From assembly GCF_002218195.1 (NCBI RefSeq), contig NZ_CP022336.1:1731001-1795000 (forward strand): a stretch of DNA of 64,000 bases, in the 5' to 3' direction. Below the pieces are notes generated by a model that worked only from the letters and a program-made list of their open reading frames with translations, made no database searches and was not told the origin of the DNA. Origin of the DNA: Sphingorhabdus sp. SMR4y (GTDB taxonomy: Bacteria > Pseudomonadota > Alphaproteobacteria > Sphingomonadales > Sphingomonadaceae). The first letter of the stretch is position 1. The number at the start of each line of letters is the position of its first letter. The position numbers and the translations under genes are program-made. This document shows positions 1 to 64,000 of this stretch, piece after piece.

Positions 1-140
1 TGATTGATCTCAGGATTGGATTCCAGAGCCGCTTCTACTGCCTGCACCAGTTCGACGGTTTGCGCCGAAACCGGATTGGATGCAACGAGCGCCGATATTG
101 CGGAACCGACTGCCAACCATTTCATTTTGCTATTTCTCAT
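1..140 (-). CDS. TolC-family outer membrane efflux/secretion channel, N-terminal fragment
   Basis: Only the first 46 codons are in the window; the gene runs off the left edge. The start at 140 is preceded by a strong GGGGGA six bases upstream. The product opens with a typical signal peptide (hydrophobic stretch ending VASNPVSA) followed by QTVELVQAVEAALESNPEI, which resembles the first helix of mature TolC-type channels (xxAxxxALxxNPxI). TolC-like proteins form the outer-membrane exit of type I secretion systems. It follows the OmpA-like gene by 16 bp and probably shares a transcript with the giant adhesin, so it is a good candidate for that adhesin's exporter. Inner-membrane ABC and adaptor genes would be expected further left. 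Confidence 0.7.
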   Translation of the reverse strand, partial: MRNSKMKWLAVGSAISALVASNPVSAQTVELVQAVEAALESNPEIN

Positions 141-156
141 TTTTCATCCCCCCTGC

Positions 157-879
157 TTAACGAGTCGCAGGCACTGTATTGATTTCCACCCGGCGATTGG
201 ACGGGTTGCGTTCACCATCGAGCGTTTCGACCTTGCGTTCGGTTTCTCCCCGGCCGTCTATTGTCATCGACGACGCTGAGATACCGGCACCTTCCATCAT
301 CCGCGCGACGGCTTGTGCACGTTCAACAGAGAGCGGGAAGTTGTAGCTGTCCGAACCGGACCGGTCGGTATGACCGACGACGGAAAAGGCATTCCATCCG
401 CAAACGGCCCTGTTTTCAGCAATCAGCGAGACCGTTGCCGAAGCGTCGGGTGGTGGTGTCGCCGAATCCCAGTCGAAATAGACGTACATGGGCATTTGCT
501 CGGCACATTGAATCTCGTTGACCGGCGGCGGAGGAGGAGGCGGTGGCGGCGGTGGCAATGGATCGCCGACCATGCGCAACGCAAATTTCTCGCACTTGTT
601 GACACTGTCGGCATCTTTGGTTCCGCTCTTCAGAAATCCCATCGCGATACCGCACTGGACCTTGGTCTCCGAAGCCCAATAATAGCGGGAATCCGTTGAC
701 CTCAGGACAGTTTCATCAAGCGTCGCCGCAACAGCAGAATTGTATCGGCTTTCCACTTCTCCGCGCAATTCGGCTTTACCCAATGACATCAGCGCGCCTT
801 CCTGCGCCAGCGCCATGCTCGGGAGTGCGATCGCACATCCGCCGATAAACATGGTTAATATTTTTGTCTTCTTGTTCAT
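157..879 (-). CDS. OmpA-family outer membrane protein with polyproline linker
   Basis: A 240-residue protein with a signal peptide (about 1-25, ending SMALA), an N-terminal domain of unknown fold containing two cysteines, a run of about eleven prolines near residues 107-118, and a C-terminal OmpA-like peptidoglycan-binding domain (about 125-235). The OmpA domain is supported by YVYFDWDSA, by VVGHTDRSGSDSYN and LSVERAQAV, and by RNPSNRRVEI near the end. Such domains anchor envelope proteins to peptidoglycan. It lies 45 bp after the adhesin stop and 16 bp before the TolC-like gene, the arrangement seen in type I secretion adhesin operons, so a role in holding the adhesin or exporter at the cell wall is plausible (inference). 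Confidence 0.85.
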   Translation of the reverse strand: MNKKTKILTMFIGGCAIALPSMALAQEGALMSLGKAELRGEVESRYNSAVAATLDETVLRSTDSRYYWASETKVQCGIAMGFLKSGTKDADSVNKCEKFALRMVGDPLPPPPPPPPPPPVNEIQCAEQMPMYVYFDWDSATPPPDASATVSLIAENRAVCGWNAFSVVGHTDRSGSDSYNFPLSVERAQAVARMMEGAGISASSMTIDGRGETERKVETLDGERNPSNRRVEINTVPATR

Positions 880-924
880 TTTGCCCTCCGGAAAGTCGGT
901 TTCCCAATCATTATCTGCTTTTTG

Positions 925-3900
925 CTAACCTGCCGCTTGGCCGGCATCTGCCATATCGATCTGCGTTTGCAGGCCGTCTGATACGACCGGCGACAACGGT
1001 CCGACATCACCCAGCACGAACATGTCCAGTACCTGTTCCGGAAGCGAATGCTCCGGAAGATGCTCGATCGCTCCACGACCGCCTTCGGTTTCATTGCCCG
1101 CGAAGGTATCGATCACCGCGTCAATCGAAACAATCTCCGGTGAACCACCATCAATCGCATCGGCAACAATCTCCTCAACAGTTGCCGGTGGGGTATCGGG
1201 GGCCGGGATGTCGAGCTGCACTGGTGCAGGCGTTTCGCCAACCGGAGCCAGCGCTTCCACGTTCATAGCAATACCCATGTCGAGCTGCAGGCCAGAGGCG
1301 GGCTGGAACTCGCTCGCATCGAAGCCGGGCTGCGCGTCGTTGCCGCCCGAACTTTCTTCGGCAAACATCTCTTCGCCGGCGTCAACCGCAGCTTCCGCCA
1401 ATGCTTCGCCAGATCCGCCGCTATAGTTACCGGACGCGGTATCTTGACCGGCAGGGCCGCTTTCGTCATTCGCGACCTCTCCACCATCAAGCTGGACGGC
1501 TTCGGGTTGCGGCTGATTATCAGCGGCCTGGAAATCCAGAGCCGCTTGATTGCCGACCTCTGCAAGCGGCGCATCCCTGCTACCGGCCGACTCCTCGGGC
1601 CTGCTATTTGCAGCCAGCAGGGTTGCAGCCAGTGCGATCGGCGCCGTTGCCGGTGCTTTCACTCCGGCTCGAGCCGCCTGTGCTTCGTTGGAATTGGCCA
1701 GCATGGTCTTGGCAGCCGGTGTTGTTTCGACTTTTGCCGGCTCGATCAGAGCGACATTTTCCCCCAGGCCACTGATATTCTGCAGCATCAGGCCGCCATT
1801 GTCGTTGGAGGCAATCCGCTCGCCGCTATCTGCCGACTGGAGAACCGGCTCATTCTCGACACCGAGGAAGTTAACTGGCGCGAGAGGAGCCATTGGAGCC
1901 AGCGGAAGAACCATGGAAGTGATCGAGGCGTCGATCAGCACATCGATCGTCGACAGCGATGTTTCATCACCATCTCCATCGATACCAACAATACCAAATT
2001 CATATTCCTGATCGGTCGGCAGAATTGTTCTGGAAACGGTAATATCCGTCGCAATACGCACAGAGGCATTTGCGTTGCTATCAATATTCTCGATCCGCAA
2101 CACACTAAATTCGATTGTTGGATCAATCGTAATGGCGCCCGTTGAGGTAATCGTAGTCGTGCCAGTCTCCGTCGCAGCGACCGTTCCGTCCGAGTTATAT
2201 CGCGTAGCTGTCCATTCAATATCGACTGGACCACTTTTCACTTGCTGAATATTGAGTGTCACAGAACCGAGATTGTCGGCATTGACCCATGGGTCGTCAT
2301 TTCCAAGCGTTCCTGGATCATGAAACTCCATTTCAAACCATTCATTCTGGTCCAGGAACTGGTTACTGACACCGAAGCCCTGGGTACTGGCATTTACGCC
2401 GGTTCCGTTGGACTGGAATTCTACTCTCCCTGCTTCATTGATTCCCAGTGTAGCAGGATCATCTTCCAGTTCTCTAAATCCGGGGCCCCCTGCACTGAGA
2501 TTGGCGAATGAAATCGTTTCATCTACAGCCGCATCCGGTGAGAGCAGGGTAAACTTATATGTTCCATCCGTATTGACTGCCAATGTGAACAAATCGATCG
2601 TGTCAGCCGAAGCGGTCAAAACACTGCCAGTGGCCGTATGTGTTGTTGTGTAAGTTATCCCAGTGATAGCGGGACCGGTGATATCGAACTGGCTGTGCCC
2701 ATCGGCGCCTGGCGCATAAGTAAATGTACCGTCAGCCATCGCATTGACGAAATTGCCCACCGTGAGCATGTCGCCATCGAGATCGGCGGCCGTTGGCGCA
2801 TCGTCGTCAAAGCTGATGTTTAACGTGCCCGATGCGCTTGAACCATCGGCGTCCAGCACCGTATAGCCAAGCACCGCAACCGGATCGGTCGCATTTTCGT
2901 CATTGGGTCCTGTTGCATGCAGGACATTGTCGAGCAAGGTGACTTCATAAGCCCCTGTTGCGGAGTCAGTGACCTCGACCGTGAAGAGATCAATGCCGTT
3001 GCGTGCTCCACCAGTAATGGTCGCGGTCAAGGTGCTGCCTGACCAGGCATAGGTAACCGTCTCCTGTCCGATGGTCGCGGTCAGGCCGTCCATCGATGCA
3101 AAATTGATCGACCCAGCACCATCACCGCCGAAATTGTGGGTCAATATGCCGCCAAAGGTCGCGGGGTTATTGTCGCCATCGGCATTGGCATCGGTTGCGC
3201 CGTCGATCGTGCTGAGCGGGTTGCCGCCGGCCAGACCATCATCGTCAACCAGAGCTGCGCTCGTGCCGGCGGTCGGAACATTGGCATCCAGGATCTGGAA
3301 GCTGATATTGGCGGTGGCCGTATCTCCATCGCCATCGGTAACCGTGAAGGTTGCTGTCGTTGGCGTTACCGGGCTAACCGTCGGATTATCGGCGGTAAAC
3401 TCATATGAACCGTCAGCTTTCACGCGGATCATGCCATCGCCAATATCCACCCAGTCGCTAAACTCGGCAGGACCGGCCGTGAAGACAAGCGCTGCACCAT
3501 TGACATGGGTAACCGTCGCACTGTCAGCGCCGCCCAAGAAATCCAGCGTCCCCGAAACCGTAGCGCCTTCATTGACATTTTGCGATGCTTCGTTGGTTGC
3601 AGTCGGCGTATCATCATCAATCGTGATCACCACCGAACCCGCCGCCGTTACAAAATCGCCATCGAAGTCGGTTGCCTGCAACAGGCTGCCAAGGCTGAGC
3701 ACGATGTCATTTTCATTGTCACCGATCGCGTGATCAAGCGGTCCCGAAAGGACGAAATCCCATGCCCCGGATGTTTCGTTCAACGTGAATGTGAAGACCG
3801 GATTGCCGCCAGCCGATGCCGTAAGGACATTGTTGACCACAGCATATGTTACAGGCGTTCCACCCGAAGTCAGCGCCGGCAATCCGCTCGTGTCGGTCAG

Positions 3901-6900
3901 AAGCTGATAGGTGAGCGGCGCATCTGCTCCGGCGTTGAACAGCGCGGTGACATTGCCCGAAACGCTGGTCACAACTCCGGCAATATCGCCCGTTCCCCCC
4001 TCGATGCCGCCCGCAAGGCCGTCTTCATCGACAGTTCCTGTCGAGTTGCCCGGATTGGCCGAAGGACCATCATCATCGAACTTTATGTTGCCGCCAAGAT
4101 CGAGCGATACCGTTTCAGATGCGCTGTCACCGTCACGGTCGGTGATCGTCGCGGTTCCTTCGAGAGAAACCAGACCGTCACCGAGGATGGCCTGCTGCAA
4201 ATCATAGTCGGCTCCGACGCCTGGAGTGTCGTGGTCTATTTCGGCAAATTGCGTAAGCGTTACAACACCGGTTACGGCATCAGTTCCGATCGTGAATATC
4301 GTGTTCCCCGCCGTGATCGAGCCGGCATCCGCGGCTGTGGAACCAACGACGGTTCCGCTGACCAGATACAGGGTGATCGCGTCTCCGCCGCTGGTCAGGC
4401 CGGAAGTGGCGCTGTCGACCACCAAGGCATAGGACCAGGCAATCGATCCCGCGCCATCGGCTCCATAGCTGGATGAAGCGATCGAGAAAGCGCCGCCGAA
4501 ATTGGCAGTCGTGCTTGCAATATCCTGATCCGTCGGATCGCCATCGGTTTCCGCATCCTGGGTTACAAGCATTACGGCGGTCGCCGCGTCGACAGCGGCA
4601 TCGATGCTCGGCCCGTCATCCTTGAAGGTCAAGGCGCCGGTCAGATCAATTGCCCCCGATGCTGTATCGCCGTCGCCATCGGTGGCGGTTGCGGTCAGCG
4701 TGATGAGATTCGTCCCCGCCAATCCTGCGGATTGATCTGCCCCGGTGTCGGGCGTGTGCTCCACCGCACGCAGCTGGTCGAGTTCGACCACACCGCTGGC
4801 GTTTACCGAAAGTGTGAAGACCACCCCGCCAGTAGCACTATAACCTTCGACAATATTGCCATTGACCCGCAGAAGCACAGCTTCACCGGTGGCAACATCG
4901 ACCAGACCACTATCGGCGTCCGTAGCGGATATCGAAAGCGCATAGGTGGTTGTTCCCGCCCCGTCCGCGCCATAGACGACCGCGAATGCGCCCGAAAGAT
5001 CGGCGGTGGCATCCGTGCCAAGAGCGGTTTCGTCGACCATCAGCATGGCCGCGGTAGGAGTAGCGGTAACCGAAGGGCCATCATCGGCAAATTTGACATT
5101 GCCGCCCAGGTCCAGAGACACAGTTTCGCTGGCCGTATCACCATCACCATCGGTGATCGTGGCGGTGCCTTCTAGCGAAACCAGACCATTAGCCAAAGTT
5201 GCCAGTTGAGCGTCATAGCCGGAACTGTCGCCCGGCAAGCCGTGATCAATCTCTGCAAACTGGGTCAGCGTGACGACACCGGTTGCCGCATCTGTGGCAA
5301 TCGTGAAGATCAGATCTGCACCGGCGCGGCCTTCGACCACTGTGCCGTTAAGAGTCAGCGTAATAGGCACACCATCGCTGGAGAGGCCCGAAACGGCATT
5401 GTCGACGACCAGTGCATAGGACCAGGCCGTGCTGCCCGCACCATCCGCGCCATAGCTGGAGGATGCGATCGAGAAGGCGCCGCCGAAGTTGGCTGTGGAT
5501 ACAGCCATATCCGATGCAGGACCAACCGTATCGGCATCCTGTGTGACCAGCATCACCGTATCAGCATCCGACACAGCGGCATCAATGGATGGACCATCGT
5601 CGCGGAAGACAAACGATGATCCAATATCGGCGATGGCGGTGGCGGAGTCACCATCGCCATCGGTGACCGTTGCGGTCAATGTAACGAGATTGGCGGCAGA
5701 CAGGCTGGCCGGATCGTTGGGATCCGGATTGGTGCCGTGAACAACCGCACGCACTTGATCGAGCGTGACCGTTCCATCAGCGGCTACCGTGATCGTGAAC
5801 ACAAGATCGCCGCCCGTTTCGGTGCGGCCTTCAACCACTGTTCCGTTCAGCGACAATAGGACATTCTGGCCCGTTGCAGTGTCCACAAGGCCGCTGAGAC
5901 CTGCGATTGTACCAAGCGCATAGGTGATGGACCCCGCGCCATCCGCACCGAAGCTGCTGGCAAAAATTCCGGCAAAGCTCGCGCTCGCGTCGGTGCCCAG
6001 GTCGGTTTCGTCTACCACCAGCGAAACGGGCGGGCTAACGACACTTACCGTTGGAGTGTCATCATCGACGTTGATCTGCAAACTGCCCGCAGCAACGTCG
6101 CCATCACCGTCAGTCACCTGATAGTTGAGCGTGAAGCTGATATCGTTTTCATCGAGGCCTGCGGCGTGATCAATCGGTGCATTCTGGGTCACCGTATAGG
6201 CGCCGGTAGCACTGTCCAGCGTCACTGTGATCACGGTTGTCGCGCCTTGTTTGATCAGCAGATCACCGCCAGAGATTTCATAGGTGAAACCGGTTGGCGG
6301 TGTGCCCGAGGCGAGCAAGGACAGCGTGCCTCCGTCCGCGCCGAACACGTGATTCAGTGTACCGGTGGCGTTCGCCGTGTCCGGATCAACGTCGCCAGTT
6401 CCGCCGGCATTGCCACCAAGGGCATCGTCATCCAGCTGAACCGCTGTGTTGCTCGTGGTCGACGGAATATCGTCAATTATATCGACCGTGATGGTCGTTG
6501 TTGTTGTATTCCCGTTTGCGTCCTTGACCTCGATGGTGAAGGTTTCGACATCATTTTCGATGTTCGCGCCATCATTGGCAGTAGCTCCCGTTACCGGCGT
6601 GGTCAGCGTGTAGCTGTAGCTGCCGTCCGGATTGAGGGTAAGCGTGCCGTTGGAGCCGACATTGCTGCCAACAACGGTATAGCTATAGGGTCCGGTGCCG
6701 CCGGTAACATTATCGGCAATCGTGCCCGATATTGTTTCGGCATTGCTGGCAGGATCGCTGCCCACCGTATCAAGCGCCGCTTCGTTGACACTGACATCGT
6801 CGCTGCTTGCTGCAAGGCCGGAGTCATTGAGCGAGATCGTCAATGTGGTCGTAGACGTGTCGCCATCCCCGTCTGTAACCGTATAGACAAACGTGTCTGT

Positions 6901-9900
6901 GGCTCCGCCCGGAGGCACGAGCCCTGGCGTCGATATATAGCTGTAAGTGCCGTCGCTGCTGATCGTCAGCTTGCCATAGGTTCCGTTGACAACAGTGCCG
7001 ACATTGCCCGAAACCGCGCCGCTAATATCATTACCGGTCGCGACCCCTGTCACGGCACCGGAGGATGCGAAACCGTCTGCACCTGCTGAATCACCAGTAA
7101 CCGCATCGGTGACGACATTTCCGCCGATTGTTGCGCCTTCCGCCACGGTGGCGGTGTCGGCAACGGCAGACGGACTATCGTCTTCTATGGTAATGGTCAG
7201 GCCTGTCGCATTGGTCGTGCTGACCGTTCCGTCATCCGATGTCACCGGAACGGTGAAGACCAGCTGATCTTCGCCAGCCGTTTCGAAGCCCGTATCCGGA
7301 TGGTCGATCTTGCCGATCAAGGTGACGGTGTAATTGCCGCTATTGTCGATAGTGATCTGAATAACGGCACTTCCGCCCGCCGATCCGGTCAGCGTCTGCG
7401 TTCCGACGCCGCTCCACGTGACTGCAGCGCTTCCCGAAGTCAGAACCGCACCGGGATCTCCCAGCGTTACTGTCTGCGCCTCGCCATCGACATCGGTGAC
7501 GGTGATCTGGCCCGTGACAGTGGCTGCATCGGTCGTATCGCTGCTCCCCGCCGCCGCAGCGCCGTCGGCGATACCGCCAGCCAGCCCTTCTTCGGAAACA
7601 ACGGCCGTGGCTGCTCCCACTTGCGGAGCATCATTGGTGCCATTGATGGTAATCGTCAGGGTCGTAGTCGCAATATCGCCATCAGCGTCGGTAATTGTGT
7701 ACGTGAAAGTTTCAGTCAGCGTCTCACCGTCATCGAGCCCTTGAACGGCCGGATCGCTATTGGCCAGCATATAGCTGTAGCTGCCATCTGCGTTCAGCGT
7801 CAGTTTGCCATAAGCGCCATCCAGCGCGGTGCCGACGGTGCCAGCGATCAGGCCGAATGCAATGCCGGTGACCATCACGCCGTCTGCGCCCTGGACATCC
7901 GCGACGCCGTCGGTAGCGTTGGCATCCGCGCCGCCGATGCCGGTGAGCACATTCCCGTCAGCGACTAACGCGCCGTCTTCCTTGACCGAGTCAACATCGG
8001 CAAAGGCTGTCGGGACATCGTCGGAAACATTGATGTTGACCGTACCGGCAGCGGTATCGCCATCACTGTCTGTCGCCACCACCGTAACCGAACCGAGTGC
8101 CTGCAGATCATCGGCGGTGAACACAGGATGGCTGTCATAATTGTCGTTCAGCGTTGCTGTCACCGTCGCAACATTGGCAGAAACCGACAGAGACAGGGTT
8201 ACGACGACATTTGTGCCATCGCTGCCCGTGATCGTGTTGCTGTCAACACGTACCCATGTCAGCCCACCCGACAATGCGCTGAGATCCGTGCCAAAAACGA
8301 TCGAACTGATCGCATCGGATCCGGCAGTAAACGTAATATCCCCGCTGACAAAGTCGGGACCTGCCGGTGTCGAACCGTCGGCCAGATTCTGATCATCAAG
8401 GGTCAGCGTTATCGGGTCACCCGCGATCGGATCGGCGCCATCGGTAATCGAGATAGGCTGCTCCGCCGTCGCGATATCGCCGTCGCCGTCGGTGATTGTA
8501 TAGGTGAAGGACGCATCGACATCACCGCCGCTCTGGTCGAGATTCGGGTTCGGGTCGAATGTCCAGGCTCCGGAAGCTGTGAACGAATAGGTTCCGTTAG
8601 CCGTTACCACCTCGGTTGTTCCGACTGCATTGATCGTCGTGCTAACGCCACCGATCGTGACAGAAGTAACCACTGCGCCGTCAGCACCTTGCGTATCATT
8701 GGCCAGCACATTGCCGCCCACGGTGCCCGGAGCATCTTCTGCCAGCGTTATCGCCAGATCGTCTGCGGCAATCGGCGCATCATCGATAATATCGATCGTC
8801 AATATGCCATTCGATATGTCGCCGTCTATATCCGTAACCACTATGGCGAAGCTGTCGCTGGTAGCATCGCCCAAACTATTGTCGGTCAGCGTATAGCTGT
8901 AGGTGATCGAACCATTGGTGATACCGGTGATGGTCAAGGTGCCCGAAGCGCCAACAAAAGTCTGGCCGACCGCAGTCACCGCCACGCCGTCGATCGTGAC
9001 AGTGCCGGGACCGTCCGGCGCATCAAATGTGATCGTTCCCGCCGTAGACTCGCTATCTGCAGGTTCGTTTGTACCTTCCGGCTCAGCGCCACGATTGGGC
9101 AGTCCCGATTCGTCGACGATGGTCCCCGCTTCACCGCTGACCGGCAGGGTCAGGGTGACCGGACTGTCGGCAATATCGATGGTCAGGGTCGTTACCGACG
9201 TGTCGCCGTCGCCGTCCTGCAGCGTATAGGTAAACACATCCTGCACGCCGCCCGGACTGTCGGCATTGCGCGCATAGCTGTAGCTGCCGTCGGCATTGAG
9301 GGTCAGAACCCCGTACAGGCCGTTGACTGTCGTCCCGACCGTCGCGGCATCAACCAGCACAGCGCCGGTATCTCCTGCCGCAACCCCGGCCACGACCGCG
9401 CCGTCCGCGCCCTGGGTGTCGGCGCCGCCGTCAGCTTCGCTGTCGGTAATCACATTGCCCGTCGCCGGACCATAGTCGCCCGCCGCTATGCTGTCCGTGT
9501 CCATCACGGCAACCGGGGCATCGTCGATGATCGCGATGCTCAGCGTGCCGGAAGCGGCATCGCCGTCCTGATCGGTGATCACGACCGCAAAATCATCGCT
9601 CGTATTGTCGCCAGCCGTATTGTCGGTCAGCGTATAGCTGTAGGTGATCGAACCGTTGGTGATACCGGTAATGGTCAAAGTGCCCGAAGCGCCGACAAAA
9701 GTCTGGCCGACCGCAGTCACCGCCACGCCGTTAATGGTCACCGTTGCCGGTCCGTCAGCAGCAGTGTAGCTGATCGTTCCCGCTGTTGTTTCCAGATCGG
9801 ACGCTTCGTTCGAACCAGGCGATTCCGACCCGCGTGCCGGCAGGCCTTCCTCATCGACAATCGCGCCCGCTTCACCGCTGACCGGCAGGGTCAGGGTGAC

Positions 9901-12900
9901 CGGACTGTCGGCAATATCGATGGTCAGGGTCGTTACCGACGTGTCGCCGTCGCCGTCCTGCAGCGTATAGGTAAACACATCCTGCACGCCGCCCGGACTG
10001 TCGGCATTGCGCGCATAGCTGTAGCTGCCGTCGGCATTGAGGGTCAGAACCCCGTACAGGCCGTTGACTGTCGTCCCGACCGTCGCGGCATCAACCAGCA
10101 CAGCGCCGGTATCTCCTGCCGCAACCCCGGCCACGACCGCGCCGTCCGCGCCCTGGGTGTCGGCGCCGCCGTCAGCTTCGCTGTCGGTAATCACATTGCC
10201 CGTCGCCGGACCATAGTCGCCCGCCGCTATGCTGTCCGTGTCCATCACGGCAACCGGGGCATCGTCGATGATCGCGATGCTCAGCGTGCCGGAAGCGGCG
10301 TCGCCGTCCTGATCGGTGATCACGACCGCAAAATCATCGCTCGTATTGTCGCCAGCCGTATTGTCGGTCAGCGTATAGCTGTAGGTGATCGAACCGTTGG
10401 TGATACCGGTAATGGTCAAAGTGCCCGAAGCGCCGACAAAAGTCTGGCCGACCGCAGTCACCGCCACGCCGTTAATGGTCACCGTTGCCGGTCCGTCAGC
10501 AGCAGTGTAGCTGATCGTTCCCGCTGTTGTTTCCAGATCGGACGCTTCGTTCGAACCAGGCGATTCCGACCCGCGTGCCGGCAGGCCTTCCTCATCGACA
10601 ATCGCGCCCGCTTCACCGCTGACCGGCAGGGTCAGGGTGACCGGACTGTCGGCAATATCGATGGTCAGGGTCGTTACCGACGTGTCGCCGTCGCCGTCCT
10701 GCAGCGTATAGGTAAACACATCCTGCACGCCGCCCGGACTGTCGGCATTGCGCGCATAGCTGTAGCTGCCGTCGGCATTGAGGGTCAGAACCCCGTACAG
10801 GCCGTTGACTGTCGTCCCGACCGTCGCGGCATCAACCAGCACAGCGCCGGTATCTCCTGCCGCAACCCCGGCCACGACCGCGCCGTCCGCGCCCTGGGTG
10901 TCGGCGCCGCCGTCAGCTTCGCTGTCGGTAATCACATTGCCCGTCGCCGGACCATAGTCGCCCGCCGCTATGCTGTCCGTGTCCATCACGGCAACCGGGG
11001 CATCGTCGATGATCGCGATGCTCAGCGTGCCGGAAGCGGCGTCGCCGTCCTGATCGGTGATCACGACCGCAAAATCATCGCTCGTATTGTCGCCAGCCGT
11101 ATTGTCGGTCAGCGTATAGCTGTAGGTGATCGAACCGTTGGTGATACCGGTAATGGTCAAAGTGCCCGAAGCGCCGACAAAAGTCTGGCCGACCGCAGTC
11201 ACCGCCACGCCGTTAATGGTCACCGTTGCCGGTCCGTCAGCAGCAGTGTAGCTGATCGTTCCCGCTGTTGTTTCCAGATCGGACGCTTCGTTCGAACCAG
11301 GCGATTCCGACCCGCGTGCCGGCAGGCCTTCCTCATCGACAATCGCGCCCGCTTCACCGCTGACCGGAAGGGTCAGGGTGACCGGACTGTCGGCAATATT
11401 GATGGTCAGGGTCGTTACCGACGTGTCGCCGTCGCCGTCCTGCAGCGTATAGGTAAACACATCCTGCACGCCGCCCGGACTGTCGGCATTGCGCGCATAG
11501 CTGTAGCTGCCGTCGGCATTGAGGGTCAGAACCCCGTACAGGCCGTTGACTGTCGTCCCGACCGTCGCGGCATCAACCAGCACAGCGCCGGTATCTCCTG
11601 CCGCAACCCCGGCCACGACCGCGCCGTCCGCGCCCTGGGTGTCGGCGCCGCCGTCAGCTTCGCTGTCGGTAATCACATTGCCCGTCGCCGGACCATAGTC
11701 GCCCGCCGCTATGCTGTCCGTGTCCATCACGGCAACCGGGGCATCGTCGATGATCGCGATGCTCAGCGTGCCGGAAGCGGCATCGCCGTCCTGATCGGTG
11801 ATCACGACCGCAAAATCATCGCTCGTATTGTCGCCAGCCGTATTGTCGGTCAGCGTATAGCTGTAGGTGATCGAACCGTTGGTGATACCGGTGATGGTCA
11901 AGGTGCCCGAAGCGCCGACAAAAGTCTGGCCGACCGCAGTCACCGCCACGCCGTTGATGGTCACCGTTGCCGGTCCGTCAGCAGCAGTGTAGCTGATCGT
12001 TCCCGCTGTTGTTTCCAGATCGGACGCTTCGTTCGAACCAGGCGATTCCGACCCGCGTGCCGGCAGGCCTTCCTCATCGACAATCGCGCCCGCTTCACCG
12101 CTGACCGGAAGGGTCAGGGTGACCGGACTGTCGGCAATATCGATGGTCAGGGTCGTTACCGACGTGTCGCCGTCGCCGTCCTGCAGCGTATAGGTAAACA
12201 CATCCTGCACGCCGCCCGGACTGTCGGCATTGCGCGCATAGCTGTAGCTGCCGTCGGCATTGAGGGTCAGAACCCCGTACAGGCCGTTGACTGTCGTCCC
12301 GACCGTCGCGGCATCAACCAGCACAGCGCCGGTATCTCCTGCCGCAACCCCGGCCACAACCGCGCCATCCGCGCCCTGGGTGTCGGCGCCGCCGTCGGCT
12401 TCGCTGTCGGTAATCACATTGCCCGTCGCCGGACCATAGTCGCCCGCCGCTATGCTGTCCGTGTCCATCACGGCAACCGGGGCATCGTCGATGATGGAAA
12501 TAGTCAGATCGGCATTGGCAACATCGCCGTCAGCATCGACCACGGAAACCGCGAACAGATCAGCCGTGTTATCCCCCGATGTGTTATCGCTCAGCGTATA
12601 GGTATAATCGATGGAACCATTGCTTATGCTGGTAATCGTCAGCGTGCCGAAATTGCCGACAAAGCTTTGCCCAACAGCAGTGACAGCGACTCCGTTGATC
12701 GAAACGACCGCCGGACCATCGCCGGGAATGAATATAATAGAGCCGACAGTGGTTTCACCATTGCCGGCAGCATTTGTTCCTTCCGGCTCGCTGCCGCGCG
12801 CAGGCAGGCCGGATTCGTCGACGCTGCTGGAGGCATTGGTCGCACCGGTCGGATTATCCGGCGTAACGATAACGACAGCCGGCAGCTCGTCTTCGTCATC

Positions 12901-13404
12901 CTCGGGCTCGAACGGAAACAATTCATCCTGCTCGAATTCCGGGAAGGAAAGCGCGGTCGGTGGCAACAGATCACCCAATGCAAACGGATCGCCGATATCG
13001 CCGACTGGATCGGCGAAATTTCCGCCCGAACTCTGCGGCGGACCAGCAGCAGGCTGTGGTTCGTTGCCGACCAGCAAGGCCGCCAGATTGAGAGGGGGAA
13101 CGGACACACCGTCAATGACAAGCTGAGGGATGAACACCGCGCCGTCAGGGATGACCAAATCGTTTCCGTCAGGCAGGCTGATCACGAGATCGCGGCCAAC
13201 TACCCGGATGTCATCCAATTCAACGCCCGCCGGCAAAATTACCGTGTTTTGCGTTCCTGCCTGAAGCGCCGGAATGGAACCTGCAGCCTGAAGGCTTACC
13301 GTTGAGCTGAAAGACGCTTCGCCACCATAATTCCCGCCATCCCGGCTATCGTTGTTGGCCGGGGTGTCGAAATTTTGGTCCAGGCTATTGTGCTCGAAAT
13401 CCAT
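925..13404 (-). CDS. Giant type I secreted repeat adhesin (T1SS-143/VCBS-like repeats, 4159 aa)
   Basis: A 4159-residue acidic protein, very poor in Cys. Residues 1-150 hold a Bap-prefix-like segment (VELDDIRVVGRDLVISLPDG), then a Pro/Glu-rich linker (about 150-190). From about 190 on there is a long chain of Ig/cadherin-like repeats of two kinds: one with DESGLPARGSEPEGTN openings and IDDAPVA endings (DUF5801/T1SS-143 type), one VCBS-like (DGSYSYARNADSPGG, DVFTYTLQDGDGDTS). Residues about 190-1425 are nearly identical 247-residue units; later repeats are diverged. The last ~390 residues are Ala/Glu-rich with no RTX GGxGxD nonapeptides that I can see. The DGDGD motifs are typical calcium-binding linkers. 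The product is probably exported by the neighbouring TolC-dependent type I system and used for surface or biofilm attachment. The ATG at 13404 opens a soluble N-terminus without a Sec signal, as expected for type I substrates. Confidence 0.92.
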   Translation of the reverse strand: MDFEHNSLDQNFDTPANNDSRDGGNYGGEASFSSTVSLQAAGSIPALQAGTQNTVILPAGVELDDIRVVGRDLVISLPDGNDLVIPDGAVFIPQLVIDGVSVPPLNLAALLVGNEPQPAAGPPQSSGGNFADPVGDIGDPFALGDLLPPTALSFPEFEQDELFPFEPEDDEDELPAVVIVTPDNPTGATNASSSVDESGLPARGSEPEGTNAAGNGETTVGSIIFIPGDGPAVVSINGVAVTAVGQSFVGNFGTLTITSISNGSIDYTYTLSDNTSGDNTADLFAVSVVDADGDVANADLTISIIDDAPVAVMDTDSIAAGDYGPATGNVITDSEADGGADTQGADGAVVAGVAAGDTGAVLVDAATVGTTVNGLYGVLTLNADGSYSYARNADSPGGVQDVFTYTLQDGDGDTSVTTLTIDIADSPVTLTLPVSGEAGAIVDEEGLPARGSESPGSNEASDLETTAGTISYTAADGPATVTINGVAVTAVGQTFVGASGTLTITGITNGSITYSYTLTDNTAGDNTSDDFAVVITDQDGDAASGTLSIAIIDDAPVAVMDTDSIAAGDYGPATGNVITDSEADGGADTQGADGAVVAGVAAGDTGAVLVDAATVGTTVNGLYGVLTLNADGSYSYARNADSPGGVQDVFTYTLQDGDGDTSVTTLTINIADSPVTLTLPVSGEAGAIVDEEGLPARGSESPGSNEASDLETTAGTISYTAADGPATVTINGVAVTAVGQTFVGASGTLTITGITNGSITYSYTLTDNTAGDNTSDDFAVVITDQDGDAASGTLSIAIIDDAPVAVMDTDSIAAGDYGPATGNVITDSEADGGADTQGADGAVVAGVAAGDTGAVLVDAATVGTTVNGLYGVLTLNADGSYSYARNADSPGGVQDVFTYTLQDGDGDTSVTTLTIDIADSPVTLTLPVSGEAGAIVDEEGLPARGSESPGSNEASDLETTAGTISYTAADGPATVTINGVAVTAVGQTFVGASGTLTITGITNGSITYSYTLTDNTAGDNTSDDFAVVITDQDGDAASGTLSIAIIDDAPVAVMDTDSIAAGDYGPATGNVITDSEADGGADTQGADGAVVAGVAAGDTGAVLVDAATVGTTVNGLYGVLTLNADGSYSYARNADSPGGVQDVFTYTLQDGDGDTSVTTLTIDIADSPVTLTLPVSGEAGAIVDEEGLPARGSESPGSNEASDLETTAGTISYTAADGPATVTINGVAVTAVGQTFVGASGTLTITGITNGSITYSYTLTDNTAGDNTSDDFAVVITDQDGDAASGTLSIAIIDDAPVAVMDTDSIAAGDYGPATGNVITDSEADGGADTQGADGAVVAGVAAGDTGAVLVDAATVGTTVNGLYGVLTLNADGSYSYARNADSPGGVQDVFTYTLQDGDGDTSVTTLTIDIADSPVTLTLPVSGEAGTIVDESGLPNRGAEPEGTNEPADSESTAGTITFDAPDGPGTVTIDGVAVTAVGQTFVGASGTLTITGITNGSITYSYTLTDNSLGDATSDSFAIVVTDIDGDISNGILTIDIIDDAPIAADDLAITLAEDAPGTVGGNVLANDTQGADGAVVTSVTIGGVSTTINAVGTTEVVTANGTYSFTASGAWTFDPNPNLDQSGGDVDASFTYTITDGDGDIATAEQPISITDGADPIAGDPITLTLDDQNLADGSTPAGPDFVSGDITFTAGSDAISSIVFGTDLSALSGGLTWVRVDSNTITGSDGTNVVVTLSLSVSANVATVTATLNDNYDSHPVFTADDLQALGSVTVVATDSDGDTAAGTVNINVSDDVPTAFADVDSVKEDGALVADGNVLTGIGGADANATDGVADVQGADGVMVTGIAFGLIAGTVGTALDGAYGKLTLNADGSYSYMLANSDPAVQGLDDGETLTETFTYTITDADGDIATTTLTITINGTNDAPQVGAATAVVSEEGLAGGIADGAAAAGSSDTTDAATVTGQITVTDVDGEAQTVTLGDPGAVLTSGSAAVTWSGVGTQTLTGSAGGSAVIQITIDNSGNYTVTLIGKIDHPDTGFETAGEDQLVFTVPVTSDDGTVSTTNATGLTITIEDDSPSAVADTATVAEGATIGGNVVTDAVTGDSAGADGFASSGAVTGVATGNDISGAVSGNVGTVVNGTYGKLTISSDGTYSYISTPGLVPPGGATDTFVYTVTDGDGDTSTTTLTISLNDSGLAASSDDVSVNEAALDTVGSDPASNAETISGTIADNVTGGTGPYSYTVVGSNVGSNGTLTLNPDGSYSYTLTTPVTGATANDGANIENDVETFTIEVKDANGNTTTTTITVDIIDDIPSTTSNTAVQLDDDALGGNAGGTGDVDPDTANATGTLNHVFGADGGTLSLLASGTPPTGFTYEISGGDLLIKQGATTVITVTLDSATGAYTVTQNAPIDHAAGLDENDISFTLNYQVTDGDGDVAAGSLQINVDDDTPTVSVVSPPVSLVVDETDLGTDASASFAGIFASSFGADGAGSITYALGTIAGLSGLVDTATGQNVLLSLNGTVVEGRTETGGDLVFTITVAADGTVTLDQVRAVVHGTNPDPNDPASLSAANLVTLTATVTDGDGDSATAIADIGSSFVFRDDGPSIDAAVSDADTVMLVTQDADTVGPASDMAVSTANFGGAFSIASSSYGADGAGSTAWSYALVVDNAVSGLSSDGVPITLTLNGTVVEGRAGADLIFTIATDAATGVVTLTQFAEIDHGLPGDSSGYDAQLATLANGLVSLEGTATITDGDGDTASETVSLDLGGNVKFADDGPSVTATPTAAMLMVDETALGTDATADLSGAFAVVYGADGAGTTTYALSISATDADSGLVDVATGEAVLLRVNGNIVEGYSATGGVVFTLSVNASGVVELDQLRAVEHTPDTGADQSAGLAGTNLITLTATATDGDGDTASGAIDLTGALTFKDDGPSIDAAVDAATAVMLVTQDAETDGDPTDQDIASTTANFGGAFSIASSSYGADGAGSIAWSYALVVDSATSGLTSGGDAITLYLVSGTVVGSTAADAGSITAGNTIFTIGTDAVTGVVTLTQFAEIDHDTPGVGADYDLQQAILGDGLVSLEGTATITDRDGDSASETVSLDLGGNIKFDDDGPSANPGNSTGTVDEDGLAGGIEGGTGDIAGVVTSVSGNVTALFNAGADAPLTYQLLTDTSGLPALTSGGTPVTYAVVNNVLTASAGGNPVFTFTLNETSGAWDFVLSGPLDHAIGDNENDIVLSLGSLLQATDFDGDFVTAAGSVVITIDDDTPTATNEASQNVNEGATVSGTLDFLGGADSATVTHVNGAALVFTAGPAEFSDWVDIGDGMIRVKADGSYEFTADNPTVSPVTPTTATFTVTDGDGDTATANISFQILDANVPTAGTSAALVDDDGLAGGNPLSTIDGATDANADGDNNPATFGGILTHNFGGDGAGSINFASMDGLTATIGQETVTYAWSGSTLTATITGGARNGIDLFTVEVTDSATGAYEVTLLDNVLHATGPNDENATDPVAVLGYTVLDADGSSASGTLNISFDDDAPTAADLDGDMLTVGNFVNAMADGTFTYAPGADGHSQFDITGPAITGITYTTTHTATGSVLTASADTIDLFTLAVNTDGTYKFTLLSPDAAVDETISFANLSAGGPGFRELEDDPATLGINEAGRVEFQSNGTGVNASTQGFGVSNQFLDQNEWFEMEFHDPGTLGNDDPWVNADNLGSVTLNIQQVKSGPVDIEWTATRYNSDGTVAATETGTTTITSTGAITIDPTIEFSVLRIENIDSNANASVRIATDITVSRTILPTDQEYEFGIVGIDGDGDETSLSTIDVLIDASITSMVLPLAPMAPLAPVNFLGVENEPVLQSADSGERIASNDNGGLMLQNISGLGENVALIEPAKVETTPAAKTMLANSNEAQAARAGVKAPATAPIALAATLLAANSRPEESAGSRDAPLAEVGNQAALDFQAADNQPQPEAVQLDGGEVANDESGPAGQDTASGNYSGGSGEALAEAAVDAGEEMFAEESSGGNDAQPGFDASEFQPASGLQLDMGIAMNVEALAPVGETPAPVQLDIPAPDTPPATVEEIVADAIDGGSPEIVSIDAVIDTFAGNETEGGRGAIEHLPEHSLPEQVLDMFVLGDVGPLSPVVSDGLQTQIDMADAGQAAG
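9128..12490 (-). repeat. Near-perfect 741-bp tandem repeat inside the adhesin gene (about 4.5 copies)
   Basis: The segment beginning CTTCACCGCTGACCGG recurs at 9129, 9870, 10611, 11352 and 12093, a constant 741-bp spacing (247 codons, in frame). The copies differ by only a handful of bases, for example GGCAGG versus GGAAGG, TCGATGG versus TTGATGG, and gcatcg versus gcgtcg. The fifth copy diverges after about 12490. DNA-level identity, including third codon positions, implies recent duplication or ongoing gene conversion rather than selection on the protein alone. Confidence 0.95.
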
Positions 13405-13862
13405 ATCAAATTCCCGTCAGGATGAGTTGCGTGTTGGCTGGCAAAGCAGAACCGCTTGGGGAGAAATATCCCGCCAAGGTCCCGGCTGCTTTCGTATCGG
13501 ACGACGTCCAGCTGCCTTCGATGGTCGCATCGAAAGTTGGTCCGAAATAAATCGAAAACACACGTCTGTTCTGCATAGTCGCCCCGCAGCCAAATGAGGG
13601 TCAGCGAGAGGAAAGTCCTCGTAGCCGGTCCCGAAACAAAAATTGGATTGAGGGGCGACCCGAAAATTTAAAATTAGGCTCAATCCGCGCTCAGATTTAT
13701 ATTTTGATTCAATTTCAGAGTCACGGCGATTAACTATTTATTAAGGAATTTTTCCAGAATTTTATCCCGATTTTACAGAAATTTACCTAAAGTTTTAAAT
13801 CGAAAGTATGAGAAAGGATATAACTGCTGACAAAGGCAGATTATTGATGCAGGGTTTGTTGC
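13405..13862. other. Divergent intergenic region between adhesin and histidine kinase genes
   Basis: 458 bp with no convincing gene. The first half is GC-rich; the second half (about 13675-13862) is strongly AT-rich and must carry the promoters of both divergent transcripts. A leftward 88-codon frame here (13417-13683) has no recognisable features and I do not regard it as a gene. One clear regulatory motif is listed separately. Confidence 0.7.
13730..13744. promoter_or_regulatory. CtrA-type box TTAA-N7-TTAA
   Basis: The sequence TTAACTATTTATTAA is a perfect match to the alphaproteobacterial CtrA recognition pattern TTAA-N7-TTAA. It lies in the AT-rich divergent promoter region, about 325 bp from the adhesin start and 118 bp from the kinase start. 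CtrA commonly controls pilus, adhesin and motility genes in this class. The match is seen directly; function is inferred, and such a short motif can occur by chance in AT-rich DNA. Confidence 0.45.
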
Positions 13863-15623
13863 ATGGGAACACAGCCAACGGAACGTAACACCGCTCAAAA
13901 CGACTCCGAGTCGCCGACCCATGGATCAGATGTTGTCGATTTCCTGCGCCGACACATTGTGATCCTCCTGAATGTCGTTCTGGCTGCGGCCAGGATTCTG
14001 TTTTCGGTCGTATTGCTGGATTCCATCGTGAACCGAGACGATTTCCGATGGACGACAATAGACTGGCTGGCTCTGCTTCCGCTCGCTTGGGCTCTATTGG
14101 CTATCGCGCTGGCGCTGACCGGGCGATTCCGCTGGAAAACGGGCGGACGGATAATGGTTGTTGCCGACATGTTGGTCAGCGCAGTCGTGATTGTTATTTT
14201 TCCCGCTTACACATTATCCGCGCTCGCATTGGCGGTCCTTTCAATGACATTCATGATTTTAAGGCGCGCGGGCCGTTTTAGCTTATTGCTCTCGGGCCTC
14301 CCGTTGGCTGCAATGCTTGTTCGTCCGCTGGGGATCCTGAATTTGTCCGGCATGGTGTGGCCAGTGAGTTATGCGAGCCTTGGCGGCGCTGGAGAAATTG
14401 TCGCGTTTCTGCTTTCGCTATTTTGTGCCCTGTTTTCTATCTTGATCATCATTCATATCCGAATGGTTGAACGGCCGCTGAGATTTCAGCAACCTTGGGA
14501 AGAAGAGTTTGCAGTGGGCGTCGGCAAACATAATATCGCAACAGTCATTGATTGTATCCAGATGATTTATCCGGATAGCCGGCTCGTTTGCATCCTGGAC
14601 AGTCCCAACAGACGGGAAGGAAAAGCAGTCATAACGAGTTCCAACATTCCACGATCAGACGTTGCATCGCTGCAATCCCAATTGACGGATTATATGTCTC
14701 ACGGCACTCGGCCTACCATTCTGGAACTGGACGATGACATTCAAACTGAAATTGGAAGTGGCCGCAGATCTCCGATCCCTGCGTCTTTAGAAAAAATGAC
14801 TCGTGGGCTGACCGGACTGGGTTTCAACAACGGGATCCTCGTTGATTTCAAACTCGGCAGCAATCGCGGACGTCTATTTTTTTCGACGGGCACACCGATC
14901 GAAGAGTCTCTGAGAAATGACATGATAATGCTGACCCGGCAGCTGGACCGATTTTTCTACAATGCGACAAATTGGGATAAAAGGCGTCAAGAAATGATGG
15001 GCTTGGCGCGCGATCAGGCGCGTCGGGATCTGCATGATGGTATATTGCAGTCTCTCGCAGCATTAAAAATGCGGCTGGTTACAATCATATCAGCCCCCGG
15101 ATTCTCTTCTCGTCCCGATATCGACGCCTTGCGCAAGACCATTGATATGGTCACCGTGGAGCAGACCAGATTGAGGGCGCTGCTGCACAATGATGAAGCA
15201 GACAATGATTCAGTAGATCTCGTTGAAATGATAGAAGTCTGCCTGAAGACTCTCAGTATCCAGTGGGGAATATCGGTAACATTGGCGTCGCAAGAACCAG
15301 CACTTCCGGTGGATCACGAATCTGCCAAGAATATAGAATATCTGGTGCGCGAGATCATTGCCAACGCTATTCGCCATGCAGGGGCAAAGCAGCTGACATT
15401 CGCAATGGCATTAAGCAAAGGGGTTTTAATAATGACTTTGAAAGACGATCTAAGCGCTTCGAACTTGCAGACTGATAGCGTTCATGCGGCCCGGGAGATA
15501 TTAACCTCGCGTTCCCTTTCGCAGCGACTGGAACTGGTCGACGGTCACGCCTATTCGGAAGGTCTGGAAGACAGTACCTTGCTCTCGATTAGTATTCCTA
15601 TGGATTTTACTGAAAATGATTAA
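13863..15623 (+). CDS. Membrane sensor histidine kinase, NarX/DesK (HisKA_3) type
   Basis: A 586-residue protein. The N-terminal part (about 28-200) contains five or six hydrophobic segments. A cytoplasmic linker of about 200 residues follows, with no recognised sensor domain. The HisKA_3 dimerisation box has the phospho-acceptor His near residue 391 in RRDLHDGILQSLAALKMRL. A HATPase_c domain follows with an N box EYLVREIIANAIRHAG near 490-505. The G boxes are weak (LKDDLSASN), so ATP binding may be atypical. Its stop overlaps the start of the LuxR-type regulator by 8 bp, so the two are cotranscribed and presumably a cognate pair. Lying between the adhesin and the Tad operon, it is a good candidate regulator of one or both (inference). 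The start has only a weak AGGG upstream. Confidence 0.88.
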   Translation: MGTQPTERNTAQNDSESPTHGSDVVDFLRRHIVILLNVVLAAARILFSVVLLDSIVNRDDFRWTTIDWLALLPLAWALLAIALALTGRFRWKTGGRIMVVADMLVSAVVIVIFPAYTLSALALAVLSMTFMILRRAGRFSLLLSGLPLAAMLVRPLGILNLSGMVWPVSYASLGGAGEIVAFLLSLFCALFSILIIIHIRMVERPLRFQQPWEEEFAVGVGKHNIATVIDCIQMIYPDSRLVCILDSPNRREGKAVITSSNIPRSDVASLQSQLTDYMSHGTRPTILELDDDIQTEIGSGRRSPIPASLEKMTRGLTGLGFNNGILVDFKLGSNRGRLFFSTGTPIEESLRNDMIMLTRQLDRFFYNATNWDKRRQEMMGLARDQARRDLHDGILQSLAALKMRLVTIISAPGFSSRPDIDALRKTIDMVTVEQTRLRALLHNDEADNDSVDLVEMIEVCLKTLSIQWGISVTLASQEPALPVDHESAKNIEYLVREIIANAIRHAGAKQLTFAMALSKGVLIMTLKDDLSASNLQTDSVHAAREILTSRSLSQRLELVDGHAYSEGLEDSTLLSISIPMDFTEND

Positions 15624-16257
15624 ACTCCTACTTGTAGACGATCACCCCATTTTCCTCGACGGGCTAAAGCAATTTGTCGAATCCCACGACGGGTTCGAAG
15701 TTTTATGCGCCAAATCCGCTGAAGAAGCTGCGGTGCTAATGGACAATAACCAGTTCGACCTGCTGCTCCTGGACATTACCATCATTGGCGGAGGCGGGAT
15801 GGATATCTTGCGTTCGCTGAATGAAGCCGGATCCACTGTCCCGGTAATCTTTCTGACGGTGCACATTACACCGCAGGATACTGTCGAGGCTTTGAAGCTC
15901 GACGTGCGAGGCATCATATTGAAGGAAAGCGCGCCGTCCGAGATTATGGACTGTATTACAATGGTCCTGAACGGCGGTACATATTTCGACAGGGGTGTAA
16001 CCGAACGAGCATTGCAGCATTCCGTCGACACCCCATCCCATCGGAAGGAGGCCCTGGACAGTTTGACCGCTCGCGAGCGAGAAATCGTTTCGCTTGTTTC
16101 CAGAGGTTTAAAGAACCGGGAAATAGCGGTAGAATGCGGATTGACCGAAGGTACGGTCAAAACCCACCTACACAATATCTTTGGTAAAATGGCGGTAAAA
16201 TCGAGGACCCAATTGCTGATCGCTCTTGGCAAGGTTTCCGATGATGATTTTATCTAG
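15616..16257 (+). CDS. Response regulator, NarL/FixJ family (REC + LuxR HTH)
   Basis: A 213-residue protein. The REC domain (about 1-118) begins IKLLLVDDHPIFLDG with the acidic pair, has the predicted phospho-Asp near residue 53 in LLLLDIT, the conserved Thr in FLTVH and the Lys in ILKES. The C-terminal LuxR-type HTH (about 148-208) carries LTAREREIVSLVSRGLKNREIA and GTVKTHLHNIFGKM. It overlaps the upstream kinase gene by 8 bp, so translation is coupled. It converges on the end of the Tad operon, separated by 27 bp that contain a small CCCTTC-AAG-GAAGGG hairpin without a T tract. Confidence 0.93.
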   Translation: MIKLLLVDDHPIFLDGLKQFVESHDGFEVLCAKSAEEAAVLMDNNQFDLLLLDITIIGGGGMDILRSLNEAGSTVPVIFLTVHITPQDTVEALKLDVRGIILKESAPSEIMDCITMVLNGGTYFDRGVTERALQHSVDTPSHRKEALDSLTAREREIVSLVSRGLKNREIAVECGLTEGTVKTHLHNIFGKMAVKSRTQLLIALGKVSDDDFI

Positions 16258-16284
16258 CGACCCTTCAAGGAAGGGAACACGGTT

Positions 16285-16815
16285 CTAATTCAAGGGAACG
16301 GATACGGCGGTCGGATCAAAAACAAACGTGGCTGGATTTACGCCGACCCAGTAAATCATGAAAATAGTGCCGGCCGCGATCGCGACACCATAAGGCATTT
16401 GCATCGATTTACGGGCATCTGTTTCTTGAAACGGGCCTGCGCGGACCCGTTTTCTGCGAAACCGGCGTGTGAACAGCATGGCCAGCAACAAGATCAAACC
16501 TGCCATGGAGATACACAATAACAGAACCGGACTAGCCGCAAGGTCGAACCACAAAGCGCAGCTGGCGTATAATTTTGCATCACCGCCACCAAACCACCCC
16601 AACGCAAACAAACCCATTCCAACAACCAGAGCGATGGCAAAATGCACTCCGTTTTCCCATCCGTTATCCGGGAAACCGTGAACAACAATCCACACACCGA
16701 ACAACGCGATGACCGCAACCGGAAACAGGTTTGAAATTCGCATCGTCGCCATGTCCTGAACGGCAGCGGAAACGAGTAGCATGGTCAGGACGATCAAAAG
16801 CCAATCTGATGTCAT
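16285..16815 (-). CDS. cpaA: Prepilin peptidase CpaA/TadV (A24 aspartyl protease)
   Basis: A 176-residue polytopic membrane protein with about five or six hydrophobic segments. The two catalytic aspartates of A24 peptidases are visible: one in the first helix region (AVQDMATMRISN, about residue 21) and one in the GGGDAK motif (about 77, the GxGD signature). The enzyme cuts the leader from Flp pilin and from TadE-type pseudopilins at the inner membrane. It is the last gene of the Tad operon and overlaps the upstream TPR gene by 4 bp. cpaA is more often found next to flp, so its distal position is a local variation. Confidence 0.9.
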   Translation of the reverse strand: MTSDWLLIVLTMLLVSAAVQDMATMRISNLFPVAVIALFGVWIVVHGFPDNGWENGVHFAIALVVGMGLFALGWFGGGDAKLYASCALWFDLAASPVLLLCISMAGLILLLAMLFTRRFRRKRVRAGPFQETDARKSMQMPYGVAIAAGTIFMIYWVGVNPATFVFDPTAVSVPLN

Positions 16816-17660
16816 GGCTTAGTCCCGTGGGTTGCTGTCCAGCTCAAATTGGCAGCCGCCTTTGATGCCATGGAACTGGAACCAATTACCGCATTGGACA
16901 GCAGGGCGGTGCCGGCTTGCTTGTGCCCGGCCAGCAACGCAGCATAACCACTGTTGGTCAATCGTTCGACCCAGCGCGACTGGGACTCTTTCGTGGCTCT
17001 CCTTGGTGCTTCTCCCATGGCAGCCCGTGCGATATCCAGATTATTCTGGAATCTCTTATTTTCAGGCTGCTGGATGACCGCCATTTCAAAAATACCCACT
17101 GCTTCCACGTAATTTTGCCTGGCGAGCAGAGAATAGCCGAGATTGTTGAGCACGACAGGAGAAGTGTCAGACAAAGAAAGCGCTTTGTCGAACGCATATC
17201 TGCTGGCCTGATATTTGCCGAAATGCGCCAGAGCTATCCCCATCATGTTCCATGCCTTCCACCGGTCCGGACATTTTATCGTCACATCCGCGAGAAGACC
17301 TATCGCGATATCCCAGTCACCTGACCGGGCAATCGCAATTCCGCTTCCTTCCTTGGCCCGGCACAGATATTCGGGGCTTTGCAGATATCTGGCAAATAAT
17401 TTGATCGCATGCCTATCGTCTTTTTTGGCTATAGCCAGCTCCGCTTCCAGAATCTTCAGTTCGGCACGTTCGGAATCCAGCGAATGCTTCCTCATCTGAT
17501 GGAGCATCTCCGAGGCTTGTATCAGACGCCCGCCGTCAATCGCTGCTTCGATTATCGCGCCTCGACCCGATTGGTCACGCTCTGCAAGAACGGTGGCCCG
17601 AAGTGAGCCGGGGATCAACATGACCAACCCCAGCACAAAATATGAGATCAGGCCGCGCAT
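16812..17660 (-). CDS. TadD-like TPR lipoprotein-type pilus assembly protein
   Basis: A 282-residue protein with an N-terminal signal or membrane segment (about 1-22; no clear lipobox Cys) and TPR-like helices. The best repeat is SPVVLNNLGYSLLARQNYVEAVGIFEMA (split here: SPVVLNNLGYSLLARQ, then NYVEAVGIFEMA), about residues 165-200. An earlier unit reads WNMMGIALAHFGKYQASRYAF. TadD proteins are TPR scaffolds of the Flp pilus machine that bridge the secretin and inner-membrane complex. It overlaps cpaA by 4 bp and the preceding TPR gene by 13 bp. The exact role is inferred from context. Confidence 0.75.
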   Translation of the reverse strand: MRGLISYFVLGLVMLIPGSLRATVLAERDQSGRGAIIEAAIDGGRLIQASEMLHQMRKHSLDSERAELKILEAELAIAKKDDRHAIKLFARYLQSPEYLCRAKEGSGIAIARSGDWDIAIGLLADVTIKCPDRWKAWNMMGIALAHFGKYQASRYAFDKALSLSDTSPVVLNNLGYSLLARQNYVEAVGIFEMAVIQQPENKRFQNNLDIARAAMGEAPRRATKESQSRWVERLTNSGYAALLAGHKQAGTALLSNAVIGSSSMASKAAANLSWTATHGTKP

Positions 17661-19135
17661 GCAGTTTCGGTCCGATAGAACAGCGCCACGCGCATATTCT
17701 GCTTTGCCGGTTGCAGTGGAATTCTTCGAGCAGTTTCGGCCCGCTCGTACAGCGTTACCGCGATTTGCCGCAATTCGGGTGATGGCCCCTGGTCAATTCT
17801 TGGCAGTCGACTGTGCCGTTTTGCCGTCAGTTCGGCCATGGCAACGTCCAGCTGTTTTAACGCAACATCGGTCAGGAGATCGGACGATGTGGCTGCCATT
17901 CGATTGGCGCGGCTATCAAATACGGACCGGATGGCAGCGAAATATTGGCTCTCATTGTCCGGTTTGGCCGAGCTTTTTATTTGCGTTTGTCGCGCATTGA
18001 AATTCACACCTGCTGTCCTGACCGGGTTCGATACAAACCAATCGACATGATTTGCAGTCAACAAAACCTCACCCAATGATTGTCTTACAAGCTGGAAACC
18101 AGCCTTTTTAGACTGTAATCTCTCGGCCTTGCCGTCTGGAGACTTTTGGCGCTCGATAAATTCGCGGTTGGTCGCAACCTCCGCGTCCCGCTCTGAGAGG
18201 CCTTCCAACCATCGACCCAGATTGGCTGCGGACTCAATATTGGTGATTGTGTCATTGCCATCCTCGGCGTTGTCGCCAGCGGTTTCGCTAATCTGTGATT
18301 TCACCTCACCCATGACCGTATCGAGGAAAGCGGCGTCAGGTTCAGGATCGGAGATCACTATGCCGAGGCCCTTATAAATTGCGGCAATTGATTCATCGAC
18401 ATCAGCAATTGTGGTCGATGGGATGGAATAGCTGTTGCCAGCGCCAACGATCGTTGCTCTGCTTCCATCGCTTTTTGGATCATCTTCACCATTACCGCTT
18501 GCAATCGGTTCGAACGCTTGCGTGCCTTTTGAGGAGATTCTGAGGTCCGCCGAGACGATCGCAGCAGATTTATTTGCCGGAGCCTCCGGCAAAGGAGCAC
18601 CTGGAGATTCACTCGGAGAATCTGAAGTAACAGGCAGGGCTTGGCGATCCAGCCTTGTCAGAAGAGCAGTTATATCGAGGTCTGGCACCGGGGCCGCTAT
18701 TACATTAGCTGCGGCTTTTTGAGCTTGGGCAATTTCAAGATCGTGCATGATATTGCGGGCCAGTGCCTTTTGGCCGCTAGCATCCAGATGACGGGCAAGA
18801 TTGCGATAATGCCGTTCTTCCAGAGGCGCATAGGCCAGCGCCATCTCGAAATTCTTGCGTGCCAGGTCGGGCCTGCCCAGGCCATCATAAGCGACTGCAA
18901 TCGCACTATAGGCGCTGGCATTTTCAGGTTGGGTGCGAATGATTTTGCGGAGGACATCTACCGCAAGGCCATATTGTCTGTTTCTTATCAGATAATGGCT
19001 TTGCTTCATCGAAGCGGCCAACTGCGGTGTCTGGGTTTTGATCCGCACGTCAATATCATGCTTGCGATCCCGGGCATTTGCGGTGCTCGCAAGTATGCCG
19101 GCTGTGATCAATAATATTACTCTATGTGCATTCAT
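17648..19135 (-). CDS. TPR-containing Tad locus protein with long uncharacterised C-terminal region
   Basis: A 495-residue protein with a signal peptide (about 1-21, ending ANA). TPR-like repeats occupy about 40-145 (YGLAVDVLRKIIRTQPENAS, then AYSAIAVAYDGLGRPDLARK). The following ~330 residues have no recognised domain: a low-complexity Pro/Ser/Ala stretch, then a helical region that is rich in Arg and Gln. It lies 5 bp from tadC and overlaps the next TPR gene by 13 bp, so it belongs to the Tad operon. The N-terminal half resembles TadD; the C-terminal half appears lineage-specific and its function is unknown. Confidence 0.7.
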   Translation of the reverse strand: MNAHRVILLITAGILASTANARDRKHDIDVRIKTQTPQLAASMKQSHYLIRNRQYGLAVDVLRKIIRTQPENASAYSAIAVAYDGLGRPDLARKNFEMALAYAPLEERHYRNLARHLDASGQKALARNIMHDLEIAQAQKAAANVIAAPVPDLDITALLTRLDRQALPVTSDSPSESPGAPLPEAPANKSAAIVSADLRISSKGTQAFEPIASGNGEDDPKSDGSRATIVGAGNSYSIPSTTIADVDESIAAIYKGLGIVISDPEPDAAFLDTVMGEVKSQISETAGDNAEDGNDTITNIESAANLGRWLEGLSERDAEVATNREFIERQKSPDGKAERLQSKKAGFQLVRQSLGEVLLTANHVDWFVSNPVRTAGVNFNARQTQIKSSAKPDNESQYFAAIRSVFDSRANRMAATSSDLLTDVALKQLDVAMAELTAKRHSRLPRIDQGPSPELRQIAVTLYERAETARRIPLQPAKQNMRVALFYRTETACAA

Positions 19136-19140
19136 AATGA

Positions 19141-20112
19141 TTACCCCGCTAGCGCTGGTGCAATTTCGCGAATGACCCGGATCGCAGCCGGGAGCATCAA
19201 TACGCCAATCATCACCGGCAACATGCAGGCAACAAGTGGAACAGACAGCAAAACTGGCAGCCGGTGCGCTTTTTCTTCCGCCCGCATTCTACGTTTTTCA
19301 CGCATTTCCGTAGCATAGATCCGCAAGGTCGTTCCGATACTCGAACCCAGGCTGTCGGACTGGATAAGCAATGTCGTAAACGAGCGGATATCGTCGATCT
19401 GATTACGCTCGCCCATCATCCGCAAGGTCTCTTCGCGGCTCTTGCCGGCCCTCAGTTCCAGCACGGCGAGACACAGAATTTCCGAAACAAGCGGACAGGA
19501 TATCGCCATTTCGCGCCCAACACGGTCAAATGCCGCTTCCAGCCCCAGGCCGGCCTCTACACACACCAGCATCAGGTCTAGACTGTCAGGAAATCCGTTG
19601 ACAATTTTCTGCTCGCGCCGGTCTGCCTGTGCCCGAACCCACAGATTCGGGAGAAAAAGACCAACCAGAGCAAGCACCAAACCCACCAGATAAAGCTTCA
19701 ATAAAGACGGCGGGGTGCCAGAGGACAAGGTCAGCAATACAAAAATCATTGGCAAACCGAGTGTCAATGTCAGTCGCGTCAACGTAAAAATCCGGGGAGC
19801 AGCCGGCGATCGATAACCGGCCGCAATCAGTTTTGACCGCAGAGACTCGCTGCGGGTATCAACCAGTGAAACGCCGCGCTTCTCGATGGCATCCGCCAGA
19901 CGCGTCCAACCGCTGTTCAACGCGTCCGCCCGCAATGTGTCCGCTCCCGAACCGCTGACGACACCATGTTGCATCTCGTCCAGGCGCGACTGAACCGCGG
20001 CACGCTTTGACAGGATGGAATATATCAGGACGACCGCCACGGAGACCAGGGCGAACACACCAACCAGAACGGCGATGCGTATGGTGCCGGAAAGGGCGAG
20101 ATCAGAAAACAT
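19141..20112 (-). CDS. tadC: Tad pilus inner-membrane platform protein TadC
   Basis: A 323-residue protein with hydrophobic segments at about 8-28, 115-165 and 290-315 around a GspF/T2SSF domain. The cytoplasmic helices contain GFPDSLDLMLVCVEAGLGLE and AVLELRAGKSREETLRMMGE, typical of TadC (FPDxLxLLxxxVEAGxsxxxAL). TadB and TadC form the inner-membrane platform that works with the CpaF ATPase to extrude Flp pilin. The stop is 5 bp before the TPR gene and the start 1 bp after tadB. Confidence 0.93.
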   Translation of the reverse strand: MFSDLALSGTIRIAVLVGVFALVSVAVVLIYSILSKRAAVQSRLDEMQHGVVSGSGADTLRADALNSGWTRLADAIEKRGVSLVDTRSESLRSKLIAAGYRSPAAPRIFTLTRLTLTLGLPMIFVLLTLSSGTPPSLLKLYLVGLVLALVGLFLPNLWVRAQADRREQKIVNGFPDSLDLMLVCVEAGLGLEAAFDRVGREMAISCPLVSEILCLAVLELRAGKSREETLRMMGERNQIDDIRSFTTLLIQSDSLGSSIGTTLRIYATEMREKRRMRAEEKAHRLPVLLSVPLVACMLPVMIGVLMLPAAIRVIREIAPALAG

Positions 20113-20113
20113 A

Positions 20114-21115
20114 TCAGACTTTCAAATCGATCATTCGACGGATGGTAAAGAAACCAATGAAATACAGAAGGACGAGGCCGGAAAATCCGATGATGAACGC
20201 GGGGTCTGTCGCTATATCCAGATAGAAGCTCGGTTTGACGAGAAACAGTCCTGCGAACGACAGTATCGGCAATGCTGTCAGGATCAACGCGGTCATGCGC
20301 CCTTCCGAGCTCAGCGCCCGGACCTTCATCATCATGCTCGCGCGCTCACGAATGACACCCGAGAGGTTCTCCAGGATTTCTGCCAGATTTCCGCCGGTTT
20401 CGCTTTGGACAGACAGAGAAACGACAAACATCTGCATATCGTCCATGTCCCACCGGTCGGCCATACTCTGCAGCGAGTCTCGCAAATCTGCACCGTAATT
20501 GACTTCATCGACAACGATGCCGAATTCGCTGCCGATCGGATCCTGCATCTCGGTGGTAAGAAGACTCAGGGCAGCAGAAATCGGATGTCCCGCGCGCAAC
20601 CCTCGAACAAAAACATCAAGAGCTACCGGAAATTGCTGCTGCATCTTGGTTCGCCGCCTGTCGCTGAGGCGAGTGAAGACGACGAGGGGAACACCGATCC
20701 CCATCACTGCCGAGAAGACTATGGCCAACTGGGTAATACCTGCAGATATACTATAGCCTGCTACCGCTGCGCCAAACAATGTTATGGCGAAGATCAGCCC
20801 GGTTCCGGCCAGCATGAAAAAGACTATATTCCGCACCGGCATGTTGATGCCGCTGGACTGCAATATGCGTTCGAAACGACGGGCCAGATTGCCGAGCCCG
20901 AGGGGTAGAAAGTCAAAATTGCTTTCGGTTGATCGGCGCAATTGCGATAGAACCACTTCGCGGTCCAAGCCGCTTTCCATCATCTTCAACCGCTTGTTGA
21001 CTGCACGCCTGCTCCCGCTGCGCGAACGCATCCAGCTGATCGTGGCTTCGGCAGCGAGGAAGACCGAAGCAAAAATCAGGATCAGGACGAATAATCGGAT
21101 GATGGAAGGGGTCAT
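20114..21115 (-). CDS. tadB: Tad pilus inner-membrane platform protein TadB
   Basis: A 333-residue T2SSF-domain membrane protein with an N-terminal helix (about 5-25), a central pair (about 105-160) and C-terminal helices (about 270-330). FPVALDVFVRGLRAGHPISA and SVQSETGGNLAEILENLSGV are typical of the GspF-like domain. It is adjacent to tadC (1-bp gap) and cpaF (1-bp gap), in the conserved cpaF-tadB-tadC order. Confidence 0.94.
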   Translation of the reverse strand: MTPSIIRLFVLILIFASVFLAAEATISWMRSRSGSRRAVNKRLKMMESGLDREVVLSQLRRSTESNFDFLPLGLGNLARRFERILQSSGINMPVRNIVFFMLAGTGLIFAITLFGAAVAGYSISAGITQLAIVFSAVMGIGVPLVVFTRLSDRRRTKMQQQFPVALDVFVRGLRAGHPISAALSLLTTEMQDPIGSEFGIVVDEVNYGADLRDSLQSMADRWDMDDMQMFVVSLSVQSETGGNLAEILENLSGVIRERASMMMKVRALSSEGRMTALILTALPILSFAGLFLVKPSFYLDIATDPAFIIGFSGLVLLYFIGFFTIRRMIDLKV

Positions 21116-21116
21116 G

Positions 21117-22505
21117 TTACTCGAGCCTGTTCTCTGGCCGGAATAGTTCCGAGGGAAGGGTCAGGCCGCGATCGGCCAGTTCTTTCATGAATTTGGGCCG
21201 TATGCCGGTGGCTTCAAAATGGCCCAAAACTGTCCCATTTTCGTCTCTCCCCTTCATCCGGAAGCGGAAAATCTCCTGCATGGTGATGACATCACCTTCC
21301 ATGCCCGTAAGCTCCGACAAGCTTAACAGTCGCCGTCGGCCATCAGCCAGCCGGCCAATCTGGATAACAACGTTGATCGCAGATGCTATTTGTCCGCGCG
21401 CAGACCGTGGCGAGATTTCAATTCCGCTCATCCCGATCATCTGTTCAACTCTGGAAAGAGCATCCCGGGCGGTATTGGCGTGAACCGTGGTCATCGAACC
21501 GTCATGACCGGTGTTCATCGCCTGCAACATGTCAAAGGCTTCACCGGCGCGAACTTCGCCGACAATGATCCGGTCCGGTCGCATCCGGAGCGCATTTTTT
21601 ACGAGATCACGTTGCGAAACCTCGCCGCGACCTTCGATATTGGGTGGCCGGGTTTCCAGCCGCGCTACGTGAGTTTGCTGCAATTGCAGTTCTGCCGAGT
21701 CCTCGATTGTCACGATGCGTTCCTGTTCATCGATGAAGGATGACATCGCGTTGAGCAAAGTGGTTTTACCAGAACCTGTGCCGCCGGAGATCAGCACATT
21801 GCGCCGCGCCTGAACAATGGCCTCCAGTACCTGACCAATCTCGGCCGGAACGCTTCCCAACTCTGCCAGCCGCTGCATACTGATCGGAATTTTGGCAAAT
21901 TTTCGTATCGAAAGCAGCGAACCATCGACCGCGAGAGGTGGTACGACAGCATTTACCCGCGAGCCGTCTGCCAGTCGGGCATCGACGAAAGGCGCGGATT
22001 CATCAACCCGCCGGCCTACGGCAGACACGATTTTCTGGATGATTCGCAGCAGATGTTTCTCGTCTTTGAACCGCACCTCTGTCCGGGTCAGCAATCCGTT
22101 CCGCTCAACGAAAACAATGTCATGGCCGTTGACCAGAATATCGGTAATGGCGGGATCCTGCAGCAGGGGTTCGAGCGGCCCCAATCCCAGCAGTTCGTCC
22201 AGAATGTCAGATACGAGACGCTTGCGCTCGTGCTTGTTCAGTGCATGACGCTGGAGCGCAAGCTGTTCGTGAACAATTTCTCCGATTTCCACCTCAATCT
22301 GGTCTCGGGACATCGTTTCCAGTGCCGAAAGATTGATCAAATCGATCAGCCGCCGATGCAATTCGACCTTCAGATCGAGATTTTCAGCCGCTGCCGATTT
22401 GTCGCCGGACATAAACGAGTCATCGGCGACCCGGGCTTTTTCATTGTCCTCTACCAGCGCCTCGAAGCCCGGCTTGAGATTGTTGGTTTTACGCACCTGC
22501 CACAT
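21117..22505 (-). CDS. cpaF: Tad secretion ATPase CpaF/TadA
   Basis: A 462-residue type II/IV secretion ATPase. The N-terminal helical domain is followed by ATDILVNG-type sequence ([18 protein letters not shown]). The Walker A P-loop [16 protein letters not shown] lies near residues 240-255. Asp box and Walker B-like segments follow ([20 protein letters not shown]), then the His box ([18 protein letters not shown]). It powers Flp pilus assembly at the inner membrane. The C-terminus continues beyond the core into a short tail usual for CpaF. It is preceded by cpaE with a 2-bp gap. Confidence 0.95.
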
Positions 22506-22507
22506 GA

Positions 22508-23710
22508 TCAGTCAGTCCGTCCCAGAGTTTCGTCGATACTTTCCAATATGATCTCGATATCTTTGCTGATTTTACTCTTACGGCGAATCTCGTCGATCAG
22601 GACGCCTTGATCCTGTGCGGCACTGACCAGCGGATAGTCGTTGTGGAGACTATGCTGGACAGGATAATTTATTGCCTTTTCGGCATCCTGCAAATTGATA
22701 GAGCGGAACAGCTTTTTCTCGACGCGGTTGACAACAACCTGCACATGGTTTCCGGAAATGCCTTGGCTTTCCAGCAGGGCGAGTTGCCGTTTCGCTTGTC
22801 GCAGACTGGCAATAGTCAATTCTACCACAAGCAGGACGATATCGGACCGCGCGACCAGCGAGACGGACCAGTTGGTCCAATTGCCTGGGAGGTCGATGAA
22901 AATCGTATCATATTCGCGGGATGCAATGTCGATGATCCGGTAAATCTGATCGGCATTTACGGATTCCATCGGCATGATTTCCGCTGGCGCCGGTATCACG
23001 TTCAAGCCTGTCGGAAGAGTGGATGCCACAGACTGCAACAGTTCGCCGTCAATCCGGGAACCGGCATCCAGCAGATCCGAAAGGTTTAGCGGCTGATTGA
23101 CTCCCAAATAGGATGCTATGCTGCCAAATTGCAGATCAAGATCGAAAAGGCAGGTTCCACCTTGGTCCGCGGCGTGCATTTCCGCATATCGGCTGGCCGC
23201 CTGGGTTGCGATCATGCTGGCACCGACCCCGCCGATGCTCTTGATTACGGAAATGACTTTTGCCGGGCTTGTCTCGACTTTTACGTCTTTCTTCATGCCA
23301 GCCAGAACTTGCTGAAGAACCTCCGACAAGTCGGAATAGGATAGCGGCAGTTCGATCACATCGGCTATGCCATTTTTGAGCAAAGTGCGGACGAGCGGCA
23401 AGGATGCATTGCGGACAGCAGCAATAATCGGGAGGTTAGGAAATTTTTTCCCGATTTTTGAAATCCGGTCGATTGATGAGGGAACTTCGCTATCCACCTC
23501 GATAACCACGATTCGAGAGTCCTTGAGCAAATCGGTCGGCAAGGGTGCATCGAGATCCAGCATATCGAGAGTAAGGGAGATCGCTCCGCCCTCTGCATCG
23601 GACAATTCTGAAGCGGCCAATTCCTTTTCCGACAATATGAGATGAATATGGTTGTTATCGAGCGACAAAGCCCACTCCTGTCCAGGTTTGTTATGATCAA
23701 AAATACCCAC
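22508..23710 (-). CDS. cpaE: CpaE/TadZ pilus localisation protein with degenerate Walker A
   Basis: A 400-residue protein with an N-terminal receiver-like pseudo-domain (about 15-140) and a ParA/MinD-like domain (about 145-400). The P-loop region reads IKSIGGVGASMIA near residues 152-164. The deviant Walker A Lys-Gly-Gly-x-Gly-Lys-Thr lacks its second Lys and Thr, so ATP hydrolysis is doubtful. The later FDLDLQFGS and FIDLPGNW segments correspond to the other ParA motifs. CpaE/TadZ places the Tad machine at its cell site. It lies between tadE and cpaF in the usual operon order. Confidence 0.9.
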   Translation of the reverse strand: MGIFDHNKPGQEWALSLDNNHIHLILSEKELAASELSDAEGGAISLTLDMLDLDAPLPTDLLKDSRIVVIEVDSEVPSSIDRISKIGKKFPNLPIIAAVRNASLPLVRTLLKNGIADVIELPLSYSDLSEVLQQVLAGMKKDVKVETSPAKVISVIKSIGGVGASMIATQAASRYAEMHAADQGGTCLFDLDLQFGSIASYLGVNQPLNLSDLLDAGSRIDGELLQSVASTLPTGLNVIPAPAEIMPMESVNADQIYRIIDIASREYDTIFIDLPGNWTNWSVSLVARSDIVLLVVELTIASLRQAKRQLALLESQGISGNHVQVVVNRVEKKLFRSINLQDAEKAINYPVQHSLHNDYPLVSAAQDQGVLIDEIRRKSKISKDIEIILESIDETLGRTD

Positions 23711-23720
23711 GGTTCATCCT

Positions 23721-24350
23721 CTAGTTCGCATAAGTGCCTTCACCGTCTTCCAGCGTCAGTGCGGCGCTGAAATCGGGTAAGGTTATGGTGGTGCCGAAAA
23801 TCTGGGTCAGAAGCGGCTGGAAGTCGAGGTTTTGCAGGCGGATCGTTACCAGAGGGGCAACGTCAGGTCCATTGGGGTCGCCTGCAAAACCAAGTCCGGA
23901 ATAGCCATATTCAACAACCACGTTTTCGGCTGCAACGTCTGGTTTGAAAAGATTGATACGATCCACGATATTGTTGAACGCTGTGGCGTTCACCGTTGAC
24001 AGATATGCACTATCACATGTCCCACCCGTCACGCAGCTGCAAGCCGGTGTTCCCCCAGGCGCTTCACACACTATTCCGGGAAAAGCTGTTTCGGGTACAG
24101 GGTCTCCCTGCAGAACCGACCCGCTAATGGCAAAACTATAGGACTCAAGAGCCGAGGGGACAATATCGGTTGCGACCGCATAGCGGACACCCATCTGGGT
24201 GGCTTTTTCGGCCCGGTTCCAGTCCCACATCAACCGGCCAACATCCATCATACCAAGCAGAAATATAAGGAGGATCGGCAGAACCATAGCGAATTCTGCT
24301 GCTGGCCCACCCTGCTCATCTCGAAGGAAATGCTGAACAGGCCGGATCAT
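23721..24350 (-). CDS. tadE: TadE-like pseudopilin
   Basis: A 209-residue protein with a basic N-terminus, then EQGGPAAEFAMVLPILLIFL (about 12-31): the TadE prepilin-like signature with a small residue before the cleavage site and Glu at +5 of the hydrophobic helix. The remaining domain is periplasmic, with several Cys (about 95-120) likely to form disulfides. It overlaps the upstream tadE by 4 bp. Minor pseudopilins of this type are processed by CpaA and are needed for pilus assembly. Confidence 0.85.
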   Translation of the reverse strand: MIRPVQHFLRDEQGGPAAEFAMVLPILLIFLLGMMDVGRLMWDWNRAEKATQMGVRYAVATDIVPSALESYSFAISGSVLQGDPVPETAFPGIVCEAPGGTPACSCVTGGTCDSAYLSTVNATAFNNIVDRINLFKPDVAAENVVVEYGYSGLGFAGDPNGPDVAPLVTIRLQNLDFQPLLTQIFGTTITLPDFSAALTLEDGEGTYAN

Positions 24351-24865
24351 ATGCCGTTCACCGTTGCCTGAGCTTCAGCATTCAACGTAAGATCCGGGTC
24401 CGCGAGGCCGACTATGCCGAACAGCGAACTATACGGCACCGCGGCGGTAACAGTCACTACCGGCGCACCGCCTGTCTTGTCCTTGTAAATGCCCCCGGTC
24501 GTTGCCGCGGAGCAGGCAACATTCACCGTGATGGTCGTATCCTCGATCGCATTGGTCCATCCGCGCAAGCGTGGTTTGTCAGGAGTGACGTCCGTCACCT
24601 GCCCCGTCCGCACGACATTTTGAATTTTGTCGTCACGCGCTGCATTCGCGGAGTTGGCGCAATCATATTCGCTGAAGGACAAGCGTCCGGCATAGCGCGC
24701 ACCATCGCGAACCGCCTTGACCACGACATGCTCGCTCAGGAAATAATTACCGAGTTCAAACGAACCGAACATCAAGGCTATCAGCATCGGAGTGGCCAGC
24801 GCCATTTCCGCCGCTGCAGTACCGCGCGTACATTGCATCAAGGACAAGGGTAAACGTGCCATCAT
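24347..24865 (-). CDS. tadE: TadE-like pseudopilin
   Basis: A 172-residue protein with CTRGTAAAEMALATPMLIAL (about 12-31), again the TadE signature, followed by a periplasmic domain with two Cys. It overlaps tadG by 4 bp and the second tadE by 4 bp, so the three are translationally coupled. Two different TadE paralogues plus a TadG are common in Tad loci. Confidence 0.88.
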   Translation of the reverse strand: MMARLPLSLMQCTRGTAAAEMALATPMLIALMFGSFELGNYFLSEHVVVKAVRDGARYAGRLSFSEYDCANSANAARDDKIQNVVRTGQVTDVTPDKPRLRGWTNAIEDTTITVNVACSAATTGGIYKDKTGGAPVVTVTAAVPYSSLFGIVGLADPDLTLNAEAQATVNGI

Positions 24866-26391
24866 TCGATCAAATAGGGCACGTCACGCGCCACGGTTTG
24901 AGTGCCGCCGTTACCGCTCCCGCCGGCTACGGTTTCACCGATGAGTTCGACATAGACGTCGGATTTTTGTGAATAGACCGTACCACATCCCATGCCTGAC
25001 TTGCATTTGTCTCTTGCAAAGGAGGGTTCGACAAGAAAGAGATCAACCCATTTCAAAACTGGTATATCGGTGTCCGACGGAGAAATGTCGTGCGCATCGC
25101 AGTTTATCACCGCAGCCGAAATTCGCCGGCGATCAACGTTGGAACCTCCCGGCATGATCCCCGGAGTTATGCATGCGGGGGTCGAATATGCCCGTTTGGA
25201 TCCGACCTGGGGTGTCGCGGAGAGCCGGGTGGCGTCTTCAAGTTCCCACAAGTATACCTGATAGCGGGTCGGGCTGGCGCCGACCTGATTCGCGTAATTC
25301 GATCCATAATGCGATCGCCAGTAAGCATTGATGTCCCACACGCCGGTGCCGATTCTCGAATTCCCGGTTGTCGCGGCACAATCACCGGCGTCGCTCCATG
25401 CATGACACAGATCGCGGGGCAGCCCCATGACCGAGGGTGTGGTCGAAATTGGCGCAGCAGAAGTGGGGCGGTACCGATCAGTATCAGGCTGCTCCCAGCC
25501 CTGGCCGGTTATTCCGCAACTCATCGCACCATTGCCGCGAACAAGATCCTTGCGGGTGTTGGTTGAAGGAGAACATGTGCCGCCGGTTGGGCAGCTATTG
25601 CCGTTCGCATCGATGTCGAACCGGGTGTTCAGTCCGTCCATCACACTGGCATTGAGACCGGCCTTTATCTCAACGCCATCACTGGCGATGCAATCGCCAG
25701 GCGGCGTATTGTACCCAACCGCCCTTAGCAGATTATTGGCACCGGTTCCGAAGCCGGTTTCCAAAAATCCAAAAGCACCCGGGCCGTATGAACCGTCGCC
25801 GACAAGCTTGATTCCCGTGCCCGGTGCCAAGCTGAAAGCATAATCAATATCGGTATTGTTCAATGGTTCGCTCGGATTGCAGAACATCACTGGCGGTGTC
25901 CGGCAGATTGAAGACCCGACACCGGCGAACGCGGTTGCGTCCAGCGCCCCCGACGAAAAAGCTGCAACAATCGGCGTCAGGGCAAAATTTGCGGTGCGTG
26001 TCACCGTCGTCACTTCGACAAAATTTGCTTCCGCGTCCGTAGTTGCGACCGTTCCCTTGCCTTTATCAACGTAGAAAACCACATTGGCAGTCGGCACAGA
26101 AATCGCCCTGCTGCCAACATTGTCATTGGAGAACAGAGTTGAATTGGTGACCAGCGTCTGTGCGGCATCCGTGGCTCGGGTCCTGGCCCCGGCTTCGCCA
26201 TCCAGCTGCGTCGCTGCGGCCAGCGCGGCCTGATCGGCTGCATTCTGAAGCTCGCTGTCCATTGCAGCCATCCGGGCATAGTCAAAGCCGATTCCGCCAA
26301 CCGCGATCAACGCAAATAAAGACAGGGCAATCGTGGGCGCAACCGCAGCGCTTTCATCGTTCCTGAACTGACTCCATTTCACGCGCTTCAC
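24862..26391 (-). CDS. tadG: TadG-like pilus assembly protein
   Basis: A 509-residue protein. The N-terminus FRNDESAAVAPTIALSLFAL leads into a single transmembrane helix (about 15-40), followed by MAAMDSELQNAADQAALAAA, the characteristic TadG segment. A large periplasmic region follows, rich in Cys pairs, Gly and Ser, without a clear intact vWA MIDAS motif. TadG is thought to anchor or regulate the Tad apparatus. The gene starts 23 bp after the small lipoprotein gene and overlaps tadE by 4 bp. Confidence 0.85.
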   Translation of the reverse strand: MKRVKWSQFRNDESAAVAPTIALSLFALIAVGGIGFDYARMAAMDSELQNAADQAALAAATQLDGEAGARTRATDAAQTLVTNSTLFSNDNVGSRAISVPTANVVFYVDKGKGTVATTDAEANFVEVTTVTRTANFALTPIVAAFSSGALDATAFAGVGSSICRTPPVMFCNPSEPLNNTDIDYAFSLAPGTGIKLVGDGSYGPGAFGFLETGFGTGANNLLRAVGYNTPPGDCIASDGVEIKAGLNASVMDGLNTRFDIDANGNSCPTGGTCSPSTNTRKDLVRGNGAMSCGITGQGWEQPDTDRYRPTSAAPISTTPSVMGLPRDLCHAWSDAGDCAATTGNSRIGTGVWDINAYWRSHYGSNYANQVGASPTRYQVYLWELEDATRLSATPQVGSKRAYSTPACITPGIMPGGSNVDRRRISAAVINCDAHDISPSDTDIPVLKWVDLFLVEPSFARDKCKSGMGCGTVYSQKSDVYVELIGETVAGGSGNGGTQTVARDVPYLIE

Positions 26392-26414
26392 TTTTCATGC
26401 CCTTTCTTCGACGA

Positions 26415-26684
26415 CTAATTTGGACCGCTACTCGAACCGCTTGTTGTCTTGACACCGACCGGTTCCTTGACCTTGCCGGTGCGATATCTCTCAACCGCCG
26501 CCGCGCTGACCGAACCGTCCGTAGTTTGCTCATCTTCATATTGCGGATCGGGGTTCACGATTTGCGCAGCATAATTGTGCCGGACAGCGCCTCCGAAGGT
26601 CGTATCATTAGGGGTACAGGCCGAAAGGCCGGCGCCGGCCACCGCAGCCAGAGCGGTCGAAATCAGGGTGCGATTAAAATTCAT
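26415..26684 (-). CDS. Small Tad-locus lipoprotein (CpaD-like position)
   Basis: An 89-residue lipoprotein: signal helix (about 4-20) and lipobox GLSAC near residues 18-22. The mature part has FGGAVRHNYAAQIVNP, resembling the segment around conserved positions of CpaD-type proteins. I chose the ATG at 26684 because the longer reading frame puts a charged stretch before the signal peptide. It overlaps the end of cpaC by 11 bp. The position between cpaC and tadG suggests a pilotin or CpaD-like role at the outer membrane; the protein is much shorter than CpaD (about 200 residues), so this is tentative. Confidence 0.7.
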   Translation of the reverse strand: MNFNRTLISTALAAVAGAGLSACTPNDTTFGGAVRHNYAAQIVNPDPQYEDEQTTDGSVSAAAVERYRTGKVKEPVGVKTTSGSSSGPN

Positions 26685-28152
26685 ATCCGTTCGGCCCGAT
26701 AAAGCCGCCTTCTGCTGGAATGGTTGTGTCGGCTTCTGGTGGCGGTGCGTCTGGATCAAACGGATCCACGCCCACAGCCTTGTCGGACCGGCCCATCAGG
26801 AATAATTCCAGTTCCGAAGGCTCTTTCACGCGATCTGTGGGAAGTTGCACCATATCGGCTTTCATCGGCTGCACCAGCCGCGGTGTGACAATGATGACCA
26901 GTTCGGTTTCCTGTTTCGCAAAGCTGGTCGAGCGGAACAGCGAACCGATGATCGGAATCGACCCCAAAATCGGGAACTGTCGAACCGTATCCTGGAAATC
27001 CTTGCGAATGAGCCCCGCGATTGCAAAGGACTGGCCGTCACGCAGTTCCAGCGTGGTATTCGCGCGCCGCGTCTGAAGGCCCGGAATGGCAAGTCCGTTG
27101 ACCCGGATCGAAGCGGAGGGATCAATCGAACTTACTTCCGGCTCGACTACCAGGTTGATAACACCATCCGCCAGAACCGTTGGCGTAAATGCCAGGCTCA
27201 CTCCGAACGGCTTGAATTCAATCGTTATGTTATTGCCATCCTCGCCGCTGCCGCCTTGCGAGACAGGAATGGGAAATTCTCCGCCAGCCAGAAACGACGC
27301 CGTCTCTCCGGACAAGGCCACCAAAGTCGGCTCGGCCAGCGTTTTGACCACGCCTTTGCGTTCCAGCGCATCCAAAGCCCCGAATATATCAAGATTTCCG
27401 ATATTGAAGGAACCGGCGACGATACCAAAACTGTCCAATATGCCGCCGATATCGATCGTCGGCACGCCGTTTTGATTGGTCAAAAGAGCGGTCGAAGGGG
27501 CGGTGCTTCCCAAACCACCCTGAAAGCGTCCGTTCTGGGACAGGAATGCAGCATTCAGACCAAATTGCTTGCCGACCTGACGGTTCATTTCCGAAAAGCG
27601 GACTTCAAGCATAACTTGCTGCGTGCCGCCAACGGACATCATGTTGACGACATTATCGCCAGCATAGGTTTGCGCCAACTGCATTGCCCGATCAACCATC
27701 GGGCTACTCGAAACGACACCTGTCAGAACAATCGAATCATTGGAAATATTGGCTCCGACCTTCTCGCCGGGCATAAGCTGTTCGAGTTGCCGGCGCAGCG
27801 AAACCACATCCGGGCCAACGGCGACATCGACGACCGATATCATCCGGTTACTGCTGTCATAGAGCGTCAGGCTGGTCGTGCCCATTTTCTTGCCGAGCAC
27901 ATAGAGCGACCGGTTGGTCATCGGCAATATGTCGGCAATTTCATCATTGCCGATCATCGCGCGGGAAAAATTCCGGTCGACGTTGAGAATCTGGCTTTTG
28001 TTCAGCGGAACATCCAGCTGGCCGCCATGCGCGCCGCTATACTGATTTGCGGTATAGACCGACTGTGCCAGCACCGGAGTGGTAGCTGTGGTGCAGGCCA
28101 GTGCCAGCAACGTGCAGGCGGACAGTCTTTTTCCCAATCTAGAAACCAGCAT
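26674..28152 (-). CDS. cpaC: Tad pilus outer-membrane secretin CpaC/RcpA
   Basis: A 492-residue protein with a signal peptide (about 1-29, ending PVLAQ), an N-terminal pilus-secretin domain (about 45-115; LNVDRNFSRAMIGNDEIADI), a BON-like segment (about 115-185) and the secretin domain (about 240-430). VALSGETASFLAGGEFPIPV and ILGSIPIIGSLFRS, followed by ETELVIIVTPRLV, are hallmark secretin motifs. It forms the outer-membrane pore of the Flp pilus. It overlaps cpaB by 14 bp. Confidence 0.94.
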   Translation of the reverse strand: MLVSRLGKRLSACTLLALACTTATTPVLAQSVYTANQYSGAHGGQLDVPLNKSQILNVDRNFSRAMIGNDEIADILPMTNRSLYVLGKKMGTTSLTLYDSSNRMISVVDVAVGPDVVSLRRQLEQLMPGEKVGANISNDSIVLTGVVSSSPMVDRAMQLAQTYAGDNVVNMMSVGGTQQVMLEVRFSEMNRQVGKQFGLNAAFLSQNGRFQGGLGSTAPSTALLTNQNGVPTIDIGGILDSFGIVAGSFNIGNLDIFGALDALERKGVVKTLAEPTLVALSGETASFLAGGEFPIPVSQGGSGEDGNNITIEFKPFGVSLAFTPTVLADGVINLVVEPEVSSIDPSASIRVNGLAIPGLQTRRANTTLELRDGQSFAIAGLIRKDFQDTVRQFPILGSIPIIGSLFRSTSFAKQETELVIIVTPRLVQPMKADMVQLPTDRVKEPSELELFLMGRSDKAVGVDPFDPDAPPPEADTTIPAEGGFIGPNGYEF

Positions 28153-29059
28153 GACGTTTCACCTCGTAATTTGTCGCCCCGGTTCCACGCACGATTTGCA
28201 CGCTGGTTGTGTTTGATGGGCGTTTTGCTGCTGCAGCTCCGCCGCTGCTCCTGCGGACGCGATAGACCGGCGCCCGCGCGTAATTGGCATAGCTCGAGGA
28301 TGGCGAACGATAACGGCCGCTATAGGCACCATCCTGCAGATCATCGATGCTGACGGTCTGGACTGCTTCGGTGTCCTGATTGGCCACATTGCGCAGTGCC
28401 AGCGACAGGCTGCCGACCGCCTCTCCGAGTACCAGCTTCTGCGCGTCAACCGGGTCGACTTCGAGGGTCGCTGTCTTGCTGACTTTGGGCTGATTGGCAT
28501 TGTCATTGGCATTCTGGTCGATGGCGATGACCTTGATATTCTGCAACAGGACATCGGTAATCTGACCTGTCCGGTCACCATTGCCGTCTGCAACCTGCCG
28601 GGTGATAAACACATCCACGCTGTCGCCAGGAAGAACAAAGCCGGCAACACCGGTCACATCGCCCACGCGGACGGCAACGGCGCGTTTGTCTTCAGGAAGG
28701 ACAGCCGATATCGACGCCCTGCCCCCTTCGCCGGAAAGTTTGGATTGCATGATCGGTTCGTTGACCTCGATCGGGCGCAACGCCACACGGGGTGCGCCGG
28801 GGACAACAAGTCCGGTCCTGCTCGGGAAAGTTCCGGCCGGCAGTGATGCTCTCGGCCAGGAAACGAATTTGATATTTTCGGTGGTTACGGCCGTGCCATA
28901 TTCCAGCGGAACGCGGGCCACGGCGACGCGCACCATGGTCTTGTCGACGGTTTCCGCCTGCTGCTCGACGCCGCTCAAATAACTGTTGGCGACAAATACC
29001 GCCGCCAGTCCCAAAAGGATCGCGAGACCCAATACGATTAAAGATCGATTTTGCGGCAT
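28139..29059 (-). CDS. cpaB: Flp pilus assembly protein CpaB/RcpC
   Basis: A 306-residue protein with an N-terminal membrane anchor (about 6-25), a SAF domain (about 43-110; VARVPLEYGTAVTTENIKF) and a C-terminal RcpC domain (LSAVLPEDKRAVAVRVG type, here ISAVLPEDKRAVAVRVGDVT) with VLPGDSVDVFITR. CpaB is a periplasmic partner of the CpaC secretin. It overlaps cpaC by 14 bp and follows flp across a stem-loop. Confidence 0.92.
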   Translation of the reverse strand: MPQNRSLIVLGLAILLGLAAVFVANSYLSGVEQQAETVDKTMVRVAVARVPLEYGTAVTTENIKFVSWPRASLPAGTFPSRTGLVVPGAPRVALRPIEVNEPIMQSKLSGEGGRASISAVLPEDKRAVAVRVGDVTGVAGFVLPGDSVDVFITRQVADGNGDRTGQITDVLLQNIKVIAIDQNANDNANQPKVSKTATLEVDPVDAQKLVLGEAVGSLSLALRNVANQDTEAVQTVSIDDLQDGAYSGRYRSPSSSYANYARAPVYRVRRSSGGAAAAKRPSNTTSVQIVRGTGATNYEVKRHAGF

Positions 29060-29105
29060 GGCGCAGCTTCCCCCTCACGCGATCCGGATAGCCAGATCTG
29101 AAAAT

Positions 29106-29158
29106 AGGTTAACTCCATTCAGCCATTGTCGCCCGACATGACCAAATGGTGTTAACCT
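29106..29158 (-). terminator. Stem-loop between flp and cpaB (possible attenuator or mRNA stabiliser)
   Basis: The arms at 29106-29119 (AGGTTAACTCCATT) and 29145-29158 (AATGGTGTTAACCT) are inverted repeats pairing at 13 of 14 positions, separated by 25 bases. In the leftward transcript the stem follows the flp stop by 14 bases and is followed by ATTTTC, a weak T tract. A partial terminator here would give more pilin than assembly protein. The palindrome itself is certain; its function is inferred. Confidence 0.6.
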
Positions 29159-29172
29159 GTTTCAACCAACCG

Positions 29173-29358
29173 TTAGCAGTTGGTGGAGTTTGGAGTTTCG
29201 ATACAATCGGCCGCGCCGCTCATGGCACCTTCGATCGAATCGCCGAGTGCCACTGCAGCAAGCGCAATGCCCGAACCCACGATCGCCAGGATCAGCGCAT
29301 ATTCAGCTGCCGATGCACCGCTTTCGTCCATGGCAAAGTTTTTCAAGAATTTAGTCAT
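29173..29358 (-). CDS. flp: Flp/Fap-type major pilin
   Basis: A 61-residue prepilin: short basic leader MTKFLKNFAMDESG, predicted cleavage after Gly14, then ASAAEYALILAIVGSGIAL with Glu at +5 and Tyr at +6, as in Flp pilins. A short tail carries two Cys (DCIETPNSTNC) that could form a disulfide. It is the first gene of the Tad operon and the substrate of CpaA. The upstream region contains GATAAAC-type AT-rich sequence and a good ribosome site (ACGGGGATAA before the ATG). Confidence 0.95.
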   Translation of the reverse strand: MTKFLKNFAMDESGASAAEYALILAIVGSGIALAAVALGDSIEGAMSGAADCIETPNSTNC

Positions 29359-29714
29359 AGTTTATCCCCGTTATTCTGCCGAAACCATTTCCAGCATCTT
29401 TCACGTTCGTCGGGCGGGGGCTACCGAACGTCTGCGACCCGTGGTCGAAATAGAGACGACCGATGCAGCAAGTCCAACCCGTGAACAGCTACAAGTGAGG
29501 ACCTCGGCAGCTTTTTTGTCAATGGGGCATAAATAATCGCTTATTTACAGACGCTTAAGTAAATGTTTTGTTAACCAGTTAACCTTGGCCTTTAATTTCC
29601 ATCCGAATCAATATATTTCGTTGTATCCCAATGAGTTACTATAGTTATACCACTTTAGTTTAGTAGAGCGAGAATCTCTCTCCGAGTCGCCGGCGTGCCG
29701 ATCGTCCGATTCGA
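29359..29714. other. Intergenic region upstream of flp
   Basis: 356 bp without a gene. The part near flp is mixed; about 29520-29660 is AT-rich with the palindromic GGTTAACTGGTTAAC-type element (TTAA-N4-TTAA at about 29570-29584) and scattered TTAA half sites. It must hold the Tad operon promoter and the end of the leftward PAP2 gene's neighbour region. No perfect CtrA TTAA-N7-TTAA site was found. Confidence 0.6.
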
Positions 29715-30746
29715 TCATTCTCCGGAATCAGAAGTTTTTAATCTGTTGTTTTTGAGGAACAATCCTGCAGCGATCCAGATGATCGCAGTGGCAATGATGG
29801 CGACATAGCCATCGACGGCATAATGATATCCGAGATGGACAGAACCCAGTAAAATCATGCCGCAGTAAATGGTGGCAATGATGCCTAGCCAACGGGAAAC
29901 GCGCCAGCTGAACAGCGCGAACAGAAATGCTACGCTGACGTGCATGGATGGCATGGCGGAAATGCCCCGGCCCAGTCCGTGTTTTCCGGCAAGATATGAA
30001 TCGAGCAATTCCTTCTGCACGTCCAAAACAAACAGGGGATATTGGTCGTTCACGGCAATGAGATAGGCCATTTGATCCTGGAAGCGCGGATCGCCGATCA
30101 TCGGTTCGAGAAAACAAGGCCCGACCGAGGCAAGCCAGTTGGCCATGGCAACGCCGATGATAATCCAGCATGAGAGGAAAGATATGATCATTTGTTGCCG
30201 CAACTGTCGATTGCCCCGCCAGATACAGACCAGCGGAAAGGCGATATACAGGAGCAATATCCAGATCTGGTAGGCAATCGCGAAGACAAACGTGATCACT
30301 GGATAGCCGATGATCGGCTGGAGCAAGAGCCACGCGTCCTGACCGTGAAGCATGACATCCCAGCGGATGAATAGCGCATCCCAGGCATAGGGCTGAAGGA
30401 AGCCAACCAGCGACTTCAGCAACCCAAAACTCGGCAGGAACAGACAAACCGGCAAGATGAGCAGCAACGTCACGACCATATTGCGCATCACCGCCTCTAC
30501 TTCGCGGTTCGAGTTCAAATAAGCCAATGGGCGAACGGGGCGATCGATCACAAGCAGCCGGCCGAGCCAGAAAACACCGCAAATGAATATTCCGCAAGCC
30601 ACAAGAATGGTGTTGGTTAGAAAGGACTGAAAGCTAAGCCCCGGCAGATTATAATAGTTTCGGACAAGGCCGGTGCCCGCTGCAAATAACAGGCAAATCG
30701 CTATCGGAAGCCAATCACGCTTCAGTCCAGCGGCTATCAAATCCAT
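29715..30746 (-). CDS. PAP2-superfamily membrane enzyme, inositol-phosphoceramide-synthase/AUR1-like
   Basis: A 343-residue polytopic protein (about eight hydrophobic segments). The C-terminal PAP2 motifs are visible: MPSMHVSVAFLFALFSWR (C2, catalytic His) and GSVHLGYHYAVDGYVA (C3, His and Asp). The PSMH form and overall layout resemble the PAP2 group that includes AUR1/IPC-synthase-like enzymes and lipid phosphatases. It may therefore act on a phospholipid or polyprenyl head group in the inner membrane; the substrate is unknown. It has its own AT-rich promoter region and is not in an obvious operon. Confidence 0.8.
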   Translation of the reverse strand: MDLIAAGLKRDWLPIAICLLFAAGTGLVRNYYNLPGLSFQSFLTNTILVACGIFICGVFWLGRLLVIDRPVRPLAYLNSNREVEAVMRNMVVTLLLILPVCLFLPSFGLLKSLVGFLQPYAWDALFIRWDVMLHGQDAWLLLQPIIGYPVITFVFAIAYQIWILLLYIAFPLVCIWRGNRQLRQQMIISFLSCWIIIGVAMANWLASVGPCFLEPMIGDPRFQDQMAYLIAVNDQYPLFVLDVQKELLDSYLAGKHGLGRGISAMPSMHVSVAFLFALFSWRVSRWLGIIATIYCGMILLGSVHLGYHYAVDGYVAIIATAIIWIAAGLFLKNNRLKTSDSGE

Positions 30747-31011
30747 GGTATTCCCCCGACAGATTGCATCGATGGCTTCGCCATTTCATCGCAATGGCCT
30801 TGAATTATGAATAGCTATGCCATTGGAAGCCAGAACAATTTTGACGGTTGGAAATAATTTACTTGGCGGCCCGCTTCTCGTCGGATGCGTCAGCCTTGCG
30901 GTCTTTCCGATAGTAAGCAGGTCGCGCCCAAATCTTGTACGATACAATAGCAAAATCGGAGAACGCCCACCATGATGTTCACACTGGATGGGGCTCGGGC
31001 GCCGGTACATT

Positions 31012-31791
31012 CTAGCCGACCCGCACCCGCCGACGATAGGTCAGATTGACCCGGTCCGACAACAGCAGATAGGGTAACCAGACGGCCGCGCTGATCAAGA
31101 CCTTCTGCAGGTTTCCGATCAACAGTTCCGAGAGCGCGGTCGATACCGTGGCGGGGACATTTGGTGTCGCGGCGACCAGTTGCGCGATCGCCAGTTGCGA
31201 ACACAGATCAACGCCCCAGACCAGCAAGAGAAATCTCGGAAACCATGGCACATGGCGGATCGCCATCACAAAAGCGGTAATGTAGAGGCCGTTCATGACG
31301 ATAAGGTCGGCGGCCATCAGGGTGAACAAATCGCTGAACCATAAGGGCGGATGGCTGCCCAGCGCGGGAATGGCCATCAGGAATTCGATGCTGCGAAACG
31401 GTACGTTGATCAGCATGCCAATCACCAGCGAGGCCATCATACCTGTCGTTCCGAACAGCGGATGGCTGTTTGCTTCCAGACAGCTCAGCTCCCGCCATTT
31501 GCCATAGCGCGCCAGCCGTATCTCTGGCTGAGCGAACAGACCGTCGGCCGGGAAAACCCGCAGCAACAGGATCAGCACGGCAACCGGTGAGGCTATGACG
31601 AGGAAATAGGGTACGGCGGCAGCCACTGCCGACCATCCGAAAACAAATTCTGTCGCCGAAAATGCCAACCGCAGCCCGCAGGCAAAGCTCATCACCAAAA
31701 TCCATGCAATCGCGATCGTTTGCAGATTGCGATGTAAACTGCCCATGAGCGCGATGCTCTTCAGATTCAGTTTTTCAAACGTCTTGTCCAT
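31012..31791 (-). CDS. DUF2569-like multipass membrane protein
   Basis: About 260 residues with six or so hydrophobic helices. The C-terminal segment AAVWLPYLLLSDRVNLTYRR matches the conserved end of DUF2569 proteins (WxPYxxxSxRVxxTF). I start at the ATG at 31791 (MDKTFEKLNL) rather than the upstream in-frame ATG at 31839, whose extension is atypical. Function is unknown. Neighbours are a PAP2 enzyme and, beyond a gap, a glycosyltransferase, so an envelope role is possible. Confidence 0.7.
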   Translation of the reverse strand: MDKTFEKLNLKSIALMGSLHRNLQTIAIAWILVMSFACGLRLAFSATEFVFGWSAVAAAVPYFLVIASPVAVLILLLRVFPADGLFAQPEIRLARYGKWRELSCLEANSHPLFGTTGMMASLVIGMLINVPFRSIEFLMAIPALGSHPPLWFSDLFTLMAADLIVMNGLYITAFVMAIRHVPWFPRFLLLVWGVDLCSQLAIAQLVAATPNVPATVSTALSELLIGNLQKVLISAAVWLPYLLLSDRVNLTYRRRVRVG

Positions 31792-31839
31792 ATCTGACAC
31801 CTGTATTCCGAGACCATGGCTTAGCCCGAATACAAACAA

Positions 31840-32310
31840 TGCTCCAATTTGGTTAATGAAACTTTACTGTTCGCCGCTGGATAATTTGAGATCGATATTG
31901 CAATCATATTGCCGAGTTTTGGCTCAATCGGGGGAATTGTCAATGCGCGGCCAGCCTATCGTCATGCACATGCAACGGTACATCTTGCTGGTGAAGCCGC
32001 TTATCGCTCGCTGGGGTCCATTGGACGACGCAGTCGGCGCTGGATTTGCCCTCAGCTGAGCCCTCTCCGCTTTCGCGTCCGCCAGACCGGACAACGCCCT
32101 ATCCGCCATTGCCCCCCGAGCCGGCAGATGGATGAGCGCTTCATCGATCTGGTGGCATAGGCGCTGACGGGGAACAGCCGTTGGCCAGCTCGGCAATATA
32201 TCGCGTAGCTGGAGGAGACCATCTGGGTGCTGAGACAGGCGGCGGCCCCGACGGCGCCGACAAGCCATGGCTACGGTTACGCACGACGGGCGGTCGCGGT
32301 AGAATTGCGT
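31840..32310. other. Gene-poor stretch, possible gene remnant
   Basis: About 470 bp between two leftward genes. The first ~60 bp are AT-rich, probably the promoter of the DUF2569-like gene. From about 31940 to 32300 the DNA is GC-rich and codon-like on the + strand (QMDERFIDLVA, stop, ALTGNSRWPARQYIA, stop, LEETIWVLRQA), which looks like a coding remnant interrupted by in-frame stops. I do not recognise the family. Confidence 0.45.
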
Positions 32311-33195
32311 TTACCGCTGCTTACTCATTAGGGAAGCCATGCAATCACGATAGACTTCACGCCATAGCCTGACTGCCCTGCCAAGTTCCGTATCGAAATT
32401 TTCCGCTTTCATCGCGGCGACCGGATCCCATGGCTTATTCCATCCTGCGAAATGAAGAATTATGGCGTTATCAAGCGTCGCCGTCGTTTCAAATTCAACG
32501 AACTTTTTGACCAGAATATGATAATTATACTCAAAACCCAGATGCGCAATTTGCCCGTCAAATAATATATTGAAAATCGCCTGGTCGGTGTGGCCCGTCG
32601 TCCGGACCCCTTTGTCAAAAAGCTCCATCTGCCCAAGATAGCGCCGGTGATTATTTTCGGTTCTGATGATCCTGTCCATGACCATGAAACCGGCACCAAA
32701 TGTGCGGTCCAGAACAGCCTCTTCCGGCTCTGCTTCCGCGTAATGTTCTTTGGTCATCGCCTGGCCGAGATAATGATATTTATCACCGGCCGCCAACAAT
32801 GGAGCGGCGTTATCGAACAGGAGTGATTCTATGGATCCACGGAAGATCATGTCCGAATCAACATAGAAAAGTTTTTCAGCAGTGGTGAGCTGCAACAGAT
32901 CACCTTTGTAGAACGAGGATTGCCGTCGCGCCAGATCCGGGCGACGCGCGACGACCCGCGCAATGGCAGATTCGAGATCTCCGCCAATCCGTTGCACTCG
33001 CAGATCAGGATATAATGCGGTCAAATCCTGCTGAGCGCGTTGCTCCAGATCCTTGTGTAGAATGACAATCTGACCATCGAACCATGGGTTATGAGTCAGG
33101 AAGGAATGGATCATCGCCAATCCGCCCGGAACAAAATCCGGCGTGAGGACCGTAGCCAGACAATAACGGTTGTTCTTTTCAGACTCGATGATCAT
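32311..33195 (-). CDS. Glycosyltransferase, GT8-like (GT-A fold)
   Basis: A 294-residue soluble protein. The N-terminus YCLATVLTPDFVPGGLAMIH plus QIVILHKDLE is typical of GT8-like nucleotide-sugar binding. The metal-binding DxD is in KLFYVDSDMIFRGSIESLLF (about residues 110-130), and the C-terminal ILHFAGWNKPW (about 250) corresponds to the HxxGxxKPW motif of glycogenin/LgtC-type enzymes. It is divergently oriented to the peptide locus that starts at 33440, with about 245 bp between. It may act on lipopolysaccharide or exopolysaccharide; modification of the neighbouring peptides is possible but speculative. Confidence 0.85.
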   Translation of the reverse strand: MIIESEKNNRYCLATVLTPDFVPGGLAMIHSFLTHNPWFDGQIVILHKDLEQRAQQDLTALYPDLRVQRIGGDLESAIARVVARRPDLARRQSSFYKGDLLQLTTAEKLFYVDSDMIFRGSIESLLFDNAAPLLAAGDKYHYLGQAMTKEHYAEAEPEEAVLDRTFGAGFMVMDRIIRTENNHRRYLGQMELFDKGVRTTGHTDQAIFNILFDGQIAHLGFEYNYHILVKKFVEFETTATLDNAIILHFAGWNKPWDPVAAMKAENFDTELGRAVRLWREVYRDCMASLMSKQR

Positions 33196-33439
33196 GCTAT
33201 TCCATTATCCAGTCACAAATTCTCATCCGAAATATACCTGAAAGTTGAGGCCCAACAGCGATTGTCTATTGTTGTTGGTGAGCTGACATCTGCACGGACA
33301 GGCTCTAAACGGCCATTGAGATGGTGTAAATGATTCCAATCCGAATTTTGCCAATGGCTCCAGGGCCCCTTGTCGGCTGTCGATGTTTGTGTTAGCGACC
33401 GCAATGCATTGCAGTTTATAGAAAAAAGGGGTCTTCTAA

Positions 33440-33598
33440 GTGAAAAATAGAAATGATAATATCGGCAACGATCAGGCGACGACCGAATTGAAAACCTGGG
33501 AAAAGCCCAAGCTGGTTGTTTTCGAAGTGACCCCGGCAACCAAAGGGAAAGTCGCTACCTTTGTAACAGAGTTCAATGCGAGCTACGGAGTAAGCTAA
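33440..33598 (+). CDS. Lasso-like RiPP precursor peptide 1 (52 aa)
   Basis: GTG start at 33440, immediately after an in-frame TAA and 8 bases after AAGGGG, so this is the only good start. Leader: WEKPKLVVF carries the aromatic-x-x-P-x-L motif (W20, P23, L25) that PqqD-like B1 proteins recognise in lasso leaders. T34 is at -2 and G36 would be core residue 1. The core would be GKVATFVTEFNASYGVS with Glu at position 9, the correct spacing for a Gly1-Glu9 macrolactam, and it ends in Ser. The spacing from W20 to G36 (16) is close to that of paeninodin. It is followed on the same strand by beta-hydroxylase, HPr-kinase-like, PqqD-like and sulfotransferase genes. Seen: the motifs and spacing. Inferred: that it is a modified peptide. 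Confidence 0.72.
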   Translation: MKNRNDNIGNDQATTELKTWEKPKLVVFEVTPATKGKVATFVTEFNASYGVS

Positions 33599-33743
33599 CC
33601 GAAATCCAACGGCATTTGAAATATGTGCTGACAGGCTTGGCTGATCGGTGGTCAAACGCAGTTGGATTTTTTGCTTTCAGTTGCACATGATGCCCGATCC
33701 CAAGCCTGCAAAGTGCACGTAATATTTTTGTCCGGTATTGTGC

Positions 33744-34319
33744 ATGATTAAAGTTCCAAAGCCTGCGACAATATTGAATCTCGGTCCCGTTGACGCAAAC
33801 GCGATTATGGATCGGCTTTCGATGCTGTCTGATACGGCGTGGGAATCTGAAGACGCCGCAAAAGAAAATAAGTATCGCTGTTTTCAAAATACAAAACATA
33901 TAATTCATCGTTTCATCCCGAAAAATCGGGATCCTTTGATGAGTTATGACACGCGGGCATGGTTCATATGGAAAGATCTGCTCATGCCGATCATGGACCA
34001 TGCGACCCGCCAATATGGCTATAGAGAACGGGCCTATCCCAAAAGCATGTTTGCGCGTCTGGCTGCCGGGAAAGTGATCGAGCCGCATTGTGACGGCGCA
34101 GGCTCCCACCTACTGACTCATAAAATCCACATTCCGCTGGCCACAACCCCTGATGCCACTTTTCAGGTTGCCGGCGAGACATTTCACTTGCCCGCCGGAC
34201 ACGCCTTCGAAGTCAATAATATTGTGGAACATGGGGCGTTCAACCGCGGTCAGACAGACCGGATCCATTTCATTTTCGAGATGTATGATGCGTCGCAATT
34301 GTCTTCGCAAGCGGCATGA
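33744..34319 (+). CDS. Aspartyl/asparaginyl beta-hydroxylase-type Fe(II)/2-oxoglutarate dioxygenase
   Basis: A 191-residue protein of the Asp/Asn beta-hydroxylase (cupin) family. The iron ligands are visible in EPHCDGAGSHLLTHKIHIPL (H-x-D near 114-116) and a distal His in VEHGAFNRGQTDRIHFIFE (about 162), with the following Arg as the likely 2-oxoglutarate partner. Such enzymes hydroxylate the beta-carbon of Asp or Asn; relatives tailor lasso peptides. The predicted core of precursor 1 has one Asn (position 11); precursor 2's core has no Asp or Asn. I start at ATG 33744; a TTG two codons upstream is less likely. The stop overlaps the kinase-like gene by 4 bp (ATGA). Confidence 0.85.
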   Translation: MIKVPKPATILNLGPVDANAIMDRLSMLSDTAWESEDAAKENKYRCFQNTKHIIHRFIPKNRDPLMSYDTRAWFIWKDLLMPIMDHATRQYGYRERAYPKSMFARLAAGKVIEPHCDGAGSHLLTHKIHIPLATTPDATFQVAGETFHLPAGHAFEVNNIVEHGAFNRGQTDRIHFIFEMYDASQLSSQAA

Positions 34320-35293
34320 GCTTTAGCTATTCCGCTTACGGGCTCAATTTCCGGTCTGACATTAGCCTGCCATTTCAGCCGACCTCTCCCCGCGAAAAGG
34401 CCGACGTCACTGTAGAATTTGGAGAGATCCCGGAGGCCCTTGGCGCAGGCGCGGTTGCGTGGAGAAACTGGCAAGCGGACGACAGCGGCTTTTTGCTCTG
34501 TAACGACGGAATTCCGTGCATATTTGTTAGCGGCGGTGACACGATGATCATAGCGCCGCATTGCAAACCGTTTATCCAGGATATCATGGGCCAGATTCTG
34601 GGATCGGCCAGCGCCGGTCTGCTGCACCAAAGGCAGCATTTCCTCCTGCACTCAAGCGCCATTGCTACGGAGCGGGGTGCAGCGGCATTTGCGGGGCGAT
34701 CGGGCGCAGGAAAATCAACATTGCTGGCCGAATTCCTGAACCGGAAAGCTGTCGCCTTGTCGGACGATGTTCTGGCCATATCAACGCGAGATACCAGTCA
34801 AATCATTGCGTCACCCAGCTATCCCGTTCAGAAGCTTTGCGCCGATGTTCTGGAACGCAGCGGGAAGAACGCCGCCGAACTGCAGCCGATTTTGAACAAC
34901 CGGTCCAAATTTTATGCGCCGATTGAAGACTTTGCTCGAAAGCCTGCTCCCTTGCGGGCGATATTCTGCATGGAGGCTTGTGACGTGCAATCACCGGTCT
35001 TTGATATTGTGACACCCCAACAAGCTATGCCCCTGATCGCAAAAGCCAGTTATCGTAAGAAAATCGCTTATGCACTGGGCTTTGCAAAACAGCATTTTCA
35101 AAATGTCGAAAAGCTCGCCAGAAACGTAACGGTAATTCATGTCAGAAGACCGCGAGACATTGATAGCATCTCGCAAATCGCCGACATGGTCGAGGAAAGG
35201 CTTGCGACACTTCCAGCCCGCAAAATTCACGATGCCGCCCGTTCTTGTAAGTTAGAACATGCCGCGCTAGACAATTTTTCACCGCGATCCTGA
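34316..35293 (+). CDS. HPr-kinase-like protein (HprK-related, RiPP-associated)
   Basis: A 325-residue protein with the HPr kinase C-terminal fold: HSSAIATE (about 117), P-loop AGRSGAGKSTLLAEFL near 126-141, and the acidic pair in ALSDDVLAI (about 150). It lacks the regulatory N-terminal domain of true HPr kinase. Relatives in lasso clusters (for example PadeK of paeninodin) phosphorylate the C-terminal Ser of the precursor; here both candidate precursors end in Ser. It is coupled to the hydroxylase by a 4-bp overlap and precedes the PqqD-like gene by 36 bp. Confidence 0.87.
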   Translation: MSFSYSAYGLNFRSDISLPFQPTSPREKADVTVEFGEIPEALGAGAVAWRNWQADDSGFLLCNDGIPCIFVSGGDTMIIAPHCKPFIQDIMGQILGSASAGLLHQRQHFLLHSSAIATERGAAAFAGRSGAGKSTLLAEFLNRKAVALSDDVLAISTRDTSQIIASPSYPVQKLCADVLERSGKNAAELQPILNNRSKFYAPIEDFARKPAPLRAIFCMEACDVQSPVFDIVTPQQAMPLIAKASYRKKIAYALGFAKQHFQNVEKLARNVTVIHVRRPRDIDSISQIADMVEERLATLPARKIHDAARSCKLEHAALDNFSPRS

Positions 35294-35329
35294 AACTCAG
35301 GCGACCATTCTAGAACATCAGGGAGCTTT

Positions 35330-35632
35330 ATGACTATTCCAGAAAATTTGGACGATTCTGATATCTTTCGTCCGACAACAAAGGTTCTGTTGTCAGAGCT
35401 TGATGACGGAATTGTGATGATGGACGTCGATACCGCCGACTATCTGGCACTGAATCCGGTTTCATCACGCATATGGTCTTTGATTGGACAGGATCTCGCG
35501 CTTTGCGATATTTACGCAGAATTGCGCAAGGAATATCAGGTTGATCATGACACCTGCAGGAGCGAAGTGCGCGATTTTGTCGGAGATCTGCTCGACCGCG
35601 GATTCATCGAACATGTTTCAGCTCAGGCATAA
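35330..35632 (+). CDS. PqqD-like RiPP recognition protein (lasso B1-type)
   Basis: A 100-residue winged-helix protein of the PqqD family. Characteristic parts are DDGIVMMDVDTADYLALN, PVSSRIWSLIG and a C-terminal helix FVGDLLDRGFIEHV. PqqD domains bind the leader peptide and present it to the modifying enzymes; the discrete B1 form recognises YxxPxL leaders. It has a good ribosome site (GGGAGC) before ATG 35330 and sits 36 bp after the kinase-like gene and 8 bp before the sulfotransferase gene. Confidence 0.9.
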   Translation: MTIPENLDDSDIFRPTTKVLLSELDDGIVMMDVDTADYLALNPVSSRIWSLIGQDLALCDIYAELRKEYQVDHDTCRSEVRDFVGDLLDRGFIEHVSAQA

Positions 35633-35640
35633 GATATAGC

Positions 35641-36495
35641 GTGACTAACGTTCAGGATCAGACATCCGGTGTTTTGAGACGATCCGGCCGATTTTTCGGT
35701 GCACAGAATGATCTGCCGAACAGGGTCAAGACGCATCTTTTCATCCTCTGTCCGAATAACAGTGGCTCGACCTATCTGGAACGGGTTATTGCAGAATGCG
35801 AACAGGTCTGGTCCCTGCAACGTGAAGGCCAGCATATTTTCGGATTTTCCGGCCCGACGAGCCGAAAAACCAACACATCTCTGGCGTGGAATGCCAAGCC
35901 GGAAACGGCTGAATTATTTTCGGACGCGGCAAATTATCCAAGTTGGGAAAGCACAAAGAAGGCCTGGTATTTTCAGGCAACAGCCAAAAGCCCGAACGCC
36001 GTTGTCTTTCTTACCAAATCGCCGCCGTTCCTTCTGATCCCGCAAATTTTGCAAGATAATTTTGACAATACCAAGTTTATTTTCATGGTGCGCAATCCAT
36101 ATGCTGTGGCGGAAGGTATCGGGCGACGCCGGCCCGAGATGGCACCCGACAGACAGTCCTGTCTCAAATTGGCGGCCGATCATATCGTAGCCTGCATGAA
36201 GTCCCAGCGAGACAATATCAGGCGATATCCTGACAATAGCATTTTCTTCAGATATGAAGACATGTGCCAATCGCCCGAAGAAACGGCCGACAACATTCGG
36301 ACATTGATACCGGAACTCTCCGATCTGGCGTTTGACGACATCATCACGGTAAAAAATTACCGGCAACATTTGCACAATTTCAATGACGAGCAAATCGCCC
36401 GGCTTTCAGACAGCGACATTGCCTGCCTGAACCAGACCTTCCAGAGGGAAAAGTCAGTATTCGAGCATTTTGGCTATGAAATTATTGCAAGTTGA
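35641..36495 (+). CDS. PAPS-dependent sulfotransferase
   Basis: A 284-residue protein starting at GTG 35641, 8 bp after the PqqD-like stop. The 5'-phosphosulfate loop is PNNSGSTYLERVI (about 38-50) and the 3'-phosphate binding segment is KFIFMVRNPYAVAEGIG (about 143-160). FFRYEDMCQSPEETADNIR is typical of the C-terminal part. It should move sulfate from PAPS to a hydroxyl or amine. In this operon a peptide hydroxyl (Ser, Thr, Tyr, or the hydroxyl made by the neighbouring dioxygenase) is a reasonable but unproven target. Confidence 0.85.
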   Translation: MTNVQDQTSGVLRRSGRFFGAQNDLPNRVKTHLFILCPNNSGSTYLERVIAECEQVWSLQREGQHIFGFSGPTSRKTNTSLAWNAKPETAELFSDAANYPSWESTKKAWYFQATAKSPNAVVFLTKSPPFLLIPQILQDNFDNTKFIFMVRNPYAVAEGIGRRRPEMAPDRQSCLKLAADHIVACMKSQRDNIRRYPDNSIFFRYEDMCQSPEETADNIRTLIPELSDLAFDDIITVKNYRQHLHNFNDEQIARLSDSDIACLNQTFQREKSVFEHFGYEIIAS

Positions 36496-36583
36496 AATGG
36501 TTGCATATGTTTGCCGTCGCTGATGCCGGAACATATTCAAGATTATACTATCGAATTGGCGTTGCAGCCATCCGGACTCCACT

Positions 36584-37291
36584 TTGCACATCTCAAATCG
36601 GATGCATCCAGCTTTCGAATTAGAGGAATCCATTGAAAGTGCAAAAAGCGGATTGACCCGACATAAAACCGGATGCAACTTAGACTTTGAAGTATCTACA
36701 TTTTTAGACAGGCCAGCGGTGCCTAGCAAAGGGCTGAAAACAGTGAAACAGCCAGAACTAGCCGATAAAACGGCAGATCAAGCAACACAGCTTTGTACAA
36801 ATTGCGGTATTTGCTGCGATGGAAGTATTTTTAATTCTGCCAGATTGGTGCCGGAAGATGGTGCCGTCACAAGTCCATTGCGAACTTCTTCGGACGACGG
36901 AGACGACGGCTTATATTTAAAAATACCGTGCGCCGCCCTCGACAATTCACGAAAATGCAGCGTTTACCCGAACCGGCCGGAAATATGCGGGAGCTTTCGC
37001 TGTGCACTTTTGCGCAAGCTTGATGCTGGCACCATATCATTGTCTAGTGCGCGGAAAAAAGTTGAGCTCGCTCTAGAACAACGTGAAAAAACACTCGAAA
37101 TTGTCAGGCAGTTTGTTGCTGTCGAAGATCGTGATCTGCGCGCAATCCATCGGGAATACCTGAATTTAGGAGACGATCCCGAATCGGACAATCAACGTTT
37201 ATATAAAGAAGGTCAGCTCTTGCTGAACGCACTAAGGCGTTATCTGCGTAAGAATTTTCACCCTAACAGTAGATTTCTCGAAAAGACATAG
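36584..37291 (+). CDS. YkgJ-like CxxCxxCC cysteine-cluster protein
   Basis: Up to 235 residues. The zinc/iron-chelating YkgJ signature is CTNCGICCDGSIF (about 71-83), followed by CAALDNSRKCSVYPNRPEIC and FRCALLRKL, giving about eight Cys in the usual spacing. The C-terminal ~85 residues are helical. The start is uncertain: TTG 36584 or ATG 36599 give a non-conserved N-terminus, and GTG 36744, preceded by AAAGGG, is a good alternative. The gene is visibly AT-richer than the Tad genes. It follows the sulfotransferase by 88 bp on the same strand and faces precursor 2. Relatives are often of unknown function; some occur with peptide-modifying genes. Confidence 0.8.
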   Translation: MHISNRMHPAFELEESIESAKSGLTRHKTGCNLDFEVSTFLDRPAVPSKGLKTVKQPELADKTADQATQLCTNCGICCDGSIFNSARLVPEDGAVTSPLRTSSDDGDDGLYLKIPCAALDNSRKCSVYPNRPEICGSFRCALLRKLDAGTISLSSARKKVELALEQREKTLEIVRQFVAVEDRDLRAIHREYLNLGDDPESDNQRLYKEGQLLLNALRRYLRKNFHPNSRFLEKT

Positions 37292-37378
37292 TTACTTTAC
37301 GTCTGTTTACAGAAAATCAAAGCATGCATGAAGAGATTATCAGAAAAGCGGAAGCTAGCAATACCTTGGACTTGATGA

Positions 37379-37534
37379 CTAGCTCGGACCTTGACCCGTG
37401 CCAGCTTCTGTAATCTTCGTTGCCTTACCGTCCGTTTGATCTTCTAGTTCGATTTCAATCAGAACTGGTTTCTCATAAGGCAGTTTCTGGGCTCGGCCTT
37501 GGTTGGCGGCTATTTTAGAAGATTCACGAACCAT
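37379..37534 (-). CDS. Lasso-like RiPP precursor peptide 2 (51 aa)
   Basis: ATG at 37534 with AAGGA eight bases upstream; too short for most gene finders. The peptide parallels precursor 1 without gaps from residue 20: YEKPVLIEI gives Y20, P23, L25; T34 is at -2; G36 is core residue 1. The core would be GKATKITEAGTGQGPS, with Glu at position 8 (ring of eight), ending in Ser. The two peptides share EKP, L25, T34, G36-K37 and the T-E pair, though the rest differs. It lies convergent to the YkgJ-like gene with 87 bp between the stops. Confidence 0.7.
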   Translation of the reverse strand: MVRESSKIAANQGRAQKLPYEKPVLIEIELEDQTDGKATKITEAGTGQGPS

Positions 37535-37566
37535 AGTTATATCCTTGATATTACTCTTTAAACCAT

Positions 37567-37610
37567 TGCCCCGTCATATTTAACTTTATGCCCCGTCATA
37601 TTTAACTTTC
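37567..37610. repeat. Tandem 22-bp duplication upstream of precursor 2
   Basis: TGCCCCGTCATATTTAACTT occurs twice head to tail (37567-37588 and 37589-37610, unit 22 bp, one terminal mismatch). It is 33-76 bp upstream of the precursor 2 start, so it may be a regulator binding site or part of the promoter. Confidence 0.75.
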
Positions 37611-37728
37611 GTTGTAATACTTCTTTTACCTCGGAATTGCAATATTGCAAATTACCCCCCCCATGAATCGACTGGATTTACTATAACGGCTCAGCATTAG
37701 CTGGATAAATTCCGCAATATATCCAATT

Positions 37729-38160
37729 TTAACATAGACTTACCCTGAGAATGATATTCAAGTGGCCGCATTTGTCCGTCGTCAGAACATTTGACTCGAC
37801 TATGGACTCGATATCAGCATCCCAATCCCATTCGCCTACCCCTTCCGTGAACTTCTCTTCCTCAGCTTCGCTCAAGGCTTTGTACCAATCACCAGCTATA
37901 GCCCTGCACTGCCTTGCAGTTAGGGCCACGGGGACAGCCGCCTTGGCTGCTCGGAGCAGTGATATCCGTTCTTCAATCGGAGAGAGCCAAGCGCCTAGCT
38001 CGGCCTTTGCCTGCTCTTCCGAGAGGGAGGCAGGCCAAGTCTTCTTTTCTTCGCGCTTTTTGTATGCTGCCCGTACGTCTGAGGGGATCACTTTCCGCGA
38101 TGCCCAACGGCCCGACTTTGTCCTTGTCAGAGCGACCATTGCAATACCCATTTGTACCAC
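37729..38160 (-). pseudogene. Tyrosine recombinase (integrase), N-terminal remnant
   Basis: A 143-codon frame whose product begins near MVALTRTKSGRWASRKVIP and continues EERISLLRAA, like the N-terminal arm-binding and core-binding parts of sphingomonad phage integrases of about 400-500 residues. It ends after NVLTTDKCGHLN with unrelated residues, and no catalytic R-H-x-x-R-Y domain follows on either strand to 37300. So it is a truncated integrase, left by an older element. The start could be the ATG at 38151 or at 38139. It lies 69 bp from the tRNA-Thr fragment, as integrase genes normally do. Confidence 0.65.
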
Positions 38161-38228
38161 CTCTTTGTACCTGAGGTGGCTAGAAACCCTTGGAATAACT
38201 GCAAGAAGTTGAAAAGACTACGAAAAAA

Positions 38229-38274
38229 TGGTGCTGCTAGAGAGAATTGAACTCTCGACCTCGTCATTACCAAT
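38229..38274 (-). other. tRNA-Thr(GGT) 3'-end fragment: integration (att) site
   Basis: Read on the minus strand this 46-bp segment has half of a tRNA: anticodon loop TTGGTAA (GGT), 3' anticodon strand TGACG, T arm GAGAG-TTCAATT-CTCTC, acceptor strand TAGCAGC, discriminator A and encoded CCA. The sequence upstream (to the right) does not continue into a D arm or 5' acceptor strand, so it is a fragment, not a working tRNA. This is the usual footprint of an element inserted in a tRNA 3' end. Its polarity puts the inserted element to the right and predicts an intact tRNA-Thr beyond 64000. Confidence 0.75.
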
Positions 38275-38332
38275 GCAGGGGATTAGCGCCAACTGGCAGT
38301 TTTGCGTGGGCTTTTGCGCTTTGTTTCGCCAA

Positions 38333-38388
38333 TATGTACCGATTTTCGTTGCTTTTGTACATGAAACGGTACATTGGTACATGGTACA
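38333..38388. promoter_or_regulatory. Cluster of GTAC motifs beside the att site
   Basis: GTAC occurs at 38336, 38357, 38369, 38377 and 38384, mostly as GGTACAT or TGTACAT. Two more (TTTGTACC at 38151 and 38164) lie on the other side of the tRNA fragment. This layout resembles integrase arm-type sites around a core, or a repressor operator array. Only the motif pattern is observed. Confidence 0.45.
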
Positions 38389-38395
38389 TAAAAAA

Positions 38396-38425
38396 GCCCC
38401 CGCCACTGTGGTGAGTGACGAGGGC
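38396..38425 (-). terminator. Hairpin with A tract, intrinsic terminator for leftward transcription
   Basis: GCCCCCGCCACT pairs with AGTGACGAGGGC (10 of 12). It is preceded on the + strand by AAAAAA, so on the minus strand it is a GC-rich hairpin followed by a T tract. It lies just upstream of the rightward T5orf172 gene. Confidence 0.55.
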
Positions 38426-38452
38426 CGAACCACAACGCGAAAGGACCGCGCA

Positions 38453-39010
38453 ATGGATATGAAGTTAAAACCACATAAATTGGAAAAAGTAAACTGGCCA
38501 CCGGATGGATGGTGGGATGGTGATCTGTTTGTCGATAAAGAAACCAGACTGCCGACCTGCCTTTATCCGTATTTCTTGGGTCAGGACAAGGAAACTAAGA
38601 TTTGGAGCCTTTACTGTGACCGCTCGCGGCAAATGGGCCACTTGCTGGAAACGGGCTTCACCGACATTTTTGACGCATACCATCGGATGCTCATTTATTA
38701 TAGAGAATGGTATCCGTCGCGCCCGGTAGACCGCGTCTATTTCATCGGGACGGAACTGGCTATAGGAGCCAAAATCAAGATTGGTCACTCAATCTATCCT
38801 GAGCGCCGGCTGAGTTCTCTCCAAACCGCTAGCCCGGTCAAACTCCAGATATTTGCGACCATCGAAGGCGGAAAAGACAAAGAGGACTATTATCACCGCA
38901 GGTGGAGTTCGCGCCGCCAAAGAGGAGAGTGGTTCACCTTGGGCGATTGCATCATAAACGAGATAAACAGGATCAACCGCGAACAACAAAAACGCCCCGC
39001 TGCTGGTTGA
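38453..39010 (+). CDS. T5orf172 / GIY-YIG-like domain protein
   Basis: About 185 residues. The N-terminal ~100 residues are uncharacterised and aromatic-rich (NWPPDGWWDGDLF). The C-terminal part reads RVYFIGTELAIGAKIKIGHS, IYPERRLSSLQTASPVKLQI and a following YYHRRWSSRRQRGEWFTLGD, the layout of the T5orf172/MUG113 branch of GIY-YIG nucleases. The reading frame is open back to the tRNA fragment, but I use the ATG at 38453 after AAAGGACC. It begins a small rightward block at the left end of the prophage. Function is unknown; DNA cleavage or binding is plausible. Confidence 0.7.
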   Translation: MDMKLKPHKLEKVNWPPDGWWDGDLFVDKETRLPTCLYPYFLGQDKETKIWSLYCDRSRQMGHLLETGFTDIFDAYHRMLIYYREWYPSRPVDRVYFIGTELAIGAKIKIGHSIYPERRLSSLQTASPVKLQIFATIEGGKDKEDYYHRRWSSRRQRGEWFTLGDCIINEINRINREQQKRPAAG

Positions 39011-39022
39011 GAGCAACGAGGC
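38994..39022 (-). terminator. Second A-tract hairpin, same style as at 38396
   Basis: GCCCCGCTGCT pairs with AGCAACGAGGC (9 of 11), preceded by AAAAAC on the + strand. It overlaps the end of the T5orf172 gene. Read leftward it ends in a T tract and could stop the long leftward late operon. Confidence 0.5.
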
Positions 39023-39046
39023 CGCACAACGTCAATGGAGGACGCT

Positions 39047-39241
39047 ATGAATGAACTAGCGGATAAGATTGAGGCCATGAAATCAAATGGCCATTTACGC
39101 TTTTCGATCAGCAATGGCGTTGGATGGGTTACCAGCTTTGACGAGCCGACGCTGCGAACCTTGTGCGATATTTACAACAATCGATCGGAGGTCGCGGAAG
39201 CATTGCGTTCCCCCGCACAACAGGAAAGGCCCTTGTCATGA
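39047..39241 (+). CDS. Small phage protein, unknown function
   Basis: 64 residues from ATG 39047, with GGAGG ideally placed upstream (the ATG at 39035 lacks it). Product MNELADKIEAMKSNGHLRFS; no recognised domain. It overlaps the next gene by 4 bp (ATGA), which supports its being real. Confidence 0.6.
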   Translation: MNELADKIEAMKSNGHLRFSISNGVGWVTSFDEPTLRTLCDIYNNRSEVAEALRSPAQQERPLS

Positions 39242-39483
39242 AGAATGAAACACCCTGGCAGGATATTGCGACTGCGCCGAAGGACGGGACTAAAATTCTT
39301 GTTTGGACTACAACGCGGAACAGCGAGGAGTTGACCTCGTATTGCAATGATATTTGCGAGGGCGTTCATGTTGACGAGGTGCAGACAGCCACATGGGATG
39401 GCGAATGGGATTGCCATCTGATCGGAGAACCAACCCATTGGATGCCTTTACCACCCCCAGCCAACAAGGAGGACAGCCAATGA
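39238..39483 (+). CDS. DUF551-like phage protein
   Basis: 81 residues. W-Q-D-I-A-T-A-PKDGTKILVWTT at the start and EPTHWMPLPPPAN at the end match the short phage DUF551 family. Function unknown. Start ATG overlaps the previous stop and its own stop overlaps the next ATG, so three rightward genes are translationally coupled. Confidence 0.75.
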   Translation: MKNETPWQDIATAPKDGTKILVWTTTRNSEELTSYCNDICEGVHVDEVQTATWDGEWDCHLIGEPTHWMPLPPPANKEDSQ

Positions 39484-39893
39484 CAGATACACTGATAGAG
39501 CCGCTAACAATTATAACATATTGCCACCGCTATCCCGCATTTCCGCCAGAGGGTGCAACGGTCATCCGCTTTAGCACTGGCGGGAAAGAAATAAACGGGT
39601 CCGGCCCTATTGAGGCGATACCGCTGTGCAGTTACGACGAAGCAGCCCAAGCAATAGCCACCCTCACCGCCGAGTTGCAGGAACTTCGCTTGGAATTGAT
39701 AACCAACACCGGGCAGACGCAGACCGCCCTTGAAGGTAAAGCAGCAATCAGCGCCGAGAATGAGCGGTTGCGGGATGCCTTGCGGGAGATAGTCGGGCAT
39801 TGCAATAATGACGGCTGCGGTAATCCTATCGTCAATGAGAGAATTATTGATAGATGCGAGGCGACCGCACTCGCAGCAATAGGGGATGAATGA
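39480..39893 (+). CDS. Phage hypothetical protein with coiled coil
   Basis: 137 residues, start ATG 39480 overlapping the DUF551 stop. The middle (about 60-115) is a predicted coiled coil (ATLTAELQELRLELIT, ENERLRDALREIVGHC). No recognised enzyme motif. It is convergent with the leftward genes. Confidence 0.6.
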   Translation: MTDTLIEPLTIITYCHRYPAFPPEGATVIRFSTGGKEINGSGPIEAIPLCSYDEAAQAIATLTAELQELRLELITNTGQTQTALEGKAAISAENERLRDALREIVGHCNNDGCGNPIVNERIIDRCEATALAAIGDE

Positions 39894-40040
39894 TTAAGTC
39901 CGTCGCGCCAATATCCTGCCCAGCAAGGCTATCTGAGCGCCTATATCCTCCGGTGGCGCTCCGGCCCGCAATTGCTTGATGTAATGCCCTAGCATGCTTA
40001 TAGCGGCTTCTACGTGGTCGCTGCGGGGTTGGTCAGTCAT
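39894..40040 (-). CDS. Small phage protein
   Basis: 48 residues (MTDQPRSDHVEAAISMLG...). The start ATG at 40040 overlaps the end of the upstream gene, and the frame is preceded by GGTAAACCCCG. No recognised domain. It is the last gene of the leftward late operon. Confidence 0.5.
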   Translation of the reverse strand: MTDQPRSDHVEAAISMLGHYIKQLRAGAPPEDIGAQIALLGRILARRT

Positions 40041-40221
40041 CGGGGTTTACCTCCACGGGATGCTTGAAAGCCCAATCTTTAGCTGCATCTTTCAAGTTCT
40101 TGATTAGCGATCCTTCATCCCACGCGCCTGACCTGATAGCGTTTTCGCACGTTGCGCCCCATAGCTTTGACGTTGCCAGCATATCGCGCTGAATCTTCTT
40201 TATTCGTTCTTCTGCGGTCAT
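40033..40221 (-). CDS. Small phage protein
   Basis: 62 residues, charged and helical (MTAEERIKKIQRDMLATSKL). It overlaps both neighbours by a few bases, as expected in a compact phage operon. Unknown function. Confidence 0.6.
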   Translation of the reverse strand: MTAEERIKKIQRDMLATSKLWGATCENAIRSGAWDEGSLIKNLKDAAKDWAFKHPVEVNPDD

Positions 40222-41390
40222 AAGGCCTCCAGCATTTCGGGGGTTGCCACTGTCTCAGTCGCCCTCCCGTATCTCCTGTCAAATGTCATCGCCGTCATTT
40301 CCCGTTGGCTCATGTAGCCATGGCGCGAGCCGTGGCTGTCGTTCGCGGCGATTGTTGGATGCTGGATCATTTTTATACCCGCTTCCTCTTGCCGCTTTTC
40401 GTGATGGTAATGTCCCGTATTCCCATATCTCTTAGTAGTCCTGCCCCATATCTCGGGGAACATGGCTGCAAAAGTGAGGGGGAGTTGAGTAAATTTCTTT
40501 AGGTGTCCGTGGTGGAAGAATAGCGCGGTCTTGCCCCATTCTATCGCATAGTAAGGGATTTCTGAATCGGGGACAGATACTCGTGGATCGTCAGCGTATA
40601 ATTCCGCGAACATATTGCGAAACATGAGAGAGCTATATATGTCGTGGTTCCCCTCGCATATCAACAATATCACGTTTTTGTGCTTTTGAAGGGCTAGCGA
40701 AACGAGTGTTTTGATTAACCGAATAGATACCTTAACACCTTTACCCGCCCTTCCGTCGCCGTCCAAGACGTGCCCAGACGCCGGAGTTAGCGGTTTCAGG
40801 CCATCGTAGTGCTGCCAATCACCTTGGATATTTATAACCGCTGTATCAGATGACGGCGACCCAGAGACTAGAAACTGCATTGCAGCCGTTCCCGTTTTCT
40901 CCGCGATACTCAAATCCCAATTAGCGCCGCCCTCCGCTTTCCACGCCAGCATATTCATGTGGTAATCGGTGAACGTATACATGGTTAGGAGGTTTTCGAG
41001 GGTTAAGCTTGGCGGTGGGGTTAGCTTAACACGCGGGATAGACGCAGCCATTTCCTCAATAGCAGCCTTGATAGCAGCTTCCCGCGCCTCTTCTTCTGGC
41101 GACTGCCGCTCCCAAGTGTTCTTGATCTCGCCGTCTTTGCCGCGATGAATGGTGACTTTGCCCATTGCATAGCCCGGAGCAACGCCTTCGCTGAAATGGC
41201 CGGGAGCATAGCCGCCACGCGCCGCCTTCTCCTGCACTTGCCGAAACGTCCGGTGATAATTCGTTATCGCCCCTTCCCAGCCAAGCATTCGCACCGCTCC
41301 GGTGACGTTGCCGTGACAGGCGTCTATTGCCTTGATTAGTTCCTGTTGCTTGTTGGTGGTGCAAAATTCGAGTAAACGGTCATAGTCCAT
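40218..41390 (-). CDS. Phage calcineurin-like metallophosphoesterase with N-terminal HTH-like region
   Basis: 390 residues. Metallophosphoesterase signatures: DYHMNML (D-x-H, about 144), NIQGDWQHYD (GD motif), LLICEGNHDIYSS (GNHD, about 230), LFFHHGHLKK, and TGHYHHEK (GHxH). The first ~70 residues (IKAIDACHGNVTGAVRMLGW) look like a helix-turn-helix of the kind found in phage DNA-binding proteins. Residues 75-140 are uncharacterised. It lies between the lysis genes and the left end. Substrate is unknown; a nucleotide or nucleic-acid phosphoesterase is possible. Confidence 0.75.
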   Translation of the reverse strand: MDYDRLLEFCTTNKQQELIKAIDACHGNVTGAVRMLGWEGAITNYHRTFRQVQEKAARGGYAPGHFSEGVAPGYAMGKVTIHRGKDGEIKNTWERQSPEEEAREAAIKAAIEEMAASIPRVKLTPPPSLTLENLLTMYTFTDYHMNMLAWKAEGGANWDLSIAEKTGTAAMQFLVSGSPSSDTAVINIQGDWQHYDGLKPLTPASGHVLDGDGRAGKGVKVSIRLIKTLVSLALQKHKNVILLICEGNHDIYSSLMFRNMFAELYADDPRVSVPDSEIPYYAIEWGKTALFFHHGHLKKFTQLPLTFAAMFPEIWGRTTKRYGNTGHYHHEKRQEEAGIKMIQHPTIAANDSHGSRHGYMSQREMTAMTFDRRYGRATETVATPEMLEAL

Positions 41391-41503
41391 TATTTACCTC
41401 GCAATAGCAGTCTTGTCACCACGCAATACCCAAGGATATGCAGGGGTTTGGAGACAGCCACGATTAGATAGATCGCCATAAGAATATATGGCGCGGATTT
41501 CAT
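41390..41503 (-). CDS. 37-aa membrane peptide in the lysis cassette
   Basis: ATG 41503 overlaps the stop of the upstream lipoprotein gene (ATGA), and its TAA overlaps the next ATG (TAATG). The product MKSAPYILMAIYLIVAVSKP continues as a mostly hydrophobic single-span peptide. The double overlap argues for a real, coupled gene. It may be a holin, antiholin or other lysis factor. Confidence 0.5.
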   Translation of the reverse strand: MKSAPYILMAIYLIVAVSKPLHILGYCVVTRLLLRGK

Positions 41504-41793
41504 TGGGCAGCGTAGTAATCACGGTTCCAGCCAAGTTGACTAGAGCATGAGAACCAAGCGCCTCGTAGTTCGACAATATACGGGGCTATCTTTGCGTCCC
41601 TCGCGTCCACATCGGCCTTGAAATAGACCAGAGCGCCGTTCTCAGCCGTGAAGGCGACCAGCGGCGATACATCGGGCTTGGCGGGCAATGCCTCGCATAC
41701 AAGCCGTTCTACTGGTGGAGGCGGTGGCCCCACTTTTATCGTCTCACAAGCTGCAAGAATGAAAAATAATGGTAGCAATTTAAGCTGTTTCAT
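41500..41793 (-). CDS. Rz1-like outer-membrane spanin lipoprotein candidate
   Basis: 97 residues with a lipoprotein signal peptide (lipobox LAAC, Cys near 16), then a Pro run (GPPPPPVER) like Rz1 proteins, and two more Cys. It follows a small coiled-coil membrane protein, so the two may be the outer and inner spanin. Rz1 is usually nested in or overlapping Rz; here they are 121 bp apart. Confidence 0.6.
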   Translation of the reverse strand: MKQLKLLPLFFILAACETIKVGPPPPPVERLVCEALPAKPDVSPLVAFTAENGALVYFKADVDARDAKIAPYIVELRGAWFSCSSQLGWNRDYYAAQ

Positions 41794-41914
41794 GATAGTT
41801 TCCGTTGGCTATGTCTATTAGAAGGCAGTTCACTTCTTCCGCAGGAGGCTAAAATGGACAACGGAGACTAAAAACTCCACGGGGACGGGACCGAATATCC
41901 CATCAGCCCCACCC

Positions 41915-42202
41915 TTAAAATATCGCATCAAGCGCGTTGACATCGTCCGCCTTGGCGTCATCAATCACCCTCCGCAAAGCGTCTTGCTCAACCTCGAAGG
42001 CCCCCGCCTTTCCCTGCTGTTTTTCATCGGCGCTAACGGCAGCTTTCTCGGCCTTCTCCTCCGCTACCTTCTGCGCCTTTTCCAGCTTGGCATAGACAGC
42101 CGCCTTTCCGTCTGACCGGCCCTTACAATAGGCCAGTGGCAGGCACAGAACCGCAACGGCCAGCAGCCCGCCGAATATCTTGCTGGTTAGGATGCTGAAC
42201 AT
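41915..42202 (-). CDS. Rz-like inner-membrane spanin candidate
   Basis: 95 residues: one N-terminal transmembrane helix (about 8-26) and a long Lys/Glu/Ala coiled coil (YAKLEKAQKVAEEKAEKAAV). This is the topology of an inner-membrane spanin. The start overlaps the stop of the 36-residue membrane gene. Confidence 0.6.
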   Translation of the reverse strand: MFSILTSKIFGGLLAVAVLCLPLAYCKGRSDGKAAVYAKLEKAQKVAEEKAEKAAVSADEKQQGKAGAFEVEQDALRRVIDDAKADDVNALDAIF

Positions 42203-42312
42203 CAGAGCAACAGCCCGATGACAAAGCCCACGCCCGCGCCGATAGCGAACGGCTTCCAGTGGCTGCGAACCGCATATACTGCGCTGTCAATTGCTTCCGT
42301 GATTTGGTTCAT
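42202..42312 (-). CDS. 36-aa membrane peptide, lysis cassette
   Basis: ATG 42312, stop overlapping the spanin-like start (TGATG). The product MNQITEAIDSAVYAVRSHWK is followed by a Gly-rich hydrophobic helix (AIGAGVGFVIGLLL). It sits in the lysis module, so a holin or accessory role is possible. Confidence 0.5.
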   Translation of the reverse strand: MNQITEAIDSAVYAVRSHWKPFAIGAGVGFVIGLLL

Positions 42313-42357
42313 GATTATTCTCCGAATTGACGGGGACCGAAGCCCCCGCCCAGTTGG

Positions 42358-42657
42358 TTACGCCGCCAGTTTTTCGCGGAGCAAATAGCCCTCAAGGCCC
42401 CATATTTTGTTGCGGGCGTTGTCGCGGGCGATCTTCCGTCCAATGGCTTCGTCAAAATTCTCGGGAGACGCTGCCGCACTTTCGCCAGTCACAATGTATC
42501 CGTTGCGGAGCGTTAGTGCGCAGACGGTCATCGTCGTGTTCGGGAAAACGTGATATTGCTCGGACGCAATTGCAGCGTCGATCATATCTGGATTCAAGCG
42601 AGGTGCATTAAGCCCCTTGCTCTGGATTTCTTTTTCAATCTGTGCTTCATCAGTCAT
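42358..42657 (-). CDS. Phage Gp49-family protein
   Basis: 99 residues. TTMTVCALTLRNGYIVTGES, then AAASPENFDEAIGRKIARDN and KIWGLEGYLLREKLA match the Gp49 family (PF13876) found in many tailed phages. I start at ATG 42657 (MTDEAQIEKE); upstream codons in the same frame lack similarity. Function unknown. Confidence 0.82.
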   Translation of the reverse strand: MTDEAQIEKEIQSKGLNAPRLNPDMIDAAIASEQYHVFPNTTMTVCALTLRNGYIVTGESAAASPENFDEAIGRKIARDNARNKIWGLEGYLLREKLAA

Positions 42658-42700
42658 AGTATCAATCTTTCTTTCAATCATGCCGCAAAAGTCGCGGCCC

Positions 42701-42988
42701 CTAATCTGGTCGCCCAGAATTTCCATTGTTGCCCTTGTCGTCCACCGTCGCGCCGTTCTTGGTGACGCTGAACAGCATCCGGCGACCCAAAGCCCAGCCC
42801 AAGGCACTCATACCGAGCAATATTTGCGCGTGGGCAGCGAGAGCCAGCCAGAACACAAAGCTGGGACTACCCCGCAGCAACCAGAGCGAGATAAAGACAA
42901 AGACGGTGAACACGGCACAGCCGCCGCAGATCGCGATGAATGAGAAAGCGCGCCTGCCGTTGTCGGTGTTAATCATGTCGAGGTTCAT
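42701..42988 (-). CDS. Small two-helix membrane protein, holin-like
   Basis: 95 residues with two hydrophobic helices (about 15-40 and 45-68) and a charged Cys-free C-terminal tail. It is adjacent to the GH19 endolysin gene (4-bp overlap), the usual place for a holin. Assignment rests on topology and position. Confidence 0.55.
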   Translation of the reverse strand: MNLDMINTDNGRRAFSFIAICGGCAVFTVFVFISLWLLRGSPSFVFWLALAAHAQILLGMSALGWALGRRMLFSVTKNGATVDDKGNNGNSGRPD

Positions 42989-43539
42989 GCCAGCCCACCG
43001 TCACGCAATGCGCGTTCGAATGCTTGGGCATAGTCCTCTATCAGATCGGCCTTGTCCCACCCGTTGATGATGGTCCGTGCCTTCATATATTGCGCCCTGG
43101 TCGCAACGCCGGACATAGGCAGGCAGTCAGACAGCTTAACGCCAGTGAACCAGCCCTCATCCATGCCGCGCCGCATGATAGCTGCTGCAATTTCAGGCTC
43201 CCGCACTTTGTCGGGATTGGCCAGCAGTTCGCCATGCAGCCGCAGTTCCTCGTCTGCCTTTTTGTAATTGGCTTCCCAAGTTAGCTGGACATATCCGCGC
43301 CCATACCAAGGATAATAGTGAAGGTGTTTCTTGCGCCATGCTTCCGACAGCCAGTAAGCCTCGATAACTGGTTGCATGGTGGCTGCTGTCTCATGCCATG
43401 CCGTTGCCAGCATATAGGCCTGATGCGACAGCGGAGCGCCTTCTGCGGCTTCCAAGACGGATTCAAAGCCCTCGACCTGAAGCGTGGACAATCTGCCGAG
43501 CCGCGCCCGCACAGTGTCATAGAATTTTGCCTTGTCCAT
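42985..43539 (-). CDS. GH19 chitinase-type endolysin
   Basis: 184 residues, glycoside hydrolase family 19. The core segments are MLATAWHETAATMQPV (catalytic Glu region), YYPWYGRGYVQLTWEANY and RAQYMKARTIINGWDKAD. In phages this family cuts peptidoglycan for lysis. No signal peptide, so it depends on a holin. It overlaps the holin-like gene by 4 bp. Confidence 0.9.
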   Translation of the reverse strand: MDKAKFYDTVRARLGRLSTLQVEGFESVLEAAEGAPLSHQAYMLATAWHETAATMQPVIEAYWLSEAWRKKHLHYYPWYGRGYVQLTWEANYKKADEELRLHGELLANPDKVREPEIAAAIMRRGMDEGWFTGVKLSDCLPMSGVATRAQYMKARTIINGWDKADLIEDYAQAFERALRDGGLA

Positions 43540-43542
43540 ATC

Positions 43543-43809
43543 TTAAAGCCCGTGCTTGCCTTCAAGCCTTGCGGCCCGTTTTTCGACCGCCTCAATCCGG
43601 CTGTTTACAGCGGCCTTATCGGCTGCGGCCTGCGTTCCGGTATAGCGATCCTGATTTTGGTCTATCAGCACGGCGACTGATACCGCCGTATTCTGGACCG
43701 TTGCCCCGAGCCAGATAGCGAAGGCGGCAAAGACCGTGACCATCACCTTCTGCCCCATGCTCAACTGCACATCCTTAACGTGTTCGACATCATCCCTGCG
43801 GTTCGTCAT
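43543..43809 (-). CDS. Small phage membrane protein with coiled-coil tail
   Basis: 88 residues: basic N-terminus, one transmembrane helix (about 24-45) and a C-terminal helix (VNSRIEAVEKRAARLEGKHG). It is 3 bp upstream of the endolysin gene, so it may be a second holin-type or inner-membrane lysis regulator. Confidence 0.6.
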   Translation of the reverse strand: MTNRRDDVEHVKDVQLSMGQKVMVTVFAAFAIWLGATVQNTAVSVAVLIDQNQDRYTGTQAAADKAAVNSRIEAVEKRAARLEGKHGL

Positions 43810-43852
43810 AGGATTGCCCGTTTCATATTTTGTGTTATCTGCGACTTAGCCA

Positions 43853-44056
43853 TTGCGAATCCTTTTCTATTCGTGTTGGTCAGGGGTGGTCATTGGTGAG
43901 GCTTTGGCCATCCCGCTGCTTGTTTGCGTTTCTGTCTCGTGCTATGGGGCGATCATGAATGATGCTCTGACCAAAAACGCCAAGGCCCTGAAACTACCGC
44001 TTTGGTGGTGGCTTGTTCCGGTCCCTGGCGCTTTGTGGATTTTGCTGGCTTACTAG
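43853..44056 (+). CDS. Possible small rightward membrane protein
   Basis: Up to 67 residues with one or two hydrophobic stretches (IGEALAIPLLVCVSV; LWWWLVPVPGALWILLAY). It is on the opposite strand in the only gap of the leftward late operon and overlaps the tail-fibre stop by 4 bp. Start uncertain (TTG 43853 or ATG 43954). Confidence 0.35.
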   Translation: MRILFYSCWSGVVIGEALAIPLLVCVSVSCYGAIMNDALTKNAKALKLPLWWWLVPVPGALWILLAY

Positions 44057-46761
44057 ACTATCGAAACCACGGCGCGGCCATAACCGCCAGTCGTGCTGAC
44101 CCGCAGCCCCTTGGGCGTCACAGCGGCAGAATGAAGCGTAAAGGCTGTGCTGTCGATAACCGTTGCCGACTTGCCAATCAGATATTTGAAGGCGTCGTGG
44201 TTAATCCAGACGCCATCGAGCGTGTCGTGGATGTCGATAGTCCAGTGGACCGTCCCGTCTGCAAATTCGACGACATTGTTACAGGTATATTCCTGATTGT
44301 CCGCCATATCATAATATTGGTTCCAACAGACAGCCAGATGGTTTTCACCAGCGGAAGCGGTCGCTCCTGCCTCACCATCAACGCCGCCTGGATATTGCTT
44401 TTCGACATTCGAGATGTTTAAAATCCGGTCAACCAAAGTCGCCCTTGTCGCCGGGACTCCGATGCCAACATGACGGGCATAACCGTAAGCAAAGCCCCAG
44501 CGCGGATCGCCACCGCTGGTCTTGCAAATTTGCGCAAAATGCGAGGCAGGGTTGGACGGGTCAACGCAGTCGCTCGCCATCACATTTACGCTGCTTGAAT
44601 TGCTTTCAATATCCGCAATGGCGCTAAAGTCATAACCGCCAACCGTTCCAGACAGGTCCGGAATATACTGATTGATACGATCTCCCGAACCGCTTCGACG
44701 GAACAGGACCAACCATTGCTGCGCGCCCCAATAACCATCGCCAGTCCGTGCGTAGCCCTGCGCAACATAATGGTCGAAATATGTGACCATTTCGCCAAAG
44801 CGGCCGAACTGGTAGCTGATGGACAGGTCAACGTGCGTGGCGTTCTGGCTGTCGCTCAACAGGCGCGGGGATGCCGCCCCCTTTCCCGCGATTAGTTGCG
44901 TCAACCAATCAGCCGGATTCGGGATGCCGTAGCTTTCCTGAACCTCTGCACGATAGCCGCGATATACGCCGTCGGCGGTCAGTTCGACGCCATCCAGCCA
45001 GACGGAAACTGCATGGGATTGCAGGAGATAGTTATCCTCATAGGCCGTGCTGCCCGAGAATGCCACCGCGCCAGCAGCAGAAAACGTGATCGTGCTACCC
45101 GTCAATGTGGTGTCAAAATCCCAAGCGGTTGCCGTGCCTTCATTCGCCGGGGCGATGGTCAGTGTGTCAACGTCTGGAACGTCAACCAGCACCCAGCTTT
45201 TAGCAGCACCGTCCGTCCCAACATCGCCAACATCGGTCAATGATAGCCCGTGTGCGACCGAAGTAATTTTCTGGCAATAGAAACCATGACCGCCGCCAAG
45301 ATAGGTATTGTTCAGGTTCTCTGGCGCTGCTGTATCGCCGCCCCGCCCGATTGGCCGCGCATCATACGGGGCGTCTCCATCGGACTCAAAAAACAGAACC
45401 GTGTCGCTCGGCTTAACCCCCTTCGGGACGCGCATCACGAAACCGAATTGGACCGCCCCGGTGTGGTCAGCATCAATCGTCTGCGAAACATCGACCTGTC
45501 GCACAATGTCGAAATCATCGTTATATGGCTGGCGGACATAAACGCTGCCATCATCCACAACCACAGTGACCGGCGCGTCGTCAAACTCCGCCACTTTACG
45601 CTTGCGTTCCGAGCCGTCACGATAGCTGGAATACAGTTCTGTCTCGCCGTCCGTTGCGTCATAAGCGAAGGATACTGCGCGCATTGCTGCAAACTGCTCG
45701 GTAGATGGATCATAGCCGCCCTGCTGGCAATTCCACGCGAAATAGGACGCGCCCGCTGGCATGGTGAAAGTTACCTTCCGGTCGCTCTCCGAAAATGTGG
45801 CCGATGCGTAGCTGTGAAACGTGCCTATCGCCGTGTCGGTGTAGCAGTGGATCTGCTGGATATTGACGGGCCGCTTGATAACCCAGCCCGAGACAGCCGC
45901 CCGCAAGTCGATTACATAATCCTGCCCCGGTGTGCCAGGAACAAAGCCGGAGAAATGCCACTTCGCGCTGGAAGACAGCGCATTGCCGCTGTTGTTCGCA
46001 TATTGGCCGTCGCCTGACGTTGCAATATCGGGATCGTAGATGTTCGGATATGCCGGGTCTGCCGGAGCTTCGAAAGCCGGCGTAATCGTGGCAATGGCCG
46101 TAGATGCAGCGGTCGCGGTAGTCAGGGCCTCCTCAACGTGATCAGGGCCAACAATAACCAGCCCCGTTGCAGTCGCAACGCCGGACAGGTCTTGATATTC
46201 GACATAATCGCCGTCTGCGTTTTCAACGTAGAAATATTCACCCTCGCCAACAGCGGCAAGGCCTGCTGTCGTGTCTGCGTATAGAGCGCCGCCAAGACCC
46301 GTAGAAGCTGCCGCCGCGACTGCGTTGGTTTCTGCTTCCTCTGCTGCCGCTTGTGCTGCCTCCGCCTCTGTTTTTGCTGTTTCAGCAGCCGTCTTGTCCA
46401 ATCCTGTCTGAACGCGATCTGCCGCAGTAGCAACCGCGTCGGCTGCGGTTAACGCTGCCGCATTTGCTGCGTCACTTTCATCATAACCGCGCACAGGATC
46501 GACAGCACTACCGATTGCAACGCCATCCGCATCCGTGCGAGAGACTTTATAGATAACGTCTGGGTCAAGGAATATCGGTGAAACGATGCCGCTTGCATCT
46601 GCCTCTACGGGGTTTTCCATCGCAGTCGTGCCAGCCTGATCGCTGTAAATGGTCGCCGCTGTCGTCGTGCCGGTCAGGTAGAAATACCACTTGCCACCAC
46701 TGACCGGATTTCCGTTTGCATCGAGCATGGGCTGTAAGGACGGCTGAAAAAGGTTTGCCAT
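44053..46761 (-). CDS. Tail fibre / tailspike protein
   Basis: About 902 residues. The N-terminal virion-binding part (MANLFQPSLQPMLDANGNPV, GGKWYFYLTGTTTAATIYSD) is typical of phage tail fibres and spikes. An Ala/Glu coiled coil follows (about 105-150), then a TAGLAAVGEGEYFYVEN linker. The C-terminal ~550 residues are the receptor-binding or depolymerase region, with no recognised catalytic motif. I start at ATG 46761 because GGGGAA precedes it; the ATG at 46773 lies directly in the upstream terminator. It is the most distal structural gene. Confidence 0.82.
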   Translation of the reverse strand: MANLFQPSLQPMLDANGNPVSGGKWYFYLTGTTTAATIYSDQAGTTAMENPVEADASGIVSPIFLDPDVIYKVSRTDADGVAIGSAVDPVRGYDESDAANAAALTAADAVATAADRVQTGLDKTAAETAKTEAEAAQAAAEEAETNAVAAAASTGLGGALYADTTAGLAAVGEGEYFYVENADGDYVEYQDLSGVATATGLVIVGPDHVEEALTTATAASTAIATITPAFEAPADPAYPNIYDPDIATSGDGQYANNSGNALSSSAKWHFSGFVPGTPGQDYVIDLRAAVSGWVIKRPVNIQQIHCYTDTAIGTFHSYASATFSESDRKVTFTMPAGASYFAWNCQQGGYDPSTEQFAAMRAVSFAYDATDGETELYSSYRDGSERKRKVAEFDDAPVTVVVDDGSVYVRQPYNDDFDIVRQVDVSQTIDADHTGAVQFGFVMRVPKGVKPSDTVLFFESDGDAPYDARPIGRGGDTAAPENLNNTYLGGGHGFYCQKITSVAHGLSLTDVGDVGTDGAAKSWVLVDVPDVDTLTIAPANEGTATAWDFDTTLTGSTITFSAAGAVAFSGSTAYEDNYLLQSHAVSVWLDGVELTADGVYRGYRAEVQESYGIPNPADWLTQLIAGKGAASPRLLSDSQNATHVDLSISYQFGRFGEMVTYFDHYVAQGYARTGDGYWGAQQWLVLFRRSGSGDRINQYIPDLSGTVGGYDFSAIADIESNSSSVNVMASDCVDPSNPASHFAQICKTSGGDPRWGFAYGYARHVGIGVPATRATLVDRILNISNVEKQYPGGVDGEAGATASAGENHLAVCWNQYYDMADNQEYTCNNVVEFADGTVHWTIDIHDTLDGVWINHDAFKYLIGKSATVIDSTAFTLHSAAVTPKGLRVSTTGGYGRAVVSIV

Positions 46762-46773
46762 TGGTTTCCCCAT

Positions 46774-46797
46774 AAAAAAAGGGGCGCAAAATGCCCC
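46774..46797 (-). terminator. Intrinsic terminator upstream of the tail fibre gene
   Basis: On the minus strand GGGGC-ATTTTGC-GCCCC is followed by TTTTTTT. It separates the ejection-protein gene from the tail-fibre gene, and may set a lower level of fibre protein. Confidence 0.7.
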
Positions 46798-46857
46798 CGA
46801 CTGTGCTATGTTGTGATTGTGCGCGAGTTCTTACGTCCCCGCTTCTGGTTCTATGGC

Positions 46858-49590
46858 CTATTGGGCTGGTGGTTTGCCCCGACTATCGGCTTCATTTTGA
46901 GCGGCGGCGCGACCTGGTGACGCCGATAGCGAGTTATTCAAGAACGATTGAACAGACTTGATGTCATTGGCGATTACCGGCTCTGCCGAAGCAATGGCTG
47001 ACAGCCGCTTGGCATACTGCTTTTGCGCAGCGGGATTAGCAGGCATTTTAGCAAGCCAATTGGCGAATTTAGGCGATGCCAACAGCTTGCCGAGCGCAAA
47101 CTGACCGCCTGCTATCGTTCCCGCCATAAACGGGCTGATAAGAAGCCCTGCCGTGCCTGAAATAGCCGCTTGAACGCCCACCGAACGCGCCGTGTTGCTG
47201 GTGTTTAGCAGCCGGTCCGCGTCCTTACTTTCCTTGGCGATCTTCGCCAGATCATCAAGCGCCTTCCGGCTTTCGCCTGTGAACACAAGTGATTTAGCTT
47301 TGCTGGACATTTTGTTGTAGTCGGTCAAAAACTTGCCCAGCGAGAAATCAGCGTCATTCGCGTTCGCAGCCGTAGGACGGCCAAGGCGCTGGATGACGGT
47401 AGCCCGAATATTGCGGGCCTCCGCCTTGGGAAGTGCCTGCATCAAGCGGCGCAAATTCTCCGCGTTGCCGGTTTCCCTATTGGCCATGCGCTCAAAGGCG
47501 CTAACAATGTTTTCGCCGCTTTTCTGGCTGTTCTTGCCAAGCAGCGGCTCCAGAACCTCATCGATTGTCTCAACCCGCTTGCGCCAGAATGCGTCCGCCG
47601 TCTTGAAGGCTCGGGCCGCGCCCTCTTTCCCTGCCTTGGTCAGTCCATCGACTATATCTTCCGATGCAGCGTCCATTACCATTTTATAACGGCGGTTGGT
47701 GTCGCTTCCACGCAGTCCCTTGAAATCAGCCTCTTCCCTCAAGCGAGTCCGTGAAGCGCGAACGCCTGCAACGTCGAACGTCCCCTTAGCCATGTTCTTG
47801 CGAAGGGTTTTAAATTCCTTGAGCAAGGCGCCGCCCCCATCAACGGTTCCCTCCAGTTCCTTGATATGGTCGTCCAAGACGGAAATTGCCTTTGGCAGCG
47901 GCACTTGAGTATCTCCAGCCAACTTGTTTGCGCGAGTGTATAGCCGACCGCCAACCTCTCCGGTCTTTTTGGAATAAATATTGGCAGCGGATCGCAGCAA
48001 TTCGCCTGCATCCTCTTTGTCCAAAGCATCGCCGACAGATCGCGCCGCCCTGTTGCGGACAGCCGATGTTTGCGCGGCTTGCTTTTCAACGCCCTTGGTA
48101 ATGGGAATGTCAGAAACGAACCCCTGTCGAGCGCCTGCGGTCAAGGCCCGCGTCCCCTGCCCGCCTGTCTGGGCCGGCATAAGGTCAACGCCCTGCCTCT
48201 GGGCTGCTTGTGCAACAGGAGCGAGGGTTTTTGGCTGTGCGGCCCGTAGAAGCGCGTTCGTGCCTGCAAAGGAGCCAACGCCGCCCGCGAGGCTCGCGCC
48301 TGCCTGCGCCAACTCACCGCCGCCCGCTTGCCGTGTCAGATCCCCTGCCGCGCCCGATGCTGCACCCGCAACGCCCTGCTGGATAGGCTGCTGTGACAAT
48401 GCGCCGACAACAGCATTTCCAGCCATACCAGCGCCCCGAGCAAGGCCCGTAGCCGCGCCAGCGCCGGTCAAGACCGATGCACCGCCCTTATTGATAGCGC
48501 TGGCCAGCGGAGAGGCGTTGTCAGGCGCGCCCGTTGCTTCGCGGAAGGTTTGCCCCAGATCGGTGGAAAGGTTGGTTCCTAGAGCCGCGTTAATGCCTGT
48601 GTTGAGCGGATTGCCGATAAGCCCGAGCGTATCGCCCACGCCTTCCGCAATGTCGCCAACACCCGCATGGAACTGGTCGAACAAGGCGTCCGCATCATTA
48701 ACAGCAGCGGTCGGCGTCTGGCCGGTCTTGCCGAAGTGTGCGAGAATTTCGTCTGCGTTCTGGACATCAAGCCCGTAAGTCCCGCGAATATATCCGCGCA
48801 GCTCGTCTGGGGATAAGTCCGGATTGGATTGGATGAAAGCGCCGACAGCCTTTACATCGTCGTCGTTCAGGCCGCTAGGCGATGGAGTTTCTGTGCCTTC
48901 ATCTACGCCGCCAGCCCTCTCCAGCATACCGACATAGAACTCTCTAGCATCCTGTAAATTAGCGAGAAATGCTTCTTGCGATAGGTTCGGATTCAAGTTT
49001 GCGACCTTCGCCTTCAAAAGATCGAGTTCGCGCTCGGTTATTTGGCCAAGTGCGCCACCCGTAGGCGATGCATCACGCATAGCTTGAAGCGACGTGAACG
49101 CCGAGTTTGCATCAATGGTTTTCAGATTTTCCGCGAGGTCGAAGCCTGCCGTGCCTTCCGGCAAAAACTGGCGGGAAAGAGCGCCGGACGTGCCTGTCTC
49201 AAACCAACCGTCATTGTCTTTTGCGTCAAGGCCTATTTCGTCAATTTTCCTGATAACAGCCTGTAAATCTCGCACCGCCGCCTGCTGTGCGGTGCCACTC
49301 TTCTTCCCAGAAGCCGCCTCTGCTTTAAGCCTCGCAACTTCCGCGTCTGCCTCGGCTTTAACCGCCCCTGCTGCCGCCGAACGCAATTCATAAGGCGACT
49401 TAGACAGGTCTGCCTCTTTTTGACTGTTCGACAACACATCGCTACGCGCTTCGGCGGGGCGCTGCGGAGCCAGTGGCTTGGGGGGCGTCCGGTATATCGT
49501 CGGCGCGGGCGCGGACTGCTGGACAGGAACCCAATTAGACCCGTCCCACTGGACCTTTTCACCTGTCTGCGGATTAGTGGCTGTTTGCAT
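46858..49590 (-). CDS. P22 gp16-like DNA ejection (internal virion) protein
   Basis: 910 residues. Low-complexity start (NPQTGEKVQWDGSNWVPV), a helical Ala-rich region, a central Gly/Ala-rich hydrophobic region (about 360-500; GAATGLARGAGMAGNAVVGA) and a long basic helical C-terminal half. Size, composition and place after gp7-like and gp20-like genes fit the large ejection protein of short-tailed phages. It follows the M15 peptidase gene directly (1-bp overlap). Confidence 0.65.
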   Translation of the reverse strand: MQTATNPQTGEKVQWDGSNWVPVQQSAPAPTIYRTPPKPLAPQRPAEARSDVLSNSQKEADLSKSPYELRSAAAGAVKAEADAEVARLKAEAASGKKSGTAQQAAVRDLQAVIRKIDEIGLDAKDNDGWFETGTSGALSRQFLPEGTAGFDLAENLKTIDANSAFTSLQAMRDASPTGGALGQITERELDLLKAKVANLNPNLSQEAFLANLQDAREFYVGMLERAGGVDEGTETPSPSGLNDDDVKAVGAFIQSNPDLSPDELRGYIRGTYGLDVQNADEILAHFGKTGQTPTAAVNDADALFDQFHAGVGDIAEGVGDTLGLIGNPLNTGINAALGTNLSTDLGQTFREATGAPDNASPLASAINKGGASVLTGAGAATGLARGAGMAGNAVVGALSQQPIQQGVAGAASGAAGDLTRQAGGGELAQAGASLAGGVGSFAGTNALLRAAQPKTLAPVAQAAQRQGVDLMPAQTGGQGTRALTAGARQGFVSDIPITKGVEKQAAQTSAVRNRAARSVGDALDKEDAGELLRSAANIYSKKTGEVGGRLYTRANKLAGDTQVPLPKAISVLDDHIKELEGTVDGGGALLKEFKTLRKNMAKGTFDVAGVRASRTRLREEADFKGLRGSDTNRRYKMVMDAASEDIVDGLTKAGKEGAARAFKTADAFWRKRVETIDEVLEPLLGKNSQKSGENIVSAFERMANRETGNAENLRRLMQALPKAEARNIRATVIQRLGRPTAANANDADFSLGKFLTDYNKMSSKAKSLVFTGESRKALDDLAKIAKESKDADRLLNTSNTARSVGVQAAISGTAGLLISPFMAGTIAGGQFALGKLLASPKFANWLAKMPANPAAQKQYAKRLSAIASAEPVIANDIKSVQSFLNNSLSASPGRAAAQNEADSRGKPPAQ

Positions 49591-50171
49591 TAGCGCGGCT
49601 CCATGTGGACGTGATCGCCCTCGTTAATTACTTCTAAATGCGGGTTTTGCTGGCGAAGTATCTCAGCATAGCGCGCCATCGACATTCCTGGGGGCGGCAC
49701 ACTGTCTCTTGCCAAGGCCCTGCCGTCCGACCCCTTGCGGGTGTGGTAGCTGTTTGCAACGCCGCCAACCGCCCTATTCCGCTCCGGCGTTCTGTAGCTG
49801 CTTGTAATGCGCTCGCCTTCAATGCCTTTAGGGGCGAAATCACTACTGCGGCCCTCACGTTCCAGCTCTCTGGCGTGGCGATTGTGCAACTCTTCCGCAA
49901 ACGCAGTTGCTTCTTCCGGAGTTGCAAACGTCCCGAAGTTGGCCCCCGTCCTTTCGTAGTGTTGGATAGCCTCTTCGTCACTGACCACCCTGCCTTTTAG
50001 AACCGTGGGAATCACAACTTCGCCACCATCTACCCCGATAGAAATGGTGCGAACGGTTGAAATACTACCATCGCCATTCTTGACGCGGTATTTTATCCCA
50101 AGTGGCAAATTGCCCTCAATAGTCGGCTTGGGGAAAGCTACCCGGCGCGGACGCCGGACCTCCCTCATCAA
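49590..50171 (-). CDS. Virion peptidase: N-terminal phage domain plus M15-type D,D-peptidase
   Basis: 193 residues. The N-terminal ~100 residues (KPTIEGNLPLGIKYRVKNGD, GSISTVRTISIGVDGGEVVI, EEAIQHYERTGANFGTF) are a domain common in podovirus internal proteins. The C-terminal part has SYHTRKGSDGRALARD and EGDHVHMEP, the zinc-ligand pattern (H...D...HxH) of M15/D-Ala-D-Ala peptidases. It probably opens peptidoglycan during DNA entry. It overlaps the gp20-like gene by 56 bp. Confidence 0.75.
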   Translation of the reverse strand: MMREVRRPRRVAFPKPTIEGNLPLGIKYRVKNGDGSISTVRTISIGVDGGEVVIPTVLKGRVVSDEEAIQHYERTGANFGTFATPEEATAFAEELHNRHARELEREGRSSDFAPKGIEGERITSSYRTPERNRAVGGVANSYHTRKGSDGRALARDSVPPPGMSMARYAEILRQQNPHLEVINEGDHVHMEPR

Positions 50172-50814
50172 TCACAAAGCCTGGAGGCGGTGGCGCTGCT
50201 GGCTGTGGCTGCTGGCCATTCAATGCCTGCAATACAGTCTCTCCAGCGGCGTTCTTAGCGTAGGCTTGGGCGTCGGCGGGCACATAGCCTATGGACGGCT
50301 CGTTTTGCTCCAGAAGGGCCTTAATTTCGCCCGCTTGGGCTATAATAGCCTCCCGCTCGGCGAAGCGACCGATATACTGCTGATAAGCTGGGTCTGATTG
50401 AGTCATTTGGCCTACAATCGCGTCCCATTTTTGCGGCGTGTCCGCCCACAGTGCGGCCTGTGCGACAGAACTAACCGCATCCTTCGCCTGCTTCCGCTCC
50501 TCGCCCTGCAATTGCATGTATAGGTCTGGATCGAAATAGGCGACCTGACCGCGAGCATCGGCGTTGCCGGTTAAAGCATCGCCCACCGTCTTTGCCTGTT
50601 GCTGTTGTGCCCGCTGCTGGTTGATCTGCATCAGCAATTGCGGGTTGTATTTTGCCAGCGCGTTAACGTCCGCCTGCGGGTCTTGCGCCAGTGCAGTCAG
50701 CGCGTTTTGTGTTTCAGACTGCGCCCGCTGCTGCTTACCATACTGGAAAGCCTGCATAAACGATCCGCCGACATCAACCGGCTGCATAATTCCGAAATTT
50801 GCATTAACTGGCAT
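50116..50814 (-). CDS. P22 gp20-like DNA ejection protein
   Basis: 232 residues, Gln/Ala-rich and helical (QYGKQQRAQSETQNALTALA; QRAQQQQAKTVGDALTG), with a Pro-rich C-terminus. Composition and position between gp7-like and gp16-like genes fit the second ejection protein. Start ATG 50814 overlaps a 43-residue gene. Confidence 0.65.
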   Translation of the reverse strand: MPVNANFGIMQPVDVGGSFMQAFQYGKQQRAQSETQNALTALAQDPQADVNALAKYNPQLLMQINQQRAQQQQAKTVGDALTGNADARGQVAYFDPDLYMQLQGEERKQAKDAVSSVAQAALWADTPQKWDAIVGQMTQSDPAYQQYIGRFAEREAIIAQAGEIKALLEQNEPSIGYVPADAQAYAKNAAGETVLQALNGQQPQPAAPPPPGFVIDEGGPASAPGSFPQADY

Positions 50815-50935
50815 CTTCTAACTCCCGCAACCTCGCTTCGATCTGCTCGACATTCTTCTTGTAACCTGGCTGGTGACGGCGAGCGGCCAACTTAGCCTTC
50901 AAGCGGTCATATTCGGCCTGCTGTTCTTCCGTCAT
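50804..50935 (-). CDS. Small helical phage protein
   Basis: 43 residues (MTEEQQAEYDRLKAKLAARR...EARLRELEDAS), entirely charged helix. ATG 50935 overlaps the gp7-like stop and its TAA overlaps the next start by 11 bp. Unknown role in the ejection module. Confidence 0.55.
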   Translation of the reverse strand: MTEEQQAEYDRLKAKLAARRHQPGYKKNVEQIEARLRELEDAS

Positions 50936-51786
50936 CCGAAGCTGGTTCCAAGGAAGTTACCGATACCGCTTGCAATTCCGCCATACATATTGGCGTTTGC
51001 CTGCCCCTTGGCGAGCGCCGCATTGGCTGCCACAGTTGCCGCTGAATTGTTGTTAGCCGTGACATTATTGACATAGTTCTGGCCGACGCCCGCAATCGCC
51101 GAAGCACCCGCAAGGCCTACATTCTGCTGGTTGCCGAGCTGCGCCAGGTAATTGCCGAACTCATCGCTTGCGATGTTCTGGTTAAATCGCGCAAAATCCT
51201 TCATTGCAGCACCCGACCGCAGCGCCCCGTTGGCCGCGTATCCTGTATTGAGGGCGTTATTCCCCTCGTTTACGCGGAATTGATAGCCGGTGGAGTTCTG
51301 GTAGTTCTGGAAGGCGTTTTCATAATCTGCCTGCGGGTCTGATTGTGCCGTCTGCGTTGTGTTAACCGCTGTCTGCTGCTGCGCCGCACTGGACGGCCAG
51401 TAGCCATTGTATATCGGCGAGTCATTGAAGCTGGGAGGCCCAAAATCATCACGCGGGTTGCCCAGGCCACTATAGCCGGGGTTGAACGTCTGCGTTCCTG
51501 TGTTAGGGATCGTCGCCGCCGCTGGCCCGCCCTGCTCCTGCGGGACGCCCAAGCCAAGCAAGGCGTTGATTGCGTTACCCGCATCATTGCCGCGTTGGGC
51601 ATAGGGGTTGAGAACCTGATAGTTCTGGTTGTAAATATCGCGGGTTAGTGCGTTGTTCGCGTCCGCCGTATCCTGCGCTGTCTGTGAAGCCTGATTAGCC
51701 GCCTTCTTTTGCGCGTTCGACGAAACTACCGCGCCGCCCACTGTGGCAGCCGCCGCGACGCCTGCAATTGCTACTGCTGGTGGCAT
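50932..51786 (-). CDS. P22 gp7-like DNA ejection protein
   Basis: About 284 residues. The start MPPAVAIAGVAAAATVGGAV is a Gly/Ala-rich hydrophobic segment; then AQKKAANQASQTAQDTADAN and the Asn/Gln-rich tail with YGADGA-like tracts. This is typical of podovirus gp7-type proteins (helical, with an N-terminal membrane-active part). I choose the ATG at 51786, next to the previous stop, rather than the ATG at 51819 inside the upstream gene. Confidence 0.7.
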   Translation of the reverse strand: MPPAVAIAGVAAAATVGGAVVSSNAQKKAANQASQTAQDTADANNALTRDIYNQNYQVLNPYAQRGNDAGNAINALLGLGVPQEQGGPAAATIPNTGTQTFNPGYSGLGNPRDDFGPPSFNDSPIYNGYWPSSAAQQQTAVNTTQTAQSDPQADYENAFQNYQNSTGYQFRVNEGNNALNTGYAANGALRSGAAMKDFARFNQNIASDEFGNYLAQLGNQQNVGLAGASAIAGVGQNYVNNVTANNNSAATVAANAALAKGQANANMYGGIASGIGNFLGTSFG

Positions 51787-51787
51787 T

Positions 51788-52201
51788 TCAATACTCCCAT
51801 TTGTAAAGATCATAGACAACCGGCCCTTGGCCTATGTCGATTGTCTGCTGGCCGCATGGCTTGAAACCGGCCTTCATTGTAAAATAGCGCAGCGCCGGAT
51901 TATCGACCCGCGCCCACAGCATATCGGCATGGTCGGCCATGTAATTCCGTGCAGCCATGCCAAAATCGAAGCCCCATTTCCCCCTGCCCTCCGGCAGCAG
52001 ATAGACATGGACCTCGAAAACCCTTGGCGCGGTCCAGATAAAGGCCAGCCCGCCATGTTCTGCGTCCAGAAAGACATTCTGTCGGTCATTGACTAACGGC
52101 GTGAAATCGAGCGGTTGGCCTATGTCTCCGCCGCAAGTCGGCCTGATTGTTTCGTGATTGACCAGATAGTTGACCCTATCCGCATCAAAGGTGCGCTTCA
52201 C
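51788..52201 (-). CDS. Acetyltransferase-like phage protein (gp14-like position)
   Basis: 137 residues with a GNAT-like layout (NVFLDAEHGGLAFIWTAPRV, FEVHVYLLPEGRGKWGF, YFTMKAGFKPCG). P22 gp14 and relatives in the same gene position are assembly proteins of similar size; acetyl transfer has not been shown for them. Start overlaps the previous stop by 4 bp. Confidence 0.6.
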   Translation of the reverse strand: MKRTFDADRVNYLVNHETIRPTCGGDIGQPLDFTPLVNDRQNVFLDAEHGGLAFIWTAPRVFEVHVYLLPEGRGKWGFDFGMAARNYMADHADMLWARVDNPALRYFTMKAGFKPCGQQTIDIGQGPVVYDLYKWEY

Positions 52202-52941
52202 TGTGAAGCCAGTTCCGAAGGTGGGCGGACATAACCTGGCGGCGAAACACCGCCGCCTGTCGATGGTGGCTCGCCAGCAGTGGGGATAGTGATCCCGCCG
52301 ACAATATGCGTTGCGCCGGCCTGCGTCACATCTTCGGTCGTTGCTTCATAAGAAACCGCGCCGCCTTCCCATGCCGCGTCCTGATATTTTACCCTGTAAA
52401 AGACGCCCTCTGACAGGCCGCTGATCGATCCGCCGTCAACATCGACGATATTATCCTCTGAATACCATCTTTGATGCGCTGCGATGGTTATCACACCGTC
52501 ACTGGTTGCCGTTAGATTGCCGTCCACAGGGACCGTGTAGCTATTCGACAATGTGGTTGATGTAACAACGTCCTGCGTGGCCTGCGCTGCCGCTGTGGCC
52601 GTGTCTTGTGCCGCCTGCGCTGCCGCAAAGGCCCTTTCTAGCGCCGCGATCTGTAACGCCTGCTGGTTAAAGGCGTCCTCTATTGATTCTGCCTTACGCT
52701 GCTCATTCACAACATAATCAAGATTGGCATAGCCCAGATTATTGGTGATCGGGACAGCCCTTGTCAGGCGCGGGATGCGAACCGTCTTTGATGTCAGCCC
52801 CGAACTAAGGTTAGGCCCCATTGTGACCGACCCGCCGTGCCATTGCTGCGATGCAGCGGTATAGCCAAGGCGAACCGGCGTTACCGAAATATCACCGCCA
52901 GCCCATTCTAGCTGGGCTGGTGTAATCGTGATGCTAGGCAT
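52198..52941 (-). CDS. Phage structural protein, unknown
   Basis: 247 residues: N-terminal beta-like part (ITITPAQLEWAGGDISVTPV), central Ala/Thr/Gln coiled coil (about 95-130; AAQAAQDTATAAAQATQDVV), C-terminal beta-like and Gly/Pro-rich tail. The coiled coil fits a tail-needle or fibre-like protein, but this is not certain. Confidence 0.5.
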   Translation of the reverse strand: MPSITITPAQLEWAGGDISVTPVRLGYTAASQQWHGGSVTMGPNLSSGLTSKTVRIPRLTRAVPITNNLGYANLDYVVNEQRKAESIEDAFNQQALQIAALERAFAAAQAAQDTATAAAQATQDVVTSTTLSNSYTVPVDGNLTATSDGVITIAAHQRWYSEDNIVDVDGGSISGLSEGVFYRVKYQDAAWEGGAVSYEATTEDVTQAGATHIVGGITIPTAGEPPSTGGGVSPPGYVRPPSELASQ

Positions 52942-53344
52942 TGGTCAGGAACGTGCCCGCCGTCAGAACGAATGTGTTACCATCGGTCAGCGTATAGCCC
53001 GCGCCATAGTCAAGAAACCCTATCAGTTCGTCGCTGCCCGCTGTATCGTTGTAAAGCACGATATAACGGAACTCGGCAAAGCTGCCGCCGCTCGCAGTGA
53101 ATGTTGCAGAGTCCAGAGCAAGGGAATATGTCCCGCCTGTCTGCGCGCTTGATGATACGGTTACGGCAATTCCCCCCGCCGTATAGCCGTTGCCCGCTGA
53201 AATCTCGGTCAAATCCGCCTTTACTGTGTTCGACAGGCTTGGCGCGACATTCGTTAGCATGAATTTAAGGGAATCCGCTCCCAAATCATGCACACCCTCG
53301 GCCACAGCCTCCTTGAAGCTGTTAAAAATCTGAACGGTTGGCAT
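52934..53344 (-). CDS. Phage structural protein, unknown
   Basis: 136 residues, beta-rich (VTVSSSAQTGGTYSLALDSA), with no charged coiled coil. It overlaps neighbours by a few bases between the gp10-like gene and the 247-residue protein. Likely a head-tail or decoration protein by position only. Confidence 0.5.
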   Translation of the reverse strand: MPTVQIFNSFKEAVAEGVHDLGADSLKFMLTNVAPSLSNTVKADLTEISAGNGYTAGGIAVTVSSSAQTGGTYSLALDSATFTASGGSFAEFRYIVLYNDTAGSDELIGFLDYGAGYTLTDGNTFVLTAGTFLTNA

Positions 53345-54675
53345 TATCGGCCTCCTATTGGCGCGTTGGCCTGGACATTCGAGAAGCGGACGCTAACCGG
53401 GTCGGAAACACGGAACTGGAAAAGCGCGCCGGGATCAGCGAACATACCAAGCGCCCGCCATTCAACCCGCTGGCTGTAATCACCTTGCTCACCAAGGCTT
53501 TCTAGCTCCCATTCTTCCCACGTGTTGCCAGCATCATCACTGTAGCGCATTTCAATCTGCGGGTCCGCATAGTCGCCCGCCAGATAGTCGGTCGTGCCGA
53601 CTTCCGCAGACAATCTAAGGTTGAATATCTGCGCTGGGCCTTCCAGAACCGCGCCCGCTGTGAAAAGTCGCTCCATTGGGCCGCTATTGTCCAAATAGCC
53701 GCTAAACGCCCACACTGTCCCTGTCTCGTCGTCGCCCATGCCGGGACCTACCCGCCAGTTTGTGCGTCCATAAGACTTGAACTCGCACCATTCCCTTGTT
53801 GTGATGTCATAGGCCATGGTTTTATTGTCCAGGCGCAGGCAAACGAACTTGTGCCGCTCGTCAGATACCAAAAACAGCCGATGCGTTGCGCTGGCCTGCG
53901 ATGCCTCAACAATAGCGTCATCCGATATAGCTTCGGGAACCTCGCCGTTGCGATACAGGATCAAGTCCGACCCGAGAAAATAGAAGCTGTTATCGACCAC
54001 AACAACGCAGCCGGTCTTTGCAACTCCCTGCTCGAACTCCCGCTGTTGTATCTGGGAAAATGGCAAGTCCTGATTGCCAGTGGCAGCCCAGAACTCGATA
54101 GAGTTGATCCCGCCCAAAACAAGGATTCCGTCCAATACACAAATATCGAGCAGATAATCCGGCTCGCTCTCCGCTGTGGCGAAGTCCAGCCCCTCCCAAG
54201 TGCGACCATCCAGCACGTTCGAGAAATACCATTGGCCGGTTTCAGCCCGCAAAGCGATGAAATAACCAGCAGTATGCACAACCGCCGTAACGTCTGCGCT
54301 ATCGGGAAAGCTGACAGCTACAAAATCCGTTCCGTCATAACTGTAAAGCGACGAACCGGCTGTAACCAGTATCTCCAAGTCACTAGCAGCGATAGACACT
54401 GTGCCAGTGCCGTCAATTGTCCCAAGAAGCGTTGCGCCGCGATAGAACCCAGAACCGGAGACAGCGAACCTGTCACCACCAAAAACGCCCTCACGCTGGA
54501 ATACAGCCTTGATAGGGCCGCTTCCATGGGTGCTATCCGATACTATGCCCTTCCGGCTCTGCAATATCGTCGGATCGCCAGCCTTGCCCTTTTCGACAAA
54601 CAAGTTGACCAAATCGAGCGGCGGCAAGTTACCTCGGGACCGCGTGTAGGCCGAACGCCCATAGTCGATCTGCAT
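53344..54675 (-). CDS. P22 gp10-like head-closure / packaged DNA stabilisation protein
   Basis: 443 residues. Start MQIDYGRSAYTRSRGNLPPL and LVNLFVEKGKAGDPTILQSR are characteristic of the P22 gp10 family, followed by repeated beta segments (propeller-like). gp10 forms part of the tail hub that closes the head. Its stop overlaps the 136-residue gene and its start overlaps gp4. Confidence 0.8.
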   Translation of the reverse strand: MQIDYGRSAYTRSRGNLPPLDLVNLFVEKGKAGDPTILQSRKGIVSDSTHGSGPIKAVFQREGVFGGDRFAVSGSGFYRGATLLGTIDGTGTVSIAASDLEILVTAGSSLYSYDGTDFVAVSFPDSADVTAVVHTAGYFIALRAETGQWYFSNVLDGRTWEGLDFATAESEPDYLLDICVLDGILVLGGINSIEFWAATGNQDLPFSQIQQREFEQGVAKTGCVVVVDNSFYFLGSDLILYRNGEVPEAISDDAIVEASQASATHRLFLVSDERHKFVCLRLDNKTMAYDITTREWCEFKSYGRTNWRVGPGMGDDETGTVWAFSGYLDNSGPMERLFTAGAVLEGPAQIFNLRLSAEVGTTDYLAGDYADPQIEMRYSDDAGNTWEEWELESLGEQGDYSQRVEWRALGMFADPGALFQFRVSDPVSVRFSNVQANAPIGGR

Positions 54676-55217
54676 TAGAAATAATCCGCAGCGGTGGCCG
54701 CTGTTGCGTTGCTACCCATCAAAAGGCCCTTGAAGGCCAATCCGCGCCGATAGACGGTCGGTGAAACCTGACCGCCGAACGTATCAACCCAATTGGAGGC
54801 AAGATAGCAAGCAAGCCCGTCAGCACCTCGACTTGCAAAGGGTGCGTCCGTGTCCAGCGTTAGGCCGGACAGACTGACCCATCCGTTGTCCCAGACATAA
54901 TTGGTTTTTCCAGAGTCATAAATGGAAATAACCGCCAAATCTTTAGGCTCGCGTGTCTGTCCATCCTCTTCGATTGCCAGAGGCTTGGTAATCGTGAAGC
55001 CGTTTGCGGATATTCGGTCAAACTCCTTGGCGGTATAGTCTGCCTCCGCATAAACATCGTTCAGGCCACCGAGACAGCCCGCGTCAATCAGTTCGTCATA
55101 AAGTCCCTGCAATATGAACAGGCCGTTGGTGGCCTCTTTCGCCTTTGGTGTCCGCCCCAGAGCCAATATGCTCGTGCGATACATGGCTTGGGTGATAATA
55201 TCCCGGCAAGTTGTCAT
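54675..55217 (-). CDS. P22 gp4-like tail accessory (head completion) protein
   Basis: 180 residues: CRDIITQAMYRTSILALGRT, then EATNGLFILQGLYDELIDAG match the gp4 family that joins the portal to the tail. A strong terminator separates it from the coat gene just upstream, so it may have a weaker or separate transcription. Confidence 0.8.
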   Translation of the reverse strand: MTTCRDIITQAMYRTSILALGRTPKAKEATNGLFILQGLYDELIDAGCLGGLNDVYAEADYTAKEFDRISANGFTITKPLAIEEDGQTREPKDLAVISIYDSGKTNYVWDNGWVSLSGLTLDTDAPFASRGADGLACYLASNWVDTFGGQVSPTVYRRGLAFKGLLMGSNATAATAADYF

Positions 55218-55236
55218 ATCATCCCCCTCAAGAGAA

Positions 55237-55262
55237 AGGGCGGGACCGCTAAGCCCCGCCCT
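55237..55262 (-). terminator. Strong stem-loop after the coat protein gene
   Basis: AGGGCGGG pairs perfectly with CCCGCCCT (8 bp, 10-base loop). In the leftward transcript it lies 7 bases after the coat stop and is followed by TTCTCTT. A partial terminator here would lift coat over tail protein levels. Confidence 0.8.
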
Positions 55263-55268
55263 ATTTGC

Positions 55269-56372
55269 TTAGGAAGCGGCAATGCCGACAGTGTTGCCAG
55301 CGCCGGTCGTTGCGAAGTAGCCCGTCACAACACCATGGTCCTTCAAGTCTGCGGTATCGCTGGAGCCGGTGCCAAACAGGATTTTGCGAACCCCGTAGAT
55401 ACCGTCAACTGCAACGCCATGCTTGTCGCCATAGTCGAACTCTTCCGTGACAGTCTTCCAGCGTTTCGCGTAAGCGATAGCCAGAGCCTGCGCACCGCAG
55501 AGATATACCGGGGTAACCTCGGTGGTGCCGGAAGCGCCCAGGTTGGTGTAGATTGGCAGATTGTCAGTTTCTTTGACAATCACGCCGTTCCACATAATAT
55601 CGCCGCCCTCGAACAGCTTGCTTGCCTGCATCTGGACAACGGTTTGCGCCAATACTTCCGTATCGAGGCTGTCCCGCAAATCCTTGAAGGCGTGAGGGTT
55701 GGCGAACGCGACATAGTAACGCTTGCCGTTGCCGGGATCGCGCATTGGGCGAACCTTCGGGTTGGCAGTCTTCGCTTTCAACACCATGCCGTCCAGCGCG
55801 GTAGCGTTGAACTTGTCGGCGGTCGTATCGAGTAGCGCAAAGTCAGCAGAAGCATCGGTATAACCACCAACGCCAGCGCCGAAATATACGCGATCCGCGT
55901 TGTCAACCAGCCATGCGTCACGCTGCGCTTCGGTGGAGTCCGTGAAGCTGACGCCATTGATAGACCCAAGGGCCTCAATAACCAGATCGCGGGTGTCTTC
56001 CATCGACCAATCGAGCAGAGTAGCCCGAGCAGCCTGCCGAAGCGAAATTGCCGATTTCTGTTCGGACATTTCAGCGATACGGACAGCGTTACGGCGTTTA
56101 TCAACGTAGATACGCATCGAGCGGGACGACATATCCTCTTCGTTACCTTCGAGCGTTGATGTGCCGGTTACAGGGTTATTGGTCAGGCGATTGACCAGAG
56201 CAATGGTAATCGAGTCACCGCTCTTTTTGGTCAGGTCTTCCTTAACCTGAATAACCGAGTTTTCGCTGGTTCCCATGAGAGGCTTGAAACCGCCGTCATG
56301 GAGATATTCGGTAAAGAACTTGTCTTCCCACTGTTGGACAACCAAGCCGGTTGCCGGAGTTGTATCCGTCAT
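55269..56372 (-). CDS. Major capsid protein, N4-gp56 / DUF4043 type
   Basis: 367 residues. VQQWEDKFFTEYLHDGGFKP, KSGDSITIALVNRLTNNPVT and RNAVRIAEMSEQKSA are the HK97-fold capsid subfamily known as N4-gp56/DUF4043. It follows the scaffold gene in the usual order and precedes the strong terminator. Confidence 0.9.
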   Translation of the reverse strand: MTDTTPATGLVVQQWEDKFFTEYLHDGGFKPLMGTSENSVIQVKEDLTKKSGDSITIALVNRLTNNPVTGTSTLEGNEEDMSSRSMRIYVDKRRNAVRIAEMSEQKSAISLRQAARATLLDWSMEDTRDLVIEALGSINGVSFTDSTEAQRDAWLVDNADRVYFGAGVGGYTDASADFALLDTTADKFNATALDGMVLKAKTANPKVRPMRDPGNGKRYYVAFANPHAFKDLRDSLDTEVLAQTVVQMQASKLFEGGDIMWNGVIVKETDNLPIYTNLGASGTTEVTPVYLCGAQALAIAYAKRWKTVTEEFDYGDKHGVAVDGIYGVRKILFGTGSSDTADLKDHGVVTGYFATTGAGNTVGIAAS

Positions 56373-56423
56373 TTGAAAATTCCTTCTAAGGGCAGCACCG
56401 TCATCGCGACGGGGAAACCGATG

Positions 56424-57170
56424 TTAGCCGAGTAGTTCGCTCAATGGCTTGGGACCGCCCCATTCAGGGCCTTTCCGGTCGCCTACGTTGCGTTCTCCCG
56501 ACAGGGTTGGCGGGACAGATTGGCGAGTGACCGGCGTTGTTGCCGCCATTTCCGCCATAAGCTCTTCCCGTATCTTTTCTTTCATGCTTGCCAGGTCCGT
56601 GGCTCCAAGCTCCTGCATCGTGGCATGGTTCTTGGCGATCTGATATGCCTTTTCCCAAGGGTCAGGGTCATTCAGTGCCTGCTGTCCAAGCGCGGGATTG
56701 TCATTCGCCAGCTTGATGAATGTTTCCTTCATCTGGTCGAAATCTTCCTTGTGTTCCCGCCTTGCCAGCATTTCAGACATATCAAGCCGTGAATTAAGCG
56801 CGGCCTGACTGGCAATTTTGCTTCCGAATTGTGCCTGCCACTTCTCTTCGTCTTCCCACAGTGATGCGGGATCCTCCGGTGGTGGTGGCGGTGATTGCAG
56901 CGCCTTAAGCTGCTCTTCGAGTTCTGATAGCTTGCGCTCCGCTTCCTGGCGGCGCGTCCGCTCGCCTTTTACAGCGGCATGGTCAAAAGGCGGCTCTTCT
57001 GCTTCTGGCGCAGGCGACGCGCTCTCTTCTTCGCCCTTGGCAGCGAATTTGCCGGTTTCATCGCGGGGTTGCTCCTCGGCCTTCGGCTCTGGCCCCACGT
57101 TCTCCGGCTCGGTGACTTCCGCCACCTCTTCCGCTGGTTCTTTGTTCAGAATATCGTCAATTGTTCCCAT
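56424..57170 (-). CDS. Capsid scaffold protein
   Basis: 248 residues, acidic N-terminal part rich in Glu and Pro (EPENVGPEPKAEEQPRDETG), a charged coiled coil (about 72-95; ERTRRQEAERKLSELEEQLK), and a helical C-terminal part ending WGGPKPLSELLG. This is the style of podovirus scaffolding proteins, and the gene lies between the portal and coat genes. Confidence 0.75.
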   Translation of the reverse strand: MGTIDDILNKEPAEEVAEVTEPENVGPEPKAEEQPRDETGKFAAKGEEESASPAPEAEEPPFDHAAVKGERTRRQEAERKLSELEEQLKALQSPPPPPEDPASLWEDEEKWQAQFGSKIASQAALNSRLDMSEMLARREHKEDFDQMKETFIKLANDNPALGQQALNDPDPWEKAYQIAKNHATMQELGATDLASMKEKIREELMAEMAATTPVTRQSVPPTLSGERNVGDRKGPEWGGPKPLSELLG

Positions 57171-57271
57171 GATTTACCTCGACAAACGCCCGATTAACGG
57201 CGGCGACCCTTAACGCCCGATACCCCGGCGACGGTTTCCTACGTCATCACGACGTTGAAACTTTTATGCGG

Positions 57272-57583
57272 CTACTTGAGTGCCGCGAAATCCGAATGAA
57301 TAAGATCAGCGAGGGCAAGCCATTGTTCGCCCTGCCGTGACCTCACTCCATAACTGCGGTTACGACCATGCAACATGAACGAGGCGTAGCAGCCTGTAGC
57401 GTCACCCTCTGGCCGCGTTAGCGTCTTGATCGATATACCGCCCAAATCTGCTATAACCCGCCTTAAAGTAAGCTCCTCATCGGACGGAAGATTGTCCTCT
57501 GCGATCTTATCGCTCTCAAGAAATGCCGCCTGACTGGCGTTTGGTGTAAGGCTACTCATCAGGTCTTTGAAAAATTTAATCAT
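57272..57583 (-). CDS. Small phage protein between portal and scaffold
   Basis: 103 residues. No recognised domain; ATG 57583 overlaps the portal stop by 4 bp. The region between this gene and the scaffold start (57171-57271) holds nothing obvious. Confidence 0.6.
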   Translation of the reverse strand: MIKFFKDLMSSLTPNASQAAFLESDKIAEDNLPSDEELTLRRVIADLGGISIKTLTRPEGDATGCYASFMLHGRNRSYGVRSRQGEQWLALADLIHSDFAALK

Positions 57584-59397
57584 GCCGCCAATCCCGCCTG
57601 ATATGCGTCCAACTCGCCCTTGGCCAAAGCGGCCTGGGCTGTGGCGTCATTCTTGCGGGCCTCGCTCTGCGTCTTCTCGACCTCGGCAACCTGTCCAGCA
57701 ATCGCGACCTGTTGCATCTGCTGCTGTTCGGGACTTGGCCCCTCTTTCAGCATTTCAAGCAGGCGGTCCTTGTTGCGCAGGCTTGATGCCTCAATCAGAA
57801 CGTCCGCAGGTATCTGAACCATGCCAGTGCCGGCCAGTTTAAGCATGGATTGGAACTCTTCGGCGGCGATGGTCGGCGTATCGATGCCTTCATCAATGCT
57901 AATGTCCACATCCAATTCGGTGACGTTGTTTTCAATCTGGACAACTTGCTGCGAGCGCGGGTCAGAGGCGAATGCCTGCAACTGCTGGACAGCCTCGGGC
58001 TGCTCCTGCATCGCCTGCTGCATATTGTCCTTTGTGATGCCCATTTGCTTGGCCATGGCCTTCAATGCCGTGACAGGCTGGTTGACGCCCACAAAGCGCA
58101 TATTCTGCTCGTTATCGGTGACACGTATCCAGCGTTCACCATCCCAGAACTGCTGCACCCGATACCAAACCGAGCGGTAGACAGCCAGCGACAGGACACG
58201 GATGCAATCCAGATAGGTGGCCAATTCAGTCATACCGCCCTGCTGTTGCGCGATAATGGCTCGGCCCGACATATCAGACTCGTTCTTGCCGCCAAGGGCA
58301 GCGTTCGGCCCCTGCAAATCAATCTCTGCCTTCGCCTCTTGCAGAAGATTCATGTTGGCCTGCGCCATGTCATTGGTCGGCAGGATTTCGACATCATCCC
58401 GCTCACCGACAAATACACCATCTGGCCGAGACAACTCTTTCCGGACCTCGCGTGGCGATGCGGCCACATTAGGCGACACCCGAATCTGGCGCTGGCTTAT
58501 CAAGTGCAGTGCCTTGGACCGCCGCTTGTTAATCTCGTCTTGCGCGCCGATCATTGTCCGGACTTCGCCGTAACGGTTGTTTTCACGGTCAACGTATAGG
58601 CTTACAGCCTTAATCGGGCATTCTGGCTGCCTGTTCTCGCCGAGATACGGGCTTGGCTCTGGTTCGACCACAAAACCGGCCTGCGTGAACATACAAAATA
58701 TCCAACCATCAGGCGTTTCCTGATAATGCTCACATATCCGAACCCGCTTCCGCTTATGGTCAGCCCACATCTTGTCTTTGGGCTTGTCGTCATAGGTTTC
58801 TGTGTCTTTGGCCCGCGCCCAGGTTGTCTCAAGCGCATCTTTCGCATCAGGAAAGCGCGCAATAGCTTTGGCAAGGTCCATCCAGATAACGACGCCCATA
58901 AAAGCAGCGTCGGAAAAATCAAATTCACTGGAATGCGGGTCATAGTAGAACCGATCCCACGAGATACGGCGAATATCCGGATCGATGCCGTTGCGGGAGT
59001 TCTTCGCGCCCACCATGATTGCGCAAGTGCCCTCAATCGCTAATTCTCTGGCTGCCTGCGAGCGTTTGTCATCCCACCGGCTGTCATCGCACACATAACG
59101 CAAAACGTCCGTTGCTGCCTGCGCCGCATCGTCATCATCAGGATTCCGTGGAAATGCCTTCGGGTCCTTGCGGGTCTGCTTTTCAAGGCCAGCCATGGAA
59201 TTAACCTTGCGCTTTACCCTGTTGTAGACAACCGCTGGCTGCCCTCTCTTCTCCAATACTGTCTTTTCAGCCGCCGTAAGCTGTTTTTCGTCAAAATAGT
59301 CGCGGTCACGCTCTGCCAACTTACGGCTATCGCGGGTCACTTCCTCCGCTTCCTCGAACTGCTGGACAAAGGTGGATAATTCTAGAGAGTCTTCCAT
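57580..59397 (-). CDS. P22-like portal protein
   Basis: About 605 residues, start ATG 59397 (MEDSLELSTFVQQF). Segments typical of P22-type portals: NRVKRKVNSMAGLEKQTRKD, WDRFYYDPHSSEFDFSDA, MIGAQDEINKRRSKALHLIS, and a C-terminal coiled coil (QQMQQVAIAGQVAEVEKTQS). It forms the ring through which DNA is packaged. Its start overlaps the large terminase stop by 16 bp. Confidence 0.87.
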   Translation of the reverse strand: MEDSLELSTFVQQFEEAEEVTRDSRKLAERDRDYFDEKQLTAAEKTVLEKRGQPAVVYNRVKRKVNSMAGLEKQTRKDPKAFPRNPDDDDAAQAATDVLRYVCDDSRWDDKRSQAARELAIEGTCAIMVGAKNSRNGIDPDIRRISWDRFYYDPHSSEFDFSDAAFMGVVIWMDLAKAIARFPDAKDALETTWARAKDTETYDDKPKDKMWADHKRKRVRICEHYQETPDGWIFCMFTQAGFVVEPEPSPYLGENRQPECPIKAVSLYVDRENNRYGEVRTMIGAQDEINKRRSKALHLISQRQIRVSPNVAASPREVRKELSRPDGVFVGERDDVEILPTNDMAQANMNLLQEAKAEIDLQGPNAALGGKNESDMSGRAIIAQQQGGMTELATYLDCIRVLSLAVYRSVWYRVQQFWDGERWIRVTDNEQNMRFVGVNQPVTALKAMAKQMGITKDNMQQAMQEQPEAVQQLQAFASDPRSQQVVQIENNVTELDVDISIDEGIDTPTIAAEEFQSMLKLAGTGMVQIPADVLIEASSLRNKDRLLEMLKEGPSPEQQQMQQVAIAGQVAEVEKTQSEARKNDATAQAALAKGELDAYQAGLAA

Positions 59398-60854
59398 GAT
59401 GAACCATCCTCCTCTTTGGCTAGTGCGCGTTCCCACCTGTCACCAGGCGTTGTCCGCTGCTTGCTGACCGTTAAAATCGCGGGATGCGCCTGGTCCATCA
59501 CCATCCCAATTAAACTTGCTGTATCGACAACATCGTCGTGCTTGCCCGCAGGAAAGACCAAAAACTCGCTAAGATCAGCATCCGGCTCCATGAACACCCT
59601 GCCCATGCTTGCCATTGCCTGAAACGCCCGCGCCCTTGTCGGCTTGTCAGCAACACTTGCGATCCACTCGACACGGCAAAACACTTTCCGCTCTCTCATC
59701 CGGCGCTTGAGCATTGGTTCGATTGACTTGCGGATAACACCAGACTCACCGAACCAAGCCAGTGGCTTATATTTGGCAATCAGGTTTAGCTTTTCCTCTA
59801 TCCAGACATCGGCGGTCGTTTGCCCGCGCCATTGGTCAACTCGATACAATGCGCCGCTGCTATCAACGCCCCAGACAGTGTGAACCGTGTAATCGCCCCC
59901 GCCGTCCGTCACAGCATAGTCGCTCGTGCCGTAGTAACGCAGCTCGGGAAGCTTCTCCCAAGTTTTGAACCAATCCCGCTGAAAGAACGTCCCCTCGTCC
60001 GGCTGCGGCTGCTGCTGATACAGCGCCGACCATTCACGAGGACCGATTGTCGCCTTGATACGCTCCAGAACAGGCAGCGGATACCATTCAGGCCACAAGG
60101 CCTCATTCTGCTTACTAATCGCCGGTAGGTCCAAAACCTCCCACTGGTCAGCCTCTGCTTCAAGCAGCCTGCCCGCCAAATCATCTTCATGCCAGCGCGT
60201 CTGGATAAGCACCACAGCGCCACCAGGCATAAGCCGGGTGAACAGCGTCGATCTATACCAATCCCAAACCAAATCCCTGCGCCGTTGGCTATCAGCCTCT
60301 TCGCGATCCTTTAGTGGGTCATCTATCAGCGCAATGTCCGCGCCTCGGCCCGTTATCGCTGTGCCGACGCCAGCAGCGACATAAGCCCCGCCCTTGTTCG
60401 TGTTCATCCGGTTGGCTGCCGCGCTATCCGTTGCCAGTGATACGCCGGTAAATACTTCTGTAAATTCCGGACTGCCGACAATGTTTCGGACGTTCCGGCC
60501 AAAGTCGTTTGCAAGATCGCTGTTGTAACTCGCCGCGATAATCTGCCGCTTCGGATTGCGGCCCAAGCACCATGCGGGAAACCGCTTCGACGCCAACTCG
60601 CTCTTACCATGCCTCGGTGGCATAAATATCATTAAGCGGTCAATTTCCCCTCGCTCAACCGCCTCCAGCTTGTCAGCAATCAACTCGTGATGCTGTGCAA
60701 TCTGGTATATTTCGTTGGTGTGCTTAGTGAACTTTAGGAGACTGTCCCTCGCCTGCCGCGCTTTCAAGACGTTCTGCAACGCCTCCATTTCCGCCAGCAA
60801 GGAGGGGAGCGAACGAGGCGCTAAGGTCTCTGATCCGCTCGATAAGTTCATCAT
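59382..60854 (-). CDS. terL: Terminase large subunit
   Basis: 490 residues. Walker A MIFMPPRHGKSELASKRFP (about 73-91), Walker B in DIALIDDPLKDREEAD, and the nuclease part with YYGTSDYAVTDGGGD and the C-terminal KHDDVVDTASL acidic motif. It packages and cuts DNA. The start is uncertain: ATG 60854 overlaps the small terminase gene by 131 bp, and the internal ATG at 60788 would reduce this. Confidence 0.93.
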   Translation of the reverse strand: MMNLSSGSETLAPRSLPSLLAEMEALQNVLKARQARDSLLKFTKHTNEIYQIAQHHELIADKLEAVERGEIDRLMIFMPPRHGKSELASKRFPAWCLGRNPKRQIIAASYNSDLANDFGRNVRNIVGSPEFTEVFTGVSLATDSAAANRMNTNKGGAYVAAGVGTAITGRGADIALIDDPLKDREEADSQRRRDLVWDWYRSTLFTRLMPGGAVVLIQTRWHEDDLAGRLLEAEADQWEVLDLPAISKQNEALWPEWYPLPVLERIKATIGPREWSALYQQQPQPDEGTFFQRDWFKTWEKLPELRYYGTSDYAVTDGGGDYTVHTVWGVDSSGALYRVDQWRGQTTADVWIEEKLNLIAKYKPLAWFGESGVIRKSIEPMLKRRMRERKVFCRVEWIASVADKPTRARAFQAMASMGRVFMEPDADLSEFLVFPAGKHDDVVDTASLIGMVMDQAHPAILTVSKQRTTPGDRWERALAKEEDGSSWKTL

Positions 60855-61128
60855 CCGACATCTCGCTATAAGTGTCCGTTACATTCAGGTTCATTTCCTT
60901 TGGAAGAAGGCTGGCAATGACTTTGAGATATTGGTCCGGCTTATCTGCGCGGACAGTCTGGATTACTGCGACGCCATGTTCAGTAAAATCATCGTGCAGC
61001 GCCGCAATGAAGGCCTCGCCCAGCTTGTTGCGAGCGCCTTTGGGGCGGCCAGGATTACCAGGCTTAAACCGATGTTCGACGGGCGGGTTTCCCTTCCCGA
61101 TCTTTCCCGTTTTTTCGGGTGCGCTCAT
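60724..61128 (-). CDS. Small terminase / DUF5681-domain protein
   Basis: 134 residues. KGNPPVEHRFKPGNPGRPKG followed by ARNKLGEAFIAALHDDFTEH is the DUF5681 motif found at the small-terminase position. It should bind DNA to start packaging. It is the first gene of the leftward structural operon. Confidence 0.8.
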   Translation of the reverse strand: MSAPEKTGKIGKGNPPVEHRFKPGNPGRPKGARNKLGEAFIAALHDDFTEHGVAVIQTVRADKPDQYLKVIASLLPKEMNLNVTDTYSEMSDDELIERIRDLSASFAPLLAGGNGGVAERLESAAGEGQSPKVH

Positions 61129-61240
61129 TTAGCTACCCCTCATGGTTATTTCTCTAATGTGAATGTAAATTCGCCGTCACAGGCCATAGGATCGATGAAT
61201 TCCTGAAATGCAGGCAGGCAGCTTTTCATCTGCCATAAAA

Positions 61241-61272
61241 GAACCCCACGCTGTTAGAGCAGCATGGGGTTC
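61241..61272. terminator. Perfect stem-loop upstream of the terminase operon
   Basis: GAACCCCA and TGGGGTTC form a perfect 8-bp arm, extended by GCTG/CAGC inside. It is flanked by AAAA on the left and AATTTTCT on the right, so it can act as a terminator in both directions. Confidence 0.65.
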
Positions 61273-61337
61273 GAATTTTCTATGGGTCCCCAATCAGGTA
61301 TAGTTTGTGCGGCGCGTTAGCGCGATTGGAGATGTGT

Positions 61338-61571
61338 ATGTTCGTAGATGAAGAAATTGAATTTGTCAAGGGCAGATTAGGCATAATCGCGCATACCAGG
61401 CTGATAGCCCTTATTGTTGTTTCGTCTATGTCGGGGATTGTCACCGGCTTTCACGCATGGCTATCAATCTCCAATAATGCCCCCCACAGCACCGCAGCGC
61501 CAATCACCGTGCCTAGCATAGCTTTGATGGCTCATAATGTTTTGTGTTGGATGCGGGCTGTGAGGAATTGA
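61338..61571 (+). CDS. Small rightward membrane protein
   Basis: About 77 residues from ATG 61338, with GGAG six bases upstream. It has one long hydrophobic segment (RLIALIVVSSMSGIVTGFHA) and a second weak one. It is isolated between two stem-loops, on the opposite strand to the phage late genes. Function unknown. Confidence 0.45.
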   Translation: MFVDEEIEFVKGRLGIIAHTRLIALIVVSSMSGIVTGFHAWLSISNNAPHSTAAPITVPSIALMAHNVLCWMRAVRN

Positions 61572-61572
61572 A

Positions 61573-61608
61573 TTAGCGGCCACTCGTAAGCAAGCAGGGA
61601 GCCGCTAA
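61573..61608. repeat. Inverted repeat after the small rightward gene
   Basis: TTAGCGGC at 61573 and GCCGCTAA at 61601 are perfect 8-bp complements with a 20-base loop. It overlaps or follows the stop of the small membrane gene and may be its terminator. Confidence 0.55.
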
Positions 61609-62222
61609 ACTGTGAATATGGAGTCCGATGCAGGTTCTAGCGGTGCTTGCAATCACCTTCCCACTCATTCGATGTTCCCCACTCAGACAAACATGGGCGC
61701 TAGTATGAAAGGGCCAGCCCGTTAGAGCCAGCCCTGTTGTGTTATTGTGCAGGCCAGTCGCGAAGCTGGCTATCAGGGACGGCGGGTGTTACTTCGAGCC
61801 GTCTTGCCTGTGGTTCCCCGGTAACAATTCCTGCGTGTCTCTAAGGCCCTACAATTATTCGCGACCTAGCTTTCCACGCCGCTGCACAAACTAATTGGGG
61901 CGGGCAGAACCCTGTTTACCCCAAACTCTAAAACTCTTTATGCGGATTGGGCGGGCAACTACATTCCCCAATCTATCGCGTCAGGCGTTTGTTGGTCCGG
62001 ACCTCACCGCCTTATTCACACCGTAACTCGCATACTTGGCTTAAACGGTCACGATCCGTATCTCCCTACCTCAAGGGCGCTCTCCCAGTTGAGCTATACA
62101 CCAAATTCTATGACGGCCCCAGCGGGTGAATGTTACAACCTTGCGGATGATTCCCGTTGTTCTGGCGTTCCGTCAAACTCTAAACGCAATTATTGACTTT
62201 GTATTTCCTGCGCGTATCACAC
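61609..62222. other. Phage noncoding stretch with a degenerate tRNA-like element
   Basis: About 610 bp without a convincing gene. On the minus strand 62036-62103 has a 5' acceptor TGGTGTA, a D arm GCTC-AACTGGGA-GAGC, an anticodon-like arm with TTGAGGT and a 3' acceptor TAAGCCA (6 of 7 pairs). The variable region is missing and the T arm is weak, so a working tRNA is unlikely. Otherwise I see no clear promoter or gene. Confidence 0.4.
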
Positions 62223-62762
62223 TTATGCGGCCCTGTCAAGCCTGTCTATCAATATTTCTAAGCCCGTCATTGCCTGCGCCAGCTTTACCAGATCGCGGTT
62301 GCTGCAATCCCGATCCATGCGCTTAGCGTGAATAAGCCTGTCTAGCCATGCAGGGCCGCAATCGGGATTGATGTCAATCACCAGCTCGTCAAAGGCCTTC
62401 CGAACATCCGAACCCAATGCGTTTACCGTGGCAAGCCGTTCGTTCAGCCATTGCTCGTTTCGGAGCGCCTGCTCTTCGTCCTCGATATGACCGCCGGATG
62501 ATTGGCCCGCCAGGGTGCAGGACATTTTTCCTACCCCGAATATCGGCCAATAAGCCCTTCCTAGCGCCCTGCCGGTGTCTCTGGCCTCTAGGCTAATCAG
62601 ATTGAACCGATAGGCCCTGCCGAGCGCGTCTGTGCCGTCCGTGCCGTATAGGCTGGCCTTAGCCTCCGCTGCCGCGCTGCCGCGATCCCGTGGCTTGCCT
62701 GCCCGTGACAGTTGGCCGGATGGTGTGCGCTTACCCTTCTTGCGTTTTCTGCCTCGTGCCAT
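62223..62762 (-). CDS. Phage protein of unknown function
   Basis: 179 residues, with a strongly basic N-terminus (MARGRKRKKGKRTPSGQLSR) and no enzyme motif. The basic start suggests DNA or RNA binding. It heads the leftward direction after the accessory cluster, upstream of the noncoding stretch; it could regulate late genes (speculative). Confidence 0.6.
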   Translation of the reverse strand: MARGRKRKKGKRTPSGQLSRAGKPRDRGSAAAEAKASLYGTDGTDALGRAYRFNLISLEARDTGRALGRAYWPIFGVGKMSCTLAGQSSGGHIEDEEQALRNEQWLNERLATVNALGSDVRKAFDELVIDINPDCGPAWLDRLIHAKRMDRDCSNRDLVKLAQAMTGLEILIDRLDRAA

Positions 62763-62798
62763 ATCAAAAAACTCCCTGCTGTCTGGATAGGTTCGCGC

Positions 62799-63062
62799 TC
62801 ATGGCTTGGGCCTCGCTGCTATGGCTGCTGAAATCATGGCCTCCCATGCTGTCGAAGCGTTCATTCCCGAATGAAAGCCAAGCGCATCCATTCTGGCGAA
62901 ATAGCTTTCAATCATCGCCTCGGTCGGCTCCACCGGCACGATAGCGAGGCCATTGGCCTCTAGTGCTTTGATTGCGGCGGTGGCGAACTGATAAGGGTTG
63001 CGGAATTTTTCATTCATCATCGCCTGAGCCATGATTTCTGCTTCTTTGGTGATGTCGGTCAT
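62799..63062 (-). CDS. Small phage protein
   Basis: About 87 residues from ATG 63062 (MTDITKEAEIMAQAMMNEKF), with VPVEPTEAMIESYFARMDAL in the middle. Proteins with PTEAMI segments are common in phage accessory regions; function is unknown. It overlaps the next gene by 4 bp. Confidence 0.6.
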   Translation of the reverse strand: MTDITKEAEIMAQAMMNEKFRNPYQFATAAIKALEANGLAIVPVEPTEAMIESYFARMDALGFHSGMNASTAWEAMISAAIAARPKP

Positions 63063-63208
63063 TTGCTTTCTCCCCGCCGTTCGCGTTTTTCTTTTTCCAA
63101 CTTCCTGCAATGTTCTTCAAACGCCGCCATGCAGTCTGCGCAATGGCAATTCCCGCGATGTGGAAATATTTTCTTCCCCCGCTCCTGCGCTGCTGTTGGT
63201 TCGGTCAT
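63059..63208 (-). CDS. Small Cys/His-rich phage protein
   Basis: 49 residues, start ATG 63208. It contains HRGNCHCADCMAAFEEHCRK, a possible zinc-binding knuckle, with a basic tail. It overlaps both neighbours by 4 bp. Confidence 0.5.
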   Translation of the reverse strand: MTEPTAAQERGKKIFPHRGNCHCADCMAAFEEHCRKLEKEKRERRGESK

Positions 63209-63414
63209 GGGTTGGCCTCCTTCGCCCGCATCCGGAACAACCAAGGCCAAAGTTCTTCCGGATCAAACCCAAGTTCGACGGCACGTCGCTCAAGGGCTGG
63301 CATCCGCAACGGGAATTTTACGTCAAGCACACTCGATATGTGCAGTCCCTCGGCGCTGTGTCTACCTTGGCAAGACGCCGCCCTAATTAACAAATCTCGC
63401 TTACCGTCCATCAT
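63205..63414 (-). CDS. Small phage protein
   Basis: 69 residues (MMDGKRDLLIRAASCQGRHS...). No domain recognised. It is coupled by a 4-bp overlap to both neighbours. Confidence 0.5.
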   Translation of the reverse strand: MMDGKRDLLIRAASCQGRHSAEGLHISSVLDVKFPLRMPALERRAVELGFDPEELWPWLFRMRAKEANP

Positions 63415-63530
63415 TCATCCTCCCAAAAAAGTCCGCAGGCAAAAGGCCCGATTAAAATCATGAAACCGCCTGGTGCGAACGAAAAGCCAAGGGCGAATAT
63501 CTCGGTGTTTGTTGTAAATATCGGGGTCAT
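63411..63530 (-). CDS. 39-aa hydrophobic phage peptide
   Basis: ATG 63530, TGA overlapping the next start. The product MTPIFTTNTEIFALGFSFAP is followed by a hydrophobic helix (GFMILIGPFACGLFW). The start-stop overlaps support it. Confidence 0.45.
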   Translation of the reverse strand: MTPIFTTNTEIFALGFSFAPGGFMILIGPFACGLFWEDE

Positions 63531-63763
63531 TGGGGTGGCTCCAAACTCTTGGCAATTTTTTGCGGCAGTTCGCTGAACTCAATGGCCATTGTCATGAAGC
63601 ATTGCCCAAAACCCCAACCGGCAACTAACGCCCCCCTTACACTCTGGCTCCATTGCATCGGGTCAATTTCAGCGGTCACAAAAGAGCCAAGCAAAACAGC
63701 AAATATGAAGCTAACAAACCATTGCGCTGGATATAAAACCAACCGCACCTTGAAATTGTTCAT
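63527..63763 (-). CDS. Small two-helix membrane protein
   Basis: 78 residues from ATG 63763, with two hydrophobic segments (YPAQWFVSFIFAVLLGSF; VAGWGFGQCFMTMA). Coupled by 4-bp overlaps at both ends. Function unknown. Confidence 0.5.
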   Translation of the reverse strand: MNNFKVRLVLYPAQWFVSFIFAVLLGSFVTAEIDPMQWSQSVRGALVAGWGFGQCFMTMAIEFSELPQKIAKSLEPPQ

Positions 63764-63918
63764 TTCCGCGCCCCCTCGTAATGCTTGGCGTAGAATGCCG
63801 CCCACTTCGGACAGATGCCGGCGTATCTCCCTGCTTTCCAGTTATCGCGTATCTGTTGCACTGTTTGGCCTTTCTGGTGGTCTATGTGGAATTGGGTGGC
63901 GGGGGATGGGGTGGTCAC
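63760..63918 (-). CDS. Small phage protein with GTG start
   Basis: 52 residues from GTG 63918 after GGGAAAAG. Product (with Met start) MTTPSPATQFHIDHQKGQTV, ending in a basic helix. The stop overlaps the next ATG (ATGA). No domain recognised; the frame could extend upstream beyond this start. Confidence 0.4.
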   Translation of the reverse strand: MTTPSPATQFHIDHQKGQTVQQIRDNWKAGRYAGICPKWAAFYAKHYEGARK

Positions 63919-64000
63919 CTTTTCCCGCGTGTCCGCTTGGTTTCCATGCTCACAACACAGTCAGTCTTGACCCGCCAATATTCTGACGTTCCACCCTCCG

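Follow-up and report, generated by a model that had tools for sequence, protein, structure and literature searches.

Dispersed lasso-like precursor peptides and a candidate trans-acting enzyme locus in the genome of Sphingorhabdus sp. SMR4y

The genome of Sphingorhabdus sp. SMR4y (G000) encodes ten strong lasso-like precursor peptides at eight sites that span about 1.25 Mb, and two of these peptides, P1 and P2, are located in the 64-kb stretch of DNA analysed here (the window). These peptides probably belong to a genome-dispersed multi-precursor lasso system, in which one enzyme locus (locus A) would act in trans and in which branches would be gated by a W or a Y in the leader. The initial annotation had singled out P1 and P2 as lasso-like precursors on either side of a modification operon; they do not look like a pair of their own, and both are members of the dispersed set.

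Both open reading frames are present in the ORF list at the coordinates that had been claimed for them (Table 1), and a count by hand confirmed the residues and spacing: W20 in P1 and Y20 in P2, P23, L25, T34 and G36 in both, a core Glu at +9 in P1 and at +8 in P2, Ser as the last residue of both, and the cores as written. Relative to the core, the Thr is at -2 in each peptide, and P1 ends in Y-G-V-S. Shine-Dalgarno (SD)-like sites were seen by eye upstream of P1 (AAGGGG) and P2 (AAGGAT). The local alignment score of the two peptides (61) was equalled by none of 5000 shuffles. A profile of 15 relatives, with P1 and P2 left out, ranked P2 first (E 3.1e-12) and P1 second (E 3.1e-7) among the 1446 stop-to-stop frames of at least 25 aa in the window, the third frame reaching E 1.2; these relatives had themselves been collected with P2 as the seed, to which P1 was added from profile A6 onward. 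When P2 alone was left out, it was recovered at E 3.3e-12. On the shuffles and the frame ranking, the reading of P1 and P2 as chance ORFs was rejected. The 396 other genomes of the family gave no match to P2 as a lone query, and P1 was absent from the matches of the first Y-type profile at E 0.01. P1 is a divergent family member, which was added to the profile.

Table 1. Features of the window around P1 and P2
Feature	Position	Strand	Remarks
GT8 glycosyltransferase	32311-33195	-	PF01501 E 6.8e-22; divergent from P1
P1, W-type lasso-like precursor	33440-33598	+	GTG start, 52 aa; core GKVATFVTEFNASYGVS
Aspartyl/asparaginyl beta-hydroxylase-like protein (PF05118)	33744-34319	+	E 1.9e-13; ORF-tool start TTG 33738
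HprK-like kinase	34316-35293	+	H...GxxGxGKS...DD kept; HprK-related models weak, all under cut-off
PqqD-like RRE (B1-like)	35330-35632	+	PF05402 E 2e-15
Sulfotransferase (PF13469)	35641-36495	+	Pfam match
CxxCxxCC (YkgJ-type) protein	36584-37291	+	PF03692 E 5.9e-8; true start uncertain; convergent with P2
P2, Y-type lasso-like precursor	37379-37534	-	ATG start, 51 aa; core GKATKITEAGTGQGPS
Two direct copies of a sequence containing GTTAAATATGACGGGG	37567-37609	- strand sequence	22 bp apart, upstream of P2

P1 and P2 have the features of lasso precursors, and they have relatives with identical spacing. Besides the ten strong precursors of G000, the profile search identified four in the congener G405 and three in the congener G413. 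The strong precursors themselves make up the profile (E 8.4e-8 to 7.7e-17 when each is left out in turn); this 17-row set (A7) omits a locus-B peptide, the LFRAS peptides, the matches in G002, G065 and G410, and weaker matches. All 17 rows have a Y/WxxPx[L/V/I] leader, G, S or A as core residue 1, a core Glu8 or Glu9, and Ser as the last residue. The highest Glu count among 100,000 shuffles was 11, the Glu column being part of the profile and the search having been seeded with Y-type sequences. Position -2 is T in ten rows, A in three, V in two and S in two, and an excerpt of PMC10368454 reports Ile or Val at this position elsewhere. The clearest pair of precursors shares 31 of 35 residues in the leader and 7 of 18 in the core; other pairs differ less between the two parts (e.g., 23/32 and 11/19). 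Core pN exceeds pS in only one of five pairs, so the divergence of the cores does not prove that they are under diversifying selection.

For seven of the ten G000 precursors the adjoining genes are apparently unrelated (by eye), presence varies by species, and the one copy in G410 is degenerate, all of which would fit stand-alone precursors that are relics of lost or shuffled ordinary lasso clusters and are not matured. This we consider unlikely, as the stand-alone frames are open, with start codons and SD-like sites (by eye), leader pN is below pS in five of five pairs, and the lasso Glu is kept throughout. The occupied sites speak against it as well: three species have three, two and one precursors at the Sir2 site, and two species keep the CxxCxxCC site.

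The genes that follow P1 resemble a tailoring set. The PF05118 protein may be a tailoring hydroxylase, the HprK-like kinase is expected to phosphorylate the C-terminal Ser, and the sulfotransferase possibly tailors P1, in which case it would probably act near the C-terminal Tyr. The best NCBIfam model for the RRE was lasso_PqqD_Bac (E 1.1e-14, under that model's cut-off). Homologues of the hydroxylase (50-52% identical) occur in loci L029, L031, L032 and L033, and those of the sulfotransferase (45-51%) in locus B, L029, L032 and L033. GT8 homologues were found in locus B and in all four of these loci, so the window GT8 possibly belongs to the tailoring set. Pfam and NCBIfam models detected neither a leader protease (B2) nor a cyclase (C) in the window, and a local B2 or C beside P1 and P2 was rejected on this basis, with the proviso that a strongly diverged protease could evade PF13471. 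For the region at 38.2 kb, an explanation by a prophage att/tRNA site was also rejected: the window has no tRNA, and no convincing repeat was present at 55-64 kb of the window or in L007.

Eleven loci were fetched, and in four of them (L029, L031, L032 and L033) relatives of the P1 operon adjoin a cyclase-like gene and a precursor. The four lasso clusters have the same tailoring genes as the window (sulfotransferases, Asp beta-hydroxylase, kinase, GT8) and a W-type precursor ending in YxxS; they differ in their cyclase-like gene and, for L033, a B2, neither of which is present in the window operon. The same gene names appear in Table 2 of PMC10040529 as co-occurring with salt tolerance, a match by name and not by sequence, and the excerpted text of that paper does not describe them as forming a single lasso cluster. 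The window kinase has 11 plasmid matches, of which three were opened: H3 lies within an annotated paeninodin-family lasso cluster that includes its precursor, H2 adjoins a lasso-type PqqD and an Asn synthase, and H4 (Tistrella) has no lasso gene in view. A W leader is found in P1 and five more precursors linked to hydroxylase/sulfotransferase genes (6/6) versus 0/16 others, while P2 and 15 other dispersed precursors have a Y leader. The YxxS C-terminus follows the same division (6/6 W-linked versus 2/16 others); the precursors of L031 and L032 are closely related, and without L032 the p value is 0.0010, uncorrected for relatedness.

As geometry, the claim that P1 and P2 bracket a modification operon holds, but the evidence assigns them to different units. 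P2 is arranged tail-to-tail with the CxxCxxCC gene, and so are two relatives, which places this pair in the window, at 1847 kb of G000 (a P2 paralogue) and in Sphingorhabdus sp. 109; at the latter two places the remaining operon genes are absent. Together with the W leader of P1 versus the Y leader of P2, and with the position of P2 on the opposite strand, this makes it very improbable that the two are paired substrates of the operon between them, as the initial annotation read them, despite their position, the gap-free alignment of their leaders and of the beginnings of their cores, and the promiscuity that RREs outside Bacillota can show (PMC13381572, in part). What is retained of its lasso reading are the precursor features and the occurrence of P1-operon relatives in lasso clusters; the window itself has no B2 or C, and P1 and P2 are unlikely twin substrates.

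The CxxCxxCC protein is likely a dedicated partner of P2. A general link of such proteins to lasso peptides was rejected, given that ten loci of nine other family genomes had no convincing precursor within ~1.5 kb; relatives at E <= 1e-12 occur in 10 of 298 family genomes, this one included. In a second set of 12 loci a precursor within 6 kb was seen by eye only in L055 and in the Myxococcales lasso cluster L058. The protein has no sequence relative in the PDB at E 0.1, and its predicted structure has intermediate confidence (pLDDT 71.7).

Locus A, 43-49 kb upstream of P1, contains an HprK-like kinase, a sulfotransferase, an ATP-grasp protein, a cyclase-like protein (C), an RRE/B1 and, 43 kb upstream, the sole B2 of the genome above the cut-off. 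Both B1 (NF033536, 85.5 bits, cut-off 80) and B2 (NF033537, 70 bits, cut-off 33) exceed their thresholds, and the Asn-synthase-like proteins of locus A and locus B have the lasso cyclase NF033535 as top model (240 and 324 bits, both under the cut-off of 525). The locus-A kinase has the H...GKS...DD motif, as in the window kinase; in G413, the 17 kb of locus A that were read contain no kinase, sulfotransferase or ATP-grasp gene. Motif scans and the profile search identified no precursor in locus A in three of three genomes, and a precursor inside this locus was therefore rejected. At two Tyr-contact columns all three locus-A RREs have an N/D pair versus none of six W-linked RREs, that of the window having N/E. 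The N/D pair is a published Tyr-contact pair, and the rule applied here was reported in Bacillota (PMC13381572, excerpt). L058 has a Y leader (YRAP) yet a D/D RRE, so the N/D pair is not needed for Y.

From the genes, motifs, families, synteny, dispersal and co-occurrence read in the DNA we infer trans-processing, lasso topology, modification sites and W/Y channelling as follows. Locus A, itself without detectable precursor, would serve the stand-alone Y-type precursors in trans: B1 would grip the YxxPxL leader, B2 would cleave directly before core residue 1, and C would link the amino group of this residue to Glu8/9. P2 would be a Y-type substrate of locus A, with the CxxCxxCC protein as partner. 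P1 has a W-type leader, an RRE of its own and a putative tailoring operon (hydroxylase, kinase for the C-terminal Ser, sulfotransferase); it would borrow the only detected B2 of the genome, and its cyclase would come from either locus A or locus B. The predicted mass of the core minus water is 1483.763 for P2 (1563.729 with phosphate) and 1757.862 for P1 (1773.857 with one added oxygen, 1837.829 with phosphate, 1837.819 with sulfate); in P1 the phosphate would be expected on Ser17 and the sulfate on Tyr14. About evenly balanced is the fullest version: a diversity-generating lasso system in which a precursor-less synthetase locus matures many stand-alone precursors across the chromosome, the W-gated branch with its own RRE hydroxylates, phosphorylates and sulfates P1, and RRE residues and the leader W/Y separate the branches in one cell, with the CxxCxxCC protein as a new lasso partner.

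The same RRE-leader grip could yield products other than lassos, such as linear peptides with a phosphate on the C-terminal Ser, as YxxP leaders also serve PQQ and LPP peptides (PMC13381572, in excerpt) and kinases and Ser ends are present. The fixed spacing from G/S/A1 to Glu8/9, the B2 and cyclase-related protein of this genome, and a related peptide 1.9 kb from a B2 in G002, another genus, make this quite unlikely.

The lasso system proposed here resembles the paeninodin/SyanA type (PMC9266682, in part) in its H...GKS...DD kinase, PqqD-like RRE, B2, cyclase-like protein and Ser-ending cores, but the precursor there lies within the cluster, whereas here the searches of the enzyme locus gave none and the precursors are spread over the chromosome. 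The paeninodin-type combination of HprK-like kinase and C-terminal Ser is found here (window and locus-A kinases; 17/17 Ser); the Gly/Gln pair of paeninodin-type RREs is absent (N/E in the window, N/D in locus A). Lasso clusters with several precursors are known (PMC13381572, in part), with divergent cores and a common leader motif as here, but theirs are inside the cluster. B2 and C in the precursor's own cluster, which are usual and not chemically required, are lacking at the window locus. Lasso precursors are usually sought beside B2 and C. In prochlorosins, which are lanthipeptides, one promiscuous synthetase serves many precursors with a conserved leader and diverse core, several of them away from the enzyme. 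The present precursors share the conserved leader, the divergent core and the location away from the enzyme, while the chemistry differs and the system proposed here has lasso geometry and two RRE specificities. Judged by title or the opening of the abstract, no paper among the matches listed in the open-licence literature dealt with dispersed lasso precursors. Mining by cluster undercounts lasso peptides if their precursors can stand alone, and "precursor-less" clusters may then make many of them. Ten natural cores on one machinery would give a direct view of the sequence tolerance of B1, B2 and C, and W- and Y-gated RREs in one alphaproteobacterial genome would extend the Bacillota rule (PMC13381572, excerpt).

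In 24 high-quality genomes of the genus, this one included, strong precursors were present in all three B2-positive genomes and in none of the 21 others. Fisher tests of precursor against B2 gave 0.0076 with G410, 0.0020 without it and 0.0005 for high-quality genomes only; leaving out the seed source G000 gave 2/2 versus 0/21 (p = 0.004, by hand). Relatedness is left uncorrected in these tests and in that for YxxS. G410 (67% complete) has one degenerate match without lasso core, and no B2 was found in it. G404 and G409, both imperfect assemblies, have B2 and no precursor match; the B2 loci of G404 match no locus-A gene, while that of G409 does. With B2 present in 178 of the 397 genomes of the family, co-occurrence carries little weight outside the genus. 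The G065 match has no acid at core 8/9.

Finally, no shared motif was seen upstream of the ten precursors when the sequences were inspected by eye. The repeat pair with GTTAAATATGACGGGG upstream of P2 is a possible operator.

Two small open reading frames had been described in the initial annotation as lasso-like precursor peptides (P1 and P2) bracketing a modification operon, and both are present as described, with leader WEKPKLVVFEVTPATK and core GKVATFVTEFNASYGVS in P1, and leader YEKPVLIEIELEDQTD and core GKATKITEAGTGQGPS in P2. Neither peptide matched any Pfam or NCBIfam model at E 1. In a profile of 15 relatives from which both were left out, P2 (E 3.1e-12) and P1 (E 3.1e-7) ranked first and second among the 1446 frames of the window, the third having an E-value of 1.2; the relatives came from P2-seeded, later P1-seeded searches, so the ranking is not fully independent. 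It rules out P1 and P2 as chance reading frames. Model searches (Pfam, NCBIfam) of the region between the peptides found neither a leader protease (B2, PF13471) nor a cyclase.

Positions of the features discussed; the window corresponds to G000:C1:1731001-1795000, G000 being the Sphingorhabdus sp. SMR4y genome
Feature	Location	Description
P1	window 33440-33598 (+)	precursor, 1764 kb
P2	window 37379-37534 (-)	precursor, 1768 kb
Asp/Asn beta-hydroxylase-like protein	between P1 and P2
HprK-like kinase	between P1 and P2
PqqD-like RRE	between P1 and P2
Sulfotransferase	between P1 and P2
CxxCxxCC protein	between P1 and P2
GT8 glycosyltransferase		divergent from P1
Direct repeat	window 37567-37609	22 bp, upstream of P2
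Possible integrase fragment	window 37729-38160	N-terminal; weak DUF6538 match
Phage-like genes	window 37729-64000	right side, by eye
Other single precursors	1564, 1573, 1847, 1969, 2778 kb	G000
Tandem precursor trio	2809-2810 kb	G000
B2 of locus A	1720818-1721156	surrounded by kinase, sulfotransferase, ATP-grasp protein, cyclase-like protein, RRE, MFS transporter
Locus B	about 332-341 kb (L014 = G000:C1:326001-345000, 5652-15412)	RRE, cyclase-like, two kinase-like, two sulfotransferases, three putative oxygenases, GT8, W-type precursor
Conserved small peptide	G000:C1:3100968-3101039 (L114 6953-7081 +)	same leader grip, KPELIQLSEIHE
Precursor-like frame	G410:C165:3210-3386 (L119)	match 1.6e-8
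Myxococcales MAG locus	L058 5016-6408	lasso-like cluster read by eye: B2, PqqD, HprK-like, Asn synthase, precursor

The genome (3.48 Mb, single contig) has only one B2 above the PF13471 cut-off, about 43 kb from P1 in an enzyme region termed locus A, where neither motif scans nor profile searches found a precursor. The cyclase, RRE (B1) and B2 of this locus are 83-92% identical in two congeneric genomes, G405 and G413; kinase, sulfotransferase and ATP-grasp genes were absent from the stretch read in G413. Locus B, a lasso-like cluster, contains no B2 above the cut-off, and its second kinase-like protein lacks the DD motif. Transposase-like genes were seen by eye immediately downstream of locus B.

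Searched alone, P2 gave no match in 396 other genomes of the family. Within SMR4y, a paralogue of P2 near 1847.8 kb likewise lies tail-to-tail with a CxxCxxCC gene (the two CxxCxxCC proteins are 51% identical), and Sphingorhabdus sp. 109 has the same pair in the corresponding position. Most of the more remote CxxCxxCC relatives have no precursor nearby; at L058, such a gene lies two genes away from the precursor. Further stand-alone precursors were retrieved with a profile of three sequences, P2 and its relatives; P1 was not among its matches at E 0.01 and was added to the next profile. Strong precursors (E below 1e-13 with wider profiles) numbered ten at 8 sites in SMR4y, four in G405 and three in G413; each of them is included in the final profile, and their leave-one-out E-values ranged from 8.4e-8 (P1) to 7.7e-17. 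For the seven SMR4y precursors other than P1, P2 and the 1847 kb paralogue, the neighbours, named by eye, look unrelated (e.g., glutamine synthetase, a Sir2-like deacetylase with a permease, peroxiredoxin). The three species have 3, 2 and 1 precursors at the Sir2 site. In G410 (67% complete, no B2 found), a precursor-like leader with HGK is followed by a degenerate core missing the lasso Glu and the Ser end, perhaps a decayed copy. The conserved L114 peptide, present also in G405, G413 and G414 (no B2 found in the latter), has a near-invariant end, mostly KTDALLTSLFRAS, and no Glu at 8/9; it is a different RiPP-like or non-lasso peptide.

Glu occupies core position 8 or 9 in 17/17 cores; when residues 1-2 and the final residue were kept in place, no more than 11 was reached in 100,000 shuffles, although the profile used to gather the peptides itself includes the Glu column. 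Among 32 genomes of the genus, B2 was found in five and strong precursors in three, every one B2-positive; G404 and G409 have B2 and no precursor match. Counting only the 24 genomes of high quality, SMR4y among them, strong precursors occurred in 3/3 B2-positive genomes versus 0/21 others (Fisher 0.0005, phylogeny ignored). Family-wide, the profile matched 3/397 genomes, B2 alone 178/397; one match (G002) lies 1.9 kb from its B2, another (G065) 10.6 kb from a B2, with no core acid at 8/9. Leaders showed pN of 0.05-0.27 against pS of 0.18-0.83 (pN < pS in 5/5 pairs), cores pN of 0.24-0.55 (pN > pS in 1/5). The clearest pair (G000 2810 kb and G405 1720 kb) shares 31/35 leader and 7/18 aligned core residues; the contrast is weaker in the others.

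The leaders carry Trp (W-type) or Tyr (Y-type) at the first position of the motif W/YxxPx[L/V/I]. In PMC13381572, Bacillota RREs are reported to tell the two apart, Asn and Asp contacting the Tyr-type leader and Gly and Gln standing at the same places in a paeninodin-type RRE; one actinobacterial RRE is described there as promiscuous, so this rule may not apply here. The contact columns were located by way of L139, an annotated RRE of the paeninodin family, in which the Gly-Gln spacing of 37 residues equals that of the published pairs. Locus-A RREs have N/D in 3/3 genomes; those beside W-type precursors have N/E (window, locus B), D/Q, E/D, E/E or D/D, and N/D in 0/6. The L058 RRE has D/D despite its Y-type precursor, against the N/D rule. 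All 6/6 hydroxylase/sulfotransferase-linked precursors have a W leader and all 16/16 others a Y leader. Based on this split and the contact residues, P1 is assigned to the window RRE and P2 to locus A. The initial finding is real and more interesting than stated, and was partly misread. A Y-x-x-S end occurs in 6/6 W-type versus 2/16 other precursors (p 0.0004; 0.0010 without L032); on this basis the C-terminal Tyr is a candidate for sulfation, and the last Ser is the putative kinase site. The window kinase retains the H-GKS-DD motif, and HprK-like kinases phosphorylate the C-terminal Ser of paeninodin and SyanA, according to PMC9266682 and PMC8498205.

Hydroxylase relatives were found in 12/149 family genomes, own included, and one locus was fetched from each of the 11 others. 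The set sulfotransferase-hydroxylase-kinase-sulfotransferase-RRE-cyclase-like-GT8 occurs in 4/11 (L029, with one sulfotransferase at the far end, L031, L032 and L033), and in each of these a small precursor separates the RRE from the cyclase; the other seven have at most one further oxygenase alongside. L033 also contains B2 (PF13471, E 6.6e-18), a nucleotidyltransferase and an ABC transporter; in G044 (L029) B2 lies 12.5 kb from the hydroxylase, and G015 and G104 have a single B2 each. On this evidence, P1's operon resembles the tailoring section of lasso clusters. The four loci match, by gene names (two sulfotransferases, Asp hydroxylase, kinase, GT8), genes that co-occur with salt tolerance in (Allo)pontixanthobacter in Table 2 of PMC10040529; this co-occurrence is only a hint of a possible salt-stress role.

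Lasso geometry and enzymes are already known; the open-licence literature searched yielded no case of a precursor-less synthetase locus combined with precursors spread over the chromosome and a second gated branch. Beyond the sequence, we propose that Y-type leaders would be bound by locus-A B1 and removed by B2, that the cyclase would join residue 1 to Glu8/9 and the kinase modify Ser, and that the MFS protein adjoining locus A may export the product. P1 would be modified by its own operon while still a precursor; for its maturation it would then share B2 with the Y-type peptides and use the cyclase of locus A or B.

The 16-base core of the repeat upstream of P2 had no further exact copy among the loci compared. 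No att repeat or tRNA was found for the phage-like region in the stretches searched; its genes include a lysozyme-like ORF.
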